64,000 nucleotides of DNA from Ignisphaera cupida (GTDB taxonomy: Archaea; Thermoproteota; Thermoprotei_A; Sulfolobales; Ignisphaeraceae): contig NZ_JASNVW010000002.1 of assembly GCF_030186535.1 (NCBI RefSeq), positions 206,001 to 270,000 of the forward strand, given 5' to 3'. Below are positions 1-64,000 of the stretch, in pieces. A program made the translations under genes and the position numbers. Below the pieces are notes generated by a model. That model was not told the origin of the DNA and made no database searches. It was given only the letters and a program-made list of their open reading frames with translations. Positions within the stretch are counted from its first letter, which is position 1, and every line of letters begins with the position of its first letter.

Positions 1-312
1 ATTCTTCCTAGCTAACTCAGTAAACTTCGTTGGATCTCCAACAATGTACACCTCAACATTGCATCCAGCAGCATAAAGTCTTCTTGCAGCAACAAGAGCA
101 TCACCACCATTATTACCCGTACCAGCAACAACACAAAACCTTTTGTCAAACAATCCAATTTCATTTGCTATCAAACTAAATATAGCTGTTCCAGCATTCT
201 CCATGAGAAGATCATGCGAAACACCAAATTTTTTGAATGCTTCCTCATCAATTCTTCTCATTTCCTCAACACTACAAACCTTTAAACGTAGAGGAATATT
301 TACTTTTGTCAT
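1..312 (-). CDS. nnr: NAD(P)H-hydrate epimerase domain protein (YjeF N-terminal), 3' end outside window
   Basis: The gene reads leftward from an ATG at 310-312 and is still open at base 1, so only about 104 N-terminal residues are present. They include the YjeF_N-type signature GTGNNGGDALVAAR. This family converts the R form of hydrated NAD(P)H to the S form, repairing heat-damaged cofactor; in archaea it is commonly fused to an ADP- or ATP-dependent dehydratase domain. Whether that second domain exists here cannot be seen. The gene is divergent from the glycosylase gene at 390 and shares its short upstream region. The family call is firm; the symbol assumes the usual bifunctional Nnr. Confidence 0.85.
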   Translation of the reverse strand, partial: MTKVNIPLRLKVCSVEEMRRIDEEAFKKFGVSHDLLMENAGTAIFSLIANEIGLFDKRFCVVAGTGNNGGDALVAARRLYAAGCNVEVYIVGDPTKFTELARKN

Positions 313-360
313 CTAAACACCTGTAGCATTTCAACTACAGAATTTAAGGCTGTTTACTAG

Positions 361-370
361 AATTTATATT
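361..370 (+). promoter_or_regulatory. TATA-box promoter of the glycosylase gene
   Basis: An AATTTATATT element lies about 25 bases before the ATG at 390. This is the distance expected between an archaeal TATA box and a transcription start, and there is no Shine-Dalgarno sequence in front of the ATG. The mRNA is therefore probably leaderless. Confidence 0.5.
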
Positions 371-389
371 GGCTTTGGTTATCTAAACC

Positions 390-1316
390 ATGTTGCTAAA
401 AATCAGTGGAATAGACTATGGACTTTCGCTTTACTATTCATATCTTCTTCCAATGTTTGATGTAAAACCTGTTGAAAGAGGATTTATTTTCAGAAAGGTC
501 ATAGGTTTTTGCAGTGGCATTGAATGCAAGTTTGATAGAACTATTCTAAAAACTATATGTACCATTCCTAATAGCTGCCAAAACCATTACACAGATATTC
601 TTGGTCTTAGCACTAACCAATGCTTCAAGGATTTATGCAAATTGTATGGAAATGAAAAATGCATTGCAAGTAAAATAACATTGCTTTATAGCCCAACTGA
701 TGCTAGGAATATTCTCTACGCAATTCTATTGTCTAGAAACACAGACTACTTTATAAATACATTGAAGTGGTTTAGAGAATTCATATACAATGGAACTGTA
801 AGAAGTAGAAGCTATGTTGTTAAACAGTTTCTTGAGATAAAGGATAGAATTGAAGAAATTTTCACAAACTTTAAAAACAATATTCAGCAACTAATTGCTG
901 AACTTCTCTCAACAAAGTATGTGGGGCTTAAAACAGTTTCTGCACTTCTTCTCCACGCTTATGGATTAACAGAACATGCCCCAGTTGATAGACATTATCT
1001 CATTTACTTGTCAAAGATTTTTCAATGGTTTAAACCAGGGACTGGTAGAAAAAGTATTTGCATTTCCAATATGTTGAATTGTCTTATGTGTAAATATAGA
1101 GAGAGGTGTATTTATGGTGTTACAAAAATTTTTGGAAAACTAAATGGTTGTATACAATCCATTGCATACTTATCTAAAAGACTTGCTTTTATTAGAAATG
1201 ATTTGGAGGAGATTCTCGTACCTAAGGAGCAAAGAGATATAAAAGCTTTGGAAAGAATTGTTTCTATGGTTATTCAAAAAATTGTTGGAGATGCTCAGAA
1301 AAATGCAGGGTTATGA
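390..1316 (+). CDS. Endonuclease III-like HhH-GPD DNA glycosylase with 4Fe-4S cluster
   Basis: Base-excision repair glycosylase/AP lyase of the HhH-GPD superfamily. The helix-hairpin-helix lies at about residues 172-190 (VGLKTVSA), with Lys181 at the position of the Nth catalytic lysine. The motif APVDRH carries the catalytic aspartate (Asp200). Cysteines at 224, 231, 234 and 240 follow the exact C-x6-C-x2-C-x5-C spacing of the Nth iron-sulphur loop. At 308 residues it is about 100 longer than typical Nth, with an unrecognised N-terminal extension of about 140 residues. Its 3' end overlaps the radical SAM gene, so the two are probably co-transcribed. The family is clear; the damaged base recognised is not. 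Confidence 0.8.
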   Translation: MLLKISGIDYGLSLYYSYLLPMFDVKPVERGFIFRKVIGFCSGIECKFDRTILKTICTIPNSCQNHYTDILGLSTNQCFKDLCKLYGNEKCIASKITLLYSPTDARNILYAILLSRNTDYFINTLKWFREFIYNGTVRSRSYVVKQFLEIKDRIEEIFTNFKNNIQQLIAELLSTKYVGLKTVSALLLHAYGLTEHAPVDRHYLIYLSKIFQWFKPGTGRKSICISNMLNCLMCKYRERCIYGVTKIFGKLNGCIQSIAYLSKRLAFIRNDLEEILVPKEQRDIKALERIVSMVIQKIVGDAQKNAGL

Positions 1317-2082
1317 CCCTTTTCAACTTGGTGAAGCAACTAGGAAGAGTGTTGTTAGAGTTGTTGGTGGTGTTGAGGAGAGGAAGTACTATAGGTTTAG
1401 AGGTGGTAGGTGGTATGGGGGAATAGCAACAGGAGATGTTGTTGGCTGTAACCTGAGATGCAAATTCTGTTGGAGTTGGAGATTTACACACATCACAGAT
1501 AAGGGCTATTTTCGAAGACCTGAGGAAGCATTTGAAAAAATTTTTGCTATAGCTAGTAGAAAAGGCTATAAATATGTAAGGGTTAGTGGTGGAGAGCCAA
1601 CACTTTCACTAAATCATCTGCAAGAGCTTTTGAAGCTATTTAGCGAAACAAAATATGTGTTTATTCTTGAAACAAACGGTTTGTTGATAGGTAAGGAATA
1701 TTCGCTTGCAAAAATGCTTTCAAACTATAGCAATGTTGTTGTTAGAGTATCGTTTAAGGGGGCTACAGAAGAAGAATTCAATATGTTAACAGGTGCAAAA
1801 CCAGAGTTCTTCAATTATCAGTTTAAGGCTTTGGAGAATCTCATAGAGGTTGGTTTCAAGCCTGGGGAAGAGGTATATCCAGCAATTATGCTAAGCTTTA
1901 GTACTGATGAAAACTATGCAAAATTCAAAAAGAGATTGATGGAAATAAATCCAAGACTTGTAGAGTCTATAGATGAAGAGTATGTTATTCTATATCCACA
2001 TGTTATTGAACTTTTAAAGAAAAACAAGTTGAGACCCAGACTAGCATTCACACCAGACAACATACCACAGTGCATGATATGA
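1291..2082 (+). CDS. Radical SAM domain protein of unknown substrate
   Basis: A CNLRCKFC motif (C-x3-C-x2-C, Cys53, 57 and 60 from the chosen ATG) binds the 4Fe-4S cluster that cleaves S-adenosylmethionine. It is followed by an SGGEPTLS segment typical of the SAM-binding strand. Size (about 263 residues) and layout resemble stand-alone activating-enzyme-like radical SAM proteins rather than multi-domain ones. In-frame starts are TTG 1258, ATG 1291 and ATG 1303; the ATGs are preferred because the family-like sequence begins only after them. It overlaps the end of the glycosylase gene by 14-26 bases and ends one base short of the convergent epimerase gene. The function is not recognised. Confidence 0.8.
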   Translation: MLRKMQGYDPFQLGEATRKSVVRVVGGVEERKYYRFRGGRWYGGIATGDVVGCNLRCKFCWSWRFTHITDKGYFRRPEEAFEKIFAIASRKGYKYVRVSGGEPTLSLNHLQELLKLFSETKYVFILETNGLLIGKEYSLAKMLSNYSNVVVRVSFKGATEEEFNMLTGAKPEFFNYQFKALENLIEVGFKPGEEVYPAIMLSFSTDENYAKFKKRLMEINPRLVESIDEEYVILYPHVIELLKKNKLRPRLAFTPDNIPQCMI

Positions 2083-2083
2083 T

Positions 2084-3523
2084 CTACTGAATTACAAGTG
2101 CTCTATATTTCAGCAAGTTGTTTTCATAGCCTATGGACCTAGCCAATCTTTCTACTAGCGACAGCACCTCTTTTTCATAAATTCTTTGAAGCTCAGGAGT
2201 GCTCATATAATGATTTATTACTTCATCTCTTAGAAACCTCTTATTGTTAAAGTCTCTCAGTGCTTGAAACACATAGAAGTAATGTCTAAACACATCAGCT
2301 CTTGGATTTTTATAACACTCACCACACTTATCATATTTCTCAAGAAGCTTTTCAAGCTCTTGGGAATATAGTGTTGCCTTGGACTTGACAACCTGTCTTA
2401 AATGCTCAATAACACCATCATATATTTCTTCATATAATCTTCTTGTTTTAGAACCTGGTGGAAATCTAGACATAACCTCTAGAAGAAGCTGTATAAACAC
2501 TCCAGACATTTTATATTTGACCATTCCCTGTGTAGCTTCGCCAACAACTCTCCAAACACCAAACCCCTTATCAGAATATGGGTTATGGCCACTACCAGAA
2601 TGTATAGATATCAGCACATTGTTTGAGTATAGTATTGTGTGTATGTTTCTTAGATAATTGTAAAGCTCTTCTATATTGTCTTCATAGTCCTCTCTTTTCC
2701 TAAAACCAATATTTGGTGCTAGAAAATCTGGTTCTATACCAGCTCTTCTCAATTCAAGTACATAGAATAAAACATCTTTAAATTCGCTACGCTTTGGAGT
2801 TTCATCAAATGCTACCTCAACTCCAAACTCTTTCTCATTATACTTCTTAATTATATCCAAAACCTTTTTAACATATTCAATGCTTTTTTGATATTTCAGA
2901 ACAAGCCTAGCTAAGCTCAATCTATCATACTTTATTCTTATTTGTCTATCACCTGATACAAATGTAAATGCTTTTAAATAAAGTCTCTCCATTTCTTTCC
3001 TAGTTTCAACATCAATTCTATTCTCATAAAGATCTAAAACATCTTTATCACTTAGCAAATCAATTGAATAATCTATTAATTCACATGTATCTATTGTAAC
3101 AAAGTCTACACCACCAACTCTTTTAACCTCTCTAAACTCCTCTTCTATGTACTGCAAAGAAAACTCTATTTCACTATCACTAAGAGGCTCAGCAACAGAA
3201 ACACCTGCAATTTTCTTCAAAGCCCTCTCTACACTACCCATAATAGATACATGATCAGCCTCAATTTCAATAACAGAACCATATAATTCTCCCAAACCTC
3301 TACCTTTACTAATATATTCCTCAATAGATGTTCCTGTATGGCCAAAGTAAAACAGTTTAGGATCTGAGGATTGAATATAGCTTGTTGGAGCAGTCTCTCT
3401 ATTGAAGGATAGCATGAAAGTTCCAGCAATGTTCAAGCTCTTAAAGGCTTTTAACATTGCTGAAGCAACAATGTCAGGAATTCTAATACCAAATGCTGGT
3501 CTAGGAAGCTTACCTAAATACAT
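2084..3523 (-). CDS. uxaE: Tagaturonate/fructuronate epimerase family protein (UxaE-like)
   Basis: The ~480-residue protein matches my recollection of Thermotoga UxaE, a metal-dependent epimerase interconverting D-tagaturonate and D-fructuronate. Shared blocks are EADHV, VAFDETPKRS, ELRRAGIEPDF, SIHSGSGHNPYSDK and VKYKMSGVF, with the His/Asp/Glu-rich positions expected for metal binding. Starts are GTG 3529 and ATG 3523; a GTGATG ribosome site sits 7 bases before the ATG, so that is preferred. It is divergent from the TIM-barrel gene at 3596 and near a beta-glucuronidase, which supports a hexuronate role. No uronate isomerase (UxaC), mannonate dehydratase or KDG kinase is obvious alongside, so the exact pathway remains open. 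Confidence 0.75.
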   Translation of the reverse strand: MYLGKLPRPAFGIRIPDIVASAMLKAFKSLNIAGTFMLSFNRETAPTSYIQSSDPKLFYFGHTGTSIEEYISKGRGLGELYGSVIEIEADHVSIMGSVERALKKIAGVSVAEPLSDSEIEFSLQYIEEEFREVKRVGGVDFVTIDTCELIDYSIDLLSDKDVLDLYENRIDVETRKEMERLYLKAFTFVSGDRQIRIKYDRLSLARLVLKYQKSIEYVKKVLDIIKKYNEKEFGVEVAFDETPKRSEFKDVLFYVLELRRAGIEPDFLAPNIGFRKREDYEDNIEELYNYLRNIHTILYSNNVLISIHSGSGHNPYSDKGFGVWRVVGEATQGMVKYKMSGVFIQLLLEVMSRFPPGSKTRRLYEEIYDGVIEHLRQVVKSKATLYSQELEKLLEKYDKCGECYKNPRADVFRHYFYVFQALRDFNNKRFLRDEVINHYMSTPELQRIYEKEVLSLVERLARSIGYENNLLKYRALVIQ

Positions 3524-3560
3524 AATCACATCACTTCATGTTAAAAGCAAAAAATTTAAA

Positions 3561-3574
3561 ATTAAAATTTTAAT
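3561..3574. promoter_or_regulatory. AT-only palindrome in the divergent uxaE / isomerase promoter region
   Basis: ATTAAAATTTTAAT is a perfect 14-base palindrome in the 66-72 bp between two divergent sugar genes. It lies where both TATA boxes must be and could serve as a bidirectional promoter element or operator. Being purely A/T, it could also have arisen by chance. Confidence 0.25.
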
Positions 3575-3595
3575 CAAAATGAGGTAGGTGAAACT

Positions 3596-4522
3596 ATGTT
3601 ATATGGCTACATAAGGAAGAATGAAGTTGATATTGTGGCTAGATTTCCATGGGACATAGGAATAGTTTCATTCATGGTTTTTCCAGAGCTTATGAAAACA
3701 TCTGAGGGTGCCTCGGAGAAGATTAGGGTTCTGCTAGAGGATCCCTACTTTGACTTGCTAGAAGTCACGATTATTGATGATGGTGAGTGGAGGAAGCTAT
3801 ATGAACTGAATAAGGCATATGGGAAGAAGTTTGCTTTAGGTCTTCAACCAGTTATTTTAACTAGAGGAGTTAATCCAAGTCCTGTTGATGAATCGGAAAG
3901 GGTTAGAAATGTTGAGATTTTGGCTAAGGAAATTAGAGTTGCTGGTGAAAGAGGCTATAAAGCTGTGGGTATTTGTTCAGGACCTAATGTCGAGGGGCCT
4001 GATAGGGAAAAGGCTAAAAATGCTTTAATCAAAAGCCTAATAGAGCTTGCTTCTGAAGCAGCTAAATACAATATGAATCTCTATCTAGAAACATTCGATG
4101 TTGTCTGGGATAGAAAGAGACTTGCTGGTGCATTGCTAGAAACTGTGAAAATTGTTGAGAAAGCGAGGGAACAGGCAAAGAACATCTACATAATGTGGGA
4201 TTTAAGTCATGCACCATTGTTAAACGAATCACCTGAAATATTAAAATCTTATCCAGAGTTCATAGGGCATATCCACATAGGTTGTGCAAAACAAGTTGGT
4301 GATAAGCTTCTAGACACCCATCCAGGCTTTTACAGACCAGGTGCATTAAATACTGAATACGATGTTGCAAAACTATTGACTGTTTTAAGCGACATAAAGT
4401 ATAGAGGTGCAATAAGTTTTGAGGTTAGACCAGAGGAAGGTCAGCATCCATTAGAGGTTGTAAACTCTGCCAAGAGCGTACTGTTGCGAGCATTTCAACT
4501 TTATCTACAATCCAAAGTGTAA
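3596..4522 (+). CDS. Sugar isomerase/epimerase, xylose isomerase-like TIM barrel
   Basis: A 308-residue protein of the AP endonuclease 2 / xylose isomerase-like TIM-barrel superfamily. Candidate metal ligands occur in the usual order: Glu in YLETFD, Asp and His in MWDLSHAP, His in GHIHIG, and Glu in ISFEVRP. The pattern is close to ketose 3-epimerases and hydroxypyruvate isomerases, which interconvert sugars through an enediolate. A GAGGT ribosome site precedes the ATG. It lies divergently from the tagaturonate epimerase gene and upstream of the transaldolase-like and beta-glucuronidase genes, so a step in uronate or ketose metabolism is likely. The substrate cannot be read from the sequence. 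Confidence 0.7.
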   Translation: MLYGYIRKNEVDIVARFPWDIGIVSFMVFPELMKTSEGASEKIRVLLEDPYFDLLEVTIIDDGEWRKLYELNKAYGKKFALGLQPVILTRGVNPSPVDESERVRNVEILAKEIRVAGERGYKAVGICSGPNVEGPDREKAKNALIKSLIELASEAAKYNMNLYLETFDVVWDRKRLAGALLETVKIVEKAREQAKNIYIMWDLSHAPLLNESPEILKSYPEFIGHIHIGCAKQVGDKLLDTHPGFYRPGALNTEYDVAKLLTVLSDIKYRGAISFEVRPEEGQHPLEVVNSAKSVLLRAFQLYLQSKV

Positions 4523-4639
4523 ATCAGTTTTTTACCCAGTTATAACTTTGTTAAAAAAACAAAGTTTAAATTCTCAAGTTACTGCTTATTACTGCTTAGC
4601 TTAACTAAACTAGAAGATTGGTTGAGGTGGTGCAAACCG

Positions 4640-6784
4640 TTGAGTTCTAAGATACAAAAAGATGTTGTTGTCAAGATAATTAAAAGTGCAGAACCAGAAA
4701 AACTTGTGTTGCCTATCCCTCCCCGTGTTGATCATGCTGATCACATAATTAAAACAGCTTTAATGGGCTGGACAAAGTTAGCGGCAGACCATGTACTTCA
4801 TCCAGAGTTTGCTAAAAATGCTAGGGAAATCTTCTCATCATTGATAAGAAGAGTTGAGCAAATGCTGAAAAGTGAAAAGGTTTTTGATTCTAGTGGCAAG
4901 CTTTATGAAGAAGTTGTTTTGAGGAGAGCAAGAATATATGATACATTATTTGAGATTGTTTTCAATTTGGGTGGAGTTGAAAGTAAGTGGGCTGGTTATA
5001 GCAGTGAGGATGTGGAGAACTACATAAGGTATTTAACTAATGCTATGAATTATTTCGAGACTCTTGAAAGAGAGGAGCTTGGATATCCAACAATAATGGA
5101 GGTTGTGGTAGAGCTTCAACTAAGTGAATTGATGAAGGTTAATAAGGGGAAGAGCCTAGTTGCAAAAGTTGCTCAAGATGTTTCAAAAAGCATTGACAAA
5201 AATTCAATTGCTAAAAGCTACATCAATGCTATGCTTAATCAGATAAAGACATTGTTTTATCGTAAAGCCTATGAAAATGGTTTATGCAAATTTGGAAACG
5301 ACTATGCGCTAGGTCTTAGATTCTTGAGACACCTAGGTTTTGTGCAGGTATCAACTAATCCAGTATTGGCTTCAATAGCATATAACGATGATCCAGAGCT
5401 TCTTGAGAAATTCAAGAAGTATGCTAAAGAGGTTTTAGCAAAGGAGCATCCAGAATGGTTTAAGGATCCCGAGAAATATGCTGATGATATTGCGATGGAG
5501 GCTACAAGATTTGCTCTCATGGACAATTTCTATGTGTTTAGAGTGCCATTTATATTGTCTAAGTATCATGATGGGCTAGTAAGCTATCAGCTAAATCCAC
5601 TTATAGCACATGATGCTGAAAAAAGTGTTGAAGCTGTAAAGGTGTTTGCTACAAGATTGGAAAAGGATCTTTCTGTTTATGATGAGTATCTTTGGTGGGG
5701 CTACAATGTATCTGAAAAAGGTAGACCAGATCTTGTTGTCAAGGTTGCAGCAGCTTATCCAGCTGCTATGGAAATTGCTGAAAGGATAAATGAAATGGGT
5801 GTTGGCCAAAATATTACAGTTAGCTTTACAGTTTCTCAAGAGGTTCTAATAGCCTTTGCAGCAATAAAGGGTATGGCAAAAGCTATTAGAAAAGGCATTA
5901 TACCAACACAAACTTATGATACTAACATGGGTGGAAGGCTAGAGGATCACTTAAGAGAAGAAACAGCTGCACAGTTATTGTTAAAGGCTTTGGAGAAAGC
6001 TGATGAGGGGAAGAGAAATGCTGTTTTAGATAAGCTTGCTAAAGGGTTAGGTGTAAAAGATGATGTGTGGCTTGAGATGAAGAAAAAGGATTTGAAGAGT
6101 GTTGCAAACTTCTTGTGTAGTAGAAGAGTTCTTGGTAGAAACTTGTTGAGAGATCCATTTGTAGATGCATTAGTTGAGCTTGGTTTATATGGATCAAGAG
6201 ACGAGGCTTTAAGCAATTTACAGCCACTTGAAGAGGCTTTGAGATTAAGTGGAACGTTTGTTGCTCAAAGAGTTTACGAGATATTGTTTGCTCCATGGAA
6301 TAAGGAGAAGTGGATTAATTACCTTATAAAAGAGTTTGGATTGACTAGAGACGAAGCTGAGACTGTAATGGATAGAATAGATCTGCTTCCAGCATCAAAG
6401 AGAAAACCCGTAGACACTCTATACACGTTTGCATCTAGAAACATGACAAATACTGAATTCCCAGATCACCAGCTAAATGTTGTTGAAGAAGTTACGAAAA
6501 AGAGTATTTCATTAGATGATTTGAGGGAATCCATATATCAGCAACTACCAAGAAAATACCTTGAGATACTAATGCAAATAGAAGACTTTGTAAAAGCATA
6601 TGAGGCATCTCCAGAGGTAAATGAGCTACTAAGAAAAGTTGGAATAGATAGAGACTATGGAAATAGAGGTGTAAGTCCTGGTGACTGGCCAGCTTATGGA
6701 CCAAGTGCAAAGACAATGCATGAATTTACCGATGAGTACTTAGCGTTTAGATCAAGAGTTGTGGAAGCTGTAAAGAAGCTATAG
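4640..6784 (+). CDS. Long transaldolase-like class I aldolase (about 714 aa)
   Basis: The central part carries a transaldolase core. Numbering from the upstream TTG at 4622, VSTNPVLAS (about residue 243) matches the family's first signature. VVKVAAAYP places Lys374 where the Schiff-base lysine should be. NITVSFTVSQ (about 398) and MGGRLEDH (about 436) match the later strands. Ordinary transaldolases have 210-340 residues, so roughly 240 N-terminal and 270 C-terminal residues are extra and unrecognised. I chose the TTG at 4640 because GAGGTGG ends 9 bases before it. The neighbours (uronate epimerase, TIM barrel, beta-glucuronidase) suggest aldol cleavage or transfer in sugar-acid breakdown. 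Fold family is likely; reaction unknown. Confidence 0.65.
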   Translation: MSSKIQKDVVVKIIKSAEPEKLVLPIPPRVDHADHIIKTALMGWTKLAADHVLHPEFAKNAREIFSSLIRRVEQMLKSEKVFDSSGKLYEEVVLRRARIYDTLFEIVFNLGGVESKWAGYSSEDVENYIRYLTNAMNYFETLEREELGYPTIMEVVVELQLSELMKVNKGKSLVAKVAQDVSKSIDKNSIAKSYINAMLNQIKTLFYRKAYENGLCKFGNDYALGLRFLRHLGFVQVSTNPVLASIAYNDDPELLEKFKKYAKEVLAKEHPEWFKDPEKYADDIAMEATRFALMDNFYVFRVPFILSKYHDGLVSYQLNPLIAHDAEKSVEAVKVFATRLEKDLSVYDEYLWWGYNVSEKGRPDLVVKVAAAYPAAMEIAERINEMGVGQNITVSFTVSQEVLIAFAAIKGMAKAIRKGIIPTQTYDTNMGGRLEDHLREETAAQLLLKALEKADEGKRNAVLDKLAKGLGVKDDVWLEMKKKDLKSVANFLCSRRVLGRNLLRDPFVDALVELGLYGSRDEALSNLQPLEEALRLSGTFVAQRVYEILFAPWNKEKWINYLIKEFGLTRDEAETVMDRIDLLPASKRKPVDTLYTFASRNMTNTEFPDHQLNVVEEVTKKSISLDDLRESIYQQLPRKYLEILMQIEDFVKAYEASPEVNELLRKVGIDRDYGNRGVSPGDWPAYGPSAKTMHEFTDEYLAFRSRVVEAVKKL

Positions 6785-6820
6785 AAACACCGCTCCTAAC
6801 ATAGCAAATTTTTCAAAAAC

Positions 6821-6828
6821 TTTTTTTT
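6821..6828 (+). terminator. T-tract terminator after the transaldolase-like gene
   Basis: Eight consecutive T residues, followed by more T-rich sequence, lie about 40 bases after the stop codon and before the next gene. Archaeal RNA polymerase terminates at such tracts. Confidence 0.45.
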
Positions 6829-6861
6829 CTCTTCATATCACGCTTTTTTAGGGGATTCGGG

Positions 6862-8601
6862 TTGAAATCTTGGTTTAGACCAAAAATTATCCTTGATGGT
6901 TTTTGGAGTTTTAAAATAGATAGAGATTTTGTTGGTGATAAGGAGGAATGGTTTAAAGGGTTTAAATCTAGTGATGTGATATATGTGCCTTCGTCTTGGA
7001 ATGAGCAAAACCCTGAATGGGATCAATATACAGGTGTTGCTTGGTATCAGAGGGATTTCTATGTCGATAAATTGCTAGAAGGTAGAATGGCATGGATTAT
7101 TTTTGATGGTGCTGGGTACAAAACTAGTGTGTGGGTAAATGGAAAATTTGTTGGTGATCATGAAGGCTCTTTCACACAGTTTAAGTTTAGAGTTGATGAA
7201 ATTAGGTTTGGTGCTTTTAATAGAGTTGTTGTTAGAATAGATAATACCCCATCAATATACAGCTTTCCACCTGCTAGAAAACTTAATGAAACAGCATTTG
7301 ACTTTTTCCATTATGGAGGTATCCACAGATCTGTTTATCTGGAGTTTGTAGATGTTTGCCATGTTAACGACATGACGATACATACAAGCCATGCAGGGGA
7401 TTTGAAAGCTGATATTAGCGTGGAATGCAACAAAAATTTTGATGCTAGGCTTATTCTCATGGATAAAGAGCGTACAGAAATTATTTCCGAGGATATTGTT
7501 AGAGGTGTTAGACCTGGGCTATTAAGATTTGAGAGGAGATATGATGGTGTTAAGCCCTGGAGTCCTGAAGAACCAAATCTCTATGTATTTGCTGTGGAGA
7601 TTTATGTTAATGGTGTTTTGAGAGATTCTGTTTATGAACGTATTGGGTTTAGAAGTGTTGAGGTAAGAGAAGGGAGGGTGTATCTTAATGGAAAACCTGT
7701 GTTTTTAAAGGGTTTTGGAAGACATGAGGACTTTCCTGTTACAGGTAAGTATGTACCTGGCTCAGTTCTTGTAAGAGACTTTTACTTGATGAGAAAAATT
7801 GGTGCAAATTCCTTTAGAACATCACATTATCCATACTCAAATGAGCATCTGGATTTAGCTGATGAGTTTGGTTTTATGGTTATTCTAGAGCCACCACTGT
7901 GTTACTCAGGTTTAGATAGATTGCTTAGCAGAGAGGAGGTTGCAAAGCTTTTTAGTAGTGAAGAGTATTTGGCGAAGGCCAAGAAATTCATAGAGGAAAT
8001 GATTAGACAACATAAGAATAGGCCATCAGTAATAATGTACAGTGTTATGAATGAACCTCCAAGTGACATACCAGAGGTTGCAGAGGCTATAAAGAAGCTC
8101 GCGGAGTTTTTCAAATCAATAGATCCATCAAGACCCGTAACATTTGCATCTCACAGATCTGTCAGAGATCTTGCACTAGGATATGTAGATGTTATATCGC
8201 TTAACTATTACCGTGGCTGGTACTCTGAGTGGGGTGATATAGATAAGGGTGTAGAGGTTATGATAAATGAGGTTGAGGAAATACATAGAAGATATTCAGA
8301 CAAGCCAATAATAATAACAGAATTTGGTGCTGATGCATATCTGGGGTTGCATAGTGATCCTCCGCAAATGTGGTCAGAGGAATACCAAGCAGAGCTAATC
8401 AAAAAATATGTTGAAGCACTTACAAAGAGAAGTTACATAATTGGTTTACACATTTGGAACTTTGCAGACTTTAGAACACCTCAAAACCCATTGAGAACAA
8501 TATTAAACAGGAAAGGTATTTACACAAGGGATAGGCAACCAAAACTAGCTGCACAAATAGTTTCACAACTCTTTAACAGCATTCCAACATACATGAAATG
8601 A
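6862..8601 (+). CDS. uidA: Beta-glucuronidase, glycoside hydrolase family 2
   Basis: A 579-residue GH2 enzyme with the sugar-binding jelly roll, immunoglobulin-like and TIM-barrel domains in order. The acid/base is Glu398 in MNEP and the nucleophile Glu487 in IITEFGAD. Glucuronidase-specific features are GFGRHEDFPVTGK, MWSEEYQ and the N-x-K motif (Asn549, Lys551 in NRKGIYTRDR), which binds the substrate carboxylate in bacterial GUS. It hydrolyses terminal beta-D-glucuronides. There is no signal peptide, so it should act in the cytoplasm on imported saccharides. The start is TTG; the leader is short and has only a weak ribosome site. It probably supplies glucuronate to the uronate epimerase encoded 3 kb upstream. 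Confidence 0.93.
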   Translation: MKSWFRPKIILDGFWSFKIDRDFVGDKEEWFKGFKSSDVIYVPSSWNEQNPEWDQYTGVAWYQRDFYVDKLLEGRMAWIIFDGAGYKTSVWVNGKFVGDHEGSFTQFKFRVDEIRFGAFNRVVVRIDNTPSIYSFPPARKLNETAFDFFHYGGIHRSVYLEFVDVCHVNDMTIHTSHAGDLKADISVECNKNFDARLILMDKERTEIISEDIVRGVRPGLLRFERRYDGVKPWSPEEPNLYVFAVEIYVNGVLRDSVYERIGFRSVEVREGRVYLNGKPVFLKGFGRHEDFPVTGKYVPGSVLVRDFYLMRKIGANSFRTSHYPYSNEHLDLADEFGFMVILEPPLCYSGLDRLLSREEVAKLFSSEEYLAKAKKFIEEMIRQHKNRPSVIMYSVMNEPPSDIPEVAEAIKKLAEFFKSIDPSRPVTFASHRSVRDLALGYVDVISLNYYRGWYSEWGDIDKGVEVMINEVEEIHRRYSDKPIIITEFGADAYLGLHSDPPQMWSEEYQAELIKKYVEALTKRSYIIGLHIWNFADFRTPQNPLRTILNRKGIYTRDRQPKLAAQIVSQLFNSIPTYMK

Positions 8602-8659
8602 TCAAATTAACTCAATGAATGGTTTTCATTAACTCAATTTTGATATGGATAACTCTATG

Positions 8660-9586
8660 CTATGTAGCCTCCCAAATATAATCCACTACCTCATCATGTT
8701 TCGGGGCTTCGTGAGAACCTAGCCTCATTATCTTTAGTGCTGCAACAGCATTTGCATATAGAATGGCTTTTCTTATGGAATAACCTCTTACAAAACCTGA
8801 TATAAGACCAGCTGCAAATGCATCACCAGCACCTGTTGTATCAACAACCTTGCTTACTTTTATAGCTGGAACCTCCTCATCAACACCATTTCCAAGTGCA
8901 TATACACCTCTTGCACCAAGCTTTACTATAACCAGTTCAGGTCCAAGACTCTTTATAATCTTGGCAGCCTCTCTATAGTTATCAGGACTTGCACCTGTTA
9001 ATGCAGCAGCCTCCATATTATTTAGCAAGACAATATCAACTTGTTTAATAATTGCTTCAAGTTCTTTCAAGCCTTTTTTAGACAATACTCTTCCAGGATC
9101 CCAAGAAACTTTAACACTATTCTTCTTAGCTATTTCAATAACTTTTAGCGATGTGTCAACTCTTAAACTTGCTATGTGAACATAGCGAGTACTCGCAACT
9201 ATGTCATCAATAACATCACTTGGCTCAAGTTCTTCTGCAACTCCTTTAAATCCATACATTGTTATATCACCGTTCTTATCTATAACAACTATTGTAAAAC
9301 CTGTTTGCCCTTTCGACGAGACTCTTAAACCTGTTATGTCAACTCCTTCTCTTAGAAGCTCATCAACAACTATTCTTCCAAAGCTATCAAAACCTATTTT
9401 AGCTATTATAGCTGTTTTAAGTCCTAGTCTAGCACCATCTATAGCAATGTTTACAGCTGAGCCTCCACCACCCCAAACCTGGCTCAAAACCTTGGCTTCT
9501 TCATCTGGACCAGGAAACTTTTCAACAACAATTCTGATATCTACAAGAGCATGGCCAACAGAAACCAGGTCATATCTTAATGTCAT
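8660..9586 (-). CDS. PfkB-family sugar kinase
   Basis: A 308-residue ribokinase/PfkB fold kinase. The N-terminal GGGGSAVNIAIDGARLG matches the substrate-binding glycine motif, and DTTGAGDAFAAG carries the catalytic base and anion hole. It phosphorylates a sugar with ATP. It lies 9 bases downstream of the aldolase gene with a GTGA ribosome site, so the two form an operon. That pairing suggests the kinase makes the phosphate (for example a ketohexose or 2-keto-3-deoxy acid phosphate) that the aldolase splits. Candidates are a fructose/tagatose 6-phosphate kinase or KDG kinase; the sequence alone does not decide. Confidence 0.85.
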   Translation of the reverse strand: MTLRYDLVSVGHALVDIRIVVEKFPGPDEEAKVLSQVWGGGGSAVNIAIDGARLGLKTAIIAKIGFDSFGRIVVDELLREGVDITGLRVSSKGQTGFTIVVIDKNGDITMYGFKGVAEELEPSDVIDDIVASTRYVHIASLRVDTSLKVIEIAKKNSVKVSWDPGRVLSKKGLKELEAIIKQVDIVLLNNMEAAALTGASPDNYREAAKIIKSLGPELVIVKLGARGVYALGNGVDEEVPAIKVSKVVDTTGAGDAFAAGLISGFVRGYSIRKAILYANAVAALKIMRLGSHEAPKHDEVVDYIWEAT

Positions 9587-9595
9587 TTCAATTCA

Positions 9596-10411
9596 CTACT
9601 CAACATATTTTATAACATCCTCAGGCTCTTTATTATCATGAACAATAGCCATTATAGCTTTTATCATTCCAGAGGGGTTTTTATGCTGAAAAACATTTCT
9701 ACCAACAACAACACCACTCGCCCCAGCCTCAACAACATTTTTAACATCTACTAGAAAATCCATTGGTTTTTCTCTAGCAGGTCCTCCACTCATAAGCACT
9801 GGAACACCAGCAGCAACCCTCACAACCTCTGCAAATGTTTCTCTAGATCCTGTATAATATGTTTTTATCAAATCAGCCCCACTTTCTATTGCAGCTCTAA
9901 CCCCATACTTAACAACTTCAACATCATACATATTCTTTATTGCTGGTCCCCTGGGATATGCAAGTTGAAGACATGGCAAGCCATATCTTTCAGCAGCTTC
10001 TCTAACACTAAACCACATACTCAGCATAGTGTCTTCGTATTGACTACCCCAGTAAACAGTAGCTGCAACAGCATCAGCACCAAGAGCAATAGCATCCTCA
10101 ACATAGCCAAAAACACTTTGAAGCATTCTCTGATCCTCAGGCCTTAAATTAGTTTTGCTAGTCACTTTAACAATTAAAGCTGTTTTATTAGCCCAAACAT
10201 CATGTGTTAAATAAGCCATGCCAGGCAAAAGCATAACAGCATCAACACCAGCATCAACAACTTTTCTAAGTATCACCTTGGGATCGATATGCTCAGAAGG
10301 AAAATCCTTTGGACCATGCTCAACACCATGATCAAAAGCAAACACAACAGCCCTTCCACTTCTTAAAATTCTTGAAAGCCTAACTTTTTTACCAATAAAA
10401 TTAAACACCAA
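9596..10411 (-). CDS. DhnA-type class I fructose-bisphosphate aldolase family protein
   Basis: A 271-residue DeoC/LacD-superfamily TIM barrel of the archaeal DhnA group. AFDHGVEHGP is the family N-terminal signature, LIKTYYTGS carries the Schiff-base lysine, and SGGP plus GRNVFQ bind phosphate. The family contains archaeal class I fructose-1,6-bisphosphate aldolases and the related ADH synthases of aromatic synthesis. The operon partner, a PfkB kinase immediately downstream, favours sugar-bisphosphate cleavage. The start is TTG 10411 or GTG 10408, with GGTG 7 bases upstream and an AT-rich TATATAATAT-like box on this strand near 10424-10433. Confidence 0.85.
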   Translation of the reverse strand: MVFNFIGKKVRLSRILRSGRAVVFAFDHGVEHGPKDFPSEHIDPKVILRKVVDAGVDAVMLLPGMAYLTHDVWANKTALIVKVTSKTNLRPEDQRMLQSVFGYVEDAIALGADAVAATVYWGSQYEDTMLSMWFSVREAAERYGLPCLQLAYPRGPAIKNMYDVEVVKYGVRAAIESGADLIKTYYTGSRETFAEVVRVAAGVPVLMSGGPAREKPMDFLVDVKNVVEAGASGVVVGRNVFQHKNPSGMIKAIMAIVHDNKEPEDVIKYVE

Positions 10412-10496
10412 AGTACAACACCAAAATATTATATAGAGGACATAATTATATAAATTTATTGTAAAGTATTTTGAAGAATCTTCAACATTACTTCAT

Positions 10497-10770
10497 TTAC
10501 AACTGAAAGCATACAAGCTTTCTATTTTATGTTTTCTACTGATGATGATAATAGCATTTAGTGTTTTGATGATGAGTTGCACTAAGAAGTTGATGCGGAA
10601 TTGGCAACACAGAAAAAAGTTCAGATGGGGGATCTCTAATCATTCTGATTGTTCAGCAAATGACAGATATAAACCCGAATAGATGCTGGAAACCAAGAAT
10701 TGCCCCCGTTGAAGTCACCGCTCTTTAGAGCTGGGAGGAGGTCAGACCAAGAAACCTACTGTTGTTATAG
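10497..10770 (+). mobile_element. Decayed insertion-sequence 3' relic, copy A
   Basis: This gene-free segment begins with TTTACAACTGAAAGC and matches the segment at 21651-21915 in the same order. Shared blocks are TTGGCAACAC at 10601, TCAGATGGGG at 10621 and CGAATAGATGCTGG at 10676. One frame near the end reads PLKSPLFRAGRRS, resembling the C-terminal tail of IS200/IS605 TnpB proteins, and CCGCTCTTTAGAGCTGG could form the terminal hairpin. No usable reading frame survives. The rest of the gap, to 11072, holds nothing I recognise. A structured RNA is the alternative reading. Confidence 0.4.
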
Positions 10771-11072
10771 CTATACCTGAACTAGTTGTGTTGATACTTC
10801 TGAAAGTAGCTGCAACAAGGTCTTTACATATCTAAGCAATTCTTACCTAATAATTATCAACTTAGTTAATAGCAAAGCAATATAAACATTTTTAAGACAA
10901 ACTTTAATACCTATACCATCACAACTCTATAGATAAAGTGAAAGAGAGGGTACCCAAAGGCTTGATGAATCTGAGCGTTATGCTGAAAAGCATATTGAGA
11001 GGACAAAACTAGTGATCAACTAGTAAAAGACCTAAGCCTCAAGCATTTACTTCTATATCTTACTTAATTATA

Positions 11073-11486
11073 TTAACTCGATTTACGCCTCATAACTAAT
11101 ATGGCTAGCGCTAATAGCAGTGCTCCTCCACTAGCCATTAACATATGTGTAGGTTCTTTCATTAAAGCTCCTAGAGCTACTTCTCTCACAAGTATTATAA
11201 TTCCCACTTCAAGAAATTCCTCAACACTATGTTTAGCGCTTTCAAAAACTCTTACGAATGTTCTCAAAAGCTCAATTAATATAATAATTGTAAAAAGTTC
11301 TGTGAAAACAAGCTGAAGCTCGGTTACAGGAGAGTAGATGTTTATACTAATTAGATCTTTAATTAAAATGGAAAAAGCTACTCCGCATAACACTGCTAAT
11401 ATTACGATTATAAGAGACTCTGAAATTTCCATAAACAATTTGCTAAAACGAGGAATTAGTGAACGAAGTCTACGTGTCCAAGACAT
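11073..11486 (-). CDS. PsiE-like membrane protein
   Basis: A 137-residue integral membrane protein with four predicted helices. The block EFLEVGIIILVREVALG and the preceding FTIIILIELLRTFV match the phosphate-starvation-inducible PsiE family of bacteria and archaea, whose biochemical role is unknown. The N-terminus is short and basic (WTRRLRSLIPRF). It stands alone between two long non-coding stretches, so no operon context helps. Transcription may depend on phosphate, but nothing in the local sequence shows this. Confidence 0.7.
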   Translation of the reverse strand: MSWTRRLRSLIPRFSKLFMEISESLIIVILAVLCGVAFSILIKDLISINIYSPVTELQLVFTELFTIIILIELLRTFVRVFESAKHSVEEFLEVGIIILVREVALGALMKEPTHMLMASGGALLLALAILVMRRKSS

Positions 11487-11870
11487 TTTTATTCACTATA
11501 GGATTTGTTTTAAAGCTTCAAATAAACTGTGTTATAGTTACAGAAATTAAAATTTTATTAATTTATTAAATCAGATTGGATTTGTATATACAAAAAGCAT
11601 TGAAAGAAATATAAATGCAGCTGAGTTTTCATTAGAAATAATATAGTTGTGATGAAATATTTTTTAGTTCAATAAAGTTATAGCAATTATTTTAATGCAT
11701 CAATGAAAAGGCTTTATGCAAATGATTTTGCAATTTACTCTATTTAGTTATGTGCAATACTGAATTCTTGATATAGATTTTTAAATCGTGTTTTATTTTT
11801 ATTTTCATGTTTTGTGTAGCAACATGGCTATTCATTTTCATTGCATTGTTTAGTATGTTGGTGAATTGTA
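11487..11870. other. AT-rich intergenic region, no gene seen
   Basis: This 384-base gap separates two divergent membrane-protein genes. It is strongly A/T-rich with several TATA-like stretches, as expected for two promoters. I see no RNA gene, repeat or conserved reading frame in it. Confidence 0.5.
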
Positions 11871-13061
11871 TTGGTTTTACCTACTGAGGTTACACTTTTC
11901 GTTGCCTCCATTCTACTTGTATTCATATTGGTTTTTCAAAGACTTAACATTGCTTTTGTTATTGGTTTGGCGATGACTCTATTCTCGATACCTATTTTTG
12001 GCTTAAGAATTGTTGAAATTGTTAAGGAATCTTTTGATTGGATTCTTCTAAACACTATTGCATCACTTGTTTTGGCAATGTTTTTAGCTGATTTGTATAG
12101 ATCTACAGGTGTTGGATATAGAATGGCCTCGTCTCTTGAATCTCTAAGCCCAAGAATTGCAGCAGTTTCTGTTCCAGCAGTGATTGGGCTTTTACCAATG
12201 CCTGCAGGTGCATATGTATCAGCAACAATTATCGATCCTTTATACACTAAATGCAGTCTTGAATCACATGAAAAAACCTTTTTGAATTACTGGTTTAGAC
12301 ATGTATGGGTTACTGTATGGCCTTTGTACCAAGGCATTATACTAGCTTCTGCTATTGTTGGTATGAGCTTTAGTGAAATAGCTTATCGCAACTGGCCAAT
12401 ATTTTTAAGTGCTGTACTGGGAGGATTGTTTATGTCTAGAAGAATTTTTCAAAAGCTGAGTAATAACTGTGTTGGAGTCAGGGGAAGCAGGGACTATAGG
12501 GGCTTGGTGCACCTATGGCCTTTTATAGTAATTGCTGTAACAAGTCTAGCTATTGACATTCCACTTTCTCTGTCACTTGCAATAACAATTGCGCTTTTTA
12601 TAGCGATTTACAAACCTTCGCTAAAAACCATTGCGAAAAGCCTTAGATATTCACTAGATCCAACTATAAACATTCTCATAATAGAGTCAATGATTTTCAG
12701 CAAAGCAATTGAAAAATCAGGATTGGCAAATCAGCTAATGCAATACCTATCTTCTTATATAGACATAGCGGTTTTTTCAATTCCATTTCTAATGGTCGTT
12801 GCAACAGGATTTGAATTCACATATGTAACACTTGCATTTCCATCAATTCTACCACTTCTCAAAGACTATAGAATAACAATAGCATTTCTAGGTGGTTTCG
12901 CAGGAGCAATGCTTTCACCATCACATGCGTGCTTCGTGCTTTCTGCAAAATTCTTTAAATCTAGTCTTGGCAGCGTCTATAGAAAGCATTTAATTCAAAC
13001 TACTGCTTTTACAATACTAATAGGAATTGCAATAACATTGCTTATCTTCAAATTTGCTTAA
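11871..13061 (+). CDS. DUF401-family permease
   Basis: A 396-residue protein with about ten to eleven hydrophobic segments. GLLPMPAGAYVSA and the later FLNYWFRHVWVTVWPLY, GIILAS match the DUF401 permease family, related to gluconate/anion symporter folds. A second inverted half is suggested by MLSPSHACFVLSAK near the C-terminus. The start is TTG with GGTGA 7 bases upstream. It is followed by an MFS gene and sugar isomerase gene on the same strand, so transport of a sugar acid or other organic anion is plausible but not shown. Confidence 0.7.
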   Translation: MVLPTEVTLFVASILLVFILVFQRLNIAFVIGLAMTLFSIPIFGLRIVEIVKESFDWILLNTIASLVLAMFLADLYRSTGVGYRMASSLESLSPRIAAVSVPAVIGLLPMPAGAYVSATIIDPLYTKCSLESHEKTFLNYWFRHVWVTVWPLYQGIILASAIVGMSFSEIAYRNWPIFLSAVLGGLFMSRRIFQKLSNNCVGVRGSRDYRGLVHLWPFIVIAVTSLAIDIPLSLSLAITIALFIAIYKPSLKTIAKSLRYSLDPTINILIIESMIFSKAIEKSGLANQLMQYLSSYIDIAVFSIPFLMVVATGFEFTYVTLAFPSILPLLKDYRITIAFLGGFAGAMLSPSHACFVLSAKFFKSSLGSVYRKHLIQTTAFTILIGIAITLLIFKFA

Positions 13062-13117
13062 AACTTTACCTCAATACACCGTTTTTAAATAGTTTCATTA
13101 TAGTGGCAAATGCTTAG

Positions 13118-14344
13118 ATGAGAAATATGAAAAATAGGGAATCAATTATAATGATTGCAATGCTTCTTGTTACAACAGTTGGTTCCTTATCTGTTTTCAT
13201 CATAGGAACTGTGGCAAAATTTGTCATGGAAGATCTTAAACTGTCTTACAGTTTAATGGGTTTTGCAATATCTATTCAAAGAATTGCGTCAACAATTACA
13301 GCATTGTTCATAGGATATGCAATTGACCGTTTGGGGCCTTTGAATGTGCTTTTCATGACCATGACAATATCAGTTTCATCACTATTTCTAACACCTCTGT
13401 CTCAAGGACTGGAGTTGTTACTAGCAACACGAGTTGTTGCGGGTGCTGTTTTTCCTGCTTATTGGCCATCATGTACTAAAATAACTTCTTTTGCTATATC
13501 AAGAAGGAGAATAGGGTTTGCAACAGCATTATTTGAGTCAGGCTCTGTTGTAGGTGTTGTAATAACTTATTTGCTTATACCAGTTACAAACTCTTGGAGA
13601 GAACTATTTGTTATATCAACACTTATTTCTTTAATCTTAGCTTTTGCAGCAATAGCATTACTATCAAAAGAGGTAAAAACTAGCTACAAAGGTTTGCGGC
13701 ATGGTATAGGAATGGGTTTTGGTGTTAATGCAAAGAGTAGGGAGATTGTTGAAAGAGCTATCATAATCTTTTTTGCTTTTCTACTTGCTTTACAGCCCTG
13801 GGCTTTCTATACTTCATGGCTTTCAACATATATTATGGAGAAAACAAGAACAGAAATCAAGGATATTTGGATTCCAATAACAGTTTTTCTACTAATTGGA
13901 ATGGTTCTTGGAATAGTATCATCAATTTCATCAGATAAAATAGGAGGGTTAAAGGGAAGGAAAATGGTGTTATCAATAACACTAGGAGTAACAGCAATTT
14001 CACTCTACATGCTTACTTTATCAACTTCTAACATATTTGTATGGTTCTTTGTTGCAACATCTATCGTGTCATATAGAGCTTTTTTGCCATTGGCATGGGC
14101 GATAATAAATGACATTATTCCGCAGAATCTAGCAGGATTTATTAGTAGTGTAAATGCGTTGGCAGGTCAAATATCGATGATGATAACACCGATTATAATG
14201 GCATACATAAGAGATGTTATAGGTTCATTCGACATAAGTGTAGCAATATTGGCGCTTTTTGTATTTATTTCAATACCATTGTACTTGTGTTTAAAACCTG
14301 TTTCACCAACTAATCGAAATTGTATACTTCAAATAGGTATTTGA
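13118..14344 (+). CDS. Major facilitator superfamily transporter
   Basis: A 408-residue protein with about twelve transmembrane helices in two six-helix halves and a basic central loop (KEVKTSYKGLRHG). The stretch YAIDRLGPLNV between helices 2 and 3 resembles the MFS A-motif. It probably moves a small metabolite with or against a proton gradient. It lies 57 bases after the DUF401 permease gene and 73 bases before the sugar isomerase gene. This context points to uptake of saccharides used by the neighbouring enzymes; the substrate is not identifiable. Confidence 0.85.
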   Translation: MRNMKNRESIIMIAMLLVTTVGSLSVFIIGTVAKFVMEDLKLSYSLMGFAISIQRIASTITALFIGYAIDRLGPLNVLFMTMTISVSSLFLTPLSQGLELLLATRVVAGAVFPAYWPSCTKITSFAISRRRIGFATALFESGSVVGVVITYLLIPVTNSWRELFVISTLISLILAFAAIALLSKEVKTSYKGLRHGIGMGFGVNAKSREIVERAIIIFFAFLLALQPWAFYTSWLSTYIMEKTRTEIKDIWIPITVFLLIGMVLGIVSSISSDKIGGLKGRKMVLSITLGVTAISLYMLTLSTSNIFVWFFVATSIVSYRAFLPLAWAIINDIIPQNLAGFISSVNALAGQISMMITPIIMAYIRDVIGSFDISVAILALFVFISIPLYLCLKPVSPTNRNCILQIGI

Positions 14345-14417
14345 AAATCAGAATCTAGATAAAAATATAAGCTTTGCCTGTTCTTAGAATTATTGTTGAG
14401 GTTAGAGGTGAGTAAAA

Positions 14418-15533
14418 GTGGTTAGATTTGAGGCTTTAAGTAAACTAGATGAGTTTAAGGGGTTTCTCGAGGGAGATGCTGTTGATAAGTTTCTAGAATC
14501 TTTTGATATAAAGTTTGGTAGTGGTACTTGGGCTGCTGGAGGATTTAGCGATAGGTTTATGGCGAGAGGATATTTTCCAGATCTTCCATCAGATGTGTTG
14601 TCTAGAATTGAGAGAATAAGGAAGGCTGGGATTAGAGCATTTGTTCCCATAAATGTTGAGTTCTTTGATGACAAGCTTGAGATTAGGTGGGATCTCGTTG
14701 AAAAAGTTGCTGAATATGCTAAAAGAAATAACATGGTTGTAGCAGGTCTTGCAATGGATCTTTCAGGTGTGCCGGAGCTTAAATTGGGCTCTATAACCAA
14801 TCCTGATTCAGCTCTTAGAAGAAAATCTGTTGAGATACTTGTGAAGAGTATGGATATAGCTAAGAAGCTTGGAGTTGATGTGGTGTCTTTCTGGCCTGGT
14901 CAAGATGGGTGGGACTATAGTTTTGAGAGAAACTATGGAAAGCTTCTTTCACTATATGTTAGTGGTTTGAAGGAGCTTGCTTCAGAAGCTTCTTCAAGAG
15001 GTTTAATGCTTTGTATTGAAGCTAAGCTTAAAGAGCCTAAGGAAGGAAACATGGTCATGCCGACAACACATGTAGCAATAGCTATTGCTAGAAGAATAAA
15101 TGATGAGCTTGGTAAAAATGTTGTTGGCATAACCATTGATTATGGCCACGAGCTTATGTATGCTGTTGAACCCGCCTATACAGTGTACCTTGCAAAATAC
15201 TTTGATGTGCCACTACTATCAATACACATAAACACTGCAAAAACTCATAGCAATGATGAGGATAGGGTTGTGGGAACAGGCGATATATGGCAATTCATAG
15301 ACTTTCTATATGCAACAATAGACACAGGATATACTGGGTGGTACATACTAGATCAATTCACATACAGAATGGATCCAGTAGATGGAATGAGGCTATCAAA
15401 AGAGTTCTTTGCAAACTCGATGAAAAAAGCACTTGAGATTTACAGACATAGAGATGAGCTGGAGAAGGCCAGGGAACTTGGCAATCAGGCAAAAATATTA
15501 GACCTTGTTAAAAAGATTCTATACAACTTCTAA
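14418..15533 (+). CDS. Sugar isomerase, xylose/rhamnose isomerase-like TIM barrel
   Basis: A 371-residue TIM-barrel protein. VVSFWPGQDGWDYSF resembles the substrate loop of L-rhamnose and xylose isomerase-like proteins. Probable metal ligands are Glu in CIEAKL, Asp and His in TIDYGHE, His in SIHINT and Asp near LDQFTYRMDP. It would interconvert an aldose and a ketose. The GTG start is preceded by GAGGTG at a spacing of 7. Position in the sugar-acid region, after two transporters and before a PIG-L deacetylase, suggests a catabolic isomerase. It differs clearly from the TIM barrel at 3596. The exact sugar is unknown. Confidence 0.75.
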   Translation: MVRFEALSKLDEFKGFLEGDAVDKFLESFDIKFGSGTWAAGGFSDRFMARGYFPDLPSDVLSRIERIRKAGIRAFVPINVEFFDDKLEIRWDLVEKVAEYAKRNNMVVAGLAMDLSGVPELKLGSITNPDSALRRKSVEILVKSMDIAKKLGVDVVSFWPGQDGWDYSFERNYGKLLSLYVSGLKELASEASSRGLMLCIEAKLKEPKEGNMVMPTTHVAIAIARRINDELGKNVVGITIDYGHELMYAVEPAYTVYLAKYFDVPLLSIHINTAKTHSNDEDRVVGTGDIWQFIDFLYATIDTGYTGWYILDQFTYRMDPVDGMRLSKEFFANSMKKALEIYRHRDELEKARELGNQAKILDLVKKILYNF

Positions 15534-15540
15534 ACACAAT

Positions 15541-15560
15541 TTTTCTTTTTATTTTTTATT
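15541..15560 (+). terminator. T-rich terminator after the sugar isomerase gene
   Basis: TTTTCTTTTTATTTTTTATT follows the stop codon within ten bases. It fits an archaeal intrinsic terminator and precedes the separate TATA box (TTTTATATATG near 15586) of the deacetylase gene. Confidence 0.5.
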
Positions 15561-15634
15561 GCTTAAAACTTCTCAGCATAGAAAAGTTTTATATATGTAT
15601 TCTCACATAGTAGGTACTTGGTGAAAACTCTTTG

Positions 15635-16459
15635 ATGCAAGACTTAGAAAAAATGATCAATGAAATTTTGAAATTGCCTGAATCAGAGGCTTTAAAAACT
15701 ATTGTTAGAAGTATTGTTGCACCTGATTTCGATAAAGCCTTTGACAACTCCAGAAGAGTTTTGTGTGTAGCTCCCCATCCTGATGATTGTGAAGTTGGTG
15801 CTGGTGGAACTATTGCAGCACTTGTGAAACTAGGTAAGGATGTTTTCTTTGCTGTTTTAAGTGATGGTTGCTTGGGCACCTCAGACCCTAGTCTATATCC
15901 ACAAAAACTTGCTGAAATTCGTAGACTTGAGCAGGAGGAGGCGGCGAAGATGCTTGGTGTAAAAAATGTTTTTTGGCTTGGATATAAAGATGGTTATGTG
16001 CCTTACAATAAAGAGGCTAGGGCAAAACTAGTTACTTTAATTAGATTTTTGAAGCCGGATCTCATTCTTGCACCGGATCCATGGCTTTCATACGAGGCGC
16101 ACCCAGATCATAGAAACACAGGGTTTTTAGCAGCAGAAGCAACTATGGTTTCTAGTTTGCCACATTATGTTGAAGAAGATTTGCTAAAGGGTTTAGAACC
16201 TTGGAAACCAAAATACATAGCATTTTACTATACATCAAAACCTAATTTCTATTACGACATAACAAACTATATAGAGGCTAAGTTAAAAGCGTTGAAAATT
16301 CACAAATCTCAATTTGAAGCAAATTGGGATATGTTCGAAGCTTTAATCAAGTTCATTGCTGCAGTCTATGGCAAAAGAGCTGGTGTTAAATATGCAGAAG
16401 CTTTTAAACTTCTTCCAACATCACTTATACATGCAGTTCCATTTGCAGAAATAATTTAG
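15635..16459 (+). CDS. PIG-L (LmbE) family deacetylase
   Basis: A 274-residue zinc hydrolase. APHPDD near residue 45 and EAHPDHRN near residue 155 supply the metal ligands (His, Asp, His) and catalytic aspartate of PIG-L/LmbE deacetylases. Archaeal members remove acetyl groups from N-acetylglucosamine or its oligomers; others act on GlcNAc lipids or mycothiol-type compounds. A TATA box near 15586 starts a new transcript. TTG 15632 directly precedes the ATG at 15635 and could be the start instead. The DUF998 membrane gene begins two bases after its stop. The substrate is likely an acetamido sugar. Confidence 0.85.
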   Translation: MQDLEKMINEILKLPESEALKTIVRSIVAPDFDKAFDNSRRVLCVAPHPDDCEVGAGGTIAALVKLGKDVFFAVLSDGCLGTSDPSLYPQKLAEIRRLEQEEAAKMLGVKNVFWLGYKDGYVPYNKEARAKLVTLIRFLKPDLILAPDPWLSYEAHPDHRNTGFLAAEATMVSSLPHYVEEDLLKGLEPWKPKYIAFYYTSKPNFYYDITNYIEAKLKALKIHKSQFEANWDMFEALIKFIAAVYGKRAGVKYAEAFKLLPTSLIHAVPFAEII

Positions 16460-16461
16460 AA

Positions 16462-17040
16462 GTGAGGAACATGGTAAACGATATGATAAACACAATTATC
16501 TTCACCATATGGAAATTTACAGGAATTATTGCAGCAGTTTTGGCTTGGATAATCATAGCTATTTCCATATCTCAAAACCCTTGGTTTGATGTTTTTAAGC
16601 ATGCACTAAGTGATTTAGGTGGGTCAAAGGCTAATAACCCATGGATATATAACATAGGCTTGATAGTTACAGGTGTTATAACGTGTTTATACGCATTATA
16701 CATAGCTTATGTGGCAAATAGCAAAGTATATGTATATGCATCTGCACTACTATTTGTAGCTGGAATCTTCCTGGCATTGATAGGTATTTACCCAAGTGGG
16801 ACAAGGCCTCACACCTTTGTATCAACATGGTTTTTCATACAGATGCTTCTTGCAATAATTGCTACAGCTATAGGAATGGCTGTGGAGCATAGAATAGTAT
16901 ACAGCATAGTTTTTGGTGTTGTAGCAATTGCAGGTCCTTTAGGTGCTATATTCTTGAAGTGGCCTTCTGTAGCACTTTTAGAAATATATGGAATAGTGTT
17001 GATAGATATCTGCGTAGTTTTAATGACAACAAGGTTTTGA
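16462..17040 (+). CDS. DUF998-family membrane protein
   Basis: A 192-residue protein with six predicted transmembrane helices. NPWFDVFKHALSDLGG after the first helix and GIYPSGTRPHTFVS in the middle are typical of DUF998 proteins, whose function is unknown. The GTG start lies two bases beyond the deacetylase stop, so the genes are translationally close and probably co-transcribed. It may be a membrane partner for glycan or lipid processing; that is only inferred from the neighbour. Confidence 0.75.
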   Translation: MRNMVNDMINTIIFTIWKFTGIIAAVLAWIIIAISISQNPWFDVFKHALSDLGGSKANNPWIYNIGLIVTGVITCLYALYIAYVANSKVYVYASALLFVAGIFLALIGIYPSGTRPHTFVSTWFFIQMLLAIIATAIGMAVEHRIVYSIVFGVVAIAGPLGAIFLKWPSVALLEIYGIVLIDICVVLMTTRF

Positions 17041-17060
17041 TTTTTGAATTGCAACAAAAT

Positions 17061-17852
17061 TTATTTGCCTTGGCTAAGCATTTGCTCATACTCACTGTAT
17101 GCGTCGTTCAATGCTTTTACTAGTCTCTGCTTAGCCCCATAAACATACATTTTCTCTATAGCTTTAATAGTAACCCCCTTCGGCGTTATTACAGCATCTC
17201 TCACTTCACTCACACTTTTTGTTTCAAGCAAGGCTCCAACACCTTTGAATACAGTTGACAAAGCCTTTTTAGCAATGTTATATTGCAGTCCTGCTTTGAG
17301 AGCTGACAACAAGAATGCATCAAATATTTCAGCAACTATAGCTGGTGTTGAAGCTGAGTAAAATGTTAGCATATTCAATGTCTCTTCATCAACCCACTCA
17401 ATCTCTCCAAGAAGTCTAAAGACACTTTCCAAATACTCACTTCTTCTCGACTGAGGGGATAGAGCTATAAACCCTTCATTAACCTCTACAGCAATGTTTG
17501 GCATAGCTCTATACACAACTGATTTTGGTAGCAACTCCTCAATTTTCTTCAATGGTACTAAAGCAGCTATAGACACAACAATTTTTCCTTCAGCTGCATT
17601 AGCAAAGCTTTTAACAGCTTCTTCAACATCTCTAGGCTTAACAGCCACAATAACTATTTCAGAGTATTTGCAAACCTCTGCAGCTGTTTCTACAACTCTA
17701 AACCCATTGGATTCAGCATCTTTTCTAGCTGAAGACAACTTATCATAAACAGTAATACAAGATTTTTCCAAGCCTGCTTTTGAAAAGCCTATGGCCATTG
17801 CCTTGCCCATTCTACCAAAACCTATAAAGCTGATTCTTATACACTTAGACAT
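17061..17852 (-). CDS. proC: Pyrroline-5-carboxylate reductase
   Basis: Final enzyme of proline synthesis, reducing 1-pyrroline-5-carboxylate with NAD(P)H. The N-terminal SFIGFGRMGKAMA is the dinucleotide-binding motif, VAVKPRDVEEAV is the family's second strand signature, and VVYRAMPN follows. The C-terminal oligomer domain holds the catalytic-site region around DAVITPKGVTI. I chose the ATG at 17852 because GAGGTG ends 6 bases before it; GTG and TTG codons just upstream overlap that ribosome site. Length (about 263 residues) is normal. It is divergent from the aminotransferase gene. Confidence 0.92.
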   Translation of the reverse strand: MSKCIRISFIGFGRMGKAMAIGFSKAGLEKSCITVYDKLSSARKDAESNGFRVVETAAEVCKYSEIVIVAVKPRDVEEAVKSFANAAEGKIVVSIAALVPLKKIEELLPKSVVYRAMPNIAVEVNEGFIALSPQSRRSEYLESVFRLLGEIEWVDEETLNMLTFYSASTPAIVAEIFDAFLLSALKAGLQYNIAKKALSTVFKGVGALLETKSVSEVRDAVITPKGVTIKAIEKMYVYGAKQRLVKALNDAYSEYEQMLSQGK

Positions 17853-17918
17853 TCTCAACACCTCGCATACTGTCTTTCAATCAACAAACTTTTATATGCT
17901 AAGCACAAATCTGTTTTC

Positions 17919-19139
17919 TTGGTGCAATCATTGCATAGCCCACCAACAATGTCAATAAGAAATATTATAGATGCATTAAGAGGGGAAACAGGCTTCATAT
18001 ACACAGCAAAGGCTAGAGAACTTAGTAAAAAAGGCTTCAAAGTCATAAACTTTGGTGTTGGGCAACCAGATTTTCCAACACCAAAACACATTGTTGAAGA
18101 AGCAAAGAATGCTCTTGATAAAGGCTTTACAGGTTATACCGATGTAGCTGGAATACCAGAGCTTAGACAGGCTATAGCAGATTATTTGAATGAGCGATAC
18201 AATTCTGATGTGAAAGCCGATGAGGTTATAGTGACTCCAGGAGCAAAAGCAGCACTGTTTCTCGCTTTTGCAGCTTATGTGAAACCTGGGGATGAGGTTA
18301 TTATACCAGATCCATCGTATTACATGTACCCTGAAATAACAAAGTTTCTTGGTGGAAAACCAGTTTATGTACCGCTTAAGTGGATGGGTGGAGACAAGGG
18401 TTTTGAGCTTGACTTGAACTCTATAGAAAACTCTATAACGAGTAGAACAAGAGCTATTGTTGTAAACAATCCCCATAACCCTACTGGTGCGGTGTTTTCA
18501 CAAAGGGAAATGTCAAAATTGCTTGAAATAGCTATGGAAAGAAACATTCTGGTTATAGTTGATGAAATTTATGATAATTTTGTATATGATGGGGATTTCA
18601 AGTCCTTTATAAGCTTTAACAACTGGAGAGATTATGTTGTATATGCAAATGGTTTTTCAAAAACATTTTCCATGACTGGCTGGAGACTTGGCTATTTAGT
18701 AGTTAGAAAAGAGGTTGCATCTAAATTAACAAAACTTGCTGTAAACATATGGACTTGTGCAACATCGTTTGTTCAAAAAGCTGGTGTAAAAGCGTTGAAG
18801 AATTCTTGGGATTCTGTAAGGGAGATGATAGAAACTTTCAAAAGAAGAAGAGATGTTATGGTGAATGAGCTTAGAAAGGTTAGTGGTGTTGAGGTGTTTA
18901 AAAGCAAAGGAACATTCTATGTATATCCAAATATTGAGAAAGTGTTAAAGAAAATGGGCATAGATGTTGAGACATTTGCTAACAGGCTCTTAGATGAAAA
19001 GCATGTTGTTGTTTTGCCAGGAACGCTATTCTCAGAAACAGAGCTTGGTAAAACCTTCATAAGACTTAGTTTTGCATTAGGTGAGGAACTAATTGCTGAA
19101 GGTATTAAGAGATTGAGAGAATTTGTTGAGCGCTTGTAA
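17919..19139 (+). CDS. Class I aminotransferase, aspartate aminotransferase type
   Basis: A PLP enzyme of fold type I subgroup I-gamma, commonly annotated as aspartate or aromatic aminotransferase. VNNPHNPTGAV and VDEIYDNF carry the PLP-binding Asn and Asp. FSKTFSMTGWRLGY carries the Schiff-base lysine and a conserved arginine, and FIRLSFA ends with the substrate-carboxylate arginine. A TTTTATATGC box around 17890-17899 lies about 26 bases before the TTG/GTG pair at 17919-17924, so translation may begin on a leaderless mRNA. The ATG at 17949 (MSIRNIIDAL) is the alternative start. Amino-donor specificity is not resolved. Confidence 0.88.
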   Translation: MVQSLHSPPTMSIRNIIDALRGETGFIYTAKARELSKKGFKVINFGVGQPDFPTPKHIVEEAKNALDKGFTGYTDVAGIPELRQAIADYLNERYNSDVKADEVIVTPGAKAALFLAFAAYVKPGDEVIIPDPSYYMYPEITKFLGGKPVYVPLKWMGGDKGFELDLNSIENSITSRTRAIVVNNPHNPTGAVFSQREMSKLLEIAMERNILVIVDEIYDNFVYDGDFKSFISFNNWRDYVVYANGFSKTFSMTGWRLGYLVVRKEVASKLTKLAVNIWTCATSFVQKAGVKALKNSWDSVREMIETFKRRRDVMVNELRKVSGVEVFKSKGTFYVYPNIEKVLKKMGIDVETFANRLLDEKHVVVLPGTLFSETELGKTFIRLSFALGEELIAEGIKRLREFVERL

Positions 19140-19209
19140 GTAAATTATTAAACCTGCTTCATCACAAATTAGTGATGACATGGTTTAATCAATACAATGG
19201 TGTTTTAAA

Positions 19210-20439
19210 ATGAAGAAAATTGCAATGATGAATCCCATTGTTGAAATTGATGGAGATGAAATGGCTAGGGTTATGTGGCACTGGGTTAAGGAGAAGCTTA
19301 TAGAGCCTTATGTTGATTTAAAGGTTGAATACTATGATCTTCATATAAAGGTTAGGGATGAGACTAACGATGAGATTACTATTAGAGCTGCTGAAGCCAT
19401 TAAGAGAGTTGGTGTAGCTGTTAAATGCGCTACTATAACACCTAATGCTGAAAGAGTTAAGGAATACAATCTTAAAAAGGAGTGGAGATCCCCAAATGCC
19501 ACAATCAGAGAGATTTTGGATGGCACATTGTTTAGAGCACCTATAATTGTTAGCAACATTAAGCCAGCTGTAAGATTTTGGACAAAGCCAATTGTTGTTG
19601 CAAGACATGCTTTTGGAGATATCTATTCTGGTATTGGCATAAGGTTTGACGAGCCTGGCGAGGCATATTTAGTTTATAGAAGTGTTGGTGGAAGGGAATA
19701 CACAGTTAAAATAGGTTCCTTCTCCTCACCAGGAGTTATACAAGCATATTACAACCTAGACAAATCAATATATTCTTTTGCTAGAGCTGTATTTAAATAT
19801 GCCCTCATATTCAATTTAGATGTGTGGTTCGCTGCAAAGGAAACAATATCCAAGGTTTATGACGCTAGGTTTAAGGAGGTGTTTCAGGAGGTTTATGAGA
19901 AGGAGTTTAGAGAGGAGTTCTCTAGAAGAGGACTCAAATACGAGTATTATCTAATTGACGATGCTTATTCAAGGGCTATGAGATCTGAAGGAGGTTTTGT
20001 ATGGGCTGCTAAAAACTATGATGGAGATGTTTTATCAGACATGATAGCATCTGCATACTCTGGAAGCTTAGCAATGATGACATCAGAACTTCTATCTCCA
20101 GAGGGTTACTACATGGCTGAAGCAGCACATGGAACTGTTCAAAGGCACTACTACAAGTATTTGAAAGGAGAAAAAACATCAACAAACCCAACAGCAATAA
20201 TCTTTGCCTGGGCTAAGGGGCTTAGAAGAAGAGGTGAATTAGATAAGAACAGCGATTTAATTAAGTTTGCTGAAGCACTTGAAAAAGCTGTTATAAAAAC
20301 AATAGAAGTTGATAGAATCATGACCCAAGACATTGCAAAAGTCTCGGATCCCCCAGTAAACATGGTTGCAACAACAGAGGAATTCATAGAAGCTGTTCGA
20401 AAAAACCTTGAACATATTTTACAACATCAAGAATTTTAA
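19210..20439 (+). CDS. icd: Isocitrate dehydrogenase, NADP-type subfamily II
   Basis: Oxidative decarboxylation of isocitrate to 2-oxoglutarate in the citric acid cycle. The N-terminal PIVEIDGDEMARVMW, then VAVKCATITP, RSPNATIREIL and EAAHGTVQRHY, match the dimeric subfamily II enzymes of eukaryotes and some thermophilic bacteria, not the E. coli-like subfamily I usual in Crenarchaeota. The Arg/Tyr/Lys/Asp active-site residues are all in recognisable contexts (SPNAT, RHAFGD, DDAYSRAM). Length (409) is standard. It stands alone, 70 bases after the aminotransferase gene, and is followed by mobile-element debris. Confidence 0.92.
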   Translation: MKKIAMMNPIVEIDGDEMARVMWHWVKEKLIEPYVDLKVEYYDLHIKVRDETNDEITIRAAEAIKRVGVAVKCATITPNAERVKEYNLKKEWRSPNATIREILDGTLFRAPIIVSNIKPAVRFWTKPIVVARHAFGDIYSGIGIRFDEPGEAYLVYRSVGGREYTVKIGSFSSPGVIQAYYNLDKSIYSFARAVFKYALIFNLDVWFAAKETISKVYDARFKEVFQEVYEKEFREEFSRRGLKYEYYLIDDAYSRAMRSEGGFVWAAKNYDGDVLSDMIASAYSGSLAMMTSELLSPEGYYMAEAAHGTVQRHYYKYLKGEKTSTNPTAIIFAWAKGLRRRGELDKNSDLIKFAEALEKAVIKTIEVDRIMTQDIAKVSDPPVNMVATTEEFIEAVRKNLEHILQHQEF

Positions 20440-20577
20440 AATAATTTTATTAAGGTTAGAACTTCAAACTAAATAATGTTTTGTTTAGGGGCTGTTTCAT
20501 AGTTGATGATGAGGCGTGAGGTTTATAAGCTCTGATTTTTCTTGTGTTTGTAGAGCTCTGCAAGGTGATGAAAGCGC

Positions 20578-20733
20578 TGCTCCAAGCCCTGCGAGCTTTC
20601 CGTAGATGGGAGCCCCGTGCCGTTGGGTTCGACAGTCACTCATGAACCCACGGTGATTGCTTGTGATTCATGGGCGAGGTGGAAGTCCTTAGAGATGGCC
20701 CTAAACAACCCTGCAAACAGAATAGCCCTCTAG
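20578..20733 (+). pseudogene. TnpB C-terminal remnant
   Basis: One frame reads ELSVDGSPVPLGSTVTHEP and continues open to a TAG at 20731. This matches the C-terminal stretch HLSTDGSLVALGSTGPHEV of the TnpB encoded at 44042-45418, and the DNA is similar around AGATGGGAGCC..CGTTGGG..TCGACAG. No N-terminal two-thirds of the gene remains. The surrounding 20440-20802 gap holds no other gene. The remnant shows that an IS607/IS605-type element once sat between icd and the HEPN/MNT pair. Confidence 0.6.
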
Positions 20734-20802
20734 GGACAAACGGAATAGAAAACTGGGTTGAGTGTTGGATAGGCTTATAATTGGTGGGGTAGGGTTTCCA
20801 AG

Positions 20803-21189
20803 GTGTCTTATGAGGAAGCTGAGTTATTGAAGGAGAGAGCTGAACGCTTTTTGGAGAACGCGAAAGAATTGATTGAGAAAGGAGTTTACGACTTAGCTGC
20901 TTTTAATTTAGAGCAGTACTGTCAGCTAATACTAAAGTACTTGCTTCTCATTGAGACTGGTACATATCCTCGAACTCACTCTCCTATAAGACTCTTAGAG
21001 ATACTCTCATCTATTAAGCCTGGCTTAAAAATACTGTTAGATAATGAAAATCATTATCTAATGATCACGAAACTTGAAGATGCATATATAGGAGCTAGAT
21101 ATCTACCACGACGATATACTGAGAAAGAAGTTAAAGCCATGTATAGATTTGTTGTTGAGGTGTTTAAACGTGTCGTTGAAGGAGTTTAA
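20803..21189 (+). CDS. HEPN domain protein, toxin-type partner of MNT
   Basis: A 128-residue all-helical HEPN protein. AFNLEQYCQLILKYLL is the typical second helix, and GARYLPRRYTEKEV the region just after the HEPN core. HEPN proteins paired with minimal nucleotidyltransferases are toxin-like RNases whose partner blocks them, often by adenylylation. The start is GTG. The downstream nucleotidyltransferase gene overlaps its last 20 bases, a standard HEPN-MNT arrangement. Catalytic R-x4-6-H residues are not clear here, so it may be a degenerate or purely regulatory HEPN. Confidence 0.8.
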   Translation: MSYEEAELLKERAERFLENAKELIEKGVYDLAAFNLEQYCQLILKYLLLIETGTYPRTHSPIRLLEILSSIKPGLKILLDNENHYLMITKLEDAYIGARYLPRRYTEKEVKAMYRFVVEVFKRVVEGV

Positions 21190-21520
21190 AATATATATAG
21201 AGTATTCGAAGAGAATTCGAGAGACTTTCTCAAATCCTATTGAATTCCTAAAGAAGGTTAAGGAAGACATACTTAAGATGCTGCCCAATGCAGAAATATA
21301 CTTATTTGGCAGTGTCTCAAGGGGTAAGTATACACTTTCAAGCGACATCGACGTATTAATCGTTGTTGACAACCTAGAGGGAGTTGATGTTGACTTAGTA
21401 AAAGCAAAAATTAAGAAGAAATACATAGATAATCCACTAGAAATACACTTGATTGATAGAAAAATCCTTAAAAACTGGTACTCTAAATTCATACAAAAAG
21501 AAGAACTAATTAAAATCTAG
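21170..21520 (+). CDS. MNT-type nucleotidyltransferase (HEPN partner)
   Basis: A minimal nucleotidyltransferase of about 116 residues. FGSVSRGKYTLSSDIDVLIV contains the GS-x10-D-x-D metal- and nucleotide-binding signature. In HEPN/MNT pairs it is the antitoxin, acting by binding or AMP transfer. The GTG at 21170 is chosen because GAGGTG lies 7 bases upstream; upstream TTG codons are in frame but lack a ribosome site. Its start overlaps the HEPN gene, giving coupled translation. It converges, across about 500 bases of IS debris, with a second HEPN/MNT pair. Confidence 0.82.
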   Translation: MSLKEFKIYIEYSKRIRETFSNPIEFLKKVKEDILKMLPNAEIYLFGSVSRGKYTLSSDIDVLIVVDNLEGVDVDLVKAKIKKKYIDNPLEIHLIDRKILKNWYSKFIQKEELIKI

Positions 21521-21650
21521 CATCCGCCTCTGTCAGCTGTTTTTGAATTTCATGTAAGTTTATAGAAAAAGTTAGTATATGCAAGCCGTTCCTCGCCATC
21601 ATAAGACAAGCCTTTATGTATCATCTCTTGCATTTGCTACGCGAGCTGTT

Positions 21651-21915
21651 TTACAACTGAAAGCCTTGCCTTTTAAAGACGGGGATGAAAATTCACAGGT
21701 TTTGCACCTCATATTATCTAGTGATGATAAATACTAGCTGCATTCACTATTCAATGATGGATTGCCCAAGAGCTTGATGTGCTGTTGGCAACACGAAGAA
21801 AAGCCATTGTTCAGATGGGGATCTCTGACCACCCTAACTGCTCAGCAGATGATAGATGTAGCCACGAATAGATGCTGGGAACCAATGAGCCTGTAAAGAG
21901 GAGGAGATCAGAATG
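21651..21915 (+). mobile_element. Decayed insertion-sequence 3' relic, copy B
   Basis: A second copy of the segment at 10497-10770, in the same orientation. It starts TTTTACAACTGAAAGCC and contains TTGGCAACAC at 21785, TCAGATGGGG at 21811 and CGAATAGATGCTGG at 21865, ending near GAGGAGATCAGA. GCCTTGCCTTTTAAAGACGG near its start could fold like the terminal hairpins of IS200/IS605 elements. No reading frame is preserved. Nothing else is seen in the 21521-22039 gap. Confidence 0.4.
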
Positions 21916-22039
21916 TTTAAACAGTATTCTTCACCGGATTTTAACTATAAAATTCATGTACTTATCTTTTGAGAATGGCTCAAAAAGCAGAAGAACGTCC
22001 ATTTCCTAATTCTCATAGAATTCGATATGGTTGCAACAT

Positions 22040-22489
22040 TTAATTGATTGAAAAACTATTACTAATTGCTTGTTTTGTATTGGGGGAGAGAATTAGCCAT
22101 GTTCTACCCTTCTTCACGTACATTTTCTTTACCTTTCTCATTAGTTCCATTACTCTAGGACTAGTTTTTAGAGCAATTCCCTCAATTAATGCTGATAGAG
22201 CCAGTGGGTTGCCTTTTAAAGACATTGACTCTAATTCTTCAAAAGTGTAGAAAAACGCGTCTACTCTATACTTTTTCAATTCTGCTGAAATAGTGAACCT
22301 GTCTAAAGGATTCAATTCTCTAACTTCATCTGTTATAATTAACAAGTCTATGTCACTCCATTCTCCCCCACCACTTCTACTCCAAGAACCAAACACTATC
22401 AAAGCTTCTACACCGAATCTCTTCTCTATTTCACTAATCGCCTTTGCTAAATATTCACTCCAATCTCCATTAATCGTTTTTTCACCCAC
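22040..22489 (-). CDS. MNT-type nucleotidyltransferase, second pair
   Basis: A 149-residue nucleotidyltransferase with FGSWSRSGGGEWSDIDLLII, the GS-x-D-x-D core of the Pol-beta minimal nucleotidyltransferases, and a C-terminal helix typical of antitoxins. The GTG start overlaps the end of the HEPN gene by 43 bases. The last 15 residues or so (after TWLILSPN) are unlike family members and may be read-through into non-coding sequence. The pair faces the first HEPN/MNT pair tail to tail. Confidence 0.82.
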   Translation of the reverse strand: MGEKTINGDWSEYLAKAISEIEKRFGVEALIVFGSWSRSGGGEWSDIDLLIITDEVRELNPLDRFTISAELKKYRVDAFFYTFEELESMSLKGNPLALSALIEGIALKTSPRVMELMRKVKKMYVKKGRTWLILSPNTKQAISNSFSIN

Positions 22490-22866
22490 TCAACTATGTT
22501 TTTAGCAGCCATAAGAGCTTTTTCAGCTGTTGGCTCATCGTAGTACATTCCAGGATAGCCAGATTCAAAAGCATTAGGATGTCTCGATGGTATATAGTGT
22601 CTATCAAGCTCTCTAGCATAAACACAAAGCTCCTCAGGTATATGTTCATCAATACTCAACTCAGTTAGCAATTCAATGATTGAGTGTCCCCATGAGCTCT
22701 TGCCATGAGCATACATCAACGCTTTCACAGCTTTCTCAGCTGCTTGCTGAGCTTGGAAACAGCTCCACTCATAGTTACCACTCCTTAAGCTATCTCCAGC
22801 AGCCTTCAAATCCCTAAGTGCTTGAAGAAACCATCTCCTAGCCTCCTCAAAACGCTCCAACAACAA
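22447..22866 (-). CDS. HEPN domain protein, second pair
   Basis: A 139-residue HEPN protein. LKAAGDSLRSGNYEWSCFQA and QQAAEKAVKALMYAHG form the first two core helices, WGHSIIELL holds the conserved His, and DRHYIPSRHPNAF is the R-x-x-P-type region. It is clearly divergent from the HEPN at 20803 and closer to the common archaeal type. Two TTG codons at 22861-22866 can start it, with GGTGA just upstream, and a TATA-like ATATAAAA lies near 22912. The likely role is a toxin-type RNase or RNA-binding partner of the overlapping MNT gene. Confidence 0.82.
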   Translation of the reverse strand: MLLERFEEARRWFLQALRDLKAAGDSLRSGNYEWSCFQAQQAAEKAVKALMYAHGKSSWGHSIIELLTELSIDEHIPEELCVYARELDRHYIPSRHPNAFESGYPGMYYDEPTAEKALMAAKNIVEWVKKRLMEIGVNI

Positions 22867-23035
22867 TCACCAATCCTTACACAACATAATTCTGCTTCAT
22901 CACTCTAGTTTTATATCTACAACACACTAACTATTTTTGCTTAAACCAACTTTTAACTAGATTTAGATATAGAAAAGCAAGCAACTGGAAAATAGATATC
23001 GTTATTTAAATACCTTCAACAAGTAGAATCATTAA

Positions 23036-23047
23036 TTCACATGTGAA
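23036..23047. promoter_or_regulatory. Perfect 12-base palindrome upstream of the HEPN/MNT pair
   Basis: TTCACATGTGAA lies about 170 bases before the HEPN start, in the 282-base gap before the alcohol dehydrogenase stop codon. It has the symmetry of a dimeric repressor site, but no regulator or repeat copy links to it. Confidence 0.2.
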
Positions 23048-23148
23048 GAATTTAATAGGTAATTGAAACTGAAACTCAATGAATTGAATTAATTATGAAA
23101 AAATTTGCTAAAAACCTCAACTAGATACCCAAAAAGTTTTGCTTAAAC

Positions 23149-24168
23149 TCAATGTGGTTTTATGACTGCTCTGCCTATGACAGCTCCTCTTCTGAGCTTC
23201 TCCAAAACCTCGTTTATTCTTTCAAGAGGAGCAACCTCATCCACTATAATCCTTATTTTTCCTTCAGCAACTAGATTAACTGCTTCTACAAGTTCTTGAA
23301 GGGTATTGCCCACAGAACCTATAATAGCGGCTTCTTTGACAACTAGATCCAGTGGATTTACATTTGCAAGCTCTCCTGTGTATCCAATAACAACTATTCT
23401 ACCCTTTTTAGCAAGCATTTTAACAGAGTTTGAGAATGTTTCTTTAGAACCAACAAGCTCGTAAACAATATCTGCACCTCTACCATTTGTTATGTTCAAC
23501 ACACTTTTAACAACATCTTCTCTAGCTGCATTAACTACATAGTCTGCACCAAGCTCTTTTGCAACTCTAAGCTTTTCATCTCTTCTCCCAATAGCAATAA
23601 CCTTAGCACCAACAAGCTTATTATACTGTATCAGTGCAAAACCAACACCTCCAACACCATAAACAACAGTATATTCCCCAACTTTTGGAGAAGCCTTTTT
23701 AGTAGCGTGAACAGCTGTTGTAACACTACAACCTATTGGAGCTGCATATTCAAATGGGATATTATCAGGTATCTTAACAACATTTCTAGCTGGAACCTTC
23801 ACGTATTCAGCAAAGCCACCATCTGATATGAAGCCATATTCCGCTTTAGGATTCTCACAAAGATTCTCTTCACCAACTAAGCAATATCTGCATTTACCAC
23901 ATCCAACATAGTAATAGACAACAACCCTATCCCCTGGCTTAACATCTACAACACCATCACCAATCTCTTCAACAACACCTGCAATTTCATGGCCAAGGGT
24001 TATTGGATAAACACCTAAATCTAGAACTCCATTAAGAAAATGTAGTTCTGTATGGCAAACACCAGCAGCTTCTACACGAACAAGCACTTCTCCATAGCCA
24101 GGTCTAGGCTTAGGAACATCTTCTATAACAAGAGGTTTGTGAGGACCATAAAACCTAGCGGCTCTCAT
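23149..24168 (-). CDS. Zinc-dependent medium-chain alcohol dehydrogenase
   Basis: A 339-residue MDR-family dehydrogenase. Catalytic zinc ligands are Cys in GVCHTELH and His in TLGHEIAG. GCGKCRYCLVGEENLC supplies the four cysteines of the structural zinc. VVYGVGGVGFALIQ is the nucleotide-binding turn, and IAIGRRDEK follows, where an Arg suggests but does not prove NADP binding. It oxidises alcohols or reduces aldehydes. The order of motifs and length are those of archaeal tetrameric alcohol dehydrogenases. It is a single-gene unit. The physiological substrate is unknown. Confidence 0.9.
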   Translation of the reverse strand: MRAARFYGPHKPLVIEDVPKPRPGYGEVLVRVEAAGVCHTELHFLNGVLDLGVYPITLGHEIAGVVEEIGDGVVDVKPGDRVVVYYYVGCGKCRYCLVGEENLCENPKAEYGFISDGGFAEYVKVPARNVVKIPDNIPFEYAAPIGCSVTTAVHATKKASPKVGEYTVVYGVGGVGFALIQYNKLVGAKVIAIGRRDEKLRVAKELGADYVVNAAREDVVKSVLNITNGRGADIVYELVGSKETFSNSVKMLAKKGRIVVIGYTGELANVNPLDLVVKEAAIIGSVGNTLQELVEAVNLVAEGKIRIIVDEVAPLERINEVLEKLRRGAVIGRAVIKPH

Positions 24169-24217
24169 GTTTCAAAACCATTACAAGCTTAATGTTAGGC
24201 AATACTTAAATAATTTT

Positions 24218-25282
24218 CTATGTTAACACCTTTTCAATAGCATTTCTTTCCAGTGCTAATCTAATCTCTCTTGCAATTCTTCTACCTGTGCTCATTGGCT
24301 CATTCCAGTATAGATATGAATATGGGCTTCCATTCACATATAGATTAGTTCCAGCAACAATTCTACCAGAGAATTCAAAGACCTTTATATTCATGTTATC
24401 ATCAATTATACTCTCTAGGCAAAACGGCCCTATTACACCTGGTGGCAAACTCTTCTTTGTTTCTTCAACAAACTTCATTCCAAACTCCAAAACTTTTGGC
24501 AACAAACTTTCTCTTAGCACTAAAGGAATGTTGCCAACAACAACAAATGTTGGCTCAGCACCTATTTCAACTAAAACATCTTGTGGAGCTCTTCTCAAAC
24601 CATCAACATTTGTTTCATACCTTATATCTGCTCCCAAGATCTCTAATCTATTTAGAATTGGGCTGTAGAAATAGTGGTAATAAGCTGTTACACCAACTAA
24701 ATATTCTTGAATCATAGCCTCTTCAAATGATTTTATAAGGCCTTCCTCAACTCTTTTTCTAAGACCATTAATGACTTCGTCACGATTTCTAGCTATGAAA
24801 TAGCCCTTGCCACCTTTAGCTCCAGGCATTTTAACAATAACTGGCTTATCTATATAATCATTGATTGTGTATATCCTTGGCGTTGGTATTTCAGCTTTTT
24901 GCAGCAAACTCATTTTAGCCCATTGATTAGCCTCAACTCTGAACAGCTTTCTTAAACCAAATATTGGTATGGGGATGTTCTCAGCACAATCAAGCCCAAC
25001 ATACTCCACATAGCTTCCATGAGGAACTATAACAGCGTTCAACGAAATCAACTTATTGATAATATCCTCTCTACACAGATCACTCCAACGATCTAACACA
25101 ATAAAATAATCAATTAAATGCCTGAAATGCTCATAAAACCAGAGTCTATCTCTAACAACAATTGCTATAGTGCTAAACCCCTCAGCCTTGGCACCATGGA
25201 ATATCTGAAGAGATGAGTGACTTGCTAACGTGGCTATGGAGATTTTTCCAAAATCATATTTCGACAAGATGTTGCTAATCAT
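24218..25282 (-). CDS. purP: Formate-dependent AICAR ligase
   Basis: PurP makes FAICAR from AICAR, formate and ATP in the archaeal purine pathway. The 354-residue ATP-grasp protein begins with the family's [21 protein letters not shown] segment, here seen from about residue 16. It also has [13 protein letters not shown] (ATP-grasp loop) and [12 protein letters not shown] (metal-binding end). GGTGATG precedes the start. No other purine gene is next to it. PurP is essentially confined to archaea, which supports the lineage call. Confidence 0.92.
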
Positions 25283-25423
25283 GGCTCATCACCATTAATA
25301 AAGATGTGCAACACTTGTAATGCTAAGTAAATTAAATAGTGGCTTAGCTTATATTAAGCTTGTTTTGTTATCATCTAAGATAATCATAATCTAAGTGTAA
25401 TAAGAATTAAGGTATAGACATGG

Positions 25424-26026
25424 TTATAGCTGTGTTGCTTGGCTGAATTTCTCTATGAATTCCAGTAAATATGCTAGCTCTTCTTTTGATAGCTTTGATA
25501 ACCAATCTACTGAGTATCCATAGTACACAGGCTTTTCCCCAAAGATTATCTTTATAACCTCCTCAGCCACTTCATTAACACTTTTAGATGTTACATCAAT
25601 TTCCACAACCATCTCTTCCCCAAGTTCTTCAACAGCATTTGCTGTACACACACCAACAAGTTCTGCTTCAATATTTTCTGCAATCTTTTTACCATCCCAT
25701 CCCCTGTTCTCCAAAATTTTTATGAGTTCAACTGGGTTTCTCCTCAACACGAAGACTATTTCGAGAACATCTCTAGGAACTATCTCCACATAGTGACCAA
25801 CTATTATCAAAGGTCCAGACTCTTTTGCAAGTTTCTCAATGGATTTGCCTAGCTTTTCCTCATCAATTATATAGCTCTTCCTCTCACTATCAAAAGCTAT
25901 TACATAGTTATTTCTTATTGCAAAATCACTTAACTCCACAACATCCAGGCCTAGCTCCTGAGAAACTCTCTTTGCAAGCTGGGATTTTCCAGTTCCAGGA
26001 ACCCCTGAAATCCCTATTGATTTCAT
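25424..26026 (-). CDS. AK6/Fap7-type adenylate kinase
   Basis: A 200-residue P-loop kinase with Walker A GVPGTGKSQLAKR, LSDFAIRNNYV as the NMP-binding region, and LRRNPVELIKILENRGW as the lid segment of the Fap7/AK6 family. Eukaryotic Fap7 acts in 18S rRNA processing and small-subunit maturation, and archaeal members are considered homologous. It may act as adenylate kinase, ribosome factor or both. A C-terminal extension of about 25 residues after EKPVYYGYS is charged and not recognised. Confidence 0.82.
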   Translation of the reverse strand: MKSIGISGVPGTGKSQLAKRVSQELGLDVVELSDFAIRNNYVIAFDSERKSYIIDEEKLGKSIEKLAKESGPLIIVGHYVEIVPRDVLEIVFVLRRNPVELIKILENRGWDGKKIAENIEAELVGVCTANAVEELGEEMVVEIDVTSKSVNEVAEEVIKIIFGEKPVYYGYSVDWLSKLSKEELAYLLEFIEKFSQATQL

Positions 26027-26208
26027 AGCACATCAGCAAATATTAGTATTCATTGCAACATGAATCCTTAAAAAGGTTTTATAAAGTTTTAAGCCCTTTA
26101 ATATTGTTATCACAATATTGCTTAAGAATACGAAGGGAATAATCTGATCAATTTGCCCTAGCTCTTAAATATAGTGAACCATACTATAATGGTTATCGGG
26201 AAAAACCC

Positions 26209-26871
26209 ATGGTCTCAATGTCTGACTTTGAAAAGAGATGGGCTGGCGGGCCATCAGTTGGTGAGAAGTTTAAGGAGCTATTCAAGAAGAAGGAGCCTAT
26301 AAAGCAGAAGCTTGTCATGGCTGATTACAAGATAAGAGCAATGGTTAGCAGACTCGAGGTCTTCATAGAGAGGCTTAGAGAAAGAGATAGAACATTGTTT
26401 GAGAGAGTAGTTGATGCTTTGACTCAGGGAGATGAAGTTAGAGCAGCTATGTATGCAAATGAAATTGCGGAAATTAGAAAAATGGTTAGACAATTGACAG
26501 TTACACAAGTAGCTCTAGAGCAAGTTGCGCTAAGACTAGATACTGTTATAACCATGGGCGATGTAATGGCAGGTCTAATACCTGTTGTAGGTGTTATAAG
26601 AGAGCTTAGAGGAATTATAAAGGGTATAATGCCTGAAATGTCTCTTGAGCTATCAGAAGTTGAAGAAGGTCTAAGAGATGTTGTGATATCAGCTGGAGAA
26701 GCACTTGGAATGCCTGCTGGAGACATATACACAACACCAGAAGCCAGGAAGATACTTGAGGAAGCAAAAATAGTAGCTGAGCAGAGAATGAAGGAAAAGT
26801 TCCCAGAACTACCATCAGCAATCACATCAGCAGCTCAAAAAGCCACAGCACCAGCAACAGGCTCTGCTTAA
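26209..26871 (+). CDS. ESCRT-III-like cell division protein (CdvB paralog)
   Basis: A 220-residue, mostly helical Snf7-family protein. SVGEKFKELFKKKEPIKQK and the long basic first helix, then LTVTQVALEQVALRLDTV and VIRELRGIIKG, match crenarchaeal CdvB paralogs (CdvB1/B2 type). These polymerise at the membrane during division or vesicle budding. The C-terminus ends in a small Ala/Thr/Pro-rich tail and has no winged helix for CdvA binding, unlike CdvB itself. cdvA and cdvC are not nearby, so this is a dispersed paralog. Starts at ATG 26209 and ATG 26218 are both possible. Confidence 0.88.
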   Translation: MVSMSDFEKRWAGGPSVGEKFKELFKKKEPIKQKLVMADYKIRAMVSRLEVFIERLRERDRTLFERVVDALTQGDEVRAAMYANEIAEIRKMVRQLTVTQVALEQVALRLDTVITMGDVMAGLIPVVGVIRELRGIIKGIMPEMSLELSEVEEGLRDVVISAGEALGMPAGDIYTTPEARKILEEAKIVAEQRMKEKFPELPSAITSAAQKATAPATGSA

Positions 26872-26989
26872 ACAATTTTTCAATTCAATTCACGTTTTTA
26901 GGTATAGTAAAGCTTTTTTATGTTTCCACACTATTTTTCTTATTAACATGTACTATGTATTTATTATTTAGAACAATATATGGTGAATT

Positions 26990-27268
26990 ATGTTGAGCAA
27001 TGAAGTAAAGGTTTTTGGCATTGTCAAAGGGTTTAGAAGAGGTGGTGGAAGGCAATACAATAACCAAGTACTTATACAACTCTTTGCAGATTCGAAAGCA
27101 ATAGGCTCTTTAGTAGGTGCAAAAATAAGAGTTGTCGATGGCTATGGCAACGTGTATAGAGGTAAGATAGTGAAGATACATAGCTTTAGAAACTGCATTG
27201 CAATAGCAAGATTCAACAGCAACCTACCTGGACAAGCCATAGGTTCCAGAGTTGAGGTTTATAAATAG
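26990..27268 (+). CDS. rpl35ae: Large-subunit ribosomal protein eL33 (L35Ae)
   Basis: A 92-residue protein of the L35Ae/eL33 family, which binds the large ribosomal subunit and has counterparts in archaea and eukaryotes only. GIVKGFRRGGGRQYNNQVLI matches the first half, and VYRGKIVKIH with FNSNLPGQAIGSRVEV the end. GGTGA precedes the ATG by 3 bases and the following TTG by 6, so translation may begin at either. Confidence 0.9.
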   Translation: MLSNEVKVFGIVKGFRRGGGRQYNNQVLIQLFADSKAIGSLVGAKIRVVDGYGNVYRGKIVKIHSFRNCIAIARFNSNLPGQAIGSRVEVYK

Positions 27269-27392
27269 AGGTTTTTGTCAGAGCAACTCTGATTAATCAT
27301 AAATCATTTTTGCCGGGTTCTCATCATCCATTATTTAACACTGTTATCTAGTTATAAACTTGTTTTGGATAAATATAGTTTAGGGTGCTTCA

Positions 27393-29201
27393 ATGGAGTT
27401 TTCACTTGTTGCTCAAACACTAGATATATTGGAGAAAACATCTAGCAAGATTCAACAAGCTGCTACTCTAGCTGCGCTTTTCAAGAAAACTCCTGCAATT
27501 GATATAGACAAGGTTGTTTACTTTATTCTTGGTATTCTATGGCCTGATTGGAAGGGTATGCCAGAGATTGGTATTGCTGAAAAGGGTATTCAAAAAGCTA
27601 TTGCCATGGCTACAAACACTACTGAAAGTGAGGTTGAGAAGCTTTACAAGTCTTTAGGAGACTTTGGAGCTGTTGTTGAAAAACTTAAACTGGGTAAGCA
27701 AGGCAAGGCATCTGGTCTAATGACCTTTATCAAGAGTGCTAAAGAGGAGAAGAAGAGGTTGGATGTTGAAACAGTTTACAATACTCTTGTTAAAATTGCT
27801 ATGCTTCAGGGAGAGGGCAGCAGGGATATGAAGCTTAGACTATTAACAGCTTTGCTTATGGATGCTGATGCTAAGGAGGCTAAATACATTGTTAGATTTG
27901 TTGAGGGAAGGCTAAGACTTGGTGTTGGAGAAGCAACAGTTATGGATGGTCTTGCAACAGCTTTTGGCGTTTCTCGAGATCTTGTTGAAAGAGCATACAA
28001 CATATTTCCTGATCTTGGCGCTATAGCTAAGACTCTTGCTGAAAAGGGTGGTGGAGAGCTGAAGAACATTAAACCAACACCTGGAATACCACTAAGACCA
28101 ATGCTTGCCGAAAGGGGTAGTGACCCAGTTGAAATACTGAACAAAGCCGGTTTTCCAGCATTAGCGGAGTTTAAATATGATGGTGAAAGAGCTCAAATAC
28201 ATAAGAAGGGTGACAAGATTTGGTTGTTTTCTAGAAGACTAGAGGAAATAACTCATCAATATCCAGATGTAGTTGAAATGGCTTTGAAGCATATAAAGGC
28301 TTCTGAAGCCATTGTTGAGGGGGAGATAATAGCTGTAGATCCTGAAACAGAAGAGTTTAAACCATTTCAAGAGCTTATGCATAGAAAGAGGAAGAAGGAT
28401 ATTCACGAAGCTGTTAAGGAAATACCTGTAGTTGTTAGACTATTTGATTGTCTTTATGTCGATGGTGTTGATCTTACAATGAAGCCACTTCCAGAGAGAA
28501 GGGAGTATCTTAGGAAAATAGTTGAGGAAAGTGATGAGTTTAGAATTGCTGAAGGCGCTATTGTAAAGGATAGTAAAGAGCTTGAGCAGCTGTTTCTAAA
28601 AGCTGTTGATGCTGGTTGTGAAGGTCTTGTTGTCAAGTCTCTTGGTAGAGATTCTGTTTACCAAGCTGGTGTAAGGGGGTGGCTATGGATAAAGTATAAA
28701 AGAGATTATAAAAGCGAGTTGACAGATACTGTTGACTTGGTGGTTGTTGGAGCATTTCATGGAAGAGGAAAGAGAAGTGGAACATATGGAGCACTGTTAC
28801 TAGCTGCATACGATCCTGATACAGATAGATTTGTTACTGTATGTAAAGTTGGCACAGGTTTTACTGATGAGGAGCTTGCCCAGCTGCCAAGAAAATTAGA
28901 GCCATATAAACTACCCAATAAACATCAAAGAGTTGATAGTGACATAGAAGCTGATGTATGGTTTGAACCAGCTTTAGTAATGGAGGTTACAGGTGCTGAG
29001 CTAACATTATCCCCAGTACACACATGTTGCAGAGGCTGGGTAAAACCAGGTGTTGGAATATCAATAAGATTTCCAAGATTCATAAGATGGAGAGAAGATA
29101 AATCACCAACAGAAGCTACAACAAGTAAGGAAATATATGAAATGTATTTGAGGAAACTTAGGAAAATAGAGAGAGTTGAGCCTAAGGGAGAGGAAGCATA
29201 G
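27393..29201 (+). CDS. lig: ATP-dependent DNA ligase
   Basis: A 602-residue replicative/repair ligase of the archaeal-eukaryotic type I class. Residues 1-230 form the DNA-binding domain. AEFKYDGERAQIHKKG is motif I, with Lys261 as the adenylated lysine. EGEIIAVDPE is motif III, VRLFDCLYVDG motif IIIa, EGLVVKSL motif IV and WIKYKRDY motif V. The C-terminal OB fold contains VGAFHGRGKRSGTYGALLL and RFPRFIRWREDKSP (motif VI). GGGTG stands 5 bases before the ATG. Length and motif spacing are normal. Confidence 0.96.
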   Translation: MEFSLVAQTLDILEKTSSKIQQAATLAALFKKTPAIDIDKVVYFILGILWPDWKGMPEIGIAEKGIQKAIAMATNTTESEVEKLYKSLGDFGAVVEKLKLGKQGKASGLMTFIKSAKEEKKRLDVETVYNTLVKIAMLQGEGSRDMKLRLLTALLMDADAKEAKYIVRFVEGRLRLGVGEATVMDGLATAFGVSRDLVERAYNIFPDLGAIAKTLAEKGGGELKNIKPTPGIPLRPMLAERGSDPVEILNKAGFPALAEFKYDGERAQIHKKGDKIWLFSRRLEEITHQYPDVVEMALKHIKASEAIVEGEIIAVDPETEEFKPFQELMHRKRKKDIHEAVKEIPVVVRLFDCLYVDGVDLTMKPLPERREYLRKIVEESDEFRIAEGAIVKDSKELEQLFLKAVDAGCEGLVVKSLGRDSVYQAGVRGWLWIKYKRDYKSELTDTVDLVVVGAFHGRGKRSGTYGALLLAAYDPDTDRFVTVCKVGTGFTDEELAQLPRKLEPYKLPNKHQRVDSDIEADVWFEPALVMEVTGAELTLSPVHTCCRGWVKPGVGISIRFPRFIRWREDKSPTEATTSKEIYEMYLRKLRKIERVEPKGEEA

Positions 29202-29389
29202 ATTTAATCACATCTGAAACACCAATACATGTTAAAAACATTTAATTATTTCAAATACACAATTGTTTTTGCAATATTTGTTTTTCAGACGCTATTAAGT
29301 ATTGTAAAAGGTCTTGGCATATCCAATTGCATGGTTGATTTTAACTTAAATTCTAGTGGCGACAGCAGTTTTTTATTGGTGTAAGCTTT

Positions 29390-30736
29390 ATGGATGATTA
29401 TTTACCTGGTTATAGGGATTTTGTAAGAAGTGTTCTTGAGAAACATGGAGCAAGGATTGGTTGTAGAATTAGGTTGTGGCTTGCCAATAACATGGTTTTT
29501 GAAGGTATTTTGATGCCTCATCATGAGTTTAGCAGTAGTGACATAATAGTTGTTAAGCTTGACAATGGTTATAACATTGGCATATCGATTAACAGAGTTT
29601 CTAAAATTGATGTTGTTGAGTGCATTGAGAGAGGTGGGGCAAGAGCTCAGGAAGTGATTCAGAAACAGAAACCAGTTGTTAAAATTCTTGGTTGTGGAGG
29701 TACAATAGCTAGTAGAGTTGAGTATGAAACTGGTGCTGTTAAGCCCGCTATGAGCCCTGCAGAACTAATGGAGATAATACCTGAGCTTAAAGATTTTGCG
29801 GGATATGATGTTGAGGTTCTATTCAATATCTTGAGCGAGGATATGACACCAGCTCACTGGAAAGCTATTGCAGAATCTGTCTACAAATCAATTGCGAATG
29901 GTGTTGATGGCATTGTTGTGACACATGGAACAGACACAATGGGGTATACAGCAGCTGCACTAGCATTTTCTCTTCAAAATCTTCCAATGCCAATAGCTCT
30001 TGTAGGTGCTCAGAGAAGTAGTGATAGACCAAGTACAGATGCAGCTCTCAATCTATTGGCAGCTGTTGTAACAACTCTTAAAGCACCATTTGGAGAGGTT
30101 GTAGTTGTTATGCACTCAACACCATCGGATACGGAGGCTTTTGCTCATAGAGGTGTGAAGGTGAGGAAGATGCATAGTAGTAGAAGAGACGCTTTTCAAA
30201 GCATAAACGATTTCCCACTTGCAAAAATAGATTTGATGAAAATGGAAATAAAAACAATAAACAACAGATTTATTCCCAGATCCAAGGGCTTTGAAGAGAT
30301 AAAGTTTTCTGCTTCTTTTGATGACAAAGTTGCTTTGGTTAAGGCATATCCAGGTTTTCAAAGTGAAATAATAGATTTTCTAGTTGATAAAAAGTTTCAT
30401 GGAATAGTTATTGAGGGTACCGGACTTGGACACATTGGAAGCTACACTATAGAGTCTATCAGAAGAGCAGTTGAGGAGGGTATAGCAGTTGTTATGACAA
30501 CACAAACACTTTTTGGTAGAGTGAACATGAATGTTTACACAACTGGTAGAAGACTTCTGGAAGCAGGTGTTATCCCAGGGGAGGATATGTTGCCAGAAAC
30601 AGCATATGTGAAATTGTCATGGGTATTGGCACAAACAAGAGATTTGAAGGAGGTTAAAAAAATGATGCTAACAAACTATGTTAATGAGATAAACCCTGTT
30701 CACACACACAACCTCTATCCAATATGGATTCACTAA
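29390..30736 (+). CDS. gatD: Glu-tRNA(Gln) amidotransferase subunit D
   Basis: GatD releases ammonia from glutamine or asparagine for GatE, which converts Glu-tRNA(Gln) to Gln-tRNA(Gln). The 448-residue protein has an N-terminal Tudor-like domain (about 1-75) and an L-asparaginase-like domain. ILGCGGTIASRV carries the first catalytic Thr, VVTHGTDTMGYTA the second Thr and Asp, and the lysine follows in the conserved SSDRPSTDA region. gatE is not in the window, though the two are often adjacent. The heterodimer is archaeal-specific. Confidence 0.93.
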   Translation: MDDYLPGYRDFVRSVLEKHGARIGCRIRLWLANNMVFEGILMPHHEFSSSDIIVVKLDNGYNIGISINRVSKIDVVECIERGGARAQEVIQKQKPVVKILGCGGTIASRVEYETGAVKPAMSPAELMEIIPELKDFAGYDVEVLFNILSEDMTPAHWKAIAESVYKSIANGVDGIVVTHGTDTMGYTAAALAFSLQNLPMPIALVGAQRSSDRPSTDAALNLLAAVVTTLKAPFGEVVVVMHSTPSDTEAFAHRGVKVRKMHSSRRDAFQSINDFPLAKIDLMKMEIKTINNRFIPRSKGFEEIKFSASFDDKVALVKAYPGFQSEIIDFLVDKKFHGIVIEGTGLGHIGSYTIESIRRAVEEGIAVVMTTQTLFGRVNMNVYTTGRRLLEAGVIPGEDMLPETAYVKLSWVLAQTRDLKEVKKMMLTNYVNEINPVHTHNLYPIWIH

Positions 30737-30813
30737 ACCTAAAACAATTTTGGTAATCAGTTGCAATAGATTTATATTGGGAAAAAACGATTTGCTTCTC
30801 AAGGTGTATTCAC

Positions 30814-31854
30814 TTGAATAAATTATTAATTGTCGTGGTCATAGCTGTGGCTATAGCTGGAGCATTAATAGGTTTGTGGTATTTTTTAAATGTTTCGAGC
30901 AAACCATCAACACAAGTATGCCAAATAAATAAAGATAACACATTCTTTGTTATATACTATAGCATTCCCCCCAATGCAACTGTTTTCAATCATTTGATGC
31001 AGAGTATTCAAAGCTATATCACCTCTAACAGCAGTGGAGCAATAAACCTAACACTCACACTTTGTATTAGAAAATTCTCTGAGGTGGATGAAGCTACAAG
31101 AAACTTGCTAAGCCCTTATAAAACATTCCCCATATTCGGTATTTACACATCAAAGGATTTGTCTGCGGCGAAGGGAATTTCAAATTTATTTGATGTTAGT
31201 GGAAGATACTATATTGCAAGAGAGAACATTACAATAGGAGTTTATAGCTACTTGGCATACTACGGTGTTTCGATATTGAAAGAGCCAAGGGTTTTTATTG
31301 AAACTTTTGAAAAGCCTAATATTAGTTTGGGGGAAACGCCTGTTATAGGCTCATTGAATGCTAAATACTATCTAATTATATATGAGGATGCTTGGTGCCC
31401 ATTTTGTGCAAAGTTTTATAAAGAGTCCATACCAACTATAGAGCATTTTGTTTCAAATAATACATTTGCAATTGTTTTAAAGAACCTTATAGTGCATTCA
31501 GGTGTTGTTAATATTCACAGAAACTTGACAAGTTTATATGTAGTAACAAAAAATGCTACACTAGTATTCAATTTGATGAAGAAAATATATGATTATGTGT
31601 ATACTGGATCAAACCCTTCGCCAGAAATTGTTGCTTCAATGATAAAGAATTTAACTGGTATTGATAAATTTGATGTTAATTTGAATAAAATTGATGAAAT
31701 TATTAAAAACGATGAGCTGGAGTCACGAAGATATGGAGTATTTGGGACACCAGGTATTGTGATATGGAGTAGGGAGAGTGGTAGAGGTGTTGTGATTGTT
31801 GGATATGCATCAGCAGATGATATTCTAAATATTGTTAGAAGCTATTTAACATAA
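30814..31854 (+). CDS. Membrane-anchored thioredoxin-fold oxidoreductase (DsbA-like)
   Basis: A 346-residue protein with one N-terminal hydrophobic segment (about 4-27) acting as signal anchor. A Ser/Thr-rich outer segment follows, then a thioredoxin/DsbA-type domain from about residue 175. DAWCPFCAKFY is the C-x-x-C active site, and FGTPGIVI near the C-terminus includes the cis-proline of such folds. The domain between residues 30 and 170 is unassigned. It likely makes or isomerises disulfides in exported proteins. Several asparagine glycosylation sequons occur. The start is TTG. Confidence 0.75.
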   Translation: MNKLLIVVVIAVAIAGALIGLWYFLNVSSKPSTQVCQINKDNTFFVIYYSIPPNATVFNHLMQSIQSYITSNSSGAINLTLTLCIRKFSEVDEATRNLLSPYKTFPIFGIYTSKDLSAAKGISNLFDVSGRYYIARENITIGVYSYLAYYGVSILKEPRVFIETFEKPNISLGETPVIGSLNAKYYLIIYEDAWCPFCAKFYKESIPTIEHFVSNNTFAIVLKNLIVHSGVVNIHRNLTSLYVVTKNATLVFNLMKKIYDYVYTGSNPSPEIVASMIKNLTGIDKFDVNLNKIDEIIKNDELESRRYGVFGTPGIVIWSRESGRGVVIVGYASADDILNIVRSYLT

Positions 31855-31865
31855 TATTGAGTATG

Positions 31866-32627
31866 CTATGTTAAATCGCCACAGCTACATGTGAGTTCAT
31901 GAACTATTCTATGAAGTTCTTCAAGTCCCTGCATATTTTTTGCTGATACCCTTGGCACTCTAGTTGCTTTGCTGTAAAGCCATATAACATCCATTACCTT
32001 TGACAGCATTTCTCCATACAATCCACTGTTTCTCAGTTTCTCAGTCACTATATCCACATCGCTTATCACATCTCCTATAAGCTCCAGATTTGGATAAACA
32101 TCAATTTTGTTTATAACTGGAACAACATCAATTCCAAGTCTTGCTTGAAGAGCTACAGACATTATTGATGTAAATACATAGTCCTCAACTCTTTTAATAA
32201 CACCTGCATCAAGAATAAAGAGAGCAAGAACATTGTTAGCCATTCTTTTGAAAACCTCAACAATTTTTGGAGCAACATCTCTAAAAATAAATACCTCCAT
32301 CTGACCTGGTGTATCAACAAGAATAAAATCAGCATTGGCATCTCCAATAGCTTTTTCAATGATTCGAGTATTCTCAGCAAGCATGTCCATAGACTTTACA
32401 AGAGCACCGTTTGGTCCAAGGCCAAACTCCTTAGCAATTCTATGAGCATTTATATAGAAACTCACATCAAAATCAGGTTCATAGGGAATATACTCAGCTG
32501 CTGTATCCAAATTAACTTTGAAAACACTTGCACCAAATTCCTTAACCAACCAACTCGAATATGCATAGACTAGTGTTGACTTGCCACATCCAGCAGGACC
32601 AATAAACATGATAACGTTTTTTGTCAA
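31866..32627 (-). CDS. GPN-loop GTPase
   Basis: A 253-residue homodimeric GTPase of the GPN/XAB1 family. FIGPAGCGKSTLV is the P-loop, FGLGPNGAL contains the diagnostic Gly-Pro-Asn loop, VDTPGQMEVF is G3 and VINKIDVY G4. Eukaryotic GPN proteins help assemble and import RNA polymerase II; the archaeal role is unknown. It converges with the DsbA-like gene, their ends 11 bases apart, and lies 111 bases from the AglH-like gene. Conserved from archaea to humans, so the family call is secure. Confidence 0.92.
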   Translation of the reverse strand: MTKNVIMFIGPAGCGKSTLVYAYSSWLVKEFGASVFKVNLDTAAEYIPYEPDFDVSFYINAHRIAKEFGLGPNGALVKSMDMLAENTRIIEKAIGDANADFILVDTPGQMEVFIFRDVAPKIVEVFKRMANNVLALFILDAGVIKRVEDYVFTSIMSVALQARLGIDVVPVINKIDVYPNLELIGDVISDVDIVTEKLRNSGLYGEMLSKVMDVIWLYSKATRVPRVSAKNMQGLEELHRIVHELTCSCGDLT

Positions 32628-32738
32628 ATAGTATCACCAGAAAATACTATTTGTTGGCAGATAGAAACAATCTGTTAAGAAGCTAATAGGTTTTCGCATA
32701 CATGCATTAAATGAAGTGCAGTACTGTTATCTTAAAAA

Positions 32739-33725
32739 CTATCTGTATCCAAGAGCCATTACTAAAAATAGTGAAATAAGTGATGATAGCATGAAAACAG
32801 TGTACAGCGTAGTCACAAGCTCTTTTTCGCTTAACCCACTTCTAGAAAACCCTGTTACAAGTCTCACAAGTGTTATCGGAGCTAAAGAGTCTTTTGATGA
32901 ATGTATACAGCCTGCTTCATCTACGAATGTAGGTCTTTTAACACTTTCCTTCTGTAAAAAGCCTTTAACAGATGCTATGTAGTAAAAACCGTTTATAAAC
33001 ATTGGTATAGAAGCCATTATATAGTATAGCTCTAGCCTGTAATAGGCAATCATAAGAGGTATTGTAACTCCAAGTATAAACGCACCTGTGTTTCCATTGA
33101 ATATCTTCGCTGGGTAAACATTGAAGATACTGTAAGCTAATACAACAACAATAACTGTTAGCAAAGGTAGGCAAGAATCTATACTCGACTCAGTTAACAG
33201 CTTCAGTAGAAACGCAAAAAGATGTGTAAACAATACAAATATTGGCAAGGTACCATTGTGGGTATCTATCATGTTTGCACCATTCTGATAAACAGTGAAT
33301 GCTACTAGAAGAAGAAGTGGATACAGATTAGATATTCTAATATAGCCAACAAGAGGTATCCACGGTCTTGGAGTATAAACTCCTAGTAGCAATACAGGTG
33401 CTGCAGAAACAAAACCAAGTATTATTTTCCACCTAGACTTCAAATCAACTAAGTCATCTACAAAACCTATGACAAAGGATGCGATAATAGATAGTGTAAA
33501 GGCCTCAAAATGTTTTGCATCTACATATCCACTGTATAGAAGAAGAGAAAAACCAGTTACCAACCCTATAAAAATGGCAAATCCGCCATTGCATGGAATT
33601 TTTGGCTTACTAGGCTTATGCACATCAACACATAGAATACCAAGCCTCTTCTCAATAGCTATTGAGGCAATAGCTGATAATACTGTTGCGAATGCTGTAG
33701 CAAGTTGTATGAATAGCCAATCCAT
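32739..33725 (-). CDS. Dolichyl-phosphate HexNAc-1-phosphate transferase (AglH/Alg7-like)
   Basis: A 328-residue polytopic membrane enzyme of the glycosyltransferase-4 (WecA/MraY/Alg7) family, with about ten helices. DVHKPSKPKIPCNGG is the cytoplasmic lipid-binding loop, GFVDDLVDLKSRWK holds the catalytic DD pair, and NVYPAKIFNGNTGAF is the next conserved loop. It transfers a sugar-1-phosphate, probably GlcNAc-1-P, from UDP to dolichyl phosphate, beginning the N-glycan. Of the likely roles this fits archaeal N-glycosylation best, since peptidoglycan is absent. Heavily sequon-rich exported proteins elsewhere in the window agree with this. Confidence 0.8.
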   Translation of the reverse strand: MDWLFIQLATAFATVLSAIASIAIEKRLGILCVDVHKPSKPKIPCNGGFAIFIGLVTGFSLLLYSGYVDAKHFEAFTLSIIASFVIGFVDDLVDLKSRWKIILGFVSAAPVLLLGVYTPRPWIPLVGYIRISNLYPLLLLVAFTVYQNGANMIDTHNGTLPIFVLFTHLFAFLLKLLTESSIDSCLPLLTVIVVVLAYSIFNVYPAKIFNGNTGAFILGVTIPLMIAYYRLELYYIMASIPMFINGFYYIASVKGFLQKESVKRPTFVDEAGCIHSSKDSLAPITLVRLVTGFSRSGLSEKELVTTLYTVFMLSSLISLFLVMALGYR

Positions 33726-33820
33726 ATCTGATCAAATTAATGCATTCAAGTTACAAAAATTTAAGCTTGTTGTCTAGACATAGTCAAACAATATATGGCT
33801 ATGGGGATGAGGAAGCAGAG

Positions 33821-34405
33821 CTAGCTTGTTGGGTAAAGAGTTATTGTCTCCTCTTTCGATGTAATCCTATTCCTTTCAAGTTGGTAAAGAGTTATATTAG
33901 TTACTCCATTGCTGTATAGCTCCATTTCTATAAATGATGGTGTAAATGAGCCTCCTCCACCACCCCATACACCAGTAACAGAACCCGGGTTAATATGCAA
34001 AACACTTGAGTATACTGTTACAAATGGTGAGTGTGTATGGCCAGAAACAAGAATTGATACCCCCATTCTCCTTGCGATCATAGTTAAAGCACTTATGTTA
34101 CCCCTTGGCCTAACCTGATCACCATGAACAACACCAATTCTTATTCCAAAAACATCAAAAACCTCTTCCTCAGGCAAATCAAGATAATCCATATTTCCTT
34201 GCACAACAACTAGTCTCTTTCCCAATCTCTCAATATAGTCCAGAACATCTTGATCAACAACATCACCAGCATGTATAACAGCATCATATTTTCTACTCTT
34301 AAACATCTCAACAAACTCCTTTGGAAACCAATCAGCTCTCTCATGAATATGGCTATCAGATATTATAAGTATTAAGCGCTTCTCCAAAGCCATGTTTCCA
34401 CACAT
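33821..34405 (-). CDS. Vps29/MJ0936-type calcineurin-like phosphodiesterase
   Basis: A metallophosphoesterase of about 190 residues. ISDSHI, HAGDVVD, VQGNMDYLD, VVHGDQ and SGHTHSPF follow the usual order of metal-ligand motifs in the YfcE/MJ0936 family, homologous to eukaryotic Vps29. It hydrolyses phosphodiesters in vitro; the natural substrate is unclear. The ATG at 34393 (MALEKRL) is an alternative start to 34405. Its promoter region is divergent from the PadR regulator and shares 91 bases with it, including the operator-like palindromes. Confidence 0.87.
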   Translation of the reverse strand: MCGNMALEKRLILIISDSHIHERADWFPKEFVEMFKSRKYDAVIHAGDVVDQDVLDYIERLGKRLVVVQGNMDYLDLPEEEVFDVFGIRIGVVHGDQVRPRGNISALTMIARRMGVSILVSGHTHSPFVTVYSSVLHINPGSVTGVWGGGGGSFTPSFIEMELYSNGVTNITLYQLERNRITSKEETITLYPTS

Positions 34406-34473
34406 TTCACAGCAATGATATTACATGTGTAGTAGCTTAAATTGCTTATTTTCATAAAGTTTTAAATCCTCTG

Positions 34474-34497
34474 CAGATATATCTGCAGATATATCTG
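34474..34497. promoter_or_regulatory. Tandem palindromic operator of the PadR gene
   Basis: The 12-base palindrome CAGATATATCTG occurs twice back to back, at 34474-34485 and 34486-34497, directly after a TTTTAAAT box at about 34460. It overlaps the expected transcription start and the first GTG of the PadR gene. This placement suits autorepression of the PadR-ABC exporter operon, with drug binding releasing the repressor. Confidence 0.65.
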
Positions 34498-34988
34498 TGA
34501 TAATAATGTTTAGACCAACGCAAAAGGAATTTGAATTCAATACAGCACTCATAATACTCTATGCTCTTTCCAAAGGCCCTGCACATGGCTATGAGATTAT
34601 GAGAAGAATAGAGGAAGAGTTCTTTATTCATAAAAGTCCTGGCATTTTATACCCATCTCTAAGAAAACTTGTTTCCATGGGTTATATAGAGGTTAGTGGC
34701 CAGGGTATGAAGGGAAGAAAGATTATGAGAATATATAAAATAACTGAAAGTGGTGTGAAGTTTCTTGAAAGCCATATGCAAAGAATTGAGTTTATAAAGA
34801 GGTTTTTTAAGGGTATGAGGATTTTTGAAAGTGTTGGTGGGAGTAGGGTTAGGGAAGCAATCTTTAAACTTGTTGAGGTTTTGCCTAGTGCAGGTGAAGA
34901 TGATTTGAATCTTCTGAGGAGTTACATTGATGTTTTTGTGAAGTCTCTTGAGGATCTTAGAAACAGGATTTTGTCTAGAGGTGAATAG
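34497..34988 (+). CDS. PadR-family transcriptional regulator
   Basis: A 163-residue winged-helix repressor. ALSKGPAHGYEIMRRIEEEF and SPGILYPSLRKLVSMGYIEV are the recognition-helix and wing region of PadR, and the C-terminus (from about residue 95) is the coiled dimerisation helix. Starts are GTG 34497, inside the palindrome, or ATG 34506, which is more likely to be free of the operator. It is followed two bases after its stop by an ABC-ATPase gene and then a permease gene. The layout is that of a self-regulated multidrug exporter. Confidence 0.88.
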   Translation: MIIMFRPTQKEFEFNTALIILYALSKGPAHGYEIMRRIEEEFFIHKSPGILYPSLRKLVSMGYIEVSGQGMKGRKIMRIYKITESGVKFLESHMQRIEFIKRFFKGMRIFESVGGSRVREAIFKLVEVLPSAGEDDLNLLRSYIDVFVKSLEDLRNRILSRGE

Positions 34989-34990
34989 GC

Positions 34991-35983
34991 ATGGAAAATG
35001 ATATAGTTGTTGAAAATCTTGTTAAAAGATATGGATCTATTGAAGCTGTTAGAGGAATAAGCTTTCAGGTTAGAAGTGGGGAGGTGTTTGGGTTTTTAGG
35101 ACCTAATGGAGCTGGAAAAACAACAACAATAAACATATTAGCAACTTTGCTTAAACCTACATCAGGTAAAGCTTTTGTAGCTGGATATGATGTTGTTTCG
35201 CAACCTGCTAAGGTCAGGAAGAGTATTGGTATTGTGTTTCAAGATCCTTCGTTAGATGATAACTTGACTGGTTATGAGAATCTCTATATTCATGGAAGAT
35301 TATATGGGTTGAGGGGGCAGAGTCTTAGAGAAAGAATTGAGGAGGCACTAAAATTTGTTGAGCTTTGGGAATTCAAAGACAGACTTGTGAGAAACTATTC
35401 AGGTGGTATGAGAAGAAGACTGGAAATTGCTAGAGCAATGCTTCACATACCAAGAATACTCTTCCTAGATGAGCCAACAATTGGTTTAGATCCTCAGACA
35501 AGGGTTCATATATGGGACTATATAAAGAGGTTGAACAAGGAGTATGGAACAACAATCTTTTTAACAACGCATTACATGGAGGAGGCTGAGATGTTGTGTG
35601 ATAGAATAGCTATTATAGACCATGGAAAAATAATAGCCTTGGGAACAGCTGAAGAGCTAAAGTCTATGGTTAGTTCAGACATTGTTTATGTGAAACTGGC
35701 TAAAAACGATGGTGAGATATGTTCAAAACTTTCAATAACTGGTGTAGAGAATTGCAAAGTTGTTGAGAGCAATACAGTTGCTTTGCAAGTTAAAAAAGCT
35801 TCTGAGGCAATACCTGCAATACTTCTTCATCTAGAAAAACTTGAGATGAGAGTTGTAGAGGTTAGCTATAGAAGACCATCTCTAAATGATGTATTCATAC
35901 ACTTAACTGGTAGAGAGATAAGGGATAGTGAGGGAAGTTTCATAGAAATAGCTAGAATGAGACATAGAGCTAGGATGAGGTGA
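34991..35983 (+). CDS. ABC-2 type exporter ATP-binding protein
   Basis: A 330-residue DrrA/CcmA-type ATPase. GFLGPNGAGKTTTIN is Walker A, NYSGGMRRRLEIARAM the signature, and ILFLDEPTIGLDPQTR Walker B with the D-loop, then TTHYMEEAE the switch His. The C-terminal ~100 residues are the accessory domain seen in drug and lipid exporters. It overlaps the downstream permease gene by a few bases. It energises efflux of a hydrophobic compound or lipid. Expression should follow the PadR operator upstream. Confidence 0.93.
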   Translation: MENDIVVENLVKRYGSIEAVRGISFQVRSGEVFGFLGPNGAGKTTTINILATLLKPTSGKAFVAGYDVVSQPAKVRKSIGIVFQDPSLDDNLTGYENLYIHGRLYGLRGQSLRERIEEALKFVELWEFKDRLVRNYSGGMRRRLEIARAMLHIPRILFLDEPTIGLDPQTRVHIWDYIKRLNKEYGTTIFLTTHYMEEAEMLCDRIAIIDHGKIIALGTAEELKSMVSSDIVYVKLAKNDGEICSKLSITGVENCKVVESNTVALQVKKASEAIPAILLHLEKLEMRVVEVSYRRPSLNDVFIHLTGREIRDSEGSFIEIARMRHRARMR

Positions 35984-35988
35984 TGAAA

Positions 35989-36777
35989 ATGCTGGAGTAT
36001 GTTTATATAATGGCTTATAGACAAATAAAAAGGTTTTGGAGAGCAAGATCAAGAATTGCAGGTACGATAGTAAATAACATTCTATGGCTACTATTCTTTG
36101 GGCTTGGCTGGGCATATACATTAAGGGGGCAGCAATTCCAAATGCTTTTTAAAGGACTAGACTATCTATCTTTTCTATTACCAGCAACATTTGCAACATC
36201 AATATTCCAAGCCAGTTTCATGGGTGGAATATCAGTTATATGGGATAAGCAGTTTGGTTTTCTAAAGGAAGTTCTTGTTGCACCAGCTCCACGATACTTA
36301 ACAATTCTTGGAAGAGCACTTGGAGACTCAATAGTGTCTCTAACAAATGGTTTGATAATGCTTGCAATGGGCTTTGCATTAACATCTAGACTTAATCCAA
36401 TGGGGCTTCCAATAGCACTTGCAATAGGCTTTGTAATGGCCATTGGCTTTACCTCAATGGGTATTGCAATAGCATCTTCCATGAGAAGTCCAGAAGGCTT
36501 TCAGTTAATAGTTGGAACAGTGACAATGCCAATGACTTTGCTAAGTGGATCCATGTTTCCACTTAACATGACTCCAACATGGATGCAAATTCTTGCACTA
36601 ATATCCCCGCTAACCTATGCTGTTGATTTGTGTAGATACTACTTATCAGGGGTTTCATTTCTTAACATGGTTTATCCATGGCTTGGTCAAGAAACTGAGA
36701 TTTTATTGCTAATAGCAACATCTTTAATGTTAATGGTGATTGCCATGAAAATGTTTGAGAGAACAACAATTGAGTAA
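35989..36777 (+). CDS. ABC-2 type exporter permease
   Basis: A membrane protein of about 262 residues with six helices, of the ABC-2/DrrB family. GGISVIWDKQFGFLKEVLVAP, ISPLTYAVDLCRYYL and LLSGSMFPLNMTPTW match the family's conserved loop and end. Starts are ATG 35983 or 35989; GAGGTG ends 6 bases before 35989, so that is chosen. The gene is the last of the PadR operon and its stop touches the convergent MarC side. Confidence 0.9.
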   Translation: MLEYVYIMAYRQIKRFWRARSRIAGTIVNNILWLLFFGLGWAYTLRGQQFQMLFKGLDYLSFLLPATFATSIFQASFMGGISVIWDKQFGFLKEVLVAPAPRYLTILGRALGDSIVSLTNGLIMLAMGFALTSRLNPMGLPIALAIGFVMAIGFTSMGIAIASSMRSPEGFQLIVGTVTMPMTLLSGSMFPLNMTPTWMQILALISPLTYAVDLCRYYLSGVSFLNMVYPWLGQETEILLLIATSLMLMVIAMKMFERTTIE

Positions 36778-36790
36778 TGAGCGAATATGT

Positions 36791-37396
36791 TTATCCAAAG
36801 CTTTTTACATACTCCCTTATTCCAGAAGCAATCATTTCAACAGCAAAAGACGCTATTATTATTGACATGAATCTTCCAAGACCTTGTAGAAATGTTGTTC
36901 CAGCAAGCCTTGCCACCTCTCTTCCCACTATCATAACAAAGTATGTTAATATGAAAGCTATGTATGATGCTATCAACGTGTTTAGAAGTCCATATAGTCT
37001 TGCTGATGTAATTAGCAAAGTCATTGTGCCTGGGCCAACAATTAGAGGTGTTGCTATTGGAACTATGACATATGTTCCAACATCTATTTTCTCTGGCTTG
37101 TGTCCTGTTATCAAGGTGTCTATTGCTGTTGCCATGAGTATTGCCCCTGCAGCTGTTTTAAGTGCTGATAGGCTTATGCCGAAAAATAGGAGTATGTATC
37201 CCCCGACAACACTAAAGATGTTTAGCAAGATGAATATTGCCAAAGCTGCTTTGTTTACAAGTTTTTTGCTTTCATCTGGTGGTAGCAACGAGGTGATATC
37301 TAGAAGTGTTGGTAGTGCTGCTAGAGGATCCATTATGGCGAATAGCTGTATTGATAGCATTGCTATAGCGTATGGCTCTATAATTTCCATTGTCAA
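36791..37396 (-). CDS. MarC-family membrane protein
   Basis: A 201-residue six-helix protein. IMDPLAALPTLLDITSLLP and VPIATPLIVGPGTMTLLI are hallmarks of the MarC (UPF0056) family, whose function is unsettled; it is no longer thought to confer drug resistance. An open frame on the opposite strand of the same bases (36777-37421) is a shadow. It lies alone, convergent with the ABC operon and divergent from the EamA gene. Confidence 0.88.
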   Translation of the reverse strand: MTMEIIEPYAIAMLSIQLFAIMDPLAALPTLLDITSLLPPDESKKLVNKAALAIFILLNIFSVVGGYILLFFGISLSALKTAAGAILMATAIDTLITGHKPEKIDVGTYVIVPIATPLIVGPGTMTLLITSARLYGLLNTLIASYIAFILTYFVMIVGREVARLAGTTFLQGLGRFMSIIIASFAVEMIASGIREYVKSFG

Positions 37397-37455
37397 AACC
37401 TTTTATAATGTTATCTGTTGAATTTAAAAACTGAAGTGCTTGATTGTGATGAGAA

Positions 37456-38307
37456 ATGGGTAAAGCAGTTCATGTAATGCTATTCATTGTTGCTTCTATT
37501 AGCATTGGGCTTGCATCCATATTTATTAGGCTTTCAAATGCTTCTCCCATTGCTTGTGCTTTTTGGAGACTTTTAATAGCATCAATAATAATAGCTTTTT
37601 CACCAAGTGGCTCAACAAAACATATTTTTTCTAAACACACTCTCTACCCCTTTCTAGCTGGGATTGCACTTGCAACTCATTTTGTTCTTTGGATGGATTC
37701 TTTATTCAGAGTTTCTGTAGCTGTTAGCACAACAATTGTTGTTTTATACCCAATTCACCTAGCCATTGTAGAGACTTTGAAAGGTGAAAAGCCAAGTATT
37801 TTGGAAGTAGCTGGAATTGTAATGGGTTTTGCAAGTGTTATTACACTCTCCCTATACACATCAACACATGTTGGAGGCAGTTTAATAGGTGTCGCAGAAT
37901 CTTTTGCAGCATCTATAGCAGCTGCAATCTATTTCTACATTGGCAAAATTTCTAGAAAGTTCATGGCGCTAAAAGAATATGCTGTAACAGCATATGCTTC
38001 AGCATCCATAACAACACTTCTGTATAGCTTTATTGCCAAAGATAATGTGTTTTCCTATATCCCAAAATCGTGGCCATGGCTATTAGCACTAGCAGTTGTA
38101 CCCATGATAGGTGGTCACACAACAATGAACTACTTGCTCAAATTCTACAAAAGCTCAACAGTAACATCGATAGCATTAGCAGAACCAGCAATAGCCTCAG
38201 CCTTAGCAGTTATTATTCTAGGAGAGAACATGACAACTATACACGGCATTGCACTAGCCTTGGCAATTTCTGGAACATGGATTGTTCTTAAAAGTAGCAA
38301 GCAATAA
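37456..38307 (+). CDS. EamA/DMT-family transporter
   Basis: A 283-residue membrane protein with ten helices in two EamA repeats (about 10-130 and 145-280). FIRLSNASPIACAFWRLLIA and GGHTTMNYLLKFYKSSTVTS, LAEPAIASALAVIILGE mark the two repeats. Such drug/metabolite transporters move amino acids, nucleotide sugars or other metabolites, and the substrate is not predictable. It is transcribed alone from the short gap shared with marC. Confidence 0.87.
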   Translation: MGKAVHVMLFIVASISIGLASIFIRLSNASPIACAFWRLLIASIIIAFSPSGSTKHIFSKHTLYPFLAGIALATHFVLWMDSLFRVSVAVSTTIVVLYPIHLAIVETLKGEKPSILEVAGIVMGFASVITLSLYTSTHVGGSLIGVAESFAASIAAAIYFYIGKISRKFMALKEYAVTAYASASITTLLYSFIAKDNVFSYIPKSWPWLLALAVVPMIGGHTTMNYLLKFYKSSTVTSIALAEPAIASALAVIILGENMTTIHGIALALAISGTWIVLKSSKQ

Positions 38308-38435
38308 CCTTCTATGAGTTTTAAGCTATTCAATTCTATAAACATTTCACACACGCAATACAAGTATAAATCCACAAGAATTTTCTTCATGTATACACCT
38401 CCTCAACATCTCTTCTAAAACCTCTCATAAACAGC

Positions 38436-38453
38436 ATGTAATCATCATTACAT
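38436..38453. promoter_or_regulatory. Inverted repeat between the EamA and ITPase genes
   Basis: ATGTAAT-CATC-ATTACAT is a perfect 7-base inverted repeat with a 4-base gap, about 95 bases before the ITPase start and just upstream of its TATA box (AGTTTTATACC near 38470). It could be an operator or a hairpin in a leader RNA on the minus strand. Confidence 0.3.
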
Positions 38454-38546
38454 AAGCTTAACAATATGAAAAGTTTTATACCCCATTCAACACAAATTAT
38501 AGCAAATGTTTCAAAATTCACTAGAACAAGGGTTGGAGTCTAGCAA

Positions 38547-39083
38547 ATGGAATTGAGGGTATGTGTTGGTAGTAAAAATCCTTCGAAGATAGAGGGTGTT
38601 AGAAGAGCTTTCCAAGCGTTTTTCAATAATGTTGATGTTAAGGGGTGCGCTGTTGAAACAGGTCTTCCGCCACAGCCAATAGGTATTGAAATAACTATGA
38701 GAGGTGCTAGAATAAGAGCTGAAAAGGCCTTGAAGTGTTTTAGTGATTGTGACTTTGGTGTTGGTGTTGAAGCTGGTTTTATAAGCTTTGGCGAAGTTTT
38801 TTACGATGTTCAAGTAACATACATTGTTGATAGAAATGGTTTTGCATCCTATGGCTTCTCCCCAGCTTTTCCAATACCCAAAAAATTTGCTGAGTTGATT
38901 ATCAAAGGTGTTTTCAAAGAGCTTGAGGAAGTTGTTGACAATTTTTATGGCACTAAAAACATAGGGGAGAAGGGTGGCTTCATAAAACTGCTAACCAAAG
39001 GTGTTGTGCGTAGAGAGGATCTAACATACTACTCTGTTATAGCTGCTTTAATACCATTTATCAACAAAGATGTTTACATGTAA
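38547..39083 (+). CDS. Inosine/xanthosine triphosphatase (YjjX/DUF84 family)
   Basis: A 178-residue house-cleaning NTPase. GSKNPSKIEGVRRAF is the N-terminal NTP-binding loop, and TMRGARIRAEKAL, GVGVEAGF and EKGGFIKLLTKGVVRRED follow in family order. Members hydrolyse ITP and XTP to monophosphates, keeping deaminated purines out of RNA and DNA. A TATA box lies near 38470. Length is typical. It converges with the subtilase gene, ends 18 bases apart. Confidence 0.9.
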   Translation: MELRVCVGSKNPSKIEGVRRAFQAFFNNVDVKGCAVETGLPPQPIGIEITMRGARIRAEKALKCFSDCDFGVGVEAGFISFGEVFYDVQVTYIVDRNGFASYGFSPAFPIPKKFAELIIKGVFKELEEVVDNFYGTKNIGEKGGFIKLLTKGVVRREDLTYYSVIAALIPFINKDVYM

Positions 39084-39101
39084 AAAAGGTTATAGCCTAG
39101 C

Positions 39102-41663
39102 TCATTTTCTGCGTTGAAGCAATGCTACAACAGCTATGGCTATAGATGCAAAAGCTATTGCATAGGCTATTGTCACCTCTTTTGATATCAAATCAATTCT
39201 TTTGCTTATCTCATCATAGCTTTTAGCCAAAGAACTATTAACAATATCCAGATATGTTTTCAAATTGTTTAGTTCTTTAGCAACGCTACTTATTTGCGAA
39301 GTCACATTTGCTGCTATACTCAATACAATATTTGTTACACCTTTAGTAGCATTCTTAATTGTGCTGTTAACACCTGTGGCAATGGCTTTTTCAGGACTTT
39401 GCCAAAGAATTGTTAATGTTGTTGTATATGGCAATAAACTCTCATTGACATTAACATATATTGTTGCAACAGCTTCTGCATAGCTAAACTGCTTTTTCGC
39501 CACAGGCTTTATCCAAATTCTGTACAGGTTGTTGTATGGATTAGAAATATTTACAATCTCCACATCAACTACATCACTTGGCTTTGTAAATATCTCAACC
39601 CTTTGAATTGATATGTTAACAGGTGACGATACTTCTATGTAGCTCTCCTCACCAACAACATAATAGCTCTTAGTGCTTATGTGCAATGGCAGAAGTGTAT
39701 AGAGCTTATATGTCTTCACATATGTGTTGTTTATTACATGTGTTGTATTTACTATTTTCGTTGCATTTATTATTCTAGTAACAACTTCAACAGCTCTAGA
39801 CGATATATACAAAGGTTTTTGAAGCACAACATTTGGATTTGAAAAGTCATACAATGTCACATTATACCAATTGCTTTCTGCAACAAATGGTGTTACAACA
39901 GCTGAATATATTCCGCCTCTCAAATTAGAAATGTCGAAAGAAACAATGTTGTTTCCTATGTAAACAGCTACAATATCGCCAATGCCAATGCCGGCAACGA
40001 GTATATTGAGTATCTCACCACTTGAGATGTTAGTGACCTTGCCTACAATACCTGTCGACAGGATTAAATCTGGGTTTATTTTGATTAGTTTTTTGCCATA
40101 GTAAACACTCCCCTTCTCAATACCTACTGCAATAACCTCGTTACCACCAATGTGTGTTGGTGGAATTGTGAAAACAGCTACGGTACCTGGTCTATAAAGA
40201 CCTTTGTAGATTTCTACACCAGCTATGTAAATTGATAGAGCAGTTTCTTTGTAGAGATTGTAGATTTTTGCAACAGCTTTTGACATTGGTGTTGCTTCAG
40301 ATGGGTAAACATCTACGTTTATCGAATATATGTTGAAGTTAAGTGCTTTTGCAATAGCCTTGAATGCATTTACAAGACCCTTTCCAGAGCCACTACCATT
40401 AACAAAATCTGTAGTCGATGTTATAACATCGTAAACAGCTTCAACTAGCTTAGCACCGCTAAGCCCTTTTCTATAAAGAATTTCACTAACAACAGCAGCT
40501 ACTCCAGCAACAATTGGTGTGGAAGCACTTGTTCCACTATCAATAGCTATTAAACCACCTGGGAAAGCCCCTGGAACATCAACACCAGGAGCAACAACAT
40601 CAGGTTTTTCATAGGTTTTGGGATAGACCCCTTTAAAAGGCCATGTTGCTGGAGGCTCTGGCCACTCAACAGTTTCGAAACTACTAAACCACGCAACATT
40701 ATCGTTGAAGTTTGTTGCCCCAACACCTATAACACCCCATATATTTCCAGGATTTGATGATGTATATGGACCATCGTTGCCTATTGCAGCTATAGCCACA
40801 ATACCATTTTCTATGAGCTTTTCTATTGCTGGTAGAAAAACATTTGAGTAGTTTCCAGATGCTCCAAAACTCATTGAAACAACATTAACTCTACCAACAT
40901 TTATTGGTTGTTTCCTACAGTCATATGGCTTCAAAACCCAGTCGAGACCAGCTAGAACTTGGGCAGATGTTCCATACCCAGCTGGCAAAACAAGTGCTGA
41001 AAGTATTTTAGCATTTGGTGCTACTCCAAAAACATATCTTTTTCCATCACCTCCAGCAGCTATGCTCGCAACCCACGTCCCATGCCCATAGGTATCGTGA
41101 GGCTCTGAGCAAACAGGTCTTCCCTTTCTATCAAACTCAATCCACCCAACAAGCTTACCTGCTAATAGTGGATGTGTTGGATCTATACCTGTATCCAGAA
41201 TAGCTATGTTTATGCTATAGATAGATGCGTTTAAATATCTCAAAGCAATGTCTGCAGCAACTCTTGATACTGCCCAAGACCATGCAAGTGTCACGTTTGT
41301 TAACAAGCCATAGCCTTGGCTAATCCTCTGAACACTTCCAACAACTCTTAGACTTGACAATGTTGAGTGAATAGATATGTTTATGTTTGGGTATGTGGAA
41401 AAACCAAAGCTTTTGATAATGCTAATAGCGCTTGGTGTACACCTAGCCAAAACTGCTTTAATATTCCAAAAAACATTTTCAACAATACACTGAGTTGTGG
41501 AAATGACTTGAAAGAGTTGTGCATGTTCATCAAAGTAGATGATGTACTCATTTGCATTTTCAAGAGCCTTAACCTTTAAAACCCAAAAGACAATGTTGTT
41601 TAAGGCAATTGCTAGAAGAAGAACAAGCAAAAGTATTGAGGTCAAGTGTTTGTGATTAAACAT
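39102..41663 (-). CDS. Membrane-anchored subtilisin-like serine protease
   Basis: An exported protease of about 853 residues. A hydrophobic signal segment occupies about residues 7-30 from the ATG at 41663, chosen because GGTGG lies 7 bases upstream (an open frame extends 12 codons further). The catalytic triad is Asp157 in AILDTGID, His194 in YGHGTWVAS and Ser379 in SGTSASTP, with the oxyanion Asn in IGNDGP. About 350 beta-rich, sequon-rich residues follow. The end is a coiled helix, a transmembrane segment and QRRK, as in surface-layer-anchored archaeal subtilases. It probably processes or degrades extracellular protein. Confidence 0.92.
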   Translation of the reverse strand: MFNHKHLTSILLLVLLLAIALNNIVFWVLKVKALENANEYIIYFDEHAQLFQVISTTQCIVENVFWNIKAVLARCTPSAISIIKSFGFSTYPNINISIHSTLSSLRVVGSVQRISQGYGLLTNVTLAWSWAVSRVAADIALRYLNASIYSINIAILDTGIDPTHPLLAGKLVGWIEFDRKGRPVCSEPHDTYGHGTWVASIAAGGDGKRYVFGVAPNAKILSALVLPAGYGTSAQVLAGLDWVLKPYDCRKQPINVGRVNVVSMSFGASGNYSNVFLPAIEKLIENGIVAIAAIGNDGPYTSSNPGNIWGVIGVGATNFNDNVAWFSSFETVEWPEPPATWPFKGVYPKTYEKPDVVAPGVDVPGAFPGGLIAIDSGTSASTPIVAGVAAVVSEILYRKGLSGAKLVEAVYDVITSTTDFVNGSGSGKGLVNAFKAIAKALNFNIYSINVDVYPSEATPMSKAVAKIYNLYKETALSIYIAGVEIYKGLYRPGTVAVFTIPPTHIGGNEVIAVGIEKGSVYYGKKLIKINPDLILSTGIVGKVTNISSGEILNILVAGIGIGDIVAVYIGNNIVSFDISNLRGGIYSAVVTPFVAESNWYNVTLYDFSNPNVVLQKPLYISSRAVEVVTRIINATKIVNTTHVINNTYVKTYKLYTLLPLHISTKSYYVVGEESYIEVSSPVNISIQRVEIFTKPSDVVDVEIVNISNPYNNLYRIWIKPVAKKQFSYAEAVATIYVNVNESLLPYTTTLTILWQSPEKAIATGVNSTIKNATKGVTNIVLSIAANVTSQISSVAKELNNLKTYLDIVNSSLAKSYDEISKRIDLISKEVTIAYAIAFASIAIAVVALLQRRK

Positions 41664-41779
41664 TTTTATCCACCTTTGGGAAAAATCCTTGAGAAACACA
41701 GAAAATATGTTTTAGTACTGAGCACTAAACTTATTATCCTTTTCTAATCGCATTTGATTTACAAGCATGGTGTGTTTCA

Positions 41780-42433
41780 GTGGTTGTAGATGCAATAATA
41801 TTTGATGTTGATGGAACACTAGCTTTGTTTCCAATTGACTGGGACTTTGTAGTGGCTGCTATTAGAAAAGAGTTTTGCACTGCCAATAGCTTTCTAGGCT
41901 TTGTAAACAAGTGTTTTGGAACAGACTCTTTCTGGAGGATACACAAAATTTTAACGGAAATTGAGTTAAAATCTATTGAGAAGCTCATAGTATTTGATAA
42001 TTCTCCAAAAATAGTTTCTAGTTTGTGCAAGTCTCACAGTATTGGCTTTGTCACTATGCAAAGCAGAGATGCTTGTTTCCAAGCTCTTAAAAAGCTTGGT
42101 GTTGATTGGTGCACAAAAGCTGTTGTTACAAGAGAAGATGCTAGGAATAGGTTTGAGCAAATAGCAAAGGCTGTTAAGATTCTTGGTGTTAAACCACAGA
42201 AAGCTCTTTTCATAGGTGATAAAATTCTAGATGTTTTTGCTGCTTATGTTAATGGCTTAAAAGCAATACTTGTTGCTAGAAACGTTAAGAGCTTCAAGAT
42301 TAGTGATACTGATGATGTTGAAGAGGATTTGGAGGTTCTTGAAATACCAATTGCACACAGTCTTTCAGAAGCTGTTGAGGTTGCTTCTAGACTTGGCTGG
42401 GTGGTAAAACCTGGTTTTGACAAAGGTTTTTAG
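41780..42433 (+). CDS. HAD-superfamily hydrolase (phosphoglycolate phosphatase-like)
   Basis: A 217-residue HAD phosphatase. IIFDVDGTLALFP is motif I with the nucleophilic Asp, TMQSRDA motif II (Ser region), a Lys in AKAVKILGVK motif III, and FIGDKILDV motif IV. The helical cap follows motif I, as in PGP/Gph-type enzymes. GTG is the likely start with GGTGTG upstream. The sua5 gene begins 17 bases before its stop, so the two are coupled. Substrate not known. Confidence 0.85.
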   Translation: MVVDAIIFDVDGTLALFPIDWDFVVAAIRKEFCTANSFLGFVNKCFGTDSFWRIHKILTEIELKSIEKLIVFDNSPKIVSSLCKSHSIGFVTMQSRDACFQALKKLGVDWCTKAVVTREDARNRFEQIAKAVKILGVKPQKALFIGDKILDVFAAYVNGLKAILVARNVKSFKISDTDDVEEDLEVLEIPIAHSLSEAVEVASRLGWVVKPGFDKGF

Positions 42434-43466
42434 AATAGATATTAACAATATTGATGAGGATGCTATTAGAGAATGTTGTGAAATTGTTTTGAGTGGAGGC
42501 ATAGTTGTTTTCCCAACTGAAACAGTTTATGGCTTGGGGGCATCAGCATTCAATGGAGAAGCTGTGAAAAAAGTTTTCATCGCTAAGAACAGGCCCATGG
42601 ACAATCCTCTAATAGTTCACATATCAAACAAGAAGCAGCTTTATGAAGTTGCTGATGAGATTCCAGAAAAAATATTGAAGGCAGTTGAAATTCTTTGGCC
42701 AGGGCCATTCACATTGCTTCTAAAGAAAGGTTCTAGAGTAGCTTCAGAGGCTACAGCAAATCTCCCAACAGTTGCTGTTAGAATACCTGCACACCCAGTT
42801 GCTTTGAAGCTCATAGATTGTACAGGACCTATAGCAGCTCCAAGTGCAAACATATCTGGTAGGCCAAGTCCAACAACAGGTTTTCACGTAATGGTTGACA
42901 TGTTTGGAAGGGCAAACGCTATTATAGATTCTGGAGAGACAATATATGGTGTAGAGTCAACAATTGTTGATGCAACAACAAAACCAATGAAGCTTCTAAG
43001 ACCAGGTGCAATGCCAATTGAGAAAATATCTGAGGCTCTAGGTGAGGAGATAATAGTGACACAAGAGTCTAGAGGACTTGCTGAAAGCGAAAAAGCTTTA
43101 GCACCTGGAATGAAGTACAAACACTACTCTCCAGAAACACCAATAATACTTGTTGAATACAGCAATCAAAATAAAATGGTTAGCACCGTGACTAAAATTG
43201 CTGAAGAGCTGAAGAAAGCAGGTAGGAGAATAGCAGTTATAGCATCCACAGAAACAGCAAACATGTATACTACATACACAGATAAAATCATTGTTTACGG
43301 CTCTAGAAAAAACATTTTCGAAATAGCAAAAAACCTATTCAAAATTCTGAGAGAACTAGATAGAGAAGGTGTTGAAATAGCCATTGCCGAAGGTGTTGAG
43401 GAGAAAGGACTTGGGCTAGCAGTAATGAATAGACTTAGAAAAGCATCAACAAAAATAGTTAAATAA
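42417..43466 (+). CDS. sua5: Threonylcarbamoyl-AMP synthase Sua5
   Basis: Makes threonylcarbamoyl-AMP from threonine, bicarbonate and ATP, the first step of t6A37 modification in ANN-decoding tRNAs. The 349 residues comprise the YrdC domain (FPTETVYGLGASA, KNRPMDNPLIVHI, APSANISGRPSPT) and the C-terminal Sua5 domain after the linker LAPGMKYKHYSPETP. The two-domain form is usual in archaea. The start is TTG, overlapping the HAD gene. The Kae1/Bud32 partners are outside the window. Confidence 0.93.
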   Translation: MTKVFRIDINNIDEDAIRECCEIVLSGGIVVFPTETVYGLGASAFNGEAVKKVFIAKNRPMDNPLIVHISNKKQLYEVADEIPEKILKAVEILWPGPFTLLLKKGSRVASEATANLPTVAVRIPAHPVALKLIDCTGPIAAPSANISGRPSPTTGFHVMVDMFGRANAIIDSGETIYGVESTIVDATTKPMKLLRPGAMPIEKISEALGEEIIVTQESRGLAESEKALAPGMKYKHYSPETPIILVEYSNQNKMVSTVTKIAEELKKAGRRIAVIASTETANMYTTYTDKIIVYGSRKNIFEIAKNLFKILRELDREGVEIAIAEGVEEKGLGLAVMNRLRKASTKIVK

Positions 43467-43490
43467 TTTGCATTCTATAAATGAAGGAAA

Positions 43491-43500
43491 AACTTATATA
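43491..43500 (+). promoter_or_regulatory. TATA box of the disrupted small-gene locus
   Basis: CTTATATATT lies about 55 bases before an ATG at 43544 and 190 bases before the start of the broken X gene. It indicates that this stretch is or was transcribed rightward. Confidence 0.4.
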
Positions 43501-43556
43501 TTCTGTTACCTATATTACGTAGTGTGCAGGGTGTGTAGAAGCTATGACATCCAAAC

Positions 43557-43566
43557 GGGGGGGGGG
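43557..43566. repeat. G10 homopolymer tract
   Basis: Ten G residues in a row, followed by AGAGGGG, stand out sharply from the A/T-rich surroundings. The tract lies in a short frame opened by ATG 43544 with GGGTGTG upstream; as written that frame ends after 12 codons. With nine Gs it would run on for about 44 codons, to a stop just before the broken X gene at 43681. Confidence 0.6.
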
Positions 43567-43680
43567 AGAGGGGAAGAGTAGAAGTAGAAATCCTCAACAT
43601 GCATTACGCAACATTTCTTCGCTACTCACACCTCCCCACATCATTTACTTATTGAAAAGATTTTGGTGGTGTAGCTAGCC

Positions 43681-43782
43681 ATGGATAAAGCACAGATAGC
43701 TCTAATTATAAAGAGGTATATACAGCAAAGAGTTCCAGGCTTTTATAGCTCAACGGGAAAATGTGTATTAATTTTTGTGTAA
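43681..43782 (+). pseudogene. N-terminal fragment of a family X gene
   Basis: An ATG with GGTGGTG 9 bases upstream opens a 33-codon frame whose first 21 residues end in KRYIQQRVPGF. This matches the N-termini of the X proteins at 59514 (SYISSRVPGM) and 62708 (HILKRVPGM). After the phenylalanine the frame loses similarity and stops. The missing remainder of the same gene type lies a few bases away on the other strand, so this is a broken gene rather than a short one. Confidence 0.6.
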
Positions 43783-43796
43783 ACAATTGAGGTTTT

Positions 43797-44108
43797 TCAT
43801 AGCGAATGTGTTTTTGGTATGGCTATTCTTGGAGTAATGAACAATGAACTTAGCATTTTCTTGAATTCCTCTGGGTTGTTTAGAAAACTTGTTGCAAGCT
43901 CTTCTTCTTTATCAAGTCTATTCTTCTCAATTAGCAGTGGTCTAAGAAGAAGATATTTGATGATGAAGTACACAGAGGTTGTGTCACCATATTTATCGAG
44001 AAGAATGTTTCTAAGCTTTTCAGGCTCGTTCAGAAGCAAGTCTATGCAGCTAGAACCATAGGTTTTTCTACAGCTAATCTCAATAGCTTCAAAGAAGCGT
44101 TTCCCCAC
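43797..44108 (-). pseudogene. C-terminal fragment of a family X gene, inverted
   Basis: The frame, opening at a GTG directly after an in-frame TGA, lacks the usual X N-terminus. It carries the X core: SSCIDLLLNEPEKLRNILLD, then KYGDTTSVYFIIKYLLLRP, then a helical tail. It aligns with NKDCKTLLLSDPETLRNILM of the HTH-X protein at 55502. Joined to the plus-strand fragment at 43681 it would give ..RVPGF-FEAIEISC.., which fits the family. Its first bases also form the present 3' end of the TnpB frame. Confidence 0.6.
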
Positions 44109-45418
44109 TCACGGTACTTATAATTGGTTTCAACTACTTTTAACTTCATGAGTGGGGTTGGCCCTTGATGTGGGTTCACTAGCTTCACCCACACCTCATG
44201 GGGCCCTGTCGAGCCCAACGCCACAAGGCTCCCATCTGTGGATAGGTGCTTCAACCCAATGTTTATGGCTCCAATGATGTCCCTGTCTAGGATCAGCCCA
44301 TTTCCCAGCCTAACTAGTCTTAGGGTGATCTTGGCTACTCTTACTCTCTTACCCCCTCTCAACGCAATGCGAATCACAGAGGGGGTGTAGTTTTTGATGG
44401 GCTTTCCACTAAAAGGATCTTTTGAGGAAGAGTATGCCTCTGACTCCTCAACAACATATAGGGGCTTGTTATTCAATATTTCTACTAGCTTTGAGACACT
44501 CCACTGGTGAATTCTATGCCTGAGCTTGCTGTTCCTCGACTTACTAACAAACTTTCCTTTACTCTTGTGAACATTTCCAACAACCACAACAGCGTTGTTT
44601 ATATAAGCCAGCTTCTCAATGAATCTAGCGGTCTTGTAGATAATGTCCATCTTCCTCTCCCTCTCCCTCAGCTTCCTAAGTGCTTTCTTCACGCTTCTGT
44701 CCTTTGTTGACTTGCCCTCAGTTATTCTCTTCCTCCTCTCGGAGTATGCAATAACAACTCTACCTAGCTTTGTCTCAACTCTGTAGACCTCACTGAGCTT
44801 ACCATCCTTAAACAGTGCTAGCGTAACGTTGTTTTCGTTAACATCCACAGCAGCAACGTTTCTTGGATTGCAAGAGACCTCGAAGTCTTTCTTAAAGGTC
44901 AAGTAGAGCAAGACCCTCTTTCCATTAAGCTTGATTCTAAGCTCACTTGAGAGTTTCCAGTCGTTGTAGAGGTACTTATGCAATTGCTTGTGGCTTCTGT
45001 AATGGATCTTTATCTAGTCCCTATGAGTCCTCAGTTCGACGACTCCACCTACTAATCTCCAATCCTGCGAATCAGAGTAGATCACTGTGATGCTCTTTAC
45101 AACGGGCTTGCCAGTCTTAGCTATTCCCCTCTTCTTCAACTCCCTAAACGACTTAGCCCTTCTAACCGCATCTCTGTAACAACCCTTGATAACCCTTGTC
45201 GGCAACCAGGGGTACTTCTCCCTGAACTTATTGTAGAATACTCTATGTAGAGTGGCCTGCGATGCACTATGTTCAACTGCATAATCAACCATCTGCTGAA
45301 GCATGTCTCTATAAGCTTCAAAGATCTCTCTAAGAGCTTCTCTACCAACCCTATTAGTCCAACCCTCTAAGACAACTGTCCTTTCAAGGGTTTTTAGCTG
45401 AATGCTCACTGCCTTCAC
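44042..45418 (-). pseudogene. tnpB: TnpB (OrfB) of an IS607-type element, interrupted by one TAG codon
   Basis: Two frames, 45014-45418 and 44042-44983, are in the same phase and separated only by a TAG at 45014-45016 (codon 135), between RTHRD and IKIHYRSHK. Without it the protein would have about 458 residues. VAAVDVNENNVTLALF carries the first RuvC Asp and LDRDIIGAINIGLK the last. The usual middle Glu context reads VVVVGNVHKS, so the second acidic residue may be missing, and the region that normally holds the C-x-x-C zinc finger has SSSKDPFSGKP instead. The last ~20 residues derive from an inverted neighbouring segment. The TnpB is probably inactive. Confidence 0.8.
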
Positions 45419-45572
45419 CCCTGATCAGTCTCTCATACTCAGACTCAGGGATATACCACCTACCATGAATATTAACAGCTCTAACTTTCCCCATCCTAAT
45501 CCACTTAATCACAGCACTACGACTAACACCAACAATCCTAGCAAACTCACTAAGCTTATACAGCTTCTCCAT
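45384..45572 (-). CDS. IS607-type TnpA remnant: MerR-like HTH only
   Basis: A 62-residue protein, LYKLSEFARIVGVSRSAVIK then RWYIPESEYERLIRGEG, matching the N-terminal MerR-like helix-turn-helix of IS607 TnpA. The serine-recombinase domain that should follow (usually about 130 more residues) is absent; the frame ends shortly after the HTH and overlaps the tnpB start. It could still bind the element's ends or regulate tnpB, but cannot transpose. The element is therefore non-autonomous. It may also be a stable derivative form; I cannot tell from one copy. Confidence 0.75.
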   Translation of the reverse strand: MEKLYKLSEFARIVGVSRSAVIKWIRMGKVRAVNIHGRWYIPESEYERLIRGEGSEHSAKNP

Positions 45573-46273
45573 TTCTCATCAAGTAATTAGAAGTAATCAA
45601 AAGTATTTAAATTCATCACTAAATCGAAAACAGCCTTGCATTGTGCAGCAACTAAGCAACATGGATAAACACCTAGAAGAAAAGTGTTTGTAGATTCTAC
45701 AAGGAAAACTGGACAAGTTCGTGAAATAAGTTAAGCCTCTTATTTCCTGTCTCCAGTTTTCACTGTAATGAAGCTACTTGTAAAACCCAAGTTGTTTACA
45801 GCAACTTGTTCATACTTTATATGAAATTTCAATGAAAACACTAAAAACTTTTAAGAAATTCCAAAAACAAAAAGCAGCAAAAATTGTGGGAATTGCACCA
45901 AGAAATTTCTTCTTCAATTCATCTCAAGAAATAGCATTAAGTATTTCTTGTTAAATGAATCAATTTTTATTGAAAGAGTCGAATTTTGGTGAAAACCAAG
46001 ATGTTTTTTGCTAAGCAAATGCTGAAGCAATTTTCAGCACTGGAGAAATGAATAGAGTTAAAGAGCAGTGTGCATATATAGTTTACTAGCTGGGAAATTT
46101 GGATGGGGTATTTCGTGTTACAAATTTTGCTAAGGCTTACAACTAAACACCCTGCATTCTAAAATAGTGAGATAGCGTCAAGCCCATGTAAAATGTTGTT
46201 TGGGCTGAGAACTTTAATAATTTTGTAAAAATTTATAAACTTGTTAGAAAAAGTATGTGAAGAGGTGAGTTAG
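45573..46273. other. Gene-free region with a cluster of perfect hairpins
   Basis: No coding frame is convincing here. Perfect inverted repeats follow one another: GAAAACTGGA/TCCAGTTTTC (45704-45713 with 45752-45761) enclosing GAAATAAG/CTTATTTC (45723-45730 with 45739-45746); CAAGTTG/CAACTTG (45788, 45802); the palindrome AAGAAATTTCTT (45900-45911); CAAGAAATA/TATTTCTTG (45925, 45942); TTGGT-GAAA-ACCAA with a GNRA-type loop (45986-45999); TGCTGAA/TTCAGCA (46020, 46033); and AGCCCA/TGGGCT (46191, 46201). The stretch may encode a structured RNA, be remains of a mobile element, or hold operators for the pilin gene. Confidence 0.5.
46229..46241 (+). promoter_or_regulatory. TATA box of the pilin gene
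   Basis: An AAATTTATAAAC-like element lies about 40 bases before the GTG at 46274, giving a short leader that contains AGAGGTGAG as ribosome site. Confidence 0.5.
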
Positions 46274-46714
46274 GTGAGAATAGTCAAAGGAGATTTGAGT
46301 GCACCTGTACTAGCAATAATAGTGACAATAGGCATTATAGCAGCAGGTCTAATACTGCTAGCATGGTTCTGGTGGTTTGCGCCAACAGCAGGAAAAACAG
46401 GCACACTAGTAGTTGTTGGAACACCCGTGGTAAACTGCTCAAAGGGCCAATCAACCAGCCAATCAACACTGTACATAACTCTCAAAAATGTTGGAAATGA
46501 AAATATTACGGTCTCATATATAGTATTAGGCGGTAAACAAACAAATCAGTTCGACACAAGCACTAATGAGGTTACTGTTCCTGCAGGTAGTGCTAAAACA
46601 ATTAAAGCAACATTTAATGGTGATGTTTGTGGTACTGGAAAGACTGTTGATGGATTTGTGGCAACAACTGCGGGTACCTATTCATTTACAGCATACGTAG
46701 TAAAAAGCAGTTGA
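46274..46714 (+). CDS. Archaeal type IV pilin
   Basis: A 146-residue pilin with a class III signal peptide. MRIVKG ends in Lys-Gly, followed by DLSAPVLAIIVTIGIIAAG, the hydrophobic assembly helix; the prepilin peptidase would cut after Gly6. The remaining ~110 residues are a Thr/Val-rich beta domain with two cysteines (VVNCSKG and DVCGTG) that could form a disulfide, and several sequons. GTG start with AGAGGTGAG upstream. It converges with the pilus operon and is probably the major structural subunit, being a small single gene with its own promoter. Confidence 0.85.
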   Translation: MRIVKGDLSAPVLAIIVTIGIIAAGLILLAWFWWFAPTAGKTGTLVVVGTPVVNCSKGQSTSQSTLYITLKNVGNENITVSYIVLGGKQTNQFDTSTNEVTVPAGSAKTIKATFNGDVCGTGKTVDGFVATTAGTYSFTAYVVKSS

Positions 46715-46783
46715 TGATCATTAGTTGTAGTTGCTAATCATATTTAAACAAAATCTTTTTTTATGGAATAATAATTTATTGTT

Positions 46784-47215
46784 TCATGTTATTTGCGTTA
46801 GGTTATATACTATAAACTTTAGTGTTAGTATTCCTTTGTCGAAGTGTATTATTGCTTGTCCTGTTTTAACTGTTTTTGTGGTTGTTATGTTTATTGTTAT
46901 GTATGCTGTTGATCCTGGGCTCAAGGTGTTGTTTTCGAATCCTATTAGCTTTAGCTGTTGTGGTGTGTAAGCATAGCTTTCACTGTTTATGTACATCACT
47001 ATTTTTTGTAGCTGCACGGGCTCTCCTCTTTCGTGAGAAACCTTTATAATTATTCTCACTGTGTTTAGTATTGCATATGCTTCTGCTGTTCCCGAAACCA
47101 CGGGTACTTTGTTAATTTCGTTGACTATGTATATGTAGAGGTATAGTGTGCTAAAAATTATTGCAACAAACATTAGTGCTGCAATCATTGCTAGTACTGG
47201 ATACTCAATTGCCAT
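46784..47215 (-). CDS. Minor pilin-like membrane protein
   Basis: A 143-residue protein with one N-terminal hydrophobic helix (YPVLAMIAALMFVAIIFSTL) and a beta-rich outer domain. IKVSHERGEPVQLQKIVMY is shared with the protein at 60346 (IKIRHERGNPVKIQQIIVY) and, more weakly, with the N-terminal part of the 633-residue protein at 53517. The N-terminus MAIEYP lacks a basic prepilin cleavage site, so it may remain unprocessed like ArlF/ArlG-type stator proteins. Last gene of the seven-gene operon, 9 bases after the TadC gene. Confidence 0.65.
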   Translation of the reverse strand: MAIEYPVLAMIAALMFVAIIFSTLYLYIYIVNEINKVPVVSGTAEAYAILNTVRIIIKVSHERGEPVQLQKIVMYINSESYAYTPQQLKLIGFENNTLSPGSTAYITINITTTKTVKTGQAIIHFDKGILTLKFIVYNLTQIT

Positions 47216-47224
47216 GGCTACTCA

Positions 47225-49063
47225 CTATGGAAATGTCATCACTTGTGATGCAAATACTTTTGATAGTGTCATTCCAATGCTGAACAACGTTATCATTATA
47301 ACTGCTGTTCTAAATCCGTATGCTATCGACCCTCCCCTCATTTTCCCAACTATTGCTGATAGAAATAGCAGTGCTAGCATAATTGTGTAGAACAATATGT
47401 TGAATGTCAAAGGATTTATGTTTATTGTGGCTAGGCTTGCTCTCCACGCTCCCTGAGCAGCTAATTTATTCAAAGCTTCTGCAAAACCTGTGAAAATATT
47501 TTTTATGAATCCAAGGAATATGCTTAGCATAGCAACAAGACCTATAATCATCATCTCCTGTGTTCTTGCAGTATTCACAAGCTTGGAGTAGGAGTTCATG
47601 AGATGCTCATAAGATGATGTAAGCTCCTTCACCATTTCCTGTTTAGCACCCATTGAAATAGCATGCATAAGCGTTTCTATGAATGCTGCGTGGAACATGC
47701 TTGGAGCATCTCTAACAATCTCCTCCCTCAAATAGCTTGTTACCTGAGCTAAAACAATTCTATCAACAATTTTCTCAACATCTCTACCATACCTAGGTGC
47801 AAGTCTTTTCAAAACAGAAACAAAGTTTTCTCCAAGACTAGCAGAAACTGTTGAAGCATCCATTGCAAGTCTAATAAACTTGTCATAAACTCTTGCTTTT
47901 CTAAGCCAAAGCTCAGAATAGATAGTTGCTGGCGCTGCTATAACCAATAGCACTACAGGTAGTGCTGTATCTGCAAAGAAGCTACTTCCACGAATCAATA
48001 GAGAAAAACCTGAAAACAGTGTAATCATCGCCATTAGCGAGAAGCTTGCTATGCTGAGATAGCTTAGAATTTTTGGAGGTGTTATCTCAAAAGATGATGG
48101 ATACATGTTTGCTACCGTGGCATAGATTATGAAGAAGAATAGCGAGAAGAATGCAAGTGGTATTACAAAGCTCATAGCAGGGCTACCACCATATATGGGC
48201 GCAACAACAGCAAATGTTATTGGTATGAACAAAAACCCAAATATCAAAACACCATTAACAATAGTCAACTTGTCTACCAAGCTACTTAAACGCATTTCCA
48301 GCTGCGAATATATTTGCCCAAAAGCTTTCTCAGCAACATCTCTTATACTACCAACAGAAATTGCTACTACAAGCAATCTTCTAAAAATTTCTCTAACAAT
48401 TTGAGAAGGATGATTCTCAGAAACAACACCCATGGCAGTTGCAAGCGATGAGCCAAGAACAGATGCAATTCTCTTAGCACTTCTAACCTCATTAGACCAG
48501 CTCTTCAAAACACTGCTATTCTCAACAGCATTAAGCATGTCATATAGAGTTAAATGTGTTGAGCTAAGAACTTTGAATAGCAGCAATAGAAATGGAAGCT
48601 CAATCTCGGTACTTGTTTTTCTCGACGATACTATGAAGAGAACTTGGAGATTTGGTAACAAGGCTATAACCACAAGTATGGTCATCATAATGAATACTGT
48701 TAGCAATAACCACATTGGTATATATCCATAGGCAAGAAAATATGTTGCTCCAATGGCTATGGAAACAATTACTGAATAGCTAAGCATTTGAACTATAACA
48801 GCATATGATTCTGCATACCTTGGTGGAAGAGGCCTACCTATGAAAAGCATTTTACTTGCTGAAAGCCTTTCAACAAAACCTGCAAAAAGCTCTAGGATGT
48901 AGCTGTGAAGATATGTTGCTAAAAGCAAAAGCATTATTATTGGATAGCCATAGAAAATAGGTAAACCAAGATATCTAAGCGTAGCTCCCATTGCAAATGA
49001 GACAATCATTAGAATTGCTAGAAGAACCCAGCCTCTATATCTTATTACCAATAGCATCACCAA
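47225..49063 (-). CDS. tadC: Pilus assembly platform protein TadC/ArlJ type, copy 1
   Basis: A 612-residue polytopic protein with two type II secretion F domains, as usual for archaeal ArlJ/TadC. Helical cytoplasmic blocks around LPFLLLLFKVLSSTHLTLYD and the second copy near MDASTVSASLGENFVSVLKR bracket clusters of membrane helices. It anchors the pilus ATPase and guides subunits. Starts are TTG 49063, GTG 49060 and ATG 49057; all overlap the end of the TadA gene. It is about one-third identical by eye to the copy at 56096. Confidence 0.88.
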   Translation of the reverse strand: MVMLLVIRYRGWVLLAILMIVSFAMGATLRYLGLPIFYGYPIIMLLLLATYLHSYILELFAGFVERLSASKMLFIGRPLPPRYAESYAVIVQMLSYSVIVSIAIGATYFLAYGYIPMWLLLTVFIMMTILVVIALLPNLQVLFIVSSRKTSTEIELPFLLLLFKVLSSTHLTLYDMLNAVENSSVLKSWSNEVRSAKRIASVLGSSLATAMGVVSENHPSQIVREIFRRLLVVAISVGSIRDVAEKAFGQIYSQLEMRLSSLVDKLTIVNGVLIFGFLFIPITFAVVAPIYGGSPAMSFVIPLAFFSLFFFIIYATVANMYPSSFEITPPKILSYLSIASFSLMAMITLFSGFSLLIRGSSFFADTALPVVLLVIAAPATIYSELWLRKARVYDKFIRLAMDASTVSASLGENFVSVLKRLAPRYGRDVEKIVDRIVLAQVTSYLREEIVRDAPSMFHAAFIETLMHAISMGAKQEMVKELTSSYEHLMNSYSKLVNTARTQEMMIIGLVAMLSIFLGFIKNIFTGFAEALNKLAAQGAWRASLATININPLTFNILFYTIMLALLFLSAIVGKMRGGSIAYGFRTAVIMITLFSIGMTLSKVFASQVMTFP

Positions 49064-50480
49064 GCCTTTTATAAAGCAAATCAGCTAGTTCACACACATC
49101 TGGTTTTTCGAGAAGAGGATCAATCTTTTTAGCCTCTTCATAAACACTTCTCATAACATTTCTCATAGCATTATACTCCTTCTCCAAATCATCAAGCGTT
49201 ATTCCATGGGCTAGAACAACTCTTTTAAAGAATGGAAAACTTTTTATGGGGTTTTCAAAACCTGGGTTTATCTGCACAGCATCGTTTTTTGGATTATATG
49301 TGAAGAGTGGGTATAGTTTATACTCTCCACTATCAGAAGCAGCATCATATATGTATATCTCACTTCTTCTAACAAGCTTCTCCTCTTTTCTCAGTGGAAT
49401 TGTTTTCACAAAAACGTTGAGAAGCTTAAGAGCTTGTGGATTAACCATTATCGGAGGTGTTGTAAGTCTTAGCAATGCTGATTCTGGTGAATCAGCATGA
49501 AACGTTGTTACAGCTCCATGACCAAGAAGAATAGCCTGTGCCCAATCCCTCGCCTCCTCACCCCTGACCTCGCCAACAACAACATAGTCAACAGATAGTC
49601 TAAGAGCAACTTTCAAAAGACTAAACACTGTAACAGGGTTTTCAGCAGTTTCCCTAGTTGTTGTTCTAGTCCAATACTTTGTACAAAGCTTTATTTCTGG
49701 CGCATCCTCAATTGTTATAATCTTCGAGTTTGGTGGAATGAGATTCAGAATAGCTGTTGCAAGTGTTGTTTTACCACTCATCATTTCTCCAACAATCATT
49801 ATAGGAACCTTATATTTTATTGCTAGCCACAGAAAAGATGCTTCATCCACTGTCAATGTGCCCAGATCTATAATTTTTAGTATAGACCATGGCTTCTTAG
49901 GCTGCTTCCTAATGTCAACTGTTGCAGATTTTCTCAAAGTCACATCCGATAGGTATACAATAGAAACCCTAGCCTCGTATCTAGGCTCAATAAAACTTGC
50001 CAATGGATTTGCCTCTGAAACTGCTTTTCCAGCAAGTGTTGACATTCTCATTACAAGCTCCTTAATCTCCTCCTCACTCAACATAATGTTTGATTCCATA
50101 TCCCCATATCTTCTATGAGTAACCTTTATCGGATTATTCATAACAATGTGAATATCTATAACGTTTTCATCCATTAGCATAGGCTCTACAACTCCATAGC
50201 CAAAAAGCTGTCTCTCAAGTATATGCCTAATAGGTTTCTCAGCTTGGCTTATAACCTTGGAGAAGTCCCTTTCCCTAGAAACCAAAATGTTTTTCAAATA
50301 GCTTTCAGCCTTACTCTCCAAAACAGTGAGAGGCTCTATACCAACAGTTTTATCGAATACCACATACCTTTTATCAAATGTTATGCAAGCTATATACAAA
50401 TCCTCTATCTCGTAGCTATCAACACATTTCAGCTCTTTAGGTGGATACAGCATTCTTATAACTGGTTTAACCGACATCAC
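49035..50480 (-). CDS. tadA: Pilus assembly ATPase TadA/ArlI type, copy 1
   Basis: A 481-residue secretion ATPase of the GspE/VirB11 superfamily. MIVGEMMSGKTTLATAIL is Walker A, IITIEDAPEIKL the Asp box, VVGEVRGEEARDW Walker B and LGHGAVTTFHADSPESALLR the His box. It powers subunit extraction and pilus growth. The N-terminal domain (about 1-150) includes the FGYGVVEPMLMDENV segment. The start (GTG 50480 or ATG 50477) overlaps the prepilin peptidase gene by four bases. Confidence 0.92.
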   Translation of the reverse strand: MMSVKPVIRMLYPPKELKCVDSYEIEDLYIACITFDKRYVVFDKTVGIEPLTVLESKAESYLKNILVSRERDFSKVISQAEKPIRHILERQLFGYGVVEPMLMDENVIDIHIVMNNPIKVTHRRYGDMESNIMLSEEEIKELVMRMSTLAGKAVSEANPLASFIEPRYEARVSIVYLSDVTLRKSATVDIRKQPKKPWSILKIIDLGTLTVDEASFLWLAIKYKVPIMIVGEMMSGKTTLATAILNLIPPNSKIITIEDAPEIKLCTKYWTRTTTRETAENPVTVFSLLKVALRLSVDYVVVGEVRGEEARDWAQAILLGHGAVTTFHADSPESALLRLTTPPIMVNPQALKLLNVFVKTIPLRKEEKLVRRSEIYIYDAASDSGEYKLYPLFTYNPKNDAVQINPGFENPIKSFPFFKRVVLAHGITLDDLEKEYNAMRNVMRSVYEEAKKIDPLLEKPDVCELADLLYKRLGDAIGNKI

Positions 50481-51163
50481 ATCACCAAACTCAAGAGAAT
50501 TGATAATACAGACAAAAGTATGTAGGTAAATATGAAGAATATGGAGTAATAGAATATGAATGGATAGTTGGGAATTGTGTAAACAATAGCATTGTCCGAG
50601 GCATTCTCTAGAAACTTTCTTAATTTGCTCAAGCTTTTTACAACATCTTTTGGTATTTCCCCTAATCCCTCAACATATATGGGTGTTTCCTTCAAATTGC
50701 TATACTTAAGATCTGCAGCATAGCGTGCTTTAGCTCTTACTCTTCCCAAACCCTCTATGTAAACCACTGGAGTTGTTCTCATATAGTGAAATAGGAGATA
50801 GCTAGATGCAATAACTATTGCTAGTATTGCTTGAATTGATAAATATTTAAAGTATCCAACAGCAATGCAAGGCGATTGTGCTGTGGTGATAATGGCTATA
50901 ACCACATCTCCTTCACCTATTAGCCCAGTGAACATATATAGAATTACAAAAATCGTTGCAACAACAGCTAAGCCAATGTATATCTTTAGAAATGTTTGTA
51001 GATCCATGGTCAACAGCCTGTAGATTGTAGAGGCTATAGCTATTATAGTATGTGTTGTGACTAGTTGTATTGGCACCCCCCTGAATTTGTAATCAGATAC
51101 ACCCTCTAGAAGTAGTAAAAGAGAGTTTATGACGAAGAACACAAACTCGTAGAAAACATTCAT
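50477..51163 (-). CDS. Prepilin peptidase, class III (PibD/ArlK-like)
   Basis: A 228-residue membrane aspartic protease of family A24. EGVSDYKFRGVP holds the first catalytic Asp and GLIGEGDVVIA the G-x-G-D motif with the second. About six helices are predicted. Between the helices, from about residue 130 to 195, is a soluble loop (ending in SKLRKFLENASD) that is unusual in length. It should process the pilin at 46274 and perhaps those of other loci; it is the only such enzyme in the window, although two TadA/TadC sets are present. Confidence 0.85.
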   Translation of the reverse strand: MNVFYEFVFFVINSLLLLLEGVSDYKFRGVPIQLVTTHTIIAIASTIYRLLTMDLQTFLKIYIGLAVVATIFVILYMFTGLIGEGDVVIAIITTAQSPCIAVGYFKYLSIQAILAIVIASSYLLFHYMRTTPVVYIEGLGRVRAKARYAADLKYSNLKETPIYVEGLGEIPKDVVKSLSKLRKFLENASDNAIVYTIPNYPFIFYYSIFFIFTYILLSVLSILLSLVM

Positions 51164-51164
51164 T

Positions 51165-51530
51165 TCACATCACCTTTAGTATGGGATATGCAAGCAGAAA
51201 TATGCCTAAGCCAATAAGCATGGAACTAGACATTTCAGATACTTCACCAATATACATGTAGGCATATACATAACCTGTGTGTAGAATGAGAGTAAGAGGT
51301 ATTGAGAAAAGCAGTGGTGAAACCACGTCAAACAGCCTCCATGTGTAAAACCTTCTCAAAGCGTTTTTCAAAATAGCTTTGCTTGCTACTCCAGCCACGA
51401 TAAAGGTTATTAAAATTGATAGAAGAGGTGTTAAAGAAACACTAACATGGTTTAGATAGGCAATACCAAGCCCTATAACCATAAGCACAATCCCTGGCAT
51501 GGATTCATAAACCATTTTAGTTATCTTCAT
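51165..51530 (-). CDS. Small membrane protein of the pilus operon
   Basis: A protein of about 121 residues with four hydrophobic segments and no recognisable domain. It begins most likely at ATG 51530 (MKITKMVYESMPG), preceded by GGGGTTGA, just after the stop of the upstream secreted-protein gene; the open frame extends 15 codons further upstream. One base separates its stop from the peptidase start. Position suggests a pilus accessory membrane subunit. Function unknown. Confidence 0.6.
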   Translation of the reverse strand: MKITKMVYESMPGIVLMVIGLGIAYLNHVSVSLTPLLSILITFIVAGVASKAILKNALRRFYTWRLFDVVSPLLFSIPLTLILHTGYVYAYMYIGEVSEMSSSMLIGLGIFLLAYPILKVM

Positions 51531-51534
51531 AGAG

Positions 51535-53520
51535 TCAACCCCTTCTAGCCTTGTTAACAAGCAGTAAAGCAACATAGGTAATACTCGAGGCTAAAACAGC
51601 TATGCCAATTGCTGCTAGCGGATCAATTGTCTTCACCTCATATACAACTGGAAACTTCTCTGTTTTTGTTACCACCACAGTTGTTGTTGTAACTCTATCA
51701 CCTATAACAACTCTTTCCCCTGCTGGAACACTCCACACATTCTCATAATAGACAACATCCAGATCTTGAGAATAGTATGTAATGTTGTTTCTTACGAGAA
51801 ACACACTCAACTTGTTATCGCCAGGCCTTAGCTTAACACATGCAATGCCTTTACCTAGCGAAGTGTTTTTGTTGTTCAGCACAATCATTATTTCGTCATT
51901 CCATGGAGCTTCCAAGTACTTGTTATAACCAGTTAAGCACAGGTTTCCAGAGCCATTGTAAATAGTTTTTATAGCAAGGTAAGGCTCTGAAAAAACTATT
52001 TTAATAGTTCTAGACTCTTCTGAGTAATACTCATTGCCACAGGTTATGGTGAAAACCGCTGAGTCTATATCAGGTGTTGCCACAACACTGGTTTCAGATC
52101 CCGACAAAACCTTGTATATGTTGCCATGAGAATCTCTGATAACGCATGAAACCCTTGTTTCATAATTGTTTAGAGCATCAAATGTTCTTATAGCTATGGA
52201 GATGTTTTGATATGGTCTCACCTCAGCTGGGTAGTAAACAACTAGTTTAAGAGGTTTTGGAATAGATGTTATATTTCCTTCTCTATGAATACATAAAATT
52301 CCCAAACACGTTACAACCCCTACTTTGTGAACTCCTTTTGGAAGAGAAATATTTGCCACAATTAAACCATTAGATGATCTAAACATGGAATTATCAATAG
52401 ATGTTATGACTATGGGGTATGAGCTAGCAACTCTTATGGTAAACAACTGTCCAGCGTAAACAGTTGTTGGATAGTTTATAGAGAGCTCAAGACTTTTCGT
52501 ACTTGCGATATACACACCCAAGTTTGTTGCTACAGCTATTAAAGGTCCATACCAATCAACAGCATAAACACTATCTACATTGGGTAATTGACACTCCTCA
52601 AAATTTATGGAACTGCCATAATCTATTATTTTAACGACTTTTCTTTTTCCAAGCAAGATTAAGCTATTTGGAGAATCTGCGGGGTAGAATATTTTAGAGC
52701 CATAATCTATGAGCATGGTTTTGCTTGTTGATAGCTCAACTCTGTACAGCGCACCTTCATCTGTTAAGATGTAAACCGATTTGGATGTGGAAAAGACTTG
52801 CAGAGCTGAGCCAATATTTAAAGGTTCATAATAAAATATTTTAGATGATACATTATACTTTAGTATATATGTTGAGGTTTCTGATGATGCTATAATGTAA
52901 AGCATTTTGCTAGAGCTATTGTATATAGCCTCAAATATTCTCAAACCCATTTGATATATCTTCTCCTCAACACCTCTATTAACATAGTATAGTCTAAGCC
53001 ACCCACCATATGTAGCCACAACAGCAAGCTCTCCATCAACATAAACTGGAGCCCCAGGAACATTAACTTTATATGCAAAACCTCTTGATATTATCACATC
53101 GCCTATGGAAACACCATATCTATAGATATGTAGTGTTGCATTAGCAGGAACACTAAAATCGTAAACACTGTTTTTGCAAATAATTCTCAGGTTTCCGCTA
53201 AAAGCGTTGTAGAATAATGTACATGGGTTTTCATTGTCTTGGAAAAACATTTTAAATGGTATAGAATTTGTTATGTAACTACCTGTTGGAGTTATTATAG
53301 CATTGTCTATAACAATCCTATCTGCAATTCCATCAAAATCCGTATCCACTAACACAACATGTTTTGAAATATTACTTGAGATTCGAATCCACTGAGACTC
53401 TTTCTCAGCTGCTGTCATGGCATAAGTGTTATGGAGGTGTAGAATAGGTAAAGCAATTAATGCAATAATTAAAAGCTTTAAGATAAGCAATGCAAGTTTC
53501 TTTGTGGTTATTTTTATCAC
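51535..53520 (-). CDS. Large secreted, membrane-anchored beta-rich protein of the pilus operon
   Basis: A 661-residue exported protein with an N-terminal signal segment (about 9-30), about 600 beta-rich residues and a C-terminal transmembrane helix followed by KARRG. VLVDTDFDGIADRIVIDN near residue 56 resembles a calcium-binding or FG-GAP-like Asp loop. Residues 150-370 read like repeated propeller blades (LYYVNRGVEE, YILTDEGALYRVEL, IAVATNLGVYIAS). Later parts look like immunoglobulin-type modules. It overlaps the upstream gene by four bases. It may be a surface adhesin or a pilus-base protein; size and position recall UpsX-type proteins of unknown role. Confidence 0.6.
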   Translation of the reverse strand: MIKITTKKLALLILKLLIIALIALPILHLHNTYAMTAAEKESQWIRISSNISKHVVLVDTDFDGIADRIVIDNAIITPTGSYITNSIPFKMFFQDNENPCTLFYNAFSGNLRIICKNSVYDFSVPANATLHIYRYGVSIGDVIISRGFAYKVNVPGAPVYVDGELAVVATYGGWLRLYYVNRGVEEKIYQMGLRIFEAIYNSSSKMLYIIASSETSTYILKYNVSSKIFYYEPLNIGSALQVFSTSKSVYILTDEGALYRVELSTSKTMLIDYGSKIFYPADSPNSLILLGKRKVVKIIDYGSSINFEECQLPNVDSVYAVDWYGPLIAVATNLGVYIASTKSLELSINYPTTVYAGQLFTIRVASSYPIVITSIDNSMFRSSNGLIVANISLPKGVHKVGVVTCLGILCIHREGNITSIPKPLKLVVYYPAEVRPYQNISIAIRTFDALNNYETRVSCVIRDSHGNIYKVLSGSETSVVATPDIDSAVFTITCGNEYYSEESRTIKIVFSEPYLAIKTIYNGSGNLCLTGYNKYLEAPWNDEIMIVLNNKNTSLGKGIACVKLRPGDNKLSVFLVRNNITYYSQDLDVVYYENVWSVPAGERVVIGDRVTTTTVVVTKTEKFPVVYEVKTIDPLAAIGIAVLASSITYVALLLVNKARRG

Positions 53521-55418
53521 CAGTTATAAGGCTTTACATATATTGTTACCAAATTAATTTTTATTGGTATTTCTGTAGACTCACTTTCTATATAGATGCT
53601 TATGTAGAGAACGATCTTTGATTCTTGAACAAGTTTTGATGTGAAATAACCATTAATATACATGTAGGCACTCTCCCCACCTCCGATGCTAATAGACCAG
53701 TCACTTGTATTTGATGTGAAAAAGCCGTTGTCTATAGCAATGCTTTTCTGTGTTATGGAAATGCCTTTGCTGTTAATAATTGATATGTTTGCTTTCAAAT
53801 ATCTTACAAAACTATGTTCAGTATCTAGACTAAGCCTTATTCTCACAGAAGCTTTATTTCTATTAGTAATATTATTTGCTACAAAACCTACAACACTTAT
53901 AGAATTGTTTATGTAGGGAAGAGTTATGTTCACAATAGCAATATTGCCATCAAGCACTGGTTTGAAGTAGACCTTTGCTCGACTAAATATCACAAGCGAT
54001 GTAGGCTCTATGGATGTAGGTGAAATAAATCTAATTGCTATTGGTTTTCCACATAGCGCAGGGTATCTAACAGTGATTACACTTCCTTTCTCAAGATATA
54101 CAAAGGGAGTTACAATAGAGTTGTTAACAATAGTGCAATTAGCTCCTATAACACAACTCCACTGATTATTGGTTGCCGAATCAAATATTTCGATAATGTA
54201 ATTGTTTGGAATGCTAGAAATTGTGATGTATGGCGATAAGTATTTTGGTAAAAGAACTAGAAGATCGTATCTAGCTGTTGCATAGTCAACAGCTAAGGAG
54301 AGTGTATGTTCCCATGGAACACCTGGTGTACCTGGAAGCTTTACAACGCCATTGACAGATGCAATTCTAGAACCTTCTCTTTCATCGAATAATACTGCTG
54401 TTACATTTAGAAAGTTTTTGTTTTTATCCATCTGAACATATGCTATTAAAATGAATGACTTGTTAATGAAACTGTTGATGTTTTTACCATCAATATTCAC
54501 GCTACTAACTAGACTATACCTATTATTTGAAATGACATAGTCTTCAATAGCAAATTTACTTCCACACGCATTTGCCTCGATACCTATAAAAACAACTTCT
54601 TCTTTAGGTTGAGACTCTTTGAATTTGAAATATATTCCTATACCCCATTTCACAAAATTATTGCAGCCACCAACATCTTCCGTAACATTTACTAGAGTCA
54701 TTCTCGATACTATCCAAGAGCCTTGTGTTAAATTTGTTTCAACATTTAGGTTATAGTATGTAAAGCCCAAACCCTTTGTAGAATCTTTAACAATTAAACT
54801 CTCTCCTGTATATACTACTTCAGCTCCCTTAGCAATCCAGTTATCAAAATTCTTAACAAGATTTTCAACATTCCTACTATTTATAATTACATTCATAAAA
54901 GCTGTGTCGCAAAATGGTTTCGCATTTTTTAAGGGCTTTGCAATATACATTGGTGTGAAAGAGAATGGGTATATGCCATTGCTAAATACAATGAATCCGC
55001 TATAGCTTTTGCCATATTCAAAACTGTAGCATGTGTTATTGAAAACAAGTTCTATTGTATATTGACCTGGGTAAATAACATTTGAGTAAAGCCCATTGGT
55101 TTCAACAGCTACACAGCTGTTTTTCATATTCAAATTGCTTATGTTTATCCACTTGCCTCCATCGTATATAGCTATGTAGCGTATTTCCTCAGGAGCTCCA
55201 CCCTCATGCCTAATTGTTATAGCTACGGTTGTATTAGCTGTTTCAAGATCTTTAAAAGCTTGAGCAAATACGCTAATCAATGGAATGTTATTTACTTGGT
55301 AAAGAGTTTGTATTGTTGAGAAAACTACGGAAAACATGAGAGTGGTGAATATCAAAAACGCTATTATTCCCAAAACAGTATGTGAAAGACCCACTGCAGC
55401 TCCCGAAATACTCTTCAC
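53517..55418 (-). CDS. Large pilin-like adhesin, first gene of the pilus operon
   Basis: A 633-residue protein beginning MKSISGAAVGLSHTVLGIIA, a pilin-type assembly helix, then a segment ITIRHEGGAPEEIRYIAIY related to the minor pilin-like proteins. The remaining ~450 residues are beta-rich with many sequons and a lectin-like stretch around GSWIVSRMTLVNVTED and YARYDLL-type strands (residues 190-400). It looks like a pilin module carrying an adhesion domain, as a tip or side adhesin would. GTG start with GAGG just upstream, 83 bases from the divergent HTH-X regulator gene. Confidence 0.65.
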   Translation of the reverse strand: MKSISGAAVGLSHTVLGIIAFLIFTTLMFSVVFSTIQTLYQVNNIPLISVFAQAFKDLETANTTVAITIRHEGGAPEEIRYIAIYDGGKWINISNLNMKNSCVAVETNGLYSNVIYPGQYTIELVFNNTCYSFEYGKSYSGFIVFSNGIYPFSFTPMYIAKPLKNAKPFCDTAFMNVIINSRNVENLVKNFDNWIAKGAEVVYTGESLIVKDSTKGLGFTYYNLNVETNLTQGSWIVSRMTLVNVTEDVGGCNNFVKWGIGIYFKFKESQPKEEVVFIGIEANACGSKFAIEDYVISNNRYSLVSSVNIDGKNINSFINKSFILIAYVQMDKNKNFLNVTAVLFDEREGSRIASVNGVVKLPGTPGVPWEHTLSLAVDYATARYDLLVLLPKYLSPYITISSIPNNYIIEIFDSATNNQWSCVIGANCTIVNNSIVTPFVYLEKGSVITVRYPALCGKPIAIRFISPTSIEPTSLVIFSRAKVYFKPVLDGNIAIVNITLPYINNSISVVGFVANNITNRNKASVRIRLSLDTEHSFVRYLKANISIINSKGISITQKSIAIDNGFFTSNTSDWSISIGGGESAYMYINGYFTSKLVQESKIVLYISIYIESESTEIPIKINLVTIYVKPYNW

Positions 55419-55474
55419 TTCCTCGGTTAATAACTTTTAAACAAGTTTGTAAAAATTATTTAAAGTTTTCTAAT

Positions 55475-55486
55475 ACAAATATTTGT
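55475..55486. promoter_or_regulatory. Palindrome in the divergent pilus operon / regulator promoter
   Basis: ACAAATATTTGT is a perfect 12-base palindrome in the 83-base space between the pilus operon and the HTH-X gene, immediately before the latter's GAGGTG. It could be the site through which the regulator controls both directions. The T/A-rich block AACTTTTAAAC to its left is a likely TATA region for the operon. Confidence 0.4.
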
Positions 55487-55501
55487 TAGAGGTGTGTTGC
55501 G

Positions 55502-56053
55502 TTGAGAAAAAAGAGATTTGGTCAAACACTGTTTACAGAGGAAGAGGCCAAGGTTTTGGAAGTGTTCATTAGACTTAAATCCATTTCTAAAGTAGCTAAG
55601 GAATTGGGAAAGTCTTTGCCTACTGTAAGTATTGTTAAGAAGAGAATTGATGAAAAAATTGCTATGGCTATAGAGACTTTGAGGTTTGTTATGGAGTTGG
55701 GCTATATATCATTTGATGAAATTCAAAAAAGGCTTTTCATTGCAAAACCTATTACAGCTACTTTAAGAGGTGCTAGCGATGCTAATGCCACACTTCTTCA
55801 CACTCTAGATATGTATTGTAGAAGTTTTGCAAACAAAGACTGTAAAACTTTGTTGCTTAGTGATCCAGAAACTCTTAGAAACATTCTTATGAAAGTTTAT
55901 GGTTCCTTGTCCGGAGCTGAGGTAGCTGTAAAAGTTCTTTTAAGATCTGCATCTGAAATAAGATTTTGTAAATCTGTTGATGTATTAGCTAAGTTGTTTT
56001 TAGAGGATTCGAACAAGTTCTTAAAAGAGTTGATGTTTTGCAGTGAGACATAG
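55502..56053 (+). CDS. Tfx-like HTH regulator fused to an X-type domain
   Basis: A 183-residue protein. Residues 10-60 (LFTEEEAKVLEVFIRLKSIS, VAKELGKSLPTVSIVKKRID) form a helix-turn-helix resembling the Tfx family of archaeal DNA-binding proteins. From about residue 100, NKDCKTLLLSDPETLRNILM then VYGSLSGAEVAVKVLLRS is the core seen in the stand-alone X proteins at 59514 and 62708 and in the broken copy at 43797. TTG start, GAGGTG 7 bases upstream. It probably senses something through the X domain and regulates the divergent pilus operon; this is inference. Confidence 0.65.
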   Translation: MRKKRFGQTLFTEEEAKVLEVFIRLKSISKVAKELGKSLPTVSIVKKRIDEKIAMAIETLRFVMELGYISFDEIQKRLFIAKPITATLRGASDANATLLHTLDMYCRSFANKDCKTLLLSDPETLRNILMKVYGSLSGAEVAVKVLLRSASEIRFCKSVDVLAKLFLEDSNKFLKELMFCSET

Positions 56054-56095
56054 GATTTGTTTGTAGCTGGAAACATTTTTGGGTTTTGGAAAAGG

Positions 56096-57910
56096 TTAGA
56101 AGGGTTTTATAATTGATGCTATGAATCTTGCCAATAGAAAAACTATTAGCATTAATATTGCTGTTCTAAAGCTGTATAGTACTGATCCTCCACGAACTTT
56201 TCCAACAAAAACTGATGTTAGGATTAGTGATAGAATTGATAGAGACTCTATAACAGTGTAAACTCTTGGATCAAATGTTATTACAGCTATTGTCTTAGGC
56301 ATTTCAACACCTTTAATGAGATTAGCCATGTAGCTATACACATTGGCTAAATAAACAAGAAATGCTCCAACAAGTGCTGAAAGACCGATCATAACACCTT
56401 CTAATGTGTTTGCAAATGATCTAACTCTACTCACAGCAATATTTAATCTTTCATAGCTTGCTGCAAAAGCTTTGAGAGATTCTGGGCTATAGCCTAGTCT
56501 AAGTAGTGTCGTAAGAGTTTCAATAAAGGATGCGTGGTAAATGCTTGGAGCTCTTAACACAAGTGCTTTTCTCAATGTGGTAGATGTGTAGCTGCTAACA
56601 ATAGATCTAACAAATCTTATCATTCTTCTTCCAAATCTTTTAGAGTATTCAGAAAGAAGTATAGCAGGGTTTTCACCAGTTGCAGCTGATAAGCTAAGTG
56701 CGTCAGAAGCCATTTTAACAAACCTGTCATAGAATCTCGACTTGAGAATCTCCTTTTCGGAGAGAATTGTTGGTATAGCAAGAATTGCGAGAAGAATAAA
56801 TATCAATGTTGTATTACTCAAATAATTCATTGTTATAGCCATGAAAATGTTTGTTATTGGTATAGCAATGGATATGATTAACGCAGTTTCTCCAACAAAA
56901 AACAGTGTTTTGGGAGGCTTTACAACTAGGCTTGATGGATAGTAGCTTGAGACTAAAGCATAGAGCAAGAAAAATGTCAAAACCTGAACACTGAGAATGA
57001 TAATAACCAAAAACAGTGTTACACCACCAATTACAGGAGTTATGGATGCTATTAGAATGGGTGCGAAAAAGTATGCGAAAAGAGCTGTGCCAACAATTAT
57101 TGTAAACTTTTCCACAAGTCCAGAAACCTTTGACTCAAACCATGTGTAAACCTCCTCGAATACTCTCTCAGTAACATCTCTTATGTCCCCCATTGAAATT
57201 GCAGCTCCAATAACTCTTCTAAAAAGATCTCTAATCTTATCTGAGGGGTGGTTTGCTGCAACCATGTCTAGAGATGTTAGAAAAGATGTTGATGTAACAC
57301 TAGAAACCTTTCTTGCAAGTTTAATCTCTTTTGCAAAACTCTTTAGAGCTACACTATCTTCAATTTCTCTAAGAAACTCGTATATGGGTAGTCTAAGAGG
57401 TGTTATTGCTCTTAAAAATATTAATACATATGGCAACTCGACTTCAGCATCTATTTTTCTTTGAGAAGAAGCAAAAGCTATGTAGATTTGGGGAAGGTGA
57501 TATGTGAATAGAATTGAGGATCCAATAACAACTAAAGCAATTAGGTAATATGGTTTAGCAAATGCTATTGCATAACCAAGCACCATGATAAATACTATAA
57601 CAAGTATTTTAAGAACATATGCAAGTGTTGCTATGGTTTTTGAGCTAAGACCTTTTCCAGATTTAATGAAATTCAGAGTTAGTATAGTGCGAGATCTGTT
57701 CTCAAATTTTCTAAGAAATTTGCCAATAAATGATACAACCACAGTTAATCCAAGTAGCGTTGCTAATGTGCTTATACACCAAGCTTTGTAAATTGTTGTT
57801 AATAGAATGTATATAGATAATGTGATTAGCAAATCAATGTTCTTAACAACAAAATCCATAACAGTATTTTTAACATTTTTAAAAATATTCAATCCAAACA
57901 AGGTACGCAT
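56096..57910 (-). CDS. tadC: Pilus assembly platform protein TadC/ArlJ type, copy 2
   Basis: A 604-residue polytopic protein with two F domains, paralogous to the protein at 47225. Corresponding landmarks are VELPYVLIFLRAITPLRLPI in the first F domain, FRRVIGAAISMGDIRDVTER after it, and MASDALSLSAATGENPAILL in the second. It starts two bases after the TadA stop. With no pilin in the same operon, it may serve the pilin-like product at 60346 or share subunits with the first machine. Confidence 0.87.
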   Translation of the reverse strand: MRTLFGLNIFKNVKNTVMDFVVKNIDLLITLSIYILLTTIYKAWCISTLATLLGLTVVVSFIGKFLRKFENRSRTILTLNFIKSGKGLSSKTIATLAYVLKILVIVFIMVLGYAIAFAKPYYLIALVVIGSSILFTYHLPQIYIAFASSQRKIDAEVELPYVLIFLRAITPLRLPIYEFLREIEDSVALKSFAKEIKLARKVSSVTSTSFLTSLDMVAANHPSDKIRDLFRRVIGAAISMGDIRDVTERVFEEVYTWFESKVSGLVEKFTIIVGTALFAYFFAPILIASITPVIGGVTLFLVIIILSVQVLTFFLLYALVSSYYPSSLVVKPPKTLFFVGETALIISIAIPITNIFMAITMNYLSNTTLIFILLAILAIPTILSEKEILKSRFYDRFVKMASDALSLSAATGENPAILLSEYSKRFGRRMIRFVRSIVSSYTSTTLRKALVLRAPSIYHASFIETLTTLLRLGYSPESLKAFAASYERLNIAVSRVRSFANTLEGVMIGLSALVGAFLVYLANVYSYMANLIKGVEMPKTIAVITFDPRVYTVIESLSILSLILTSVFVGKVRGGSVLYSFRTAILMLIVFLLARFIASIIKPF

Positions 57911-57912
57911 CT

Positions 57913-59355
57913 CTAACTTGCTCTATTCAGCATCTCCATAAATTTGCTATATAGTATGCTAGGCAATTCTTTATAGCTAGGCCTATCAAGTTTTGGATCT
58001 ATTTTCACATATTCGCTATATACATTCTTCAATGTTTCTATCATTGATTTGTATTCTTTCTCTAAAAAGTCTCTAGAAACTCTATGGGCACGAACTATTC
58101 TCTCTATAAATTTGAGATCCTTTATGGGATTCTTGATGTTGTTATTCAAAATTATTGTGTCTAAATCACTATCGTAGATGAATAGTGGTGTTACGGTACC
58201 TTCCTCATGCACGTAAACCTCATGTCTATAAACACGACCTTTGGGTCTTTCAAAAGCATTTGTTTTAACAAAAACATTTAGAAGTTTAATGACTTGTGGA
58301 TCAACTGAAATAGGTGGAGATATGAGTCTTAGTAATGCAGCTTCTGGGCTTTCAGCATGAAATGTTGTTATTGCTCCATGTCCAAGAAGAATTGCGTTTG
58401 CCCACTCCCTTGCCTCCTCACCCCTGATCTCACCTATTATGAGATAGTCAAGAGATAGTCTAACACCTGTTTTCACTAAATCAAACACAGTTATTTTATA
58501 TTCTCCAAACTCCCTAGTTGTTGTACGAACCCAGTACTTTACTGGTAGTCTAAACTCTGGCGCATCTTCTACTGTCATAATTCTTACCCATGGAGGAACA
58601 AGTGCAAGCAAAGCTGATGCAAGTGTTGTTTTACCTGTCATCATTTCTCCAACAATAATTATAGGAATTTTATATTTAACCATAAGCCACAGAAAAGCAG
58701 CTTCCTCAAAACTTAGGCTACCATAATGAATAAGCTTTAGAATTGTCCATGGGTTTTCAGGTGGTTTTCTAATGTCAACAACAATGTTTCTTCTCATGGT
58801 AACATCAGACATGTAGACAATAGACACTCTAGACTCGTATCTAGGCTCAATAAAACTTGCTAATGGCATTGCTTCTGAAAGAGGTTTTCCAGCAGTAGCT
58901 GCAAGCCTCATTGCAATTTCCTTAACCTCCTCCTCGCTCAGCTCAATATTTGTTTCAAGAACACCATAAACTCTATGAATAACCTGTATAGGTCTGCCAA
59001 TCATTATATGTGCATTGATTATGTCTGGATCCATGTAAAAAGGCTCTAAAACACCATAGCCAATAAGTTGTCTCTCAACAACATGTCTCAAACTATCATC
59101 ACCTATTCTCGCTATTTCCTCATCGATAGACTCTTTAACCATAACAATATCGTAGAGCTTCTCTTCCAACTTCCTAATTCTGTTCATAGCATTGGAGTCC
59201 TGCAGAAAAGCGTCATAGACTATGTATTTCCCATTTGAAATACACACAATGTAAACGGGTTTCCCACTACGAGGTAAAGAATATTGCTCAACACACTGAA
59301 TTTTCTCCTTAGGTGGATAAAGCAAGCGAAGCTTTATTTCAAATCTAACTGACAT
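57913..59355 (-). CDS. tadA: Pilus assembly ATPase TadA/ArlI type, copy 2
   Basis: A 480-residue ATPase closely related to the copy at 49035. IIVGEMMTGKTTLASALL is Walker A, IMTVEDAPEFRLP the Asp box, IIGEIRGEEAREW Walker B and GHGAITTFHAESPEAALLR the His box. All catalytic residues are present in both copies, so both should be active. It heads a two-gene unit with the TadC copy 2 and is preceded by a short gap with A/T-rich promoter-like sequence near 59390-59400. Confidence 0.92.
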   Translation of the reverse strand: MSVRFEIKLRLLYPPKEKIQCVEQYSLPRSGKPVYIVCISNGKYIVYDAFLQDSNAMNRIRKLEEKLYDIVMVKESIDEEIARIGDDSLRHVVERQLIGYGVLEPFYMDPDIINAHIMIGRPIQVIHRVYGVLETNIELSEEEVKEIAMRLAATAGKPLSEAMPLASFIEPRYESRVSIVYMSDVTMRRNIVVDIRKPPENPWTILKLIHYGSLSFEEAAFLWLMVKYKIPIIIVGEMMTGKTTLASALLALVPPWVRIMTVEDAPEFRLPVKYWVRTTTREFGEYKITVFDLVKTGVRLSLDYLIIGEIRGEEAREWANAILLGHGAITTFHAESPEAALLRLISPPISVDPQVIKLLNVFVKTNAFERPKGRVYRHEVYVHEEGTVTPLFIYDSDLDTIILNNNIKNPIKDLKFIERIVRAHRVSRDFLEKEYKSMIETLKNVYSEYVKIDPKLDRPSYKELPSILYSKFMEMLNRAS

Positions 59356-59513
59356 ATTTCCTCTTCTATTTCAGAGGTTTAATGAAATAAGACTTAAAAA
59401 CTATAATTCTAAAAACCCATTAATGGATCTAGATCTAGATTTAGAGAAGACTTCTGTAAAAGAAAATATGGGCGAAAATTACATGTTGTACCCAGTGTTT
59501 TCAGTTAATCCCA

Positions 59514-59828
59514 TTAGTTCAAAAAAATCTTTATGTCATTACCTGTTTTCACCATATGCGATAGCTCATCAACAATTTCAGGTTTTTTCAACAGCTCAGC
59601 TATTGGGTTTAGGAATAGTATTTTGAATGTGTAGTCTGTTGTTGTTATATCTCCTTTGAAATGTGTTAGTATGAGTTGATATAGTTTGCTTGGTGATGTG
59701 AGGAAAAGTGTTATACAATCCATACCGGTTAAGGAAATTGAGAGAATATTAAGCAAATTAAGCATACCAGGAACACGACTTGAAATATAGCTATGGATTT
59801 TATATCTCAACTCCTCTAAAGTACTCAT
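59514..59828 (-). CDS. Family X small protein, copy beside tadA2
   Basis: A protein of about 104 residues, helical by composition, starting at ATG 59828 with GAGGTG six bases upstream. The N-terminal part ends SYISSRVPGM; the core MDCITLFLTSPSKLYQLILT is followed by HFKGDITTTDYTFKILFLNP. The core DNA (59596-59774) is identical but for one base to 62808-62986, while both ends differ. The domain also occurs in the HTH fusion at 55502 and in the broken gene at 43681/43797. I do not recognise a named family with certainty. Upstream of the tadA2 gene on the same strand, so possibly co-transcribed. Confidence 0.7.
   Translation of the reverse strand: MSTLEELRYKIHSYISSRVPGMLNLLNILSISLTGMDCITLFLTSPSKLYQLILTHFKGDITTTDYTFKILFLNPIAELLKKPEIVDELSHMVKTGNDIKIFLN
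59596..59774. repeat. Near-identical 179 bp core shared by two X genes, copy 1
   Basis: Matches 62808-62986 with a single difference (A at 59679, G at 62891) and in the same orientation. Similarity stops abruptly on both sides inside the coding sequence. Recent gene conversion is the simplest explanation. Confidence 0.9.
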
Positions 59829-59933
59829 ATGCAACACCTCTAACCTCAATAACATATTTTATACAACAACATAATCTCTTTTTCATTCATGATAATGAAG
59901 TCATTAAATTACCGAAAAATTTATATAGCAGTC

Positions 59934-60074
59934 TCAGTTAGAGCTATGCAAATTATTTGCCTTCCCCAACGAAGAATGAAGCTTCTTTAAATATTTATGT
60001 GCATCTCCAATGTTTAAATCTAATTCGTTTTCATAAATTGCAACAGCCATTTTCTTACTAACAATACTTAGCAT
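59934..60074 (-). CDS. Possible 46-residue protein
   Basis: A short frame from ATG 60074 encoding a basic helical peptide (AVAIYENELDLNIGDAHKYL, then KKLHSSLGK). No clear ribosome site precedes it and no family is recognised. The rest of the 59829-60345 gap is A/T-rich promoter-like sequence with nothing else visible. Confidence 0.2.
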   Translation of the reverse strand: MLSIVSKKMAVAIYENELDLNIGDAHKYLKKLHSSLGKANNLHSSN

Positions 60075-60345
60075 AATCTTGTGACTCTAACCAGATTTGC
60101 TCTCTTCAGAATAATCACAATCATTTAATCGTACTAAATGTAGATATTTTGTAGATGGTTACAGGTATTGAATATAGTATTAACTCCAAATAGTGTTTCC
60201 TTACCTAATGAGACACAGCTATTTTACAAATGTTCAAGTTTATTATTAGAATAATCTTAATGTGTGCAATGTTTATATTTTCATATAGCTTTTACTAATG
60301 TTCAGAAATTCACGATAAAACACTATATGTGCAAGGTGAATGTAT

Positions 60346-61149
60346 GTGGGTGTGGAGCATCCATATCTAGCAATTCTTGCAACAATAGCTTTTATGGGTG
60401 TTGTTATAAGCTCCATATTTCTCTATGTCTATGTTGTTGACCAGGTCAATAAATCTCCTGCTCTAGGTGTTTATGCAGAAGCCTACACAGTTAGTGATAG
60501 TGTAGCTGAGGTATTGATAAAGATAAGGCATGAGCGTGGAAATCCTGTTAAGATACAGCAAATTATTGTGTATGCTGGTAAAAACACCATAACAATAAGT
60601 GGTAGTGAGATTGGCTCTAACCCAAGTATTGGAGTAGAGGGATGCAATGGCAATGTTGTTATACCTGGAAGCATATGTGTAATAAAATTCAATGTAAGTT
60701 TGCCTAGCCTTAATGCAATGTATCAAGGACTTGTATTTTTAAGTGAAGGAACATATCCAATAGCATTCATACCGATAAACAAAACCACCTTAGCACCTCC
60801 AGTAATAACACTAACAACTACAAGAACATTGACAATTACAAGAATAGTTCCTCCAGAAAACATAGCTTTAAATCTCAATAAGAGTGTATACATTGGTGAA
60901 GCCGAAATAGGCTTTACCAAATCAGTAGTGGAACTTAGAGTGTATGCTAGACAAACAATTACTATAACAAAGACAGCAACTCTTATCATAACATTATATG
61001 ATGTAAATGGAAATATAATAACACAGACAAGCACCACTATAACTCCAACAACAGTTGCACCGGGAGGAAAACTGATAGGGGAAAAAATAAAAATAGAAAA
61101 GGTTCCTATTGATAAATTGGGTTGGATTGATGTTGACTTAGTCTATTAG
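60346..61149 (+). CDS. Minor pilin-like protein, second set
   Basis: A protein of about 267 residues with one N-terminal helix (HPYLAILATIAFMGVVISSI) and the shared block IKIRHERGNPVKIQQIIVY. The GTG at 60346 is chosen because GGTG lies 7 bases before it and it gives MGVEHPYLAIL, parallel to MAIEYPVLAMI of the paralog at 46784. The C-terminal ~115 residues, absent from that paralog, are Thr-rich and then beta-rich. Convergent with the KaiC-like gene, ends 18 bases apart. Likely a component of the second TadA/TadC machine. Confidence 0.65.
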   Translation: MGVEHPYLAILATIAFMGVVISSIFLYVYVVDQVNKSPALGVYAEAYTVSDSVAEVLIKIRHERGNPVKIQQIIVYAGKNTITISGSEIGSNPSIGVEGCNGNVVIPGSICVIKFNVSLPSLNAMYQGLVFLSEGTYPIAFIPINKTTLAPPVITLTTTRTLTITRIVPPENIALNLNKSVYIGEAEIGFTKSVVELRVYARQTITITKTATLIITLYDVNGNIITQTSTTITPTTVAPGGKLIGEKIKIEKVPIDKLGWIDVDLVY

Positions 61150-61167
61150 CGTACCTCGTCAAAGATT

Positions 61168-62553
61168 CTATGCATTCTTTAAAATCTCAATGCAATCACT
61201 TATACAATCATCTATGTCTCTCTGATTTAATATCGCTGGTTTTTCCATTCCTCGTCTCCAAACATACAATGTGTATTCAGCATCTTTGCTATTGATTTTC
61301 TCTAGATTGAATCTTAGTATGGTGTCAGCCATTAACACATTGTATTCATATAACTCATTTATTGCCCCCATTCTAACAACAGTTACTCCTAAACTTCTTA
61401 GGTACAGCAACTGGTTAAGCAAATCTCTTTTCCAAATAAATTCATTTTCTATAGAATAAGTGCCAACACCATGGAATATTACAATATCTGGTTTTACTTC
61501 ATTTACTATTTCTAGTTCTTGCATCATTAACTGTGTTAGTGGTAGAGATGAAGGATTCAAGCTTCTTATCACTATATGCTCATTAATTATTTTATCAATT
61601 TTTTCTTCATCTATGCCATGTGTCAATAGCTGATTCTTTATAAAGGTCTTCATATCTTTTGGTGAATACTTGTAGCTTATTATCAACGCCTTGAAGTTAT
61701 TGAGTTTAGCGATAGAAAGTAGCAGCATTAATATGTTTGCTGGTCTAGCATCAGCTGGATAGGCTATGTACACTACTTCACCTTTTCTAATGCTATTAAA
61801 GTAGCTGCTAAGCTTTTTGCATGGAAGTTTTATGAACTCTTCACGAATCTCTGGTATCTCCTCTAGAATTATTGGTGTGAAAAATACAAGTCCCTTCTTT
61901 TCAACAAATGTGAATGGTATTTGAACTGTGTGTATAGAGGATCCCCTAGCTTTTCTAACCTCCAATTCTCTAATCAAAAAACCATGCTCAATTCTATGCT
62001 TAAGAATGAAAACAATATCTGAAACAAATTCTATGTCTCCAAGATCTATAGATTCTTTGCCTATTGGTATTTCAGCTATTAAAATAGCTAAGCCATTGAC
62101 TAATCTGGGAAGCTCTGCAAAAAAGTTTTGTATAAAAGCTCTTGCAGCAACATCACTTTCAACAGCTTTTAGAAGTGGCGTAACAGAGTCCACAACAATT
62201 ATATCTGGCTTGAAATTTGCTAAAACCTCAGAAATGCTATTTATAGTATGTTCAACAACTTCATGCTTAGAAATTAACGGAAATTTCACAAACAGTAATA
62301 AACCACTTTTCTCTACACTCTCCAAATCAATGCCAAGTCTCTTCATATATGCATAAAGCTTATCTCTATGCTCTTGAAAAGATATGTAAAGACACTTCCT
62401 CCCATTAACAGCATTAGCGTAGCACATTGTTGAAGCCAATGTGGTTTTACCAGATCCTGGATGACCAGCTACAACAAGAAGTGTTCCTGGAGCAAGTGAT
62501 TTGCCAAGAACCTTATCAAGATTTTCAATACCAAAAACAAATAATTTACTCAT
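61168..62553 (-). CDS. KaiC-like RecA-superfamily ATPase with a degenerate second domain
   Basis: A protein of about 461 residues. Domain 1 (about 1-225) is KaiC-like: VVAGHPGSGKTTLASTM is Walker A, YISFQEHRDKLYAYMKRLG the following segment and DIIVVDSVTPLLKAV Walker B. Domain 2 repeats the fold (ALIISYKYSPKDMKTFIKNQ, KPDIVIFHGVGTYS as Walker B-like) but YPADARPANILM stands where Walker A should be, without Gly-Lys-Thr. ATG 62553 with GAGTGA upstream is preferred over upstream TTG. It follows an X gene and a second KaiC-like gene on the same strand. ArlH of the archaellum is a single-domain relative. Confidence 0.8.
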   Translation of the reverse strand: MSKLFVFGIENLDKVLGKSLAPGTLLVVAGHPGSGKTTLASTMCYANAVNGRKCLYISFQEHRDKLYAYMKRLGIDLESVEKSGLLLFVKFPLISKHEVVEHTINSISEVLANFKPDIIVVDSVTPLLKAVESDVAARAFIQNFFAELPRLVNGLAILIAEIPIGKESIDLGDIEFVSDIVFILKHRIEHGFLIRELEVRKARGSSIHTVQIPFTFVEKKGLVFFTPIILEEIPEIREEFIKLPCKKLSSYFNSIRKGEVVYIAYPADARPANILMLLLSIAKLNNFKALIISYKYSPKDMKTFIKNQLLTHGIDEEKIDKIINEHIVIRSLNPSSLPLTQLMMQELEIVNEVKPDIVIFHGVGTYSIENEFIWKRDLLNQLLYLRSLGVTVVRMGAINELYEYNVLMADTILRFNLEKINSKDAEYTLYVWRRGMEKPAILNQRDIDDCISDCIEILKNA

Positions 62554-62707
62554 TAAATCACTCTTAACACTTCTAGAGCTTAACATAGCCTATTCTAGCA
62601 TATGTTTAAATTGTTACACAAGTATTAAATCATTTAGCCCTTAAACTAAAATAATGCTAGTTATATAAAATCATTGAAATTCATATATTAAACAAAATCT
62701 TGTGTAA

Positions 62708-63052
62708 TTACTGTGAATACTTTTTGATAAGCTCAAAAAATTCTCTATCCCTACCTATCTTTGCCAAGTGCAACAACTCATTAACAATATTTGAATTCCT
62801 TAAATATTCAGCTATTGGGTTTAGGAATAGTATTTTGAATGTGTAGTCTGTTGTTGTTATATCTCCTTTGAAATGTGTTAGTATGAGTTGGTATAGTTTG
62901 CTTGGTGATGTGAGGAAAAGTGTTATACAATCCATACCGGTTAAGGAAATTGAGAGAATATTAAGCAAATTAAGCATACCAGGAACTCTCTTAAGAATGT
63001 GATTATGCATATAACTTTTTAGGTTTTGTATCCAAGCCTCTTCCTCACTCAT
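62708..63052 (-). CDS. Family X small protein between the KaiC-like genes
   Basis: A protein of about 114 residues, ATG at 63052 with GGTG eight bases upstream. N-terminus MSEEEAWIQNLKSYMHNHIL, then KRVPGM and the core shared with the protein at 59514; the tail ends GRDREFFELIKKYSQ. It begins 26 bases after the upstream KaiC-like gene ends, so the two are probably in one operon, with the second KaiC-like gene 154 bases further on. A partner or regulator of the ATPases is the best guess. Confidence 0.7.
   Translation of the reverse strand: MSEEEAWIQNLKSYMHNHILKRVPGMLNLLNILSISLTGMDCITLFLTSPSKLYQLILTHFKGDITTTDYTFKILFLNPIAEYLRNSNIVNELLHLAKIGRDREFFELIKKYSQ
62808..62986. repeat. Near-identical 179 bp core shared by two X genes, copy 2
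   Basis: Counterpart of 59596-59774, 3212 bases away in direct orientation, with 178 of 179 bases equal. The two copies enclose the pilin-like gene at 60346 and the KaiC-like gene at 61168, so recombination between them would delete both. Confidence 0.9.
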
Positions 63053-63078
63053 TAACAAACACCAAAAACAAAATGATG

Positions 63079-64000
63079 CTAACCAAGAATTAAGAGTTTG
63101 CTTATTAACTTTTCAACATCGGCTTTTGTCAGTAGAGTTTCTTCTCCCCATTCAACAATCCTAACTGTATAATCAAGACAATAGTTATCAATACAATCAA
63201 TATGTATCATGCTATCTGCTAGCATTCTCTTAATTGTAGATAGTTCTGGAGGTGATTTAGCTTCAGCTAGTATTACTTCAACACCTCTAGACTTTAAAGC
63301 AAGTGTTTCGTTAAATAATGTGCGTAAATACCTTTCCTTATTTGATTCAAGCATAAGTGGTAGTGAAGAGTTGTAAAACACTACAGCTCCTGGCTTAACC
63401 TCATCAACAAGAGATAACTCCATTGCTGTTCGCTCATAAATGCTATAGGCTAGCGGATTAACGGCTCTAATAACAATTCTGTTTAAAACTCTTTCAATTG
63501 TTTCTTCATCAGCATATTTCCTAAACACATCAATGATATAATGTTTAAGCTCATCTTCGGAATGTTTATAGCTTATAATTAGTATTTTCTCGTTTCTAGG
63601 TGCATGCATAAGTATTGATAGTAGTAGGCATGTAGATGGTAAGATTTGTGGAGTAAACTCTATTAGTGTTACATGTACGGGTTTTCTAACTTCTTCAAAC
63701 TCATATTCGTTGTTAACTCGCTTAAGTTTTAAATGTGATTTAGCAATGGACTTAATTTCTCTGGGTATTACTGGTGGATGAAGAACAATTCCCTGGACAC
63801 CTCTTATAGAAAATGGTATTTCAGCTACTAAAAGTTCTCTACCTCTAATCTTTCTAATCTCCATGAATCTCTCAATCAATCCTTCATCAATTCTGTGCTT
63901 CAATATGAGAATAGCATCAGCAATAAATTCTATGTCACCTAAACTCGGATATTCCTGCCCTAAAGCAACTTCTACAACCATTACAATACTGCCTAAAACA
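63079..64000 (-). CDS. KaiC-like ATPase, second copy, 5' end outside window
   Basis: The frame is open to base 64000, so the N-terminal Walker A part is missing from view. PSLGDIEFIADAILILKHRI and FMEIRKIRGRELLVAEIPFS match the end of domain 1 of the KaiC-like protein at 61168 (SIDLGDIEFVSDIVFILKHR). Domain 2 again lacks a P-loop (EFTPQILPSTCLLL) but keeps the ILIISYKHSEDELKHYIID and KPGAVVFYNSS strands. First visible gene of the KaiC-X-KaiC series. Confidence 0.75.
   Translation of the reverse strand, partial: VLGSIVMVVEVALGQEYPSLGDIEFIADAILILKHRIDEGLIERFMEIRKIRGRELLVAEIPFSIRGVQGIVLHPPVIPREIKSIAKSHLKLKRVNNEYEFEEVRKPVHVTLIEFTPQILPSTCLLLSILMHAPRNEKILIISYKHSEDELKHYIIDVFRKYADEETIERVLNRIVIRAVNPLAYSIYERTAMELSLVDEVKPGAVVFYNSSLPLMLESNKERYLRTLFNETLALKSRGVEVILAEAKSPPELSTIKRMLADSMIHIDCIDNYCLDYTVRIVEWGEETLLTKADVEKLISKLLILG

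Follow-up and report, generated by a model that had tools for sequence, protein, structure and literature searches.

Described systems with KaiC-like ATPases and small helical proteins

A role as major signalling hubs in archaea has been proposed for KaiC proteins, and we know of almost no tests of the outputs and partners of these hubs. The second domain of cyanobacterial KaiC carries phosphorylation sites, and KaiB is a thioredoxin-like protein. With regard to pili, KaiC (arCOG01174) and a Death-like helical protein (arCOG03758) are found in subclade 4B of the archaeal type IV pili (Makarova et al. 2016, PMC4858521), and Galperin et al. (2018, PMC5847659) assigned the NitrOD5 domain (PF11537) to the Death-like family of archaea.

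Here we describe a stretch of 64,000 nucleotides of the genome of Ignisphaera cupida, a heat-loving archaeon (contig NZ_JASNVW010000002.1, positions 206,001 to 270,000; hereafter the window), in which two genes for two-domain KaiC-like ATPases flank a small gene, X1, beside type IV pilus genes. The features are listed by window position, except for X3:

43797-44108, minus strand: X4, X gene truncated at its 5' end, with the end of a TnpB-bearing element in place of the first helix
46274-46714, plus strand: pilin-like gene (GDLSAPVLAIIVTIGIIAAG...)
47225-49063, minus strand: TadC2
49035-50480, minus strand: TadA2, second T2SSE ATPase, 52% identical to TadA1
50477-51163, minus strand: probable prepilin peptidase, weak Peptidase_A24 match
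53517-55418, minus strand: large pilin-like or adhesin-like surface protein, no Pfam family over the cut-off
55502-56053, plus strand: X5, fusion of a Tfx-type HTH (residues 8-65 approximately) and an X domain (75-182)
56096-57910, minus strand: TadC1, membrane platform protein, 604 aa, weak T2SSF match, with profile matches in relatives
57913-59355, minus strand: TadA1, T2SSE family ATPase, 480 aa
59514-59855, minus strand: X2, second copy of X, same strand as tadA1 and 158 bp upstream of it
59596-59774, minus strand: X2 tract matching that of X1, 179 nt, 1 mismatch
60340-61149, plus strand: pilin-like protein whose N-terminus has a hydrophobic helix, gene divergent from X2
61168-62586, minus strand: KaiC-A, two-domain KaiC-like ATPase, 472 aa, N-domain with and C-domain without P-loop
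62708-63058, minus strand: X1, helical Death-like/NitrOD5-type adapter, 116 aa
62808-62986, minus strand: X1 tract nearly identical to X2, 179 nt, 1 mismatch
63079 to about 64467, minus strand: KaiC-B, two-domain KaiC-like ATPase, of which 63079 to 64000 (the C-terminal 306 aa) lies in the window
L017 6797-7513, same contig, outside the window: X3, fifth X-domain gene of the genome

The locus shares with subclade 4B the combination of a KaiC-like gene with one for a small helical protein, next to the genes for TadA and TadC, the likeness of X to arCOG03758 being one of gene context only, and the subclade 4B order of TadA, two TadC, KaiC and X is matched by some related loci (L116, L117 and L128), where these genes form a single co-directional run. 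It differs in its KaiC–X–KaiC doublet, its second X gene before tadA, its HTH–X fusion and its one TadC per TadA, and in that KaiC-A is not orthologous to the KaiC of the sister clusters. The original prediction saw a different regulatory solution in this trio, but as the pair of KaiC and Death-like protein beside pili was already described (Makarova et al. 2016, PMC4858521), the kind of system is already known; to this the present locus adds the KaiC doublet, a second X gene upstream of tadA, an HTH–X fusion within the cluster, the tract bearing the sign of conversion and the exchanged KaiC. Like NitrOD5, X is a small output or adapter domain, although it is mostly stand-alone, often paired with KaiC, and not fused to a receiver domain. 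The archaellum offers a further parallel, as ArlH is a KaiC-family ATPase whose gene accompanies those for a TadA-like ATPase and a TadC-like platform protein; however, ArlH has one domain and, to our knowledge, no X partner, and KaiC-A and KaiC-B score only 52.9 and 50.8 bits against the NCBIfam ArlH profile, far under its cut-off of 215. Cyanobacterial KaiC is likewise a two-domain protein, and the N-domain of the proteins described here aligns with both of its domains, but their second half has no P-loop and hence lacks the second nucleotide-binding site that defines a KaiABC clock protein. No KaiB- or KaiA-like gene was noticed when the genes neighbouring the trio were read.

The KaiC genes and the surrounding pilus cluster

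The genes for KaiC-B, X1 and KaiC-A are consecutive and all on the minus strand, and two TadA/TadC pairs (47225-50480 and 56096-59355) and pilin-like genes stand beside them, as was originally predicted. Only the C-terminal part of KaiC-B is visible in the window because the gene start lies outside; the gene runs about 467 bp past the window edge and is complete in the assembly, encoding 462 aa (L009 7079-8467). X1 starts 20 bp after KaiC-B and, as far as could be read by eye, has no clear promoter of its own, while TATA-like stretches were seen by eye upstream of KaiC-B and of X2; given the 20 bp gap, X1 is probably co-transcribed with KaiC-B. Just beyond the window and divergent from KaiC-B is a gene for a single-domain KaiC of family TIGR03877 (L009 8754-9527; 445 bits, cut-off 307).

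Both proteins match the Pfam KaiC family (PF06745) in their N-terminal half only, with E-values of 2.8e-37 for KaiC-A and 2.7e-31 for KaiC-B. Among 14 aligned relatives the N-terminal domain has a conserved GHPG(S/A)GKT P-loop, Walker B and K-x-R-G motif, as well as one conserved glutamate at what we take to be the place of the KaiC catalytic pair. The P-loop is absent from the C-terminal half in all 14, which bears out the claim that the second domain of both proteins is P-loop-less; this half lacks a strong profile match, and its size and arrangement suggest that it is a descendant of a KaiC domain, in which case both proteins would belong to the two-domain KaiC-like type whose second domain is inactivated (iKaiC). 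The genome encodes a third two-domain KaiC, which is distant from the pili. In a related locus (L138) two two-domain KaiC genes in inverted orientation on the same contig (3651-5042 and 11699-13090) encode identical proteins.

As to the pilus genes, proteins with N-termini similar to that of the 60340-61149 protein accompany this pilus type in L118 and L125 as well, and in L125 and L240 homologues of the 46274-46714 gene have a divergent orientation to X. The G+C content falls from approximately 37-38% to 33-35% across the part with TadA1, X and KaiC (window 52000-64000), and as this TadA type is also absent from the rest of the genus and family, that part is possibly a horizontal gain. In one relative (G005, L074), the site by a Sua5-type gene and a relative of X4 holds a pilus cluster of a different TadA type, which, when compared with window positions 42417-50480, suggests that pilus cassettes are exchanged at a single site.

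The X-domain family

The original prediction treated X as a single gene, which has to be corrected: the genome encodes five X-domain proteins, and four of the genes lie inside the window. A profile seeded by X1 gave 47 matches in loci from this genome and 60 related ones, among which are two duplicate readings, of X1 and X2. Neither X1 nor X2 itself has a Pfam match, but a family member in L083 scores 29.3 bits against NitrOD5 (curated cut-off 27), so that we rejected the notion of X as a new domain, and NitrOD5 was matched at E-values up to 1 by 7/30 X members.

Folded without an alignment, X1 gave a poor model (pLDDT 49.5), which was mended by an alignment of 30 relatives, the resulting AlphaFold2 model having seven helices with a mean pLDDT of 95 and a pTM of 0.86. 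The sole convincing match in a Foldseek search of the PDB was PH0832 of Pyrococcus horikoshii (PDB 2p9x; probability 0.99, TM 0.52-0.62), a modest similarity to a protein for which we know of no function; it was also joint best by profile search (E 0.17). That PDB search by fold brought up no eukaryotic Death domain, and pyrin was reached by profile at an E-value of 1.1 only; the Death-like label of X thus rests on the literature and on the NitrOD5 match.

X5 joins a DNA-binding part to the X domain, and its HTH part matches TIGR00721 with an E-value of 3.7e-6, which is under the curated cut-off. Such a fusion with both parts together was found in none of the 60 relatives, where the matches were largely confined to either the HTH or the X part. 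X3 shares an N-terminal domain with similar proteins in L142 and L086; this domain has no match to a Pfam profile and presumably resembles an HTH or a cyclin-type repeat. X3 is divergent from genes for secreted proteins and a signal-peptidase-like protein (L017 6797-11602), which we take to resemble archaeal bundling-pilus genes, and for which no Pfam match was obtained. Elsewhere in the order, two other genomes encode a rubrerythrin-like domain fused to X (L072, L083 and L087). X4 lacks the PG motif as well as the first helix, and its 5' end runs into the TnpB-bearing element (window 43797-45600), in which TnpB is in two pieces, accompanied by a short HTH fragment from a resolvase-like gene; X4-related copies in L074 and L077 adjoin the same Sua5-type gene.

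X1 and X2 are nearly identical over the 179-nt tract, in which the synonymous sites match too and which encodes residues 25-84, or helices 2 to 5 of the model. The gene parts on either side are only about half identical, which rejects a plain recent duplication, and the tract is a sign of gene conversion between the two copies. Selection on the tract cannot be shown from what is one event only.

Conservation of the X–KaiC pairing and its relation to pili

Across this genome and the 60 relatives, 15/46 X genes have a two-domain KaiC, as recognised by its C-domain, no more than 2.5 kb away (0.36 expected by chance). A scan anchored on KaiC, for which a full-length alignment of seven rows was the query in named genomes, gave 72 distinct two-domain KaiC loci, with X within 500 bp in 25, TadA within 10 kb in 13 and both in 8, these counts being lower bounds because many contigs are short. 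The close pairs are on the same strand in 24/25 cases, and 14/25 overlap, many by a few bases, or have a gap of at most 1 base. Pairs were also found beyond the order (L204, L205 and L206). The X–KaiC pairing is therefore real and phylum-wide, and these counts support the proposal that the two-domain KaiC has a small partner dedicated to it.

A general link with pili, as was also proposed, did not emerge. Within the same 61 genomes, only 6/51 two-domain KaiC genes (1.9 expected) and 10/46 X genes (1.8 expected) have TadA within 10 kb, and four of these ten X genes are in this genome; as most X and two-domain KaiC genes lie away from pili, we rejected the trio as a pilus-only system. This holds for the family overall, but not for the pilus type of TadA1, where the link is strong. 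TadA1 represents a distinct TadA type, which we sought by TadA sequence alone, ignoring KaiC, in 214 genomes of the order; it is present in 12, this one included, and in no other genome of the same genus or family. X and a two-domain KaiC are found beyond tadC, in convergent orientation, in all five relatives where the site is visible (L232, L233, L235, L237 and L240), with TadA proteins 62-69% identical to TadA1. Four loci (L234, L236, L238 and L239) are outside this count, their contigs ending inside or at tadC, and X–KaiC was not seen beside the more distant TadA2-like loci L241 and L242.

Phylogeny of X, TadA and KaiC

In the X tree, a supported group of nine rows (100/90) unites X1 and X2 with the sister-cluster X genes, and a constraint holding all of these in one clade was not rejected (p 0.41). 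TadA1, too, falls with these sister clusters. The KaiC tree has a different arrangement: KaiC-A pairs with L098 (96/97) and KaiC-B with L157 and L158, while the sister-cluster KaiC proteins form a group (100/99) with this genome's third, distant KaiC. Forcing KaiC-A into the sister-cluster clade lowered the log-likelihood by 72.8 and was rejected with an AU p of 0.0098, an optimistic value because the tested clade was picked after the tree had been seen; KaiC-A was thus rejected as an orthologue of the sister-cluster KaiC. When the presence of both X and TadA was mapped on the KaiC tree, 7 changes were required compared with 8.8 in shuffled labels, and 50/500 shuffles were as low.

Possible roles of the cluster

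The reading that we favour, with a probability of roughly 0.55, is that the cluster is a KaiC-hub signalling cassette controlling the adjacent type IV pili, with X as the pilus-specific adapter and KaiC as an exchangeable part. The two-domain KaiC proteins would form ATP-dependent rings via their N-terminal domain, with the P-loop-less C-terminal domain serving as a docking or regulatory tier, and X, as a small all-helical adapter, would bind KaiC and read the state of the ring. X would stay with one type of TadA, TadC and pilin, while its KaiC partner could be exchanged. By X–X binding it may relay this state to other proteins with an X domain, X5 most likely among them, and X5 would then set pilus gene expression, or alternatively the effect on TadA could be direct; we consider the HTH–X protein the likely output route to gene expression. 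This cassette reading is based on the X–KaiC adjacency far above chance, the same-strand and often overlapping pairs, their occurrence beyond the order, the 5/5 tadC sites, the co-directional runs in L116, L117 and L128, the grouping together of X and TadA, the HTH–X fusion, the NitrOD5 match and the published KaiC and Death-like pair of pilus loci, and the exchange of KaiC on the non-orthology of KaiC-A where X and TadA do group together. Counting against it are the location of most X and most two-domain KaiC genes away from pili, the fold search matching PH0832 and no eukaryotic Death domain, and the occurrence of the Tfx–X fusion in none of the relatives.

An unlikely alternative is control in the manner of ArlH, with KaiC-A, KaiC-B and X binding TadA, or TadA and TadC, and switching assembly or retraction with no transcriptional step. 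The position of X2 158 bp before tadA1 on the same strand, the co-directional tadA–tadC–tadC–KaiC–X runs in L116, L117 and L128 and the phylogenetic tracking of X and TadA would all fit such direct action, but scores of 53 and 51 bits are far from the 215 expected of an ArlH, which has one KaiC domain and, as far as we know, no X partner; moreover, most X–KaiC pairs are distant from TadA, and an HTH–X fusion is encoded within the cluster. We give equally little weight to the pair being a general KaiC–X signalling module that stands beside the pilus cluster by chance and acts on something else. That the 6/51 of KaiC genes near TadA compare with 1.9 expected, that the X-plus-TadA label is barely more clustered on the KaiC tree than when shuffled, and that the third two-domain KaiC lies elsewhere are all consistent with this, whereas the 5/5 observable TadA1-type relatives with X–KaiC beside tadC, at only 62-69% TadA identity, argue against a chance neighbourhood. 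Very improbable is a KaiC/Death-like oscillator in which X would take the place of KaiB and the pair keep time, since the second domain has no P-loop here and X is all-helical, unlike KaiB, even if KaiC homology speaks for it and Makarova et al. (2016, PMC4858521) put forward such an oscillator for the pili of subclade 4B.

Returning to the signalling cassette, a tentative and rather doubtful elaboration is that X is the pilus specificity factor, remaining with one TadA/TadC type as the KaiC hub is swapped, with gene conversion keeping the core of X1 and X2 (residues 25-84) alike, so that both would present the same face to KaiC or to the HTH–X protein in one homotypic X network. If true, such a network would join ATP sensing, the pilus motor and pilus transcription. 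The cluster unites at one site a hub, an adapter, a DNA-binding protein that carries the adapter domain, and a pilus machine, and the sister clusters, with the same adapter and pilus and a different KaiC, allow the direct question of which part gives the specificity.
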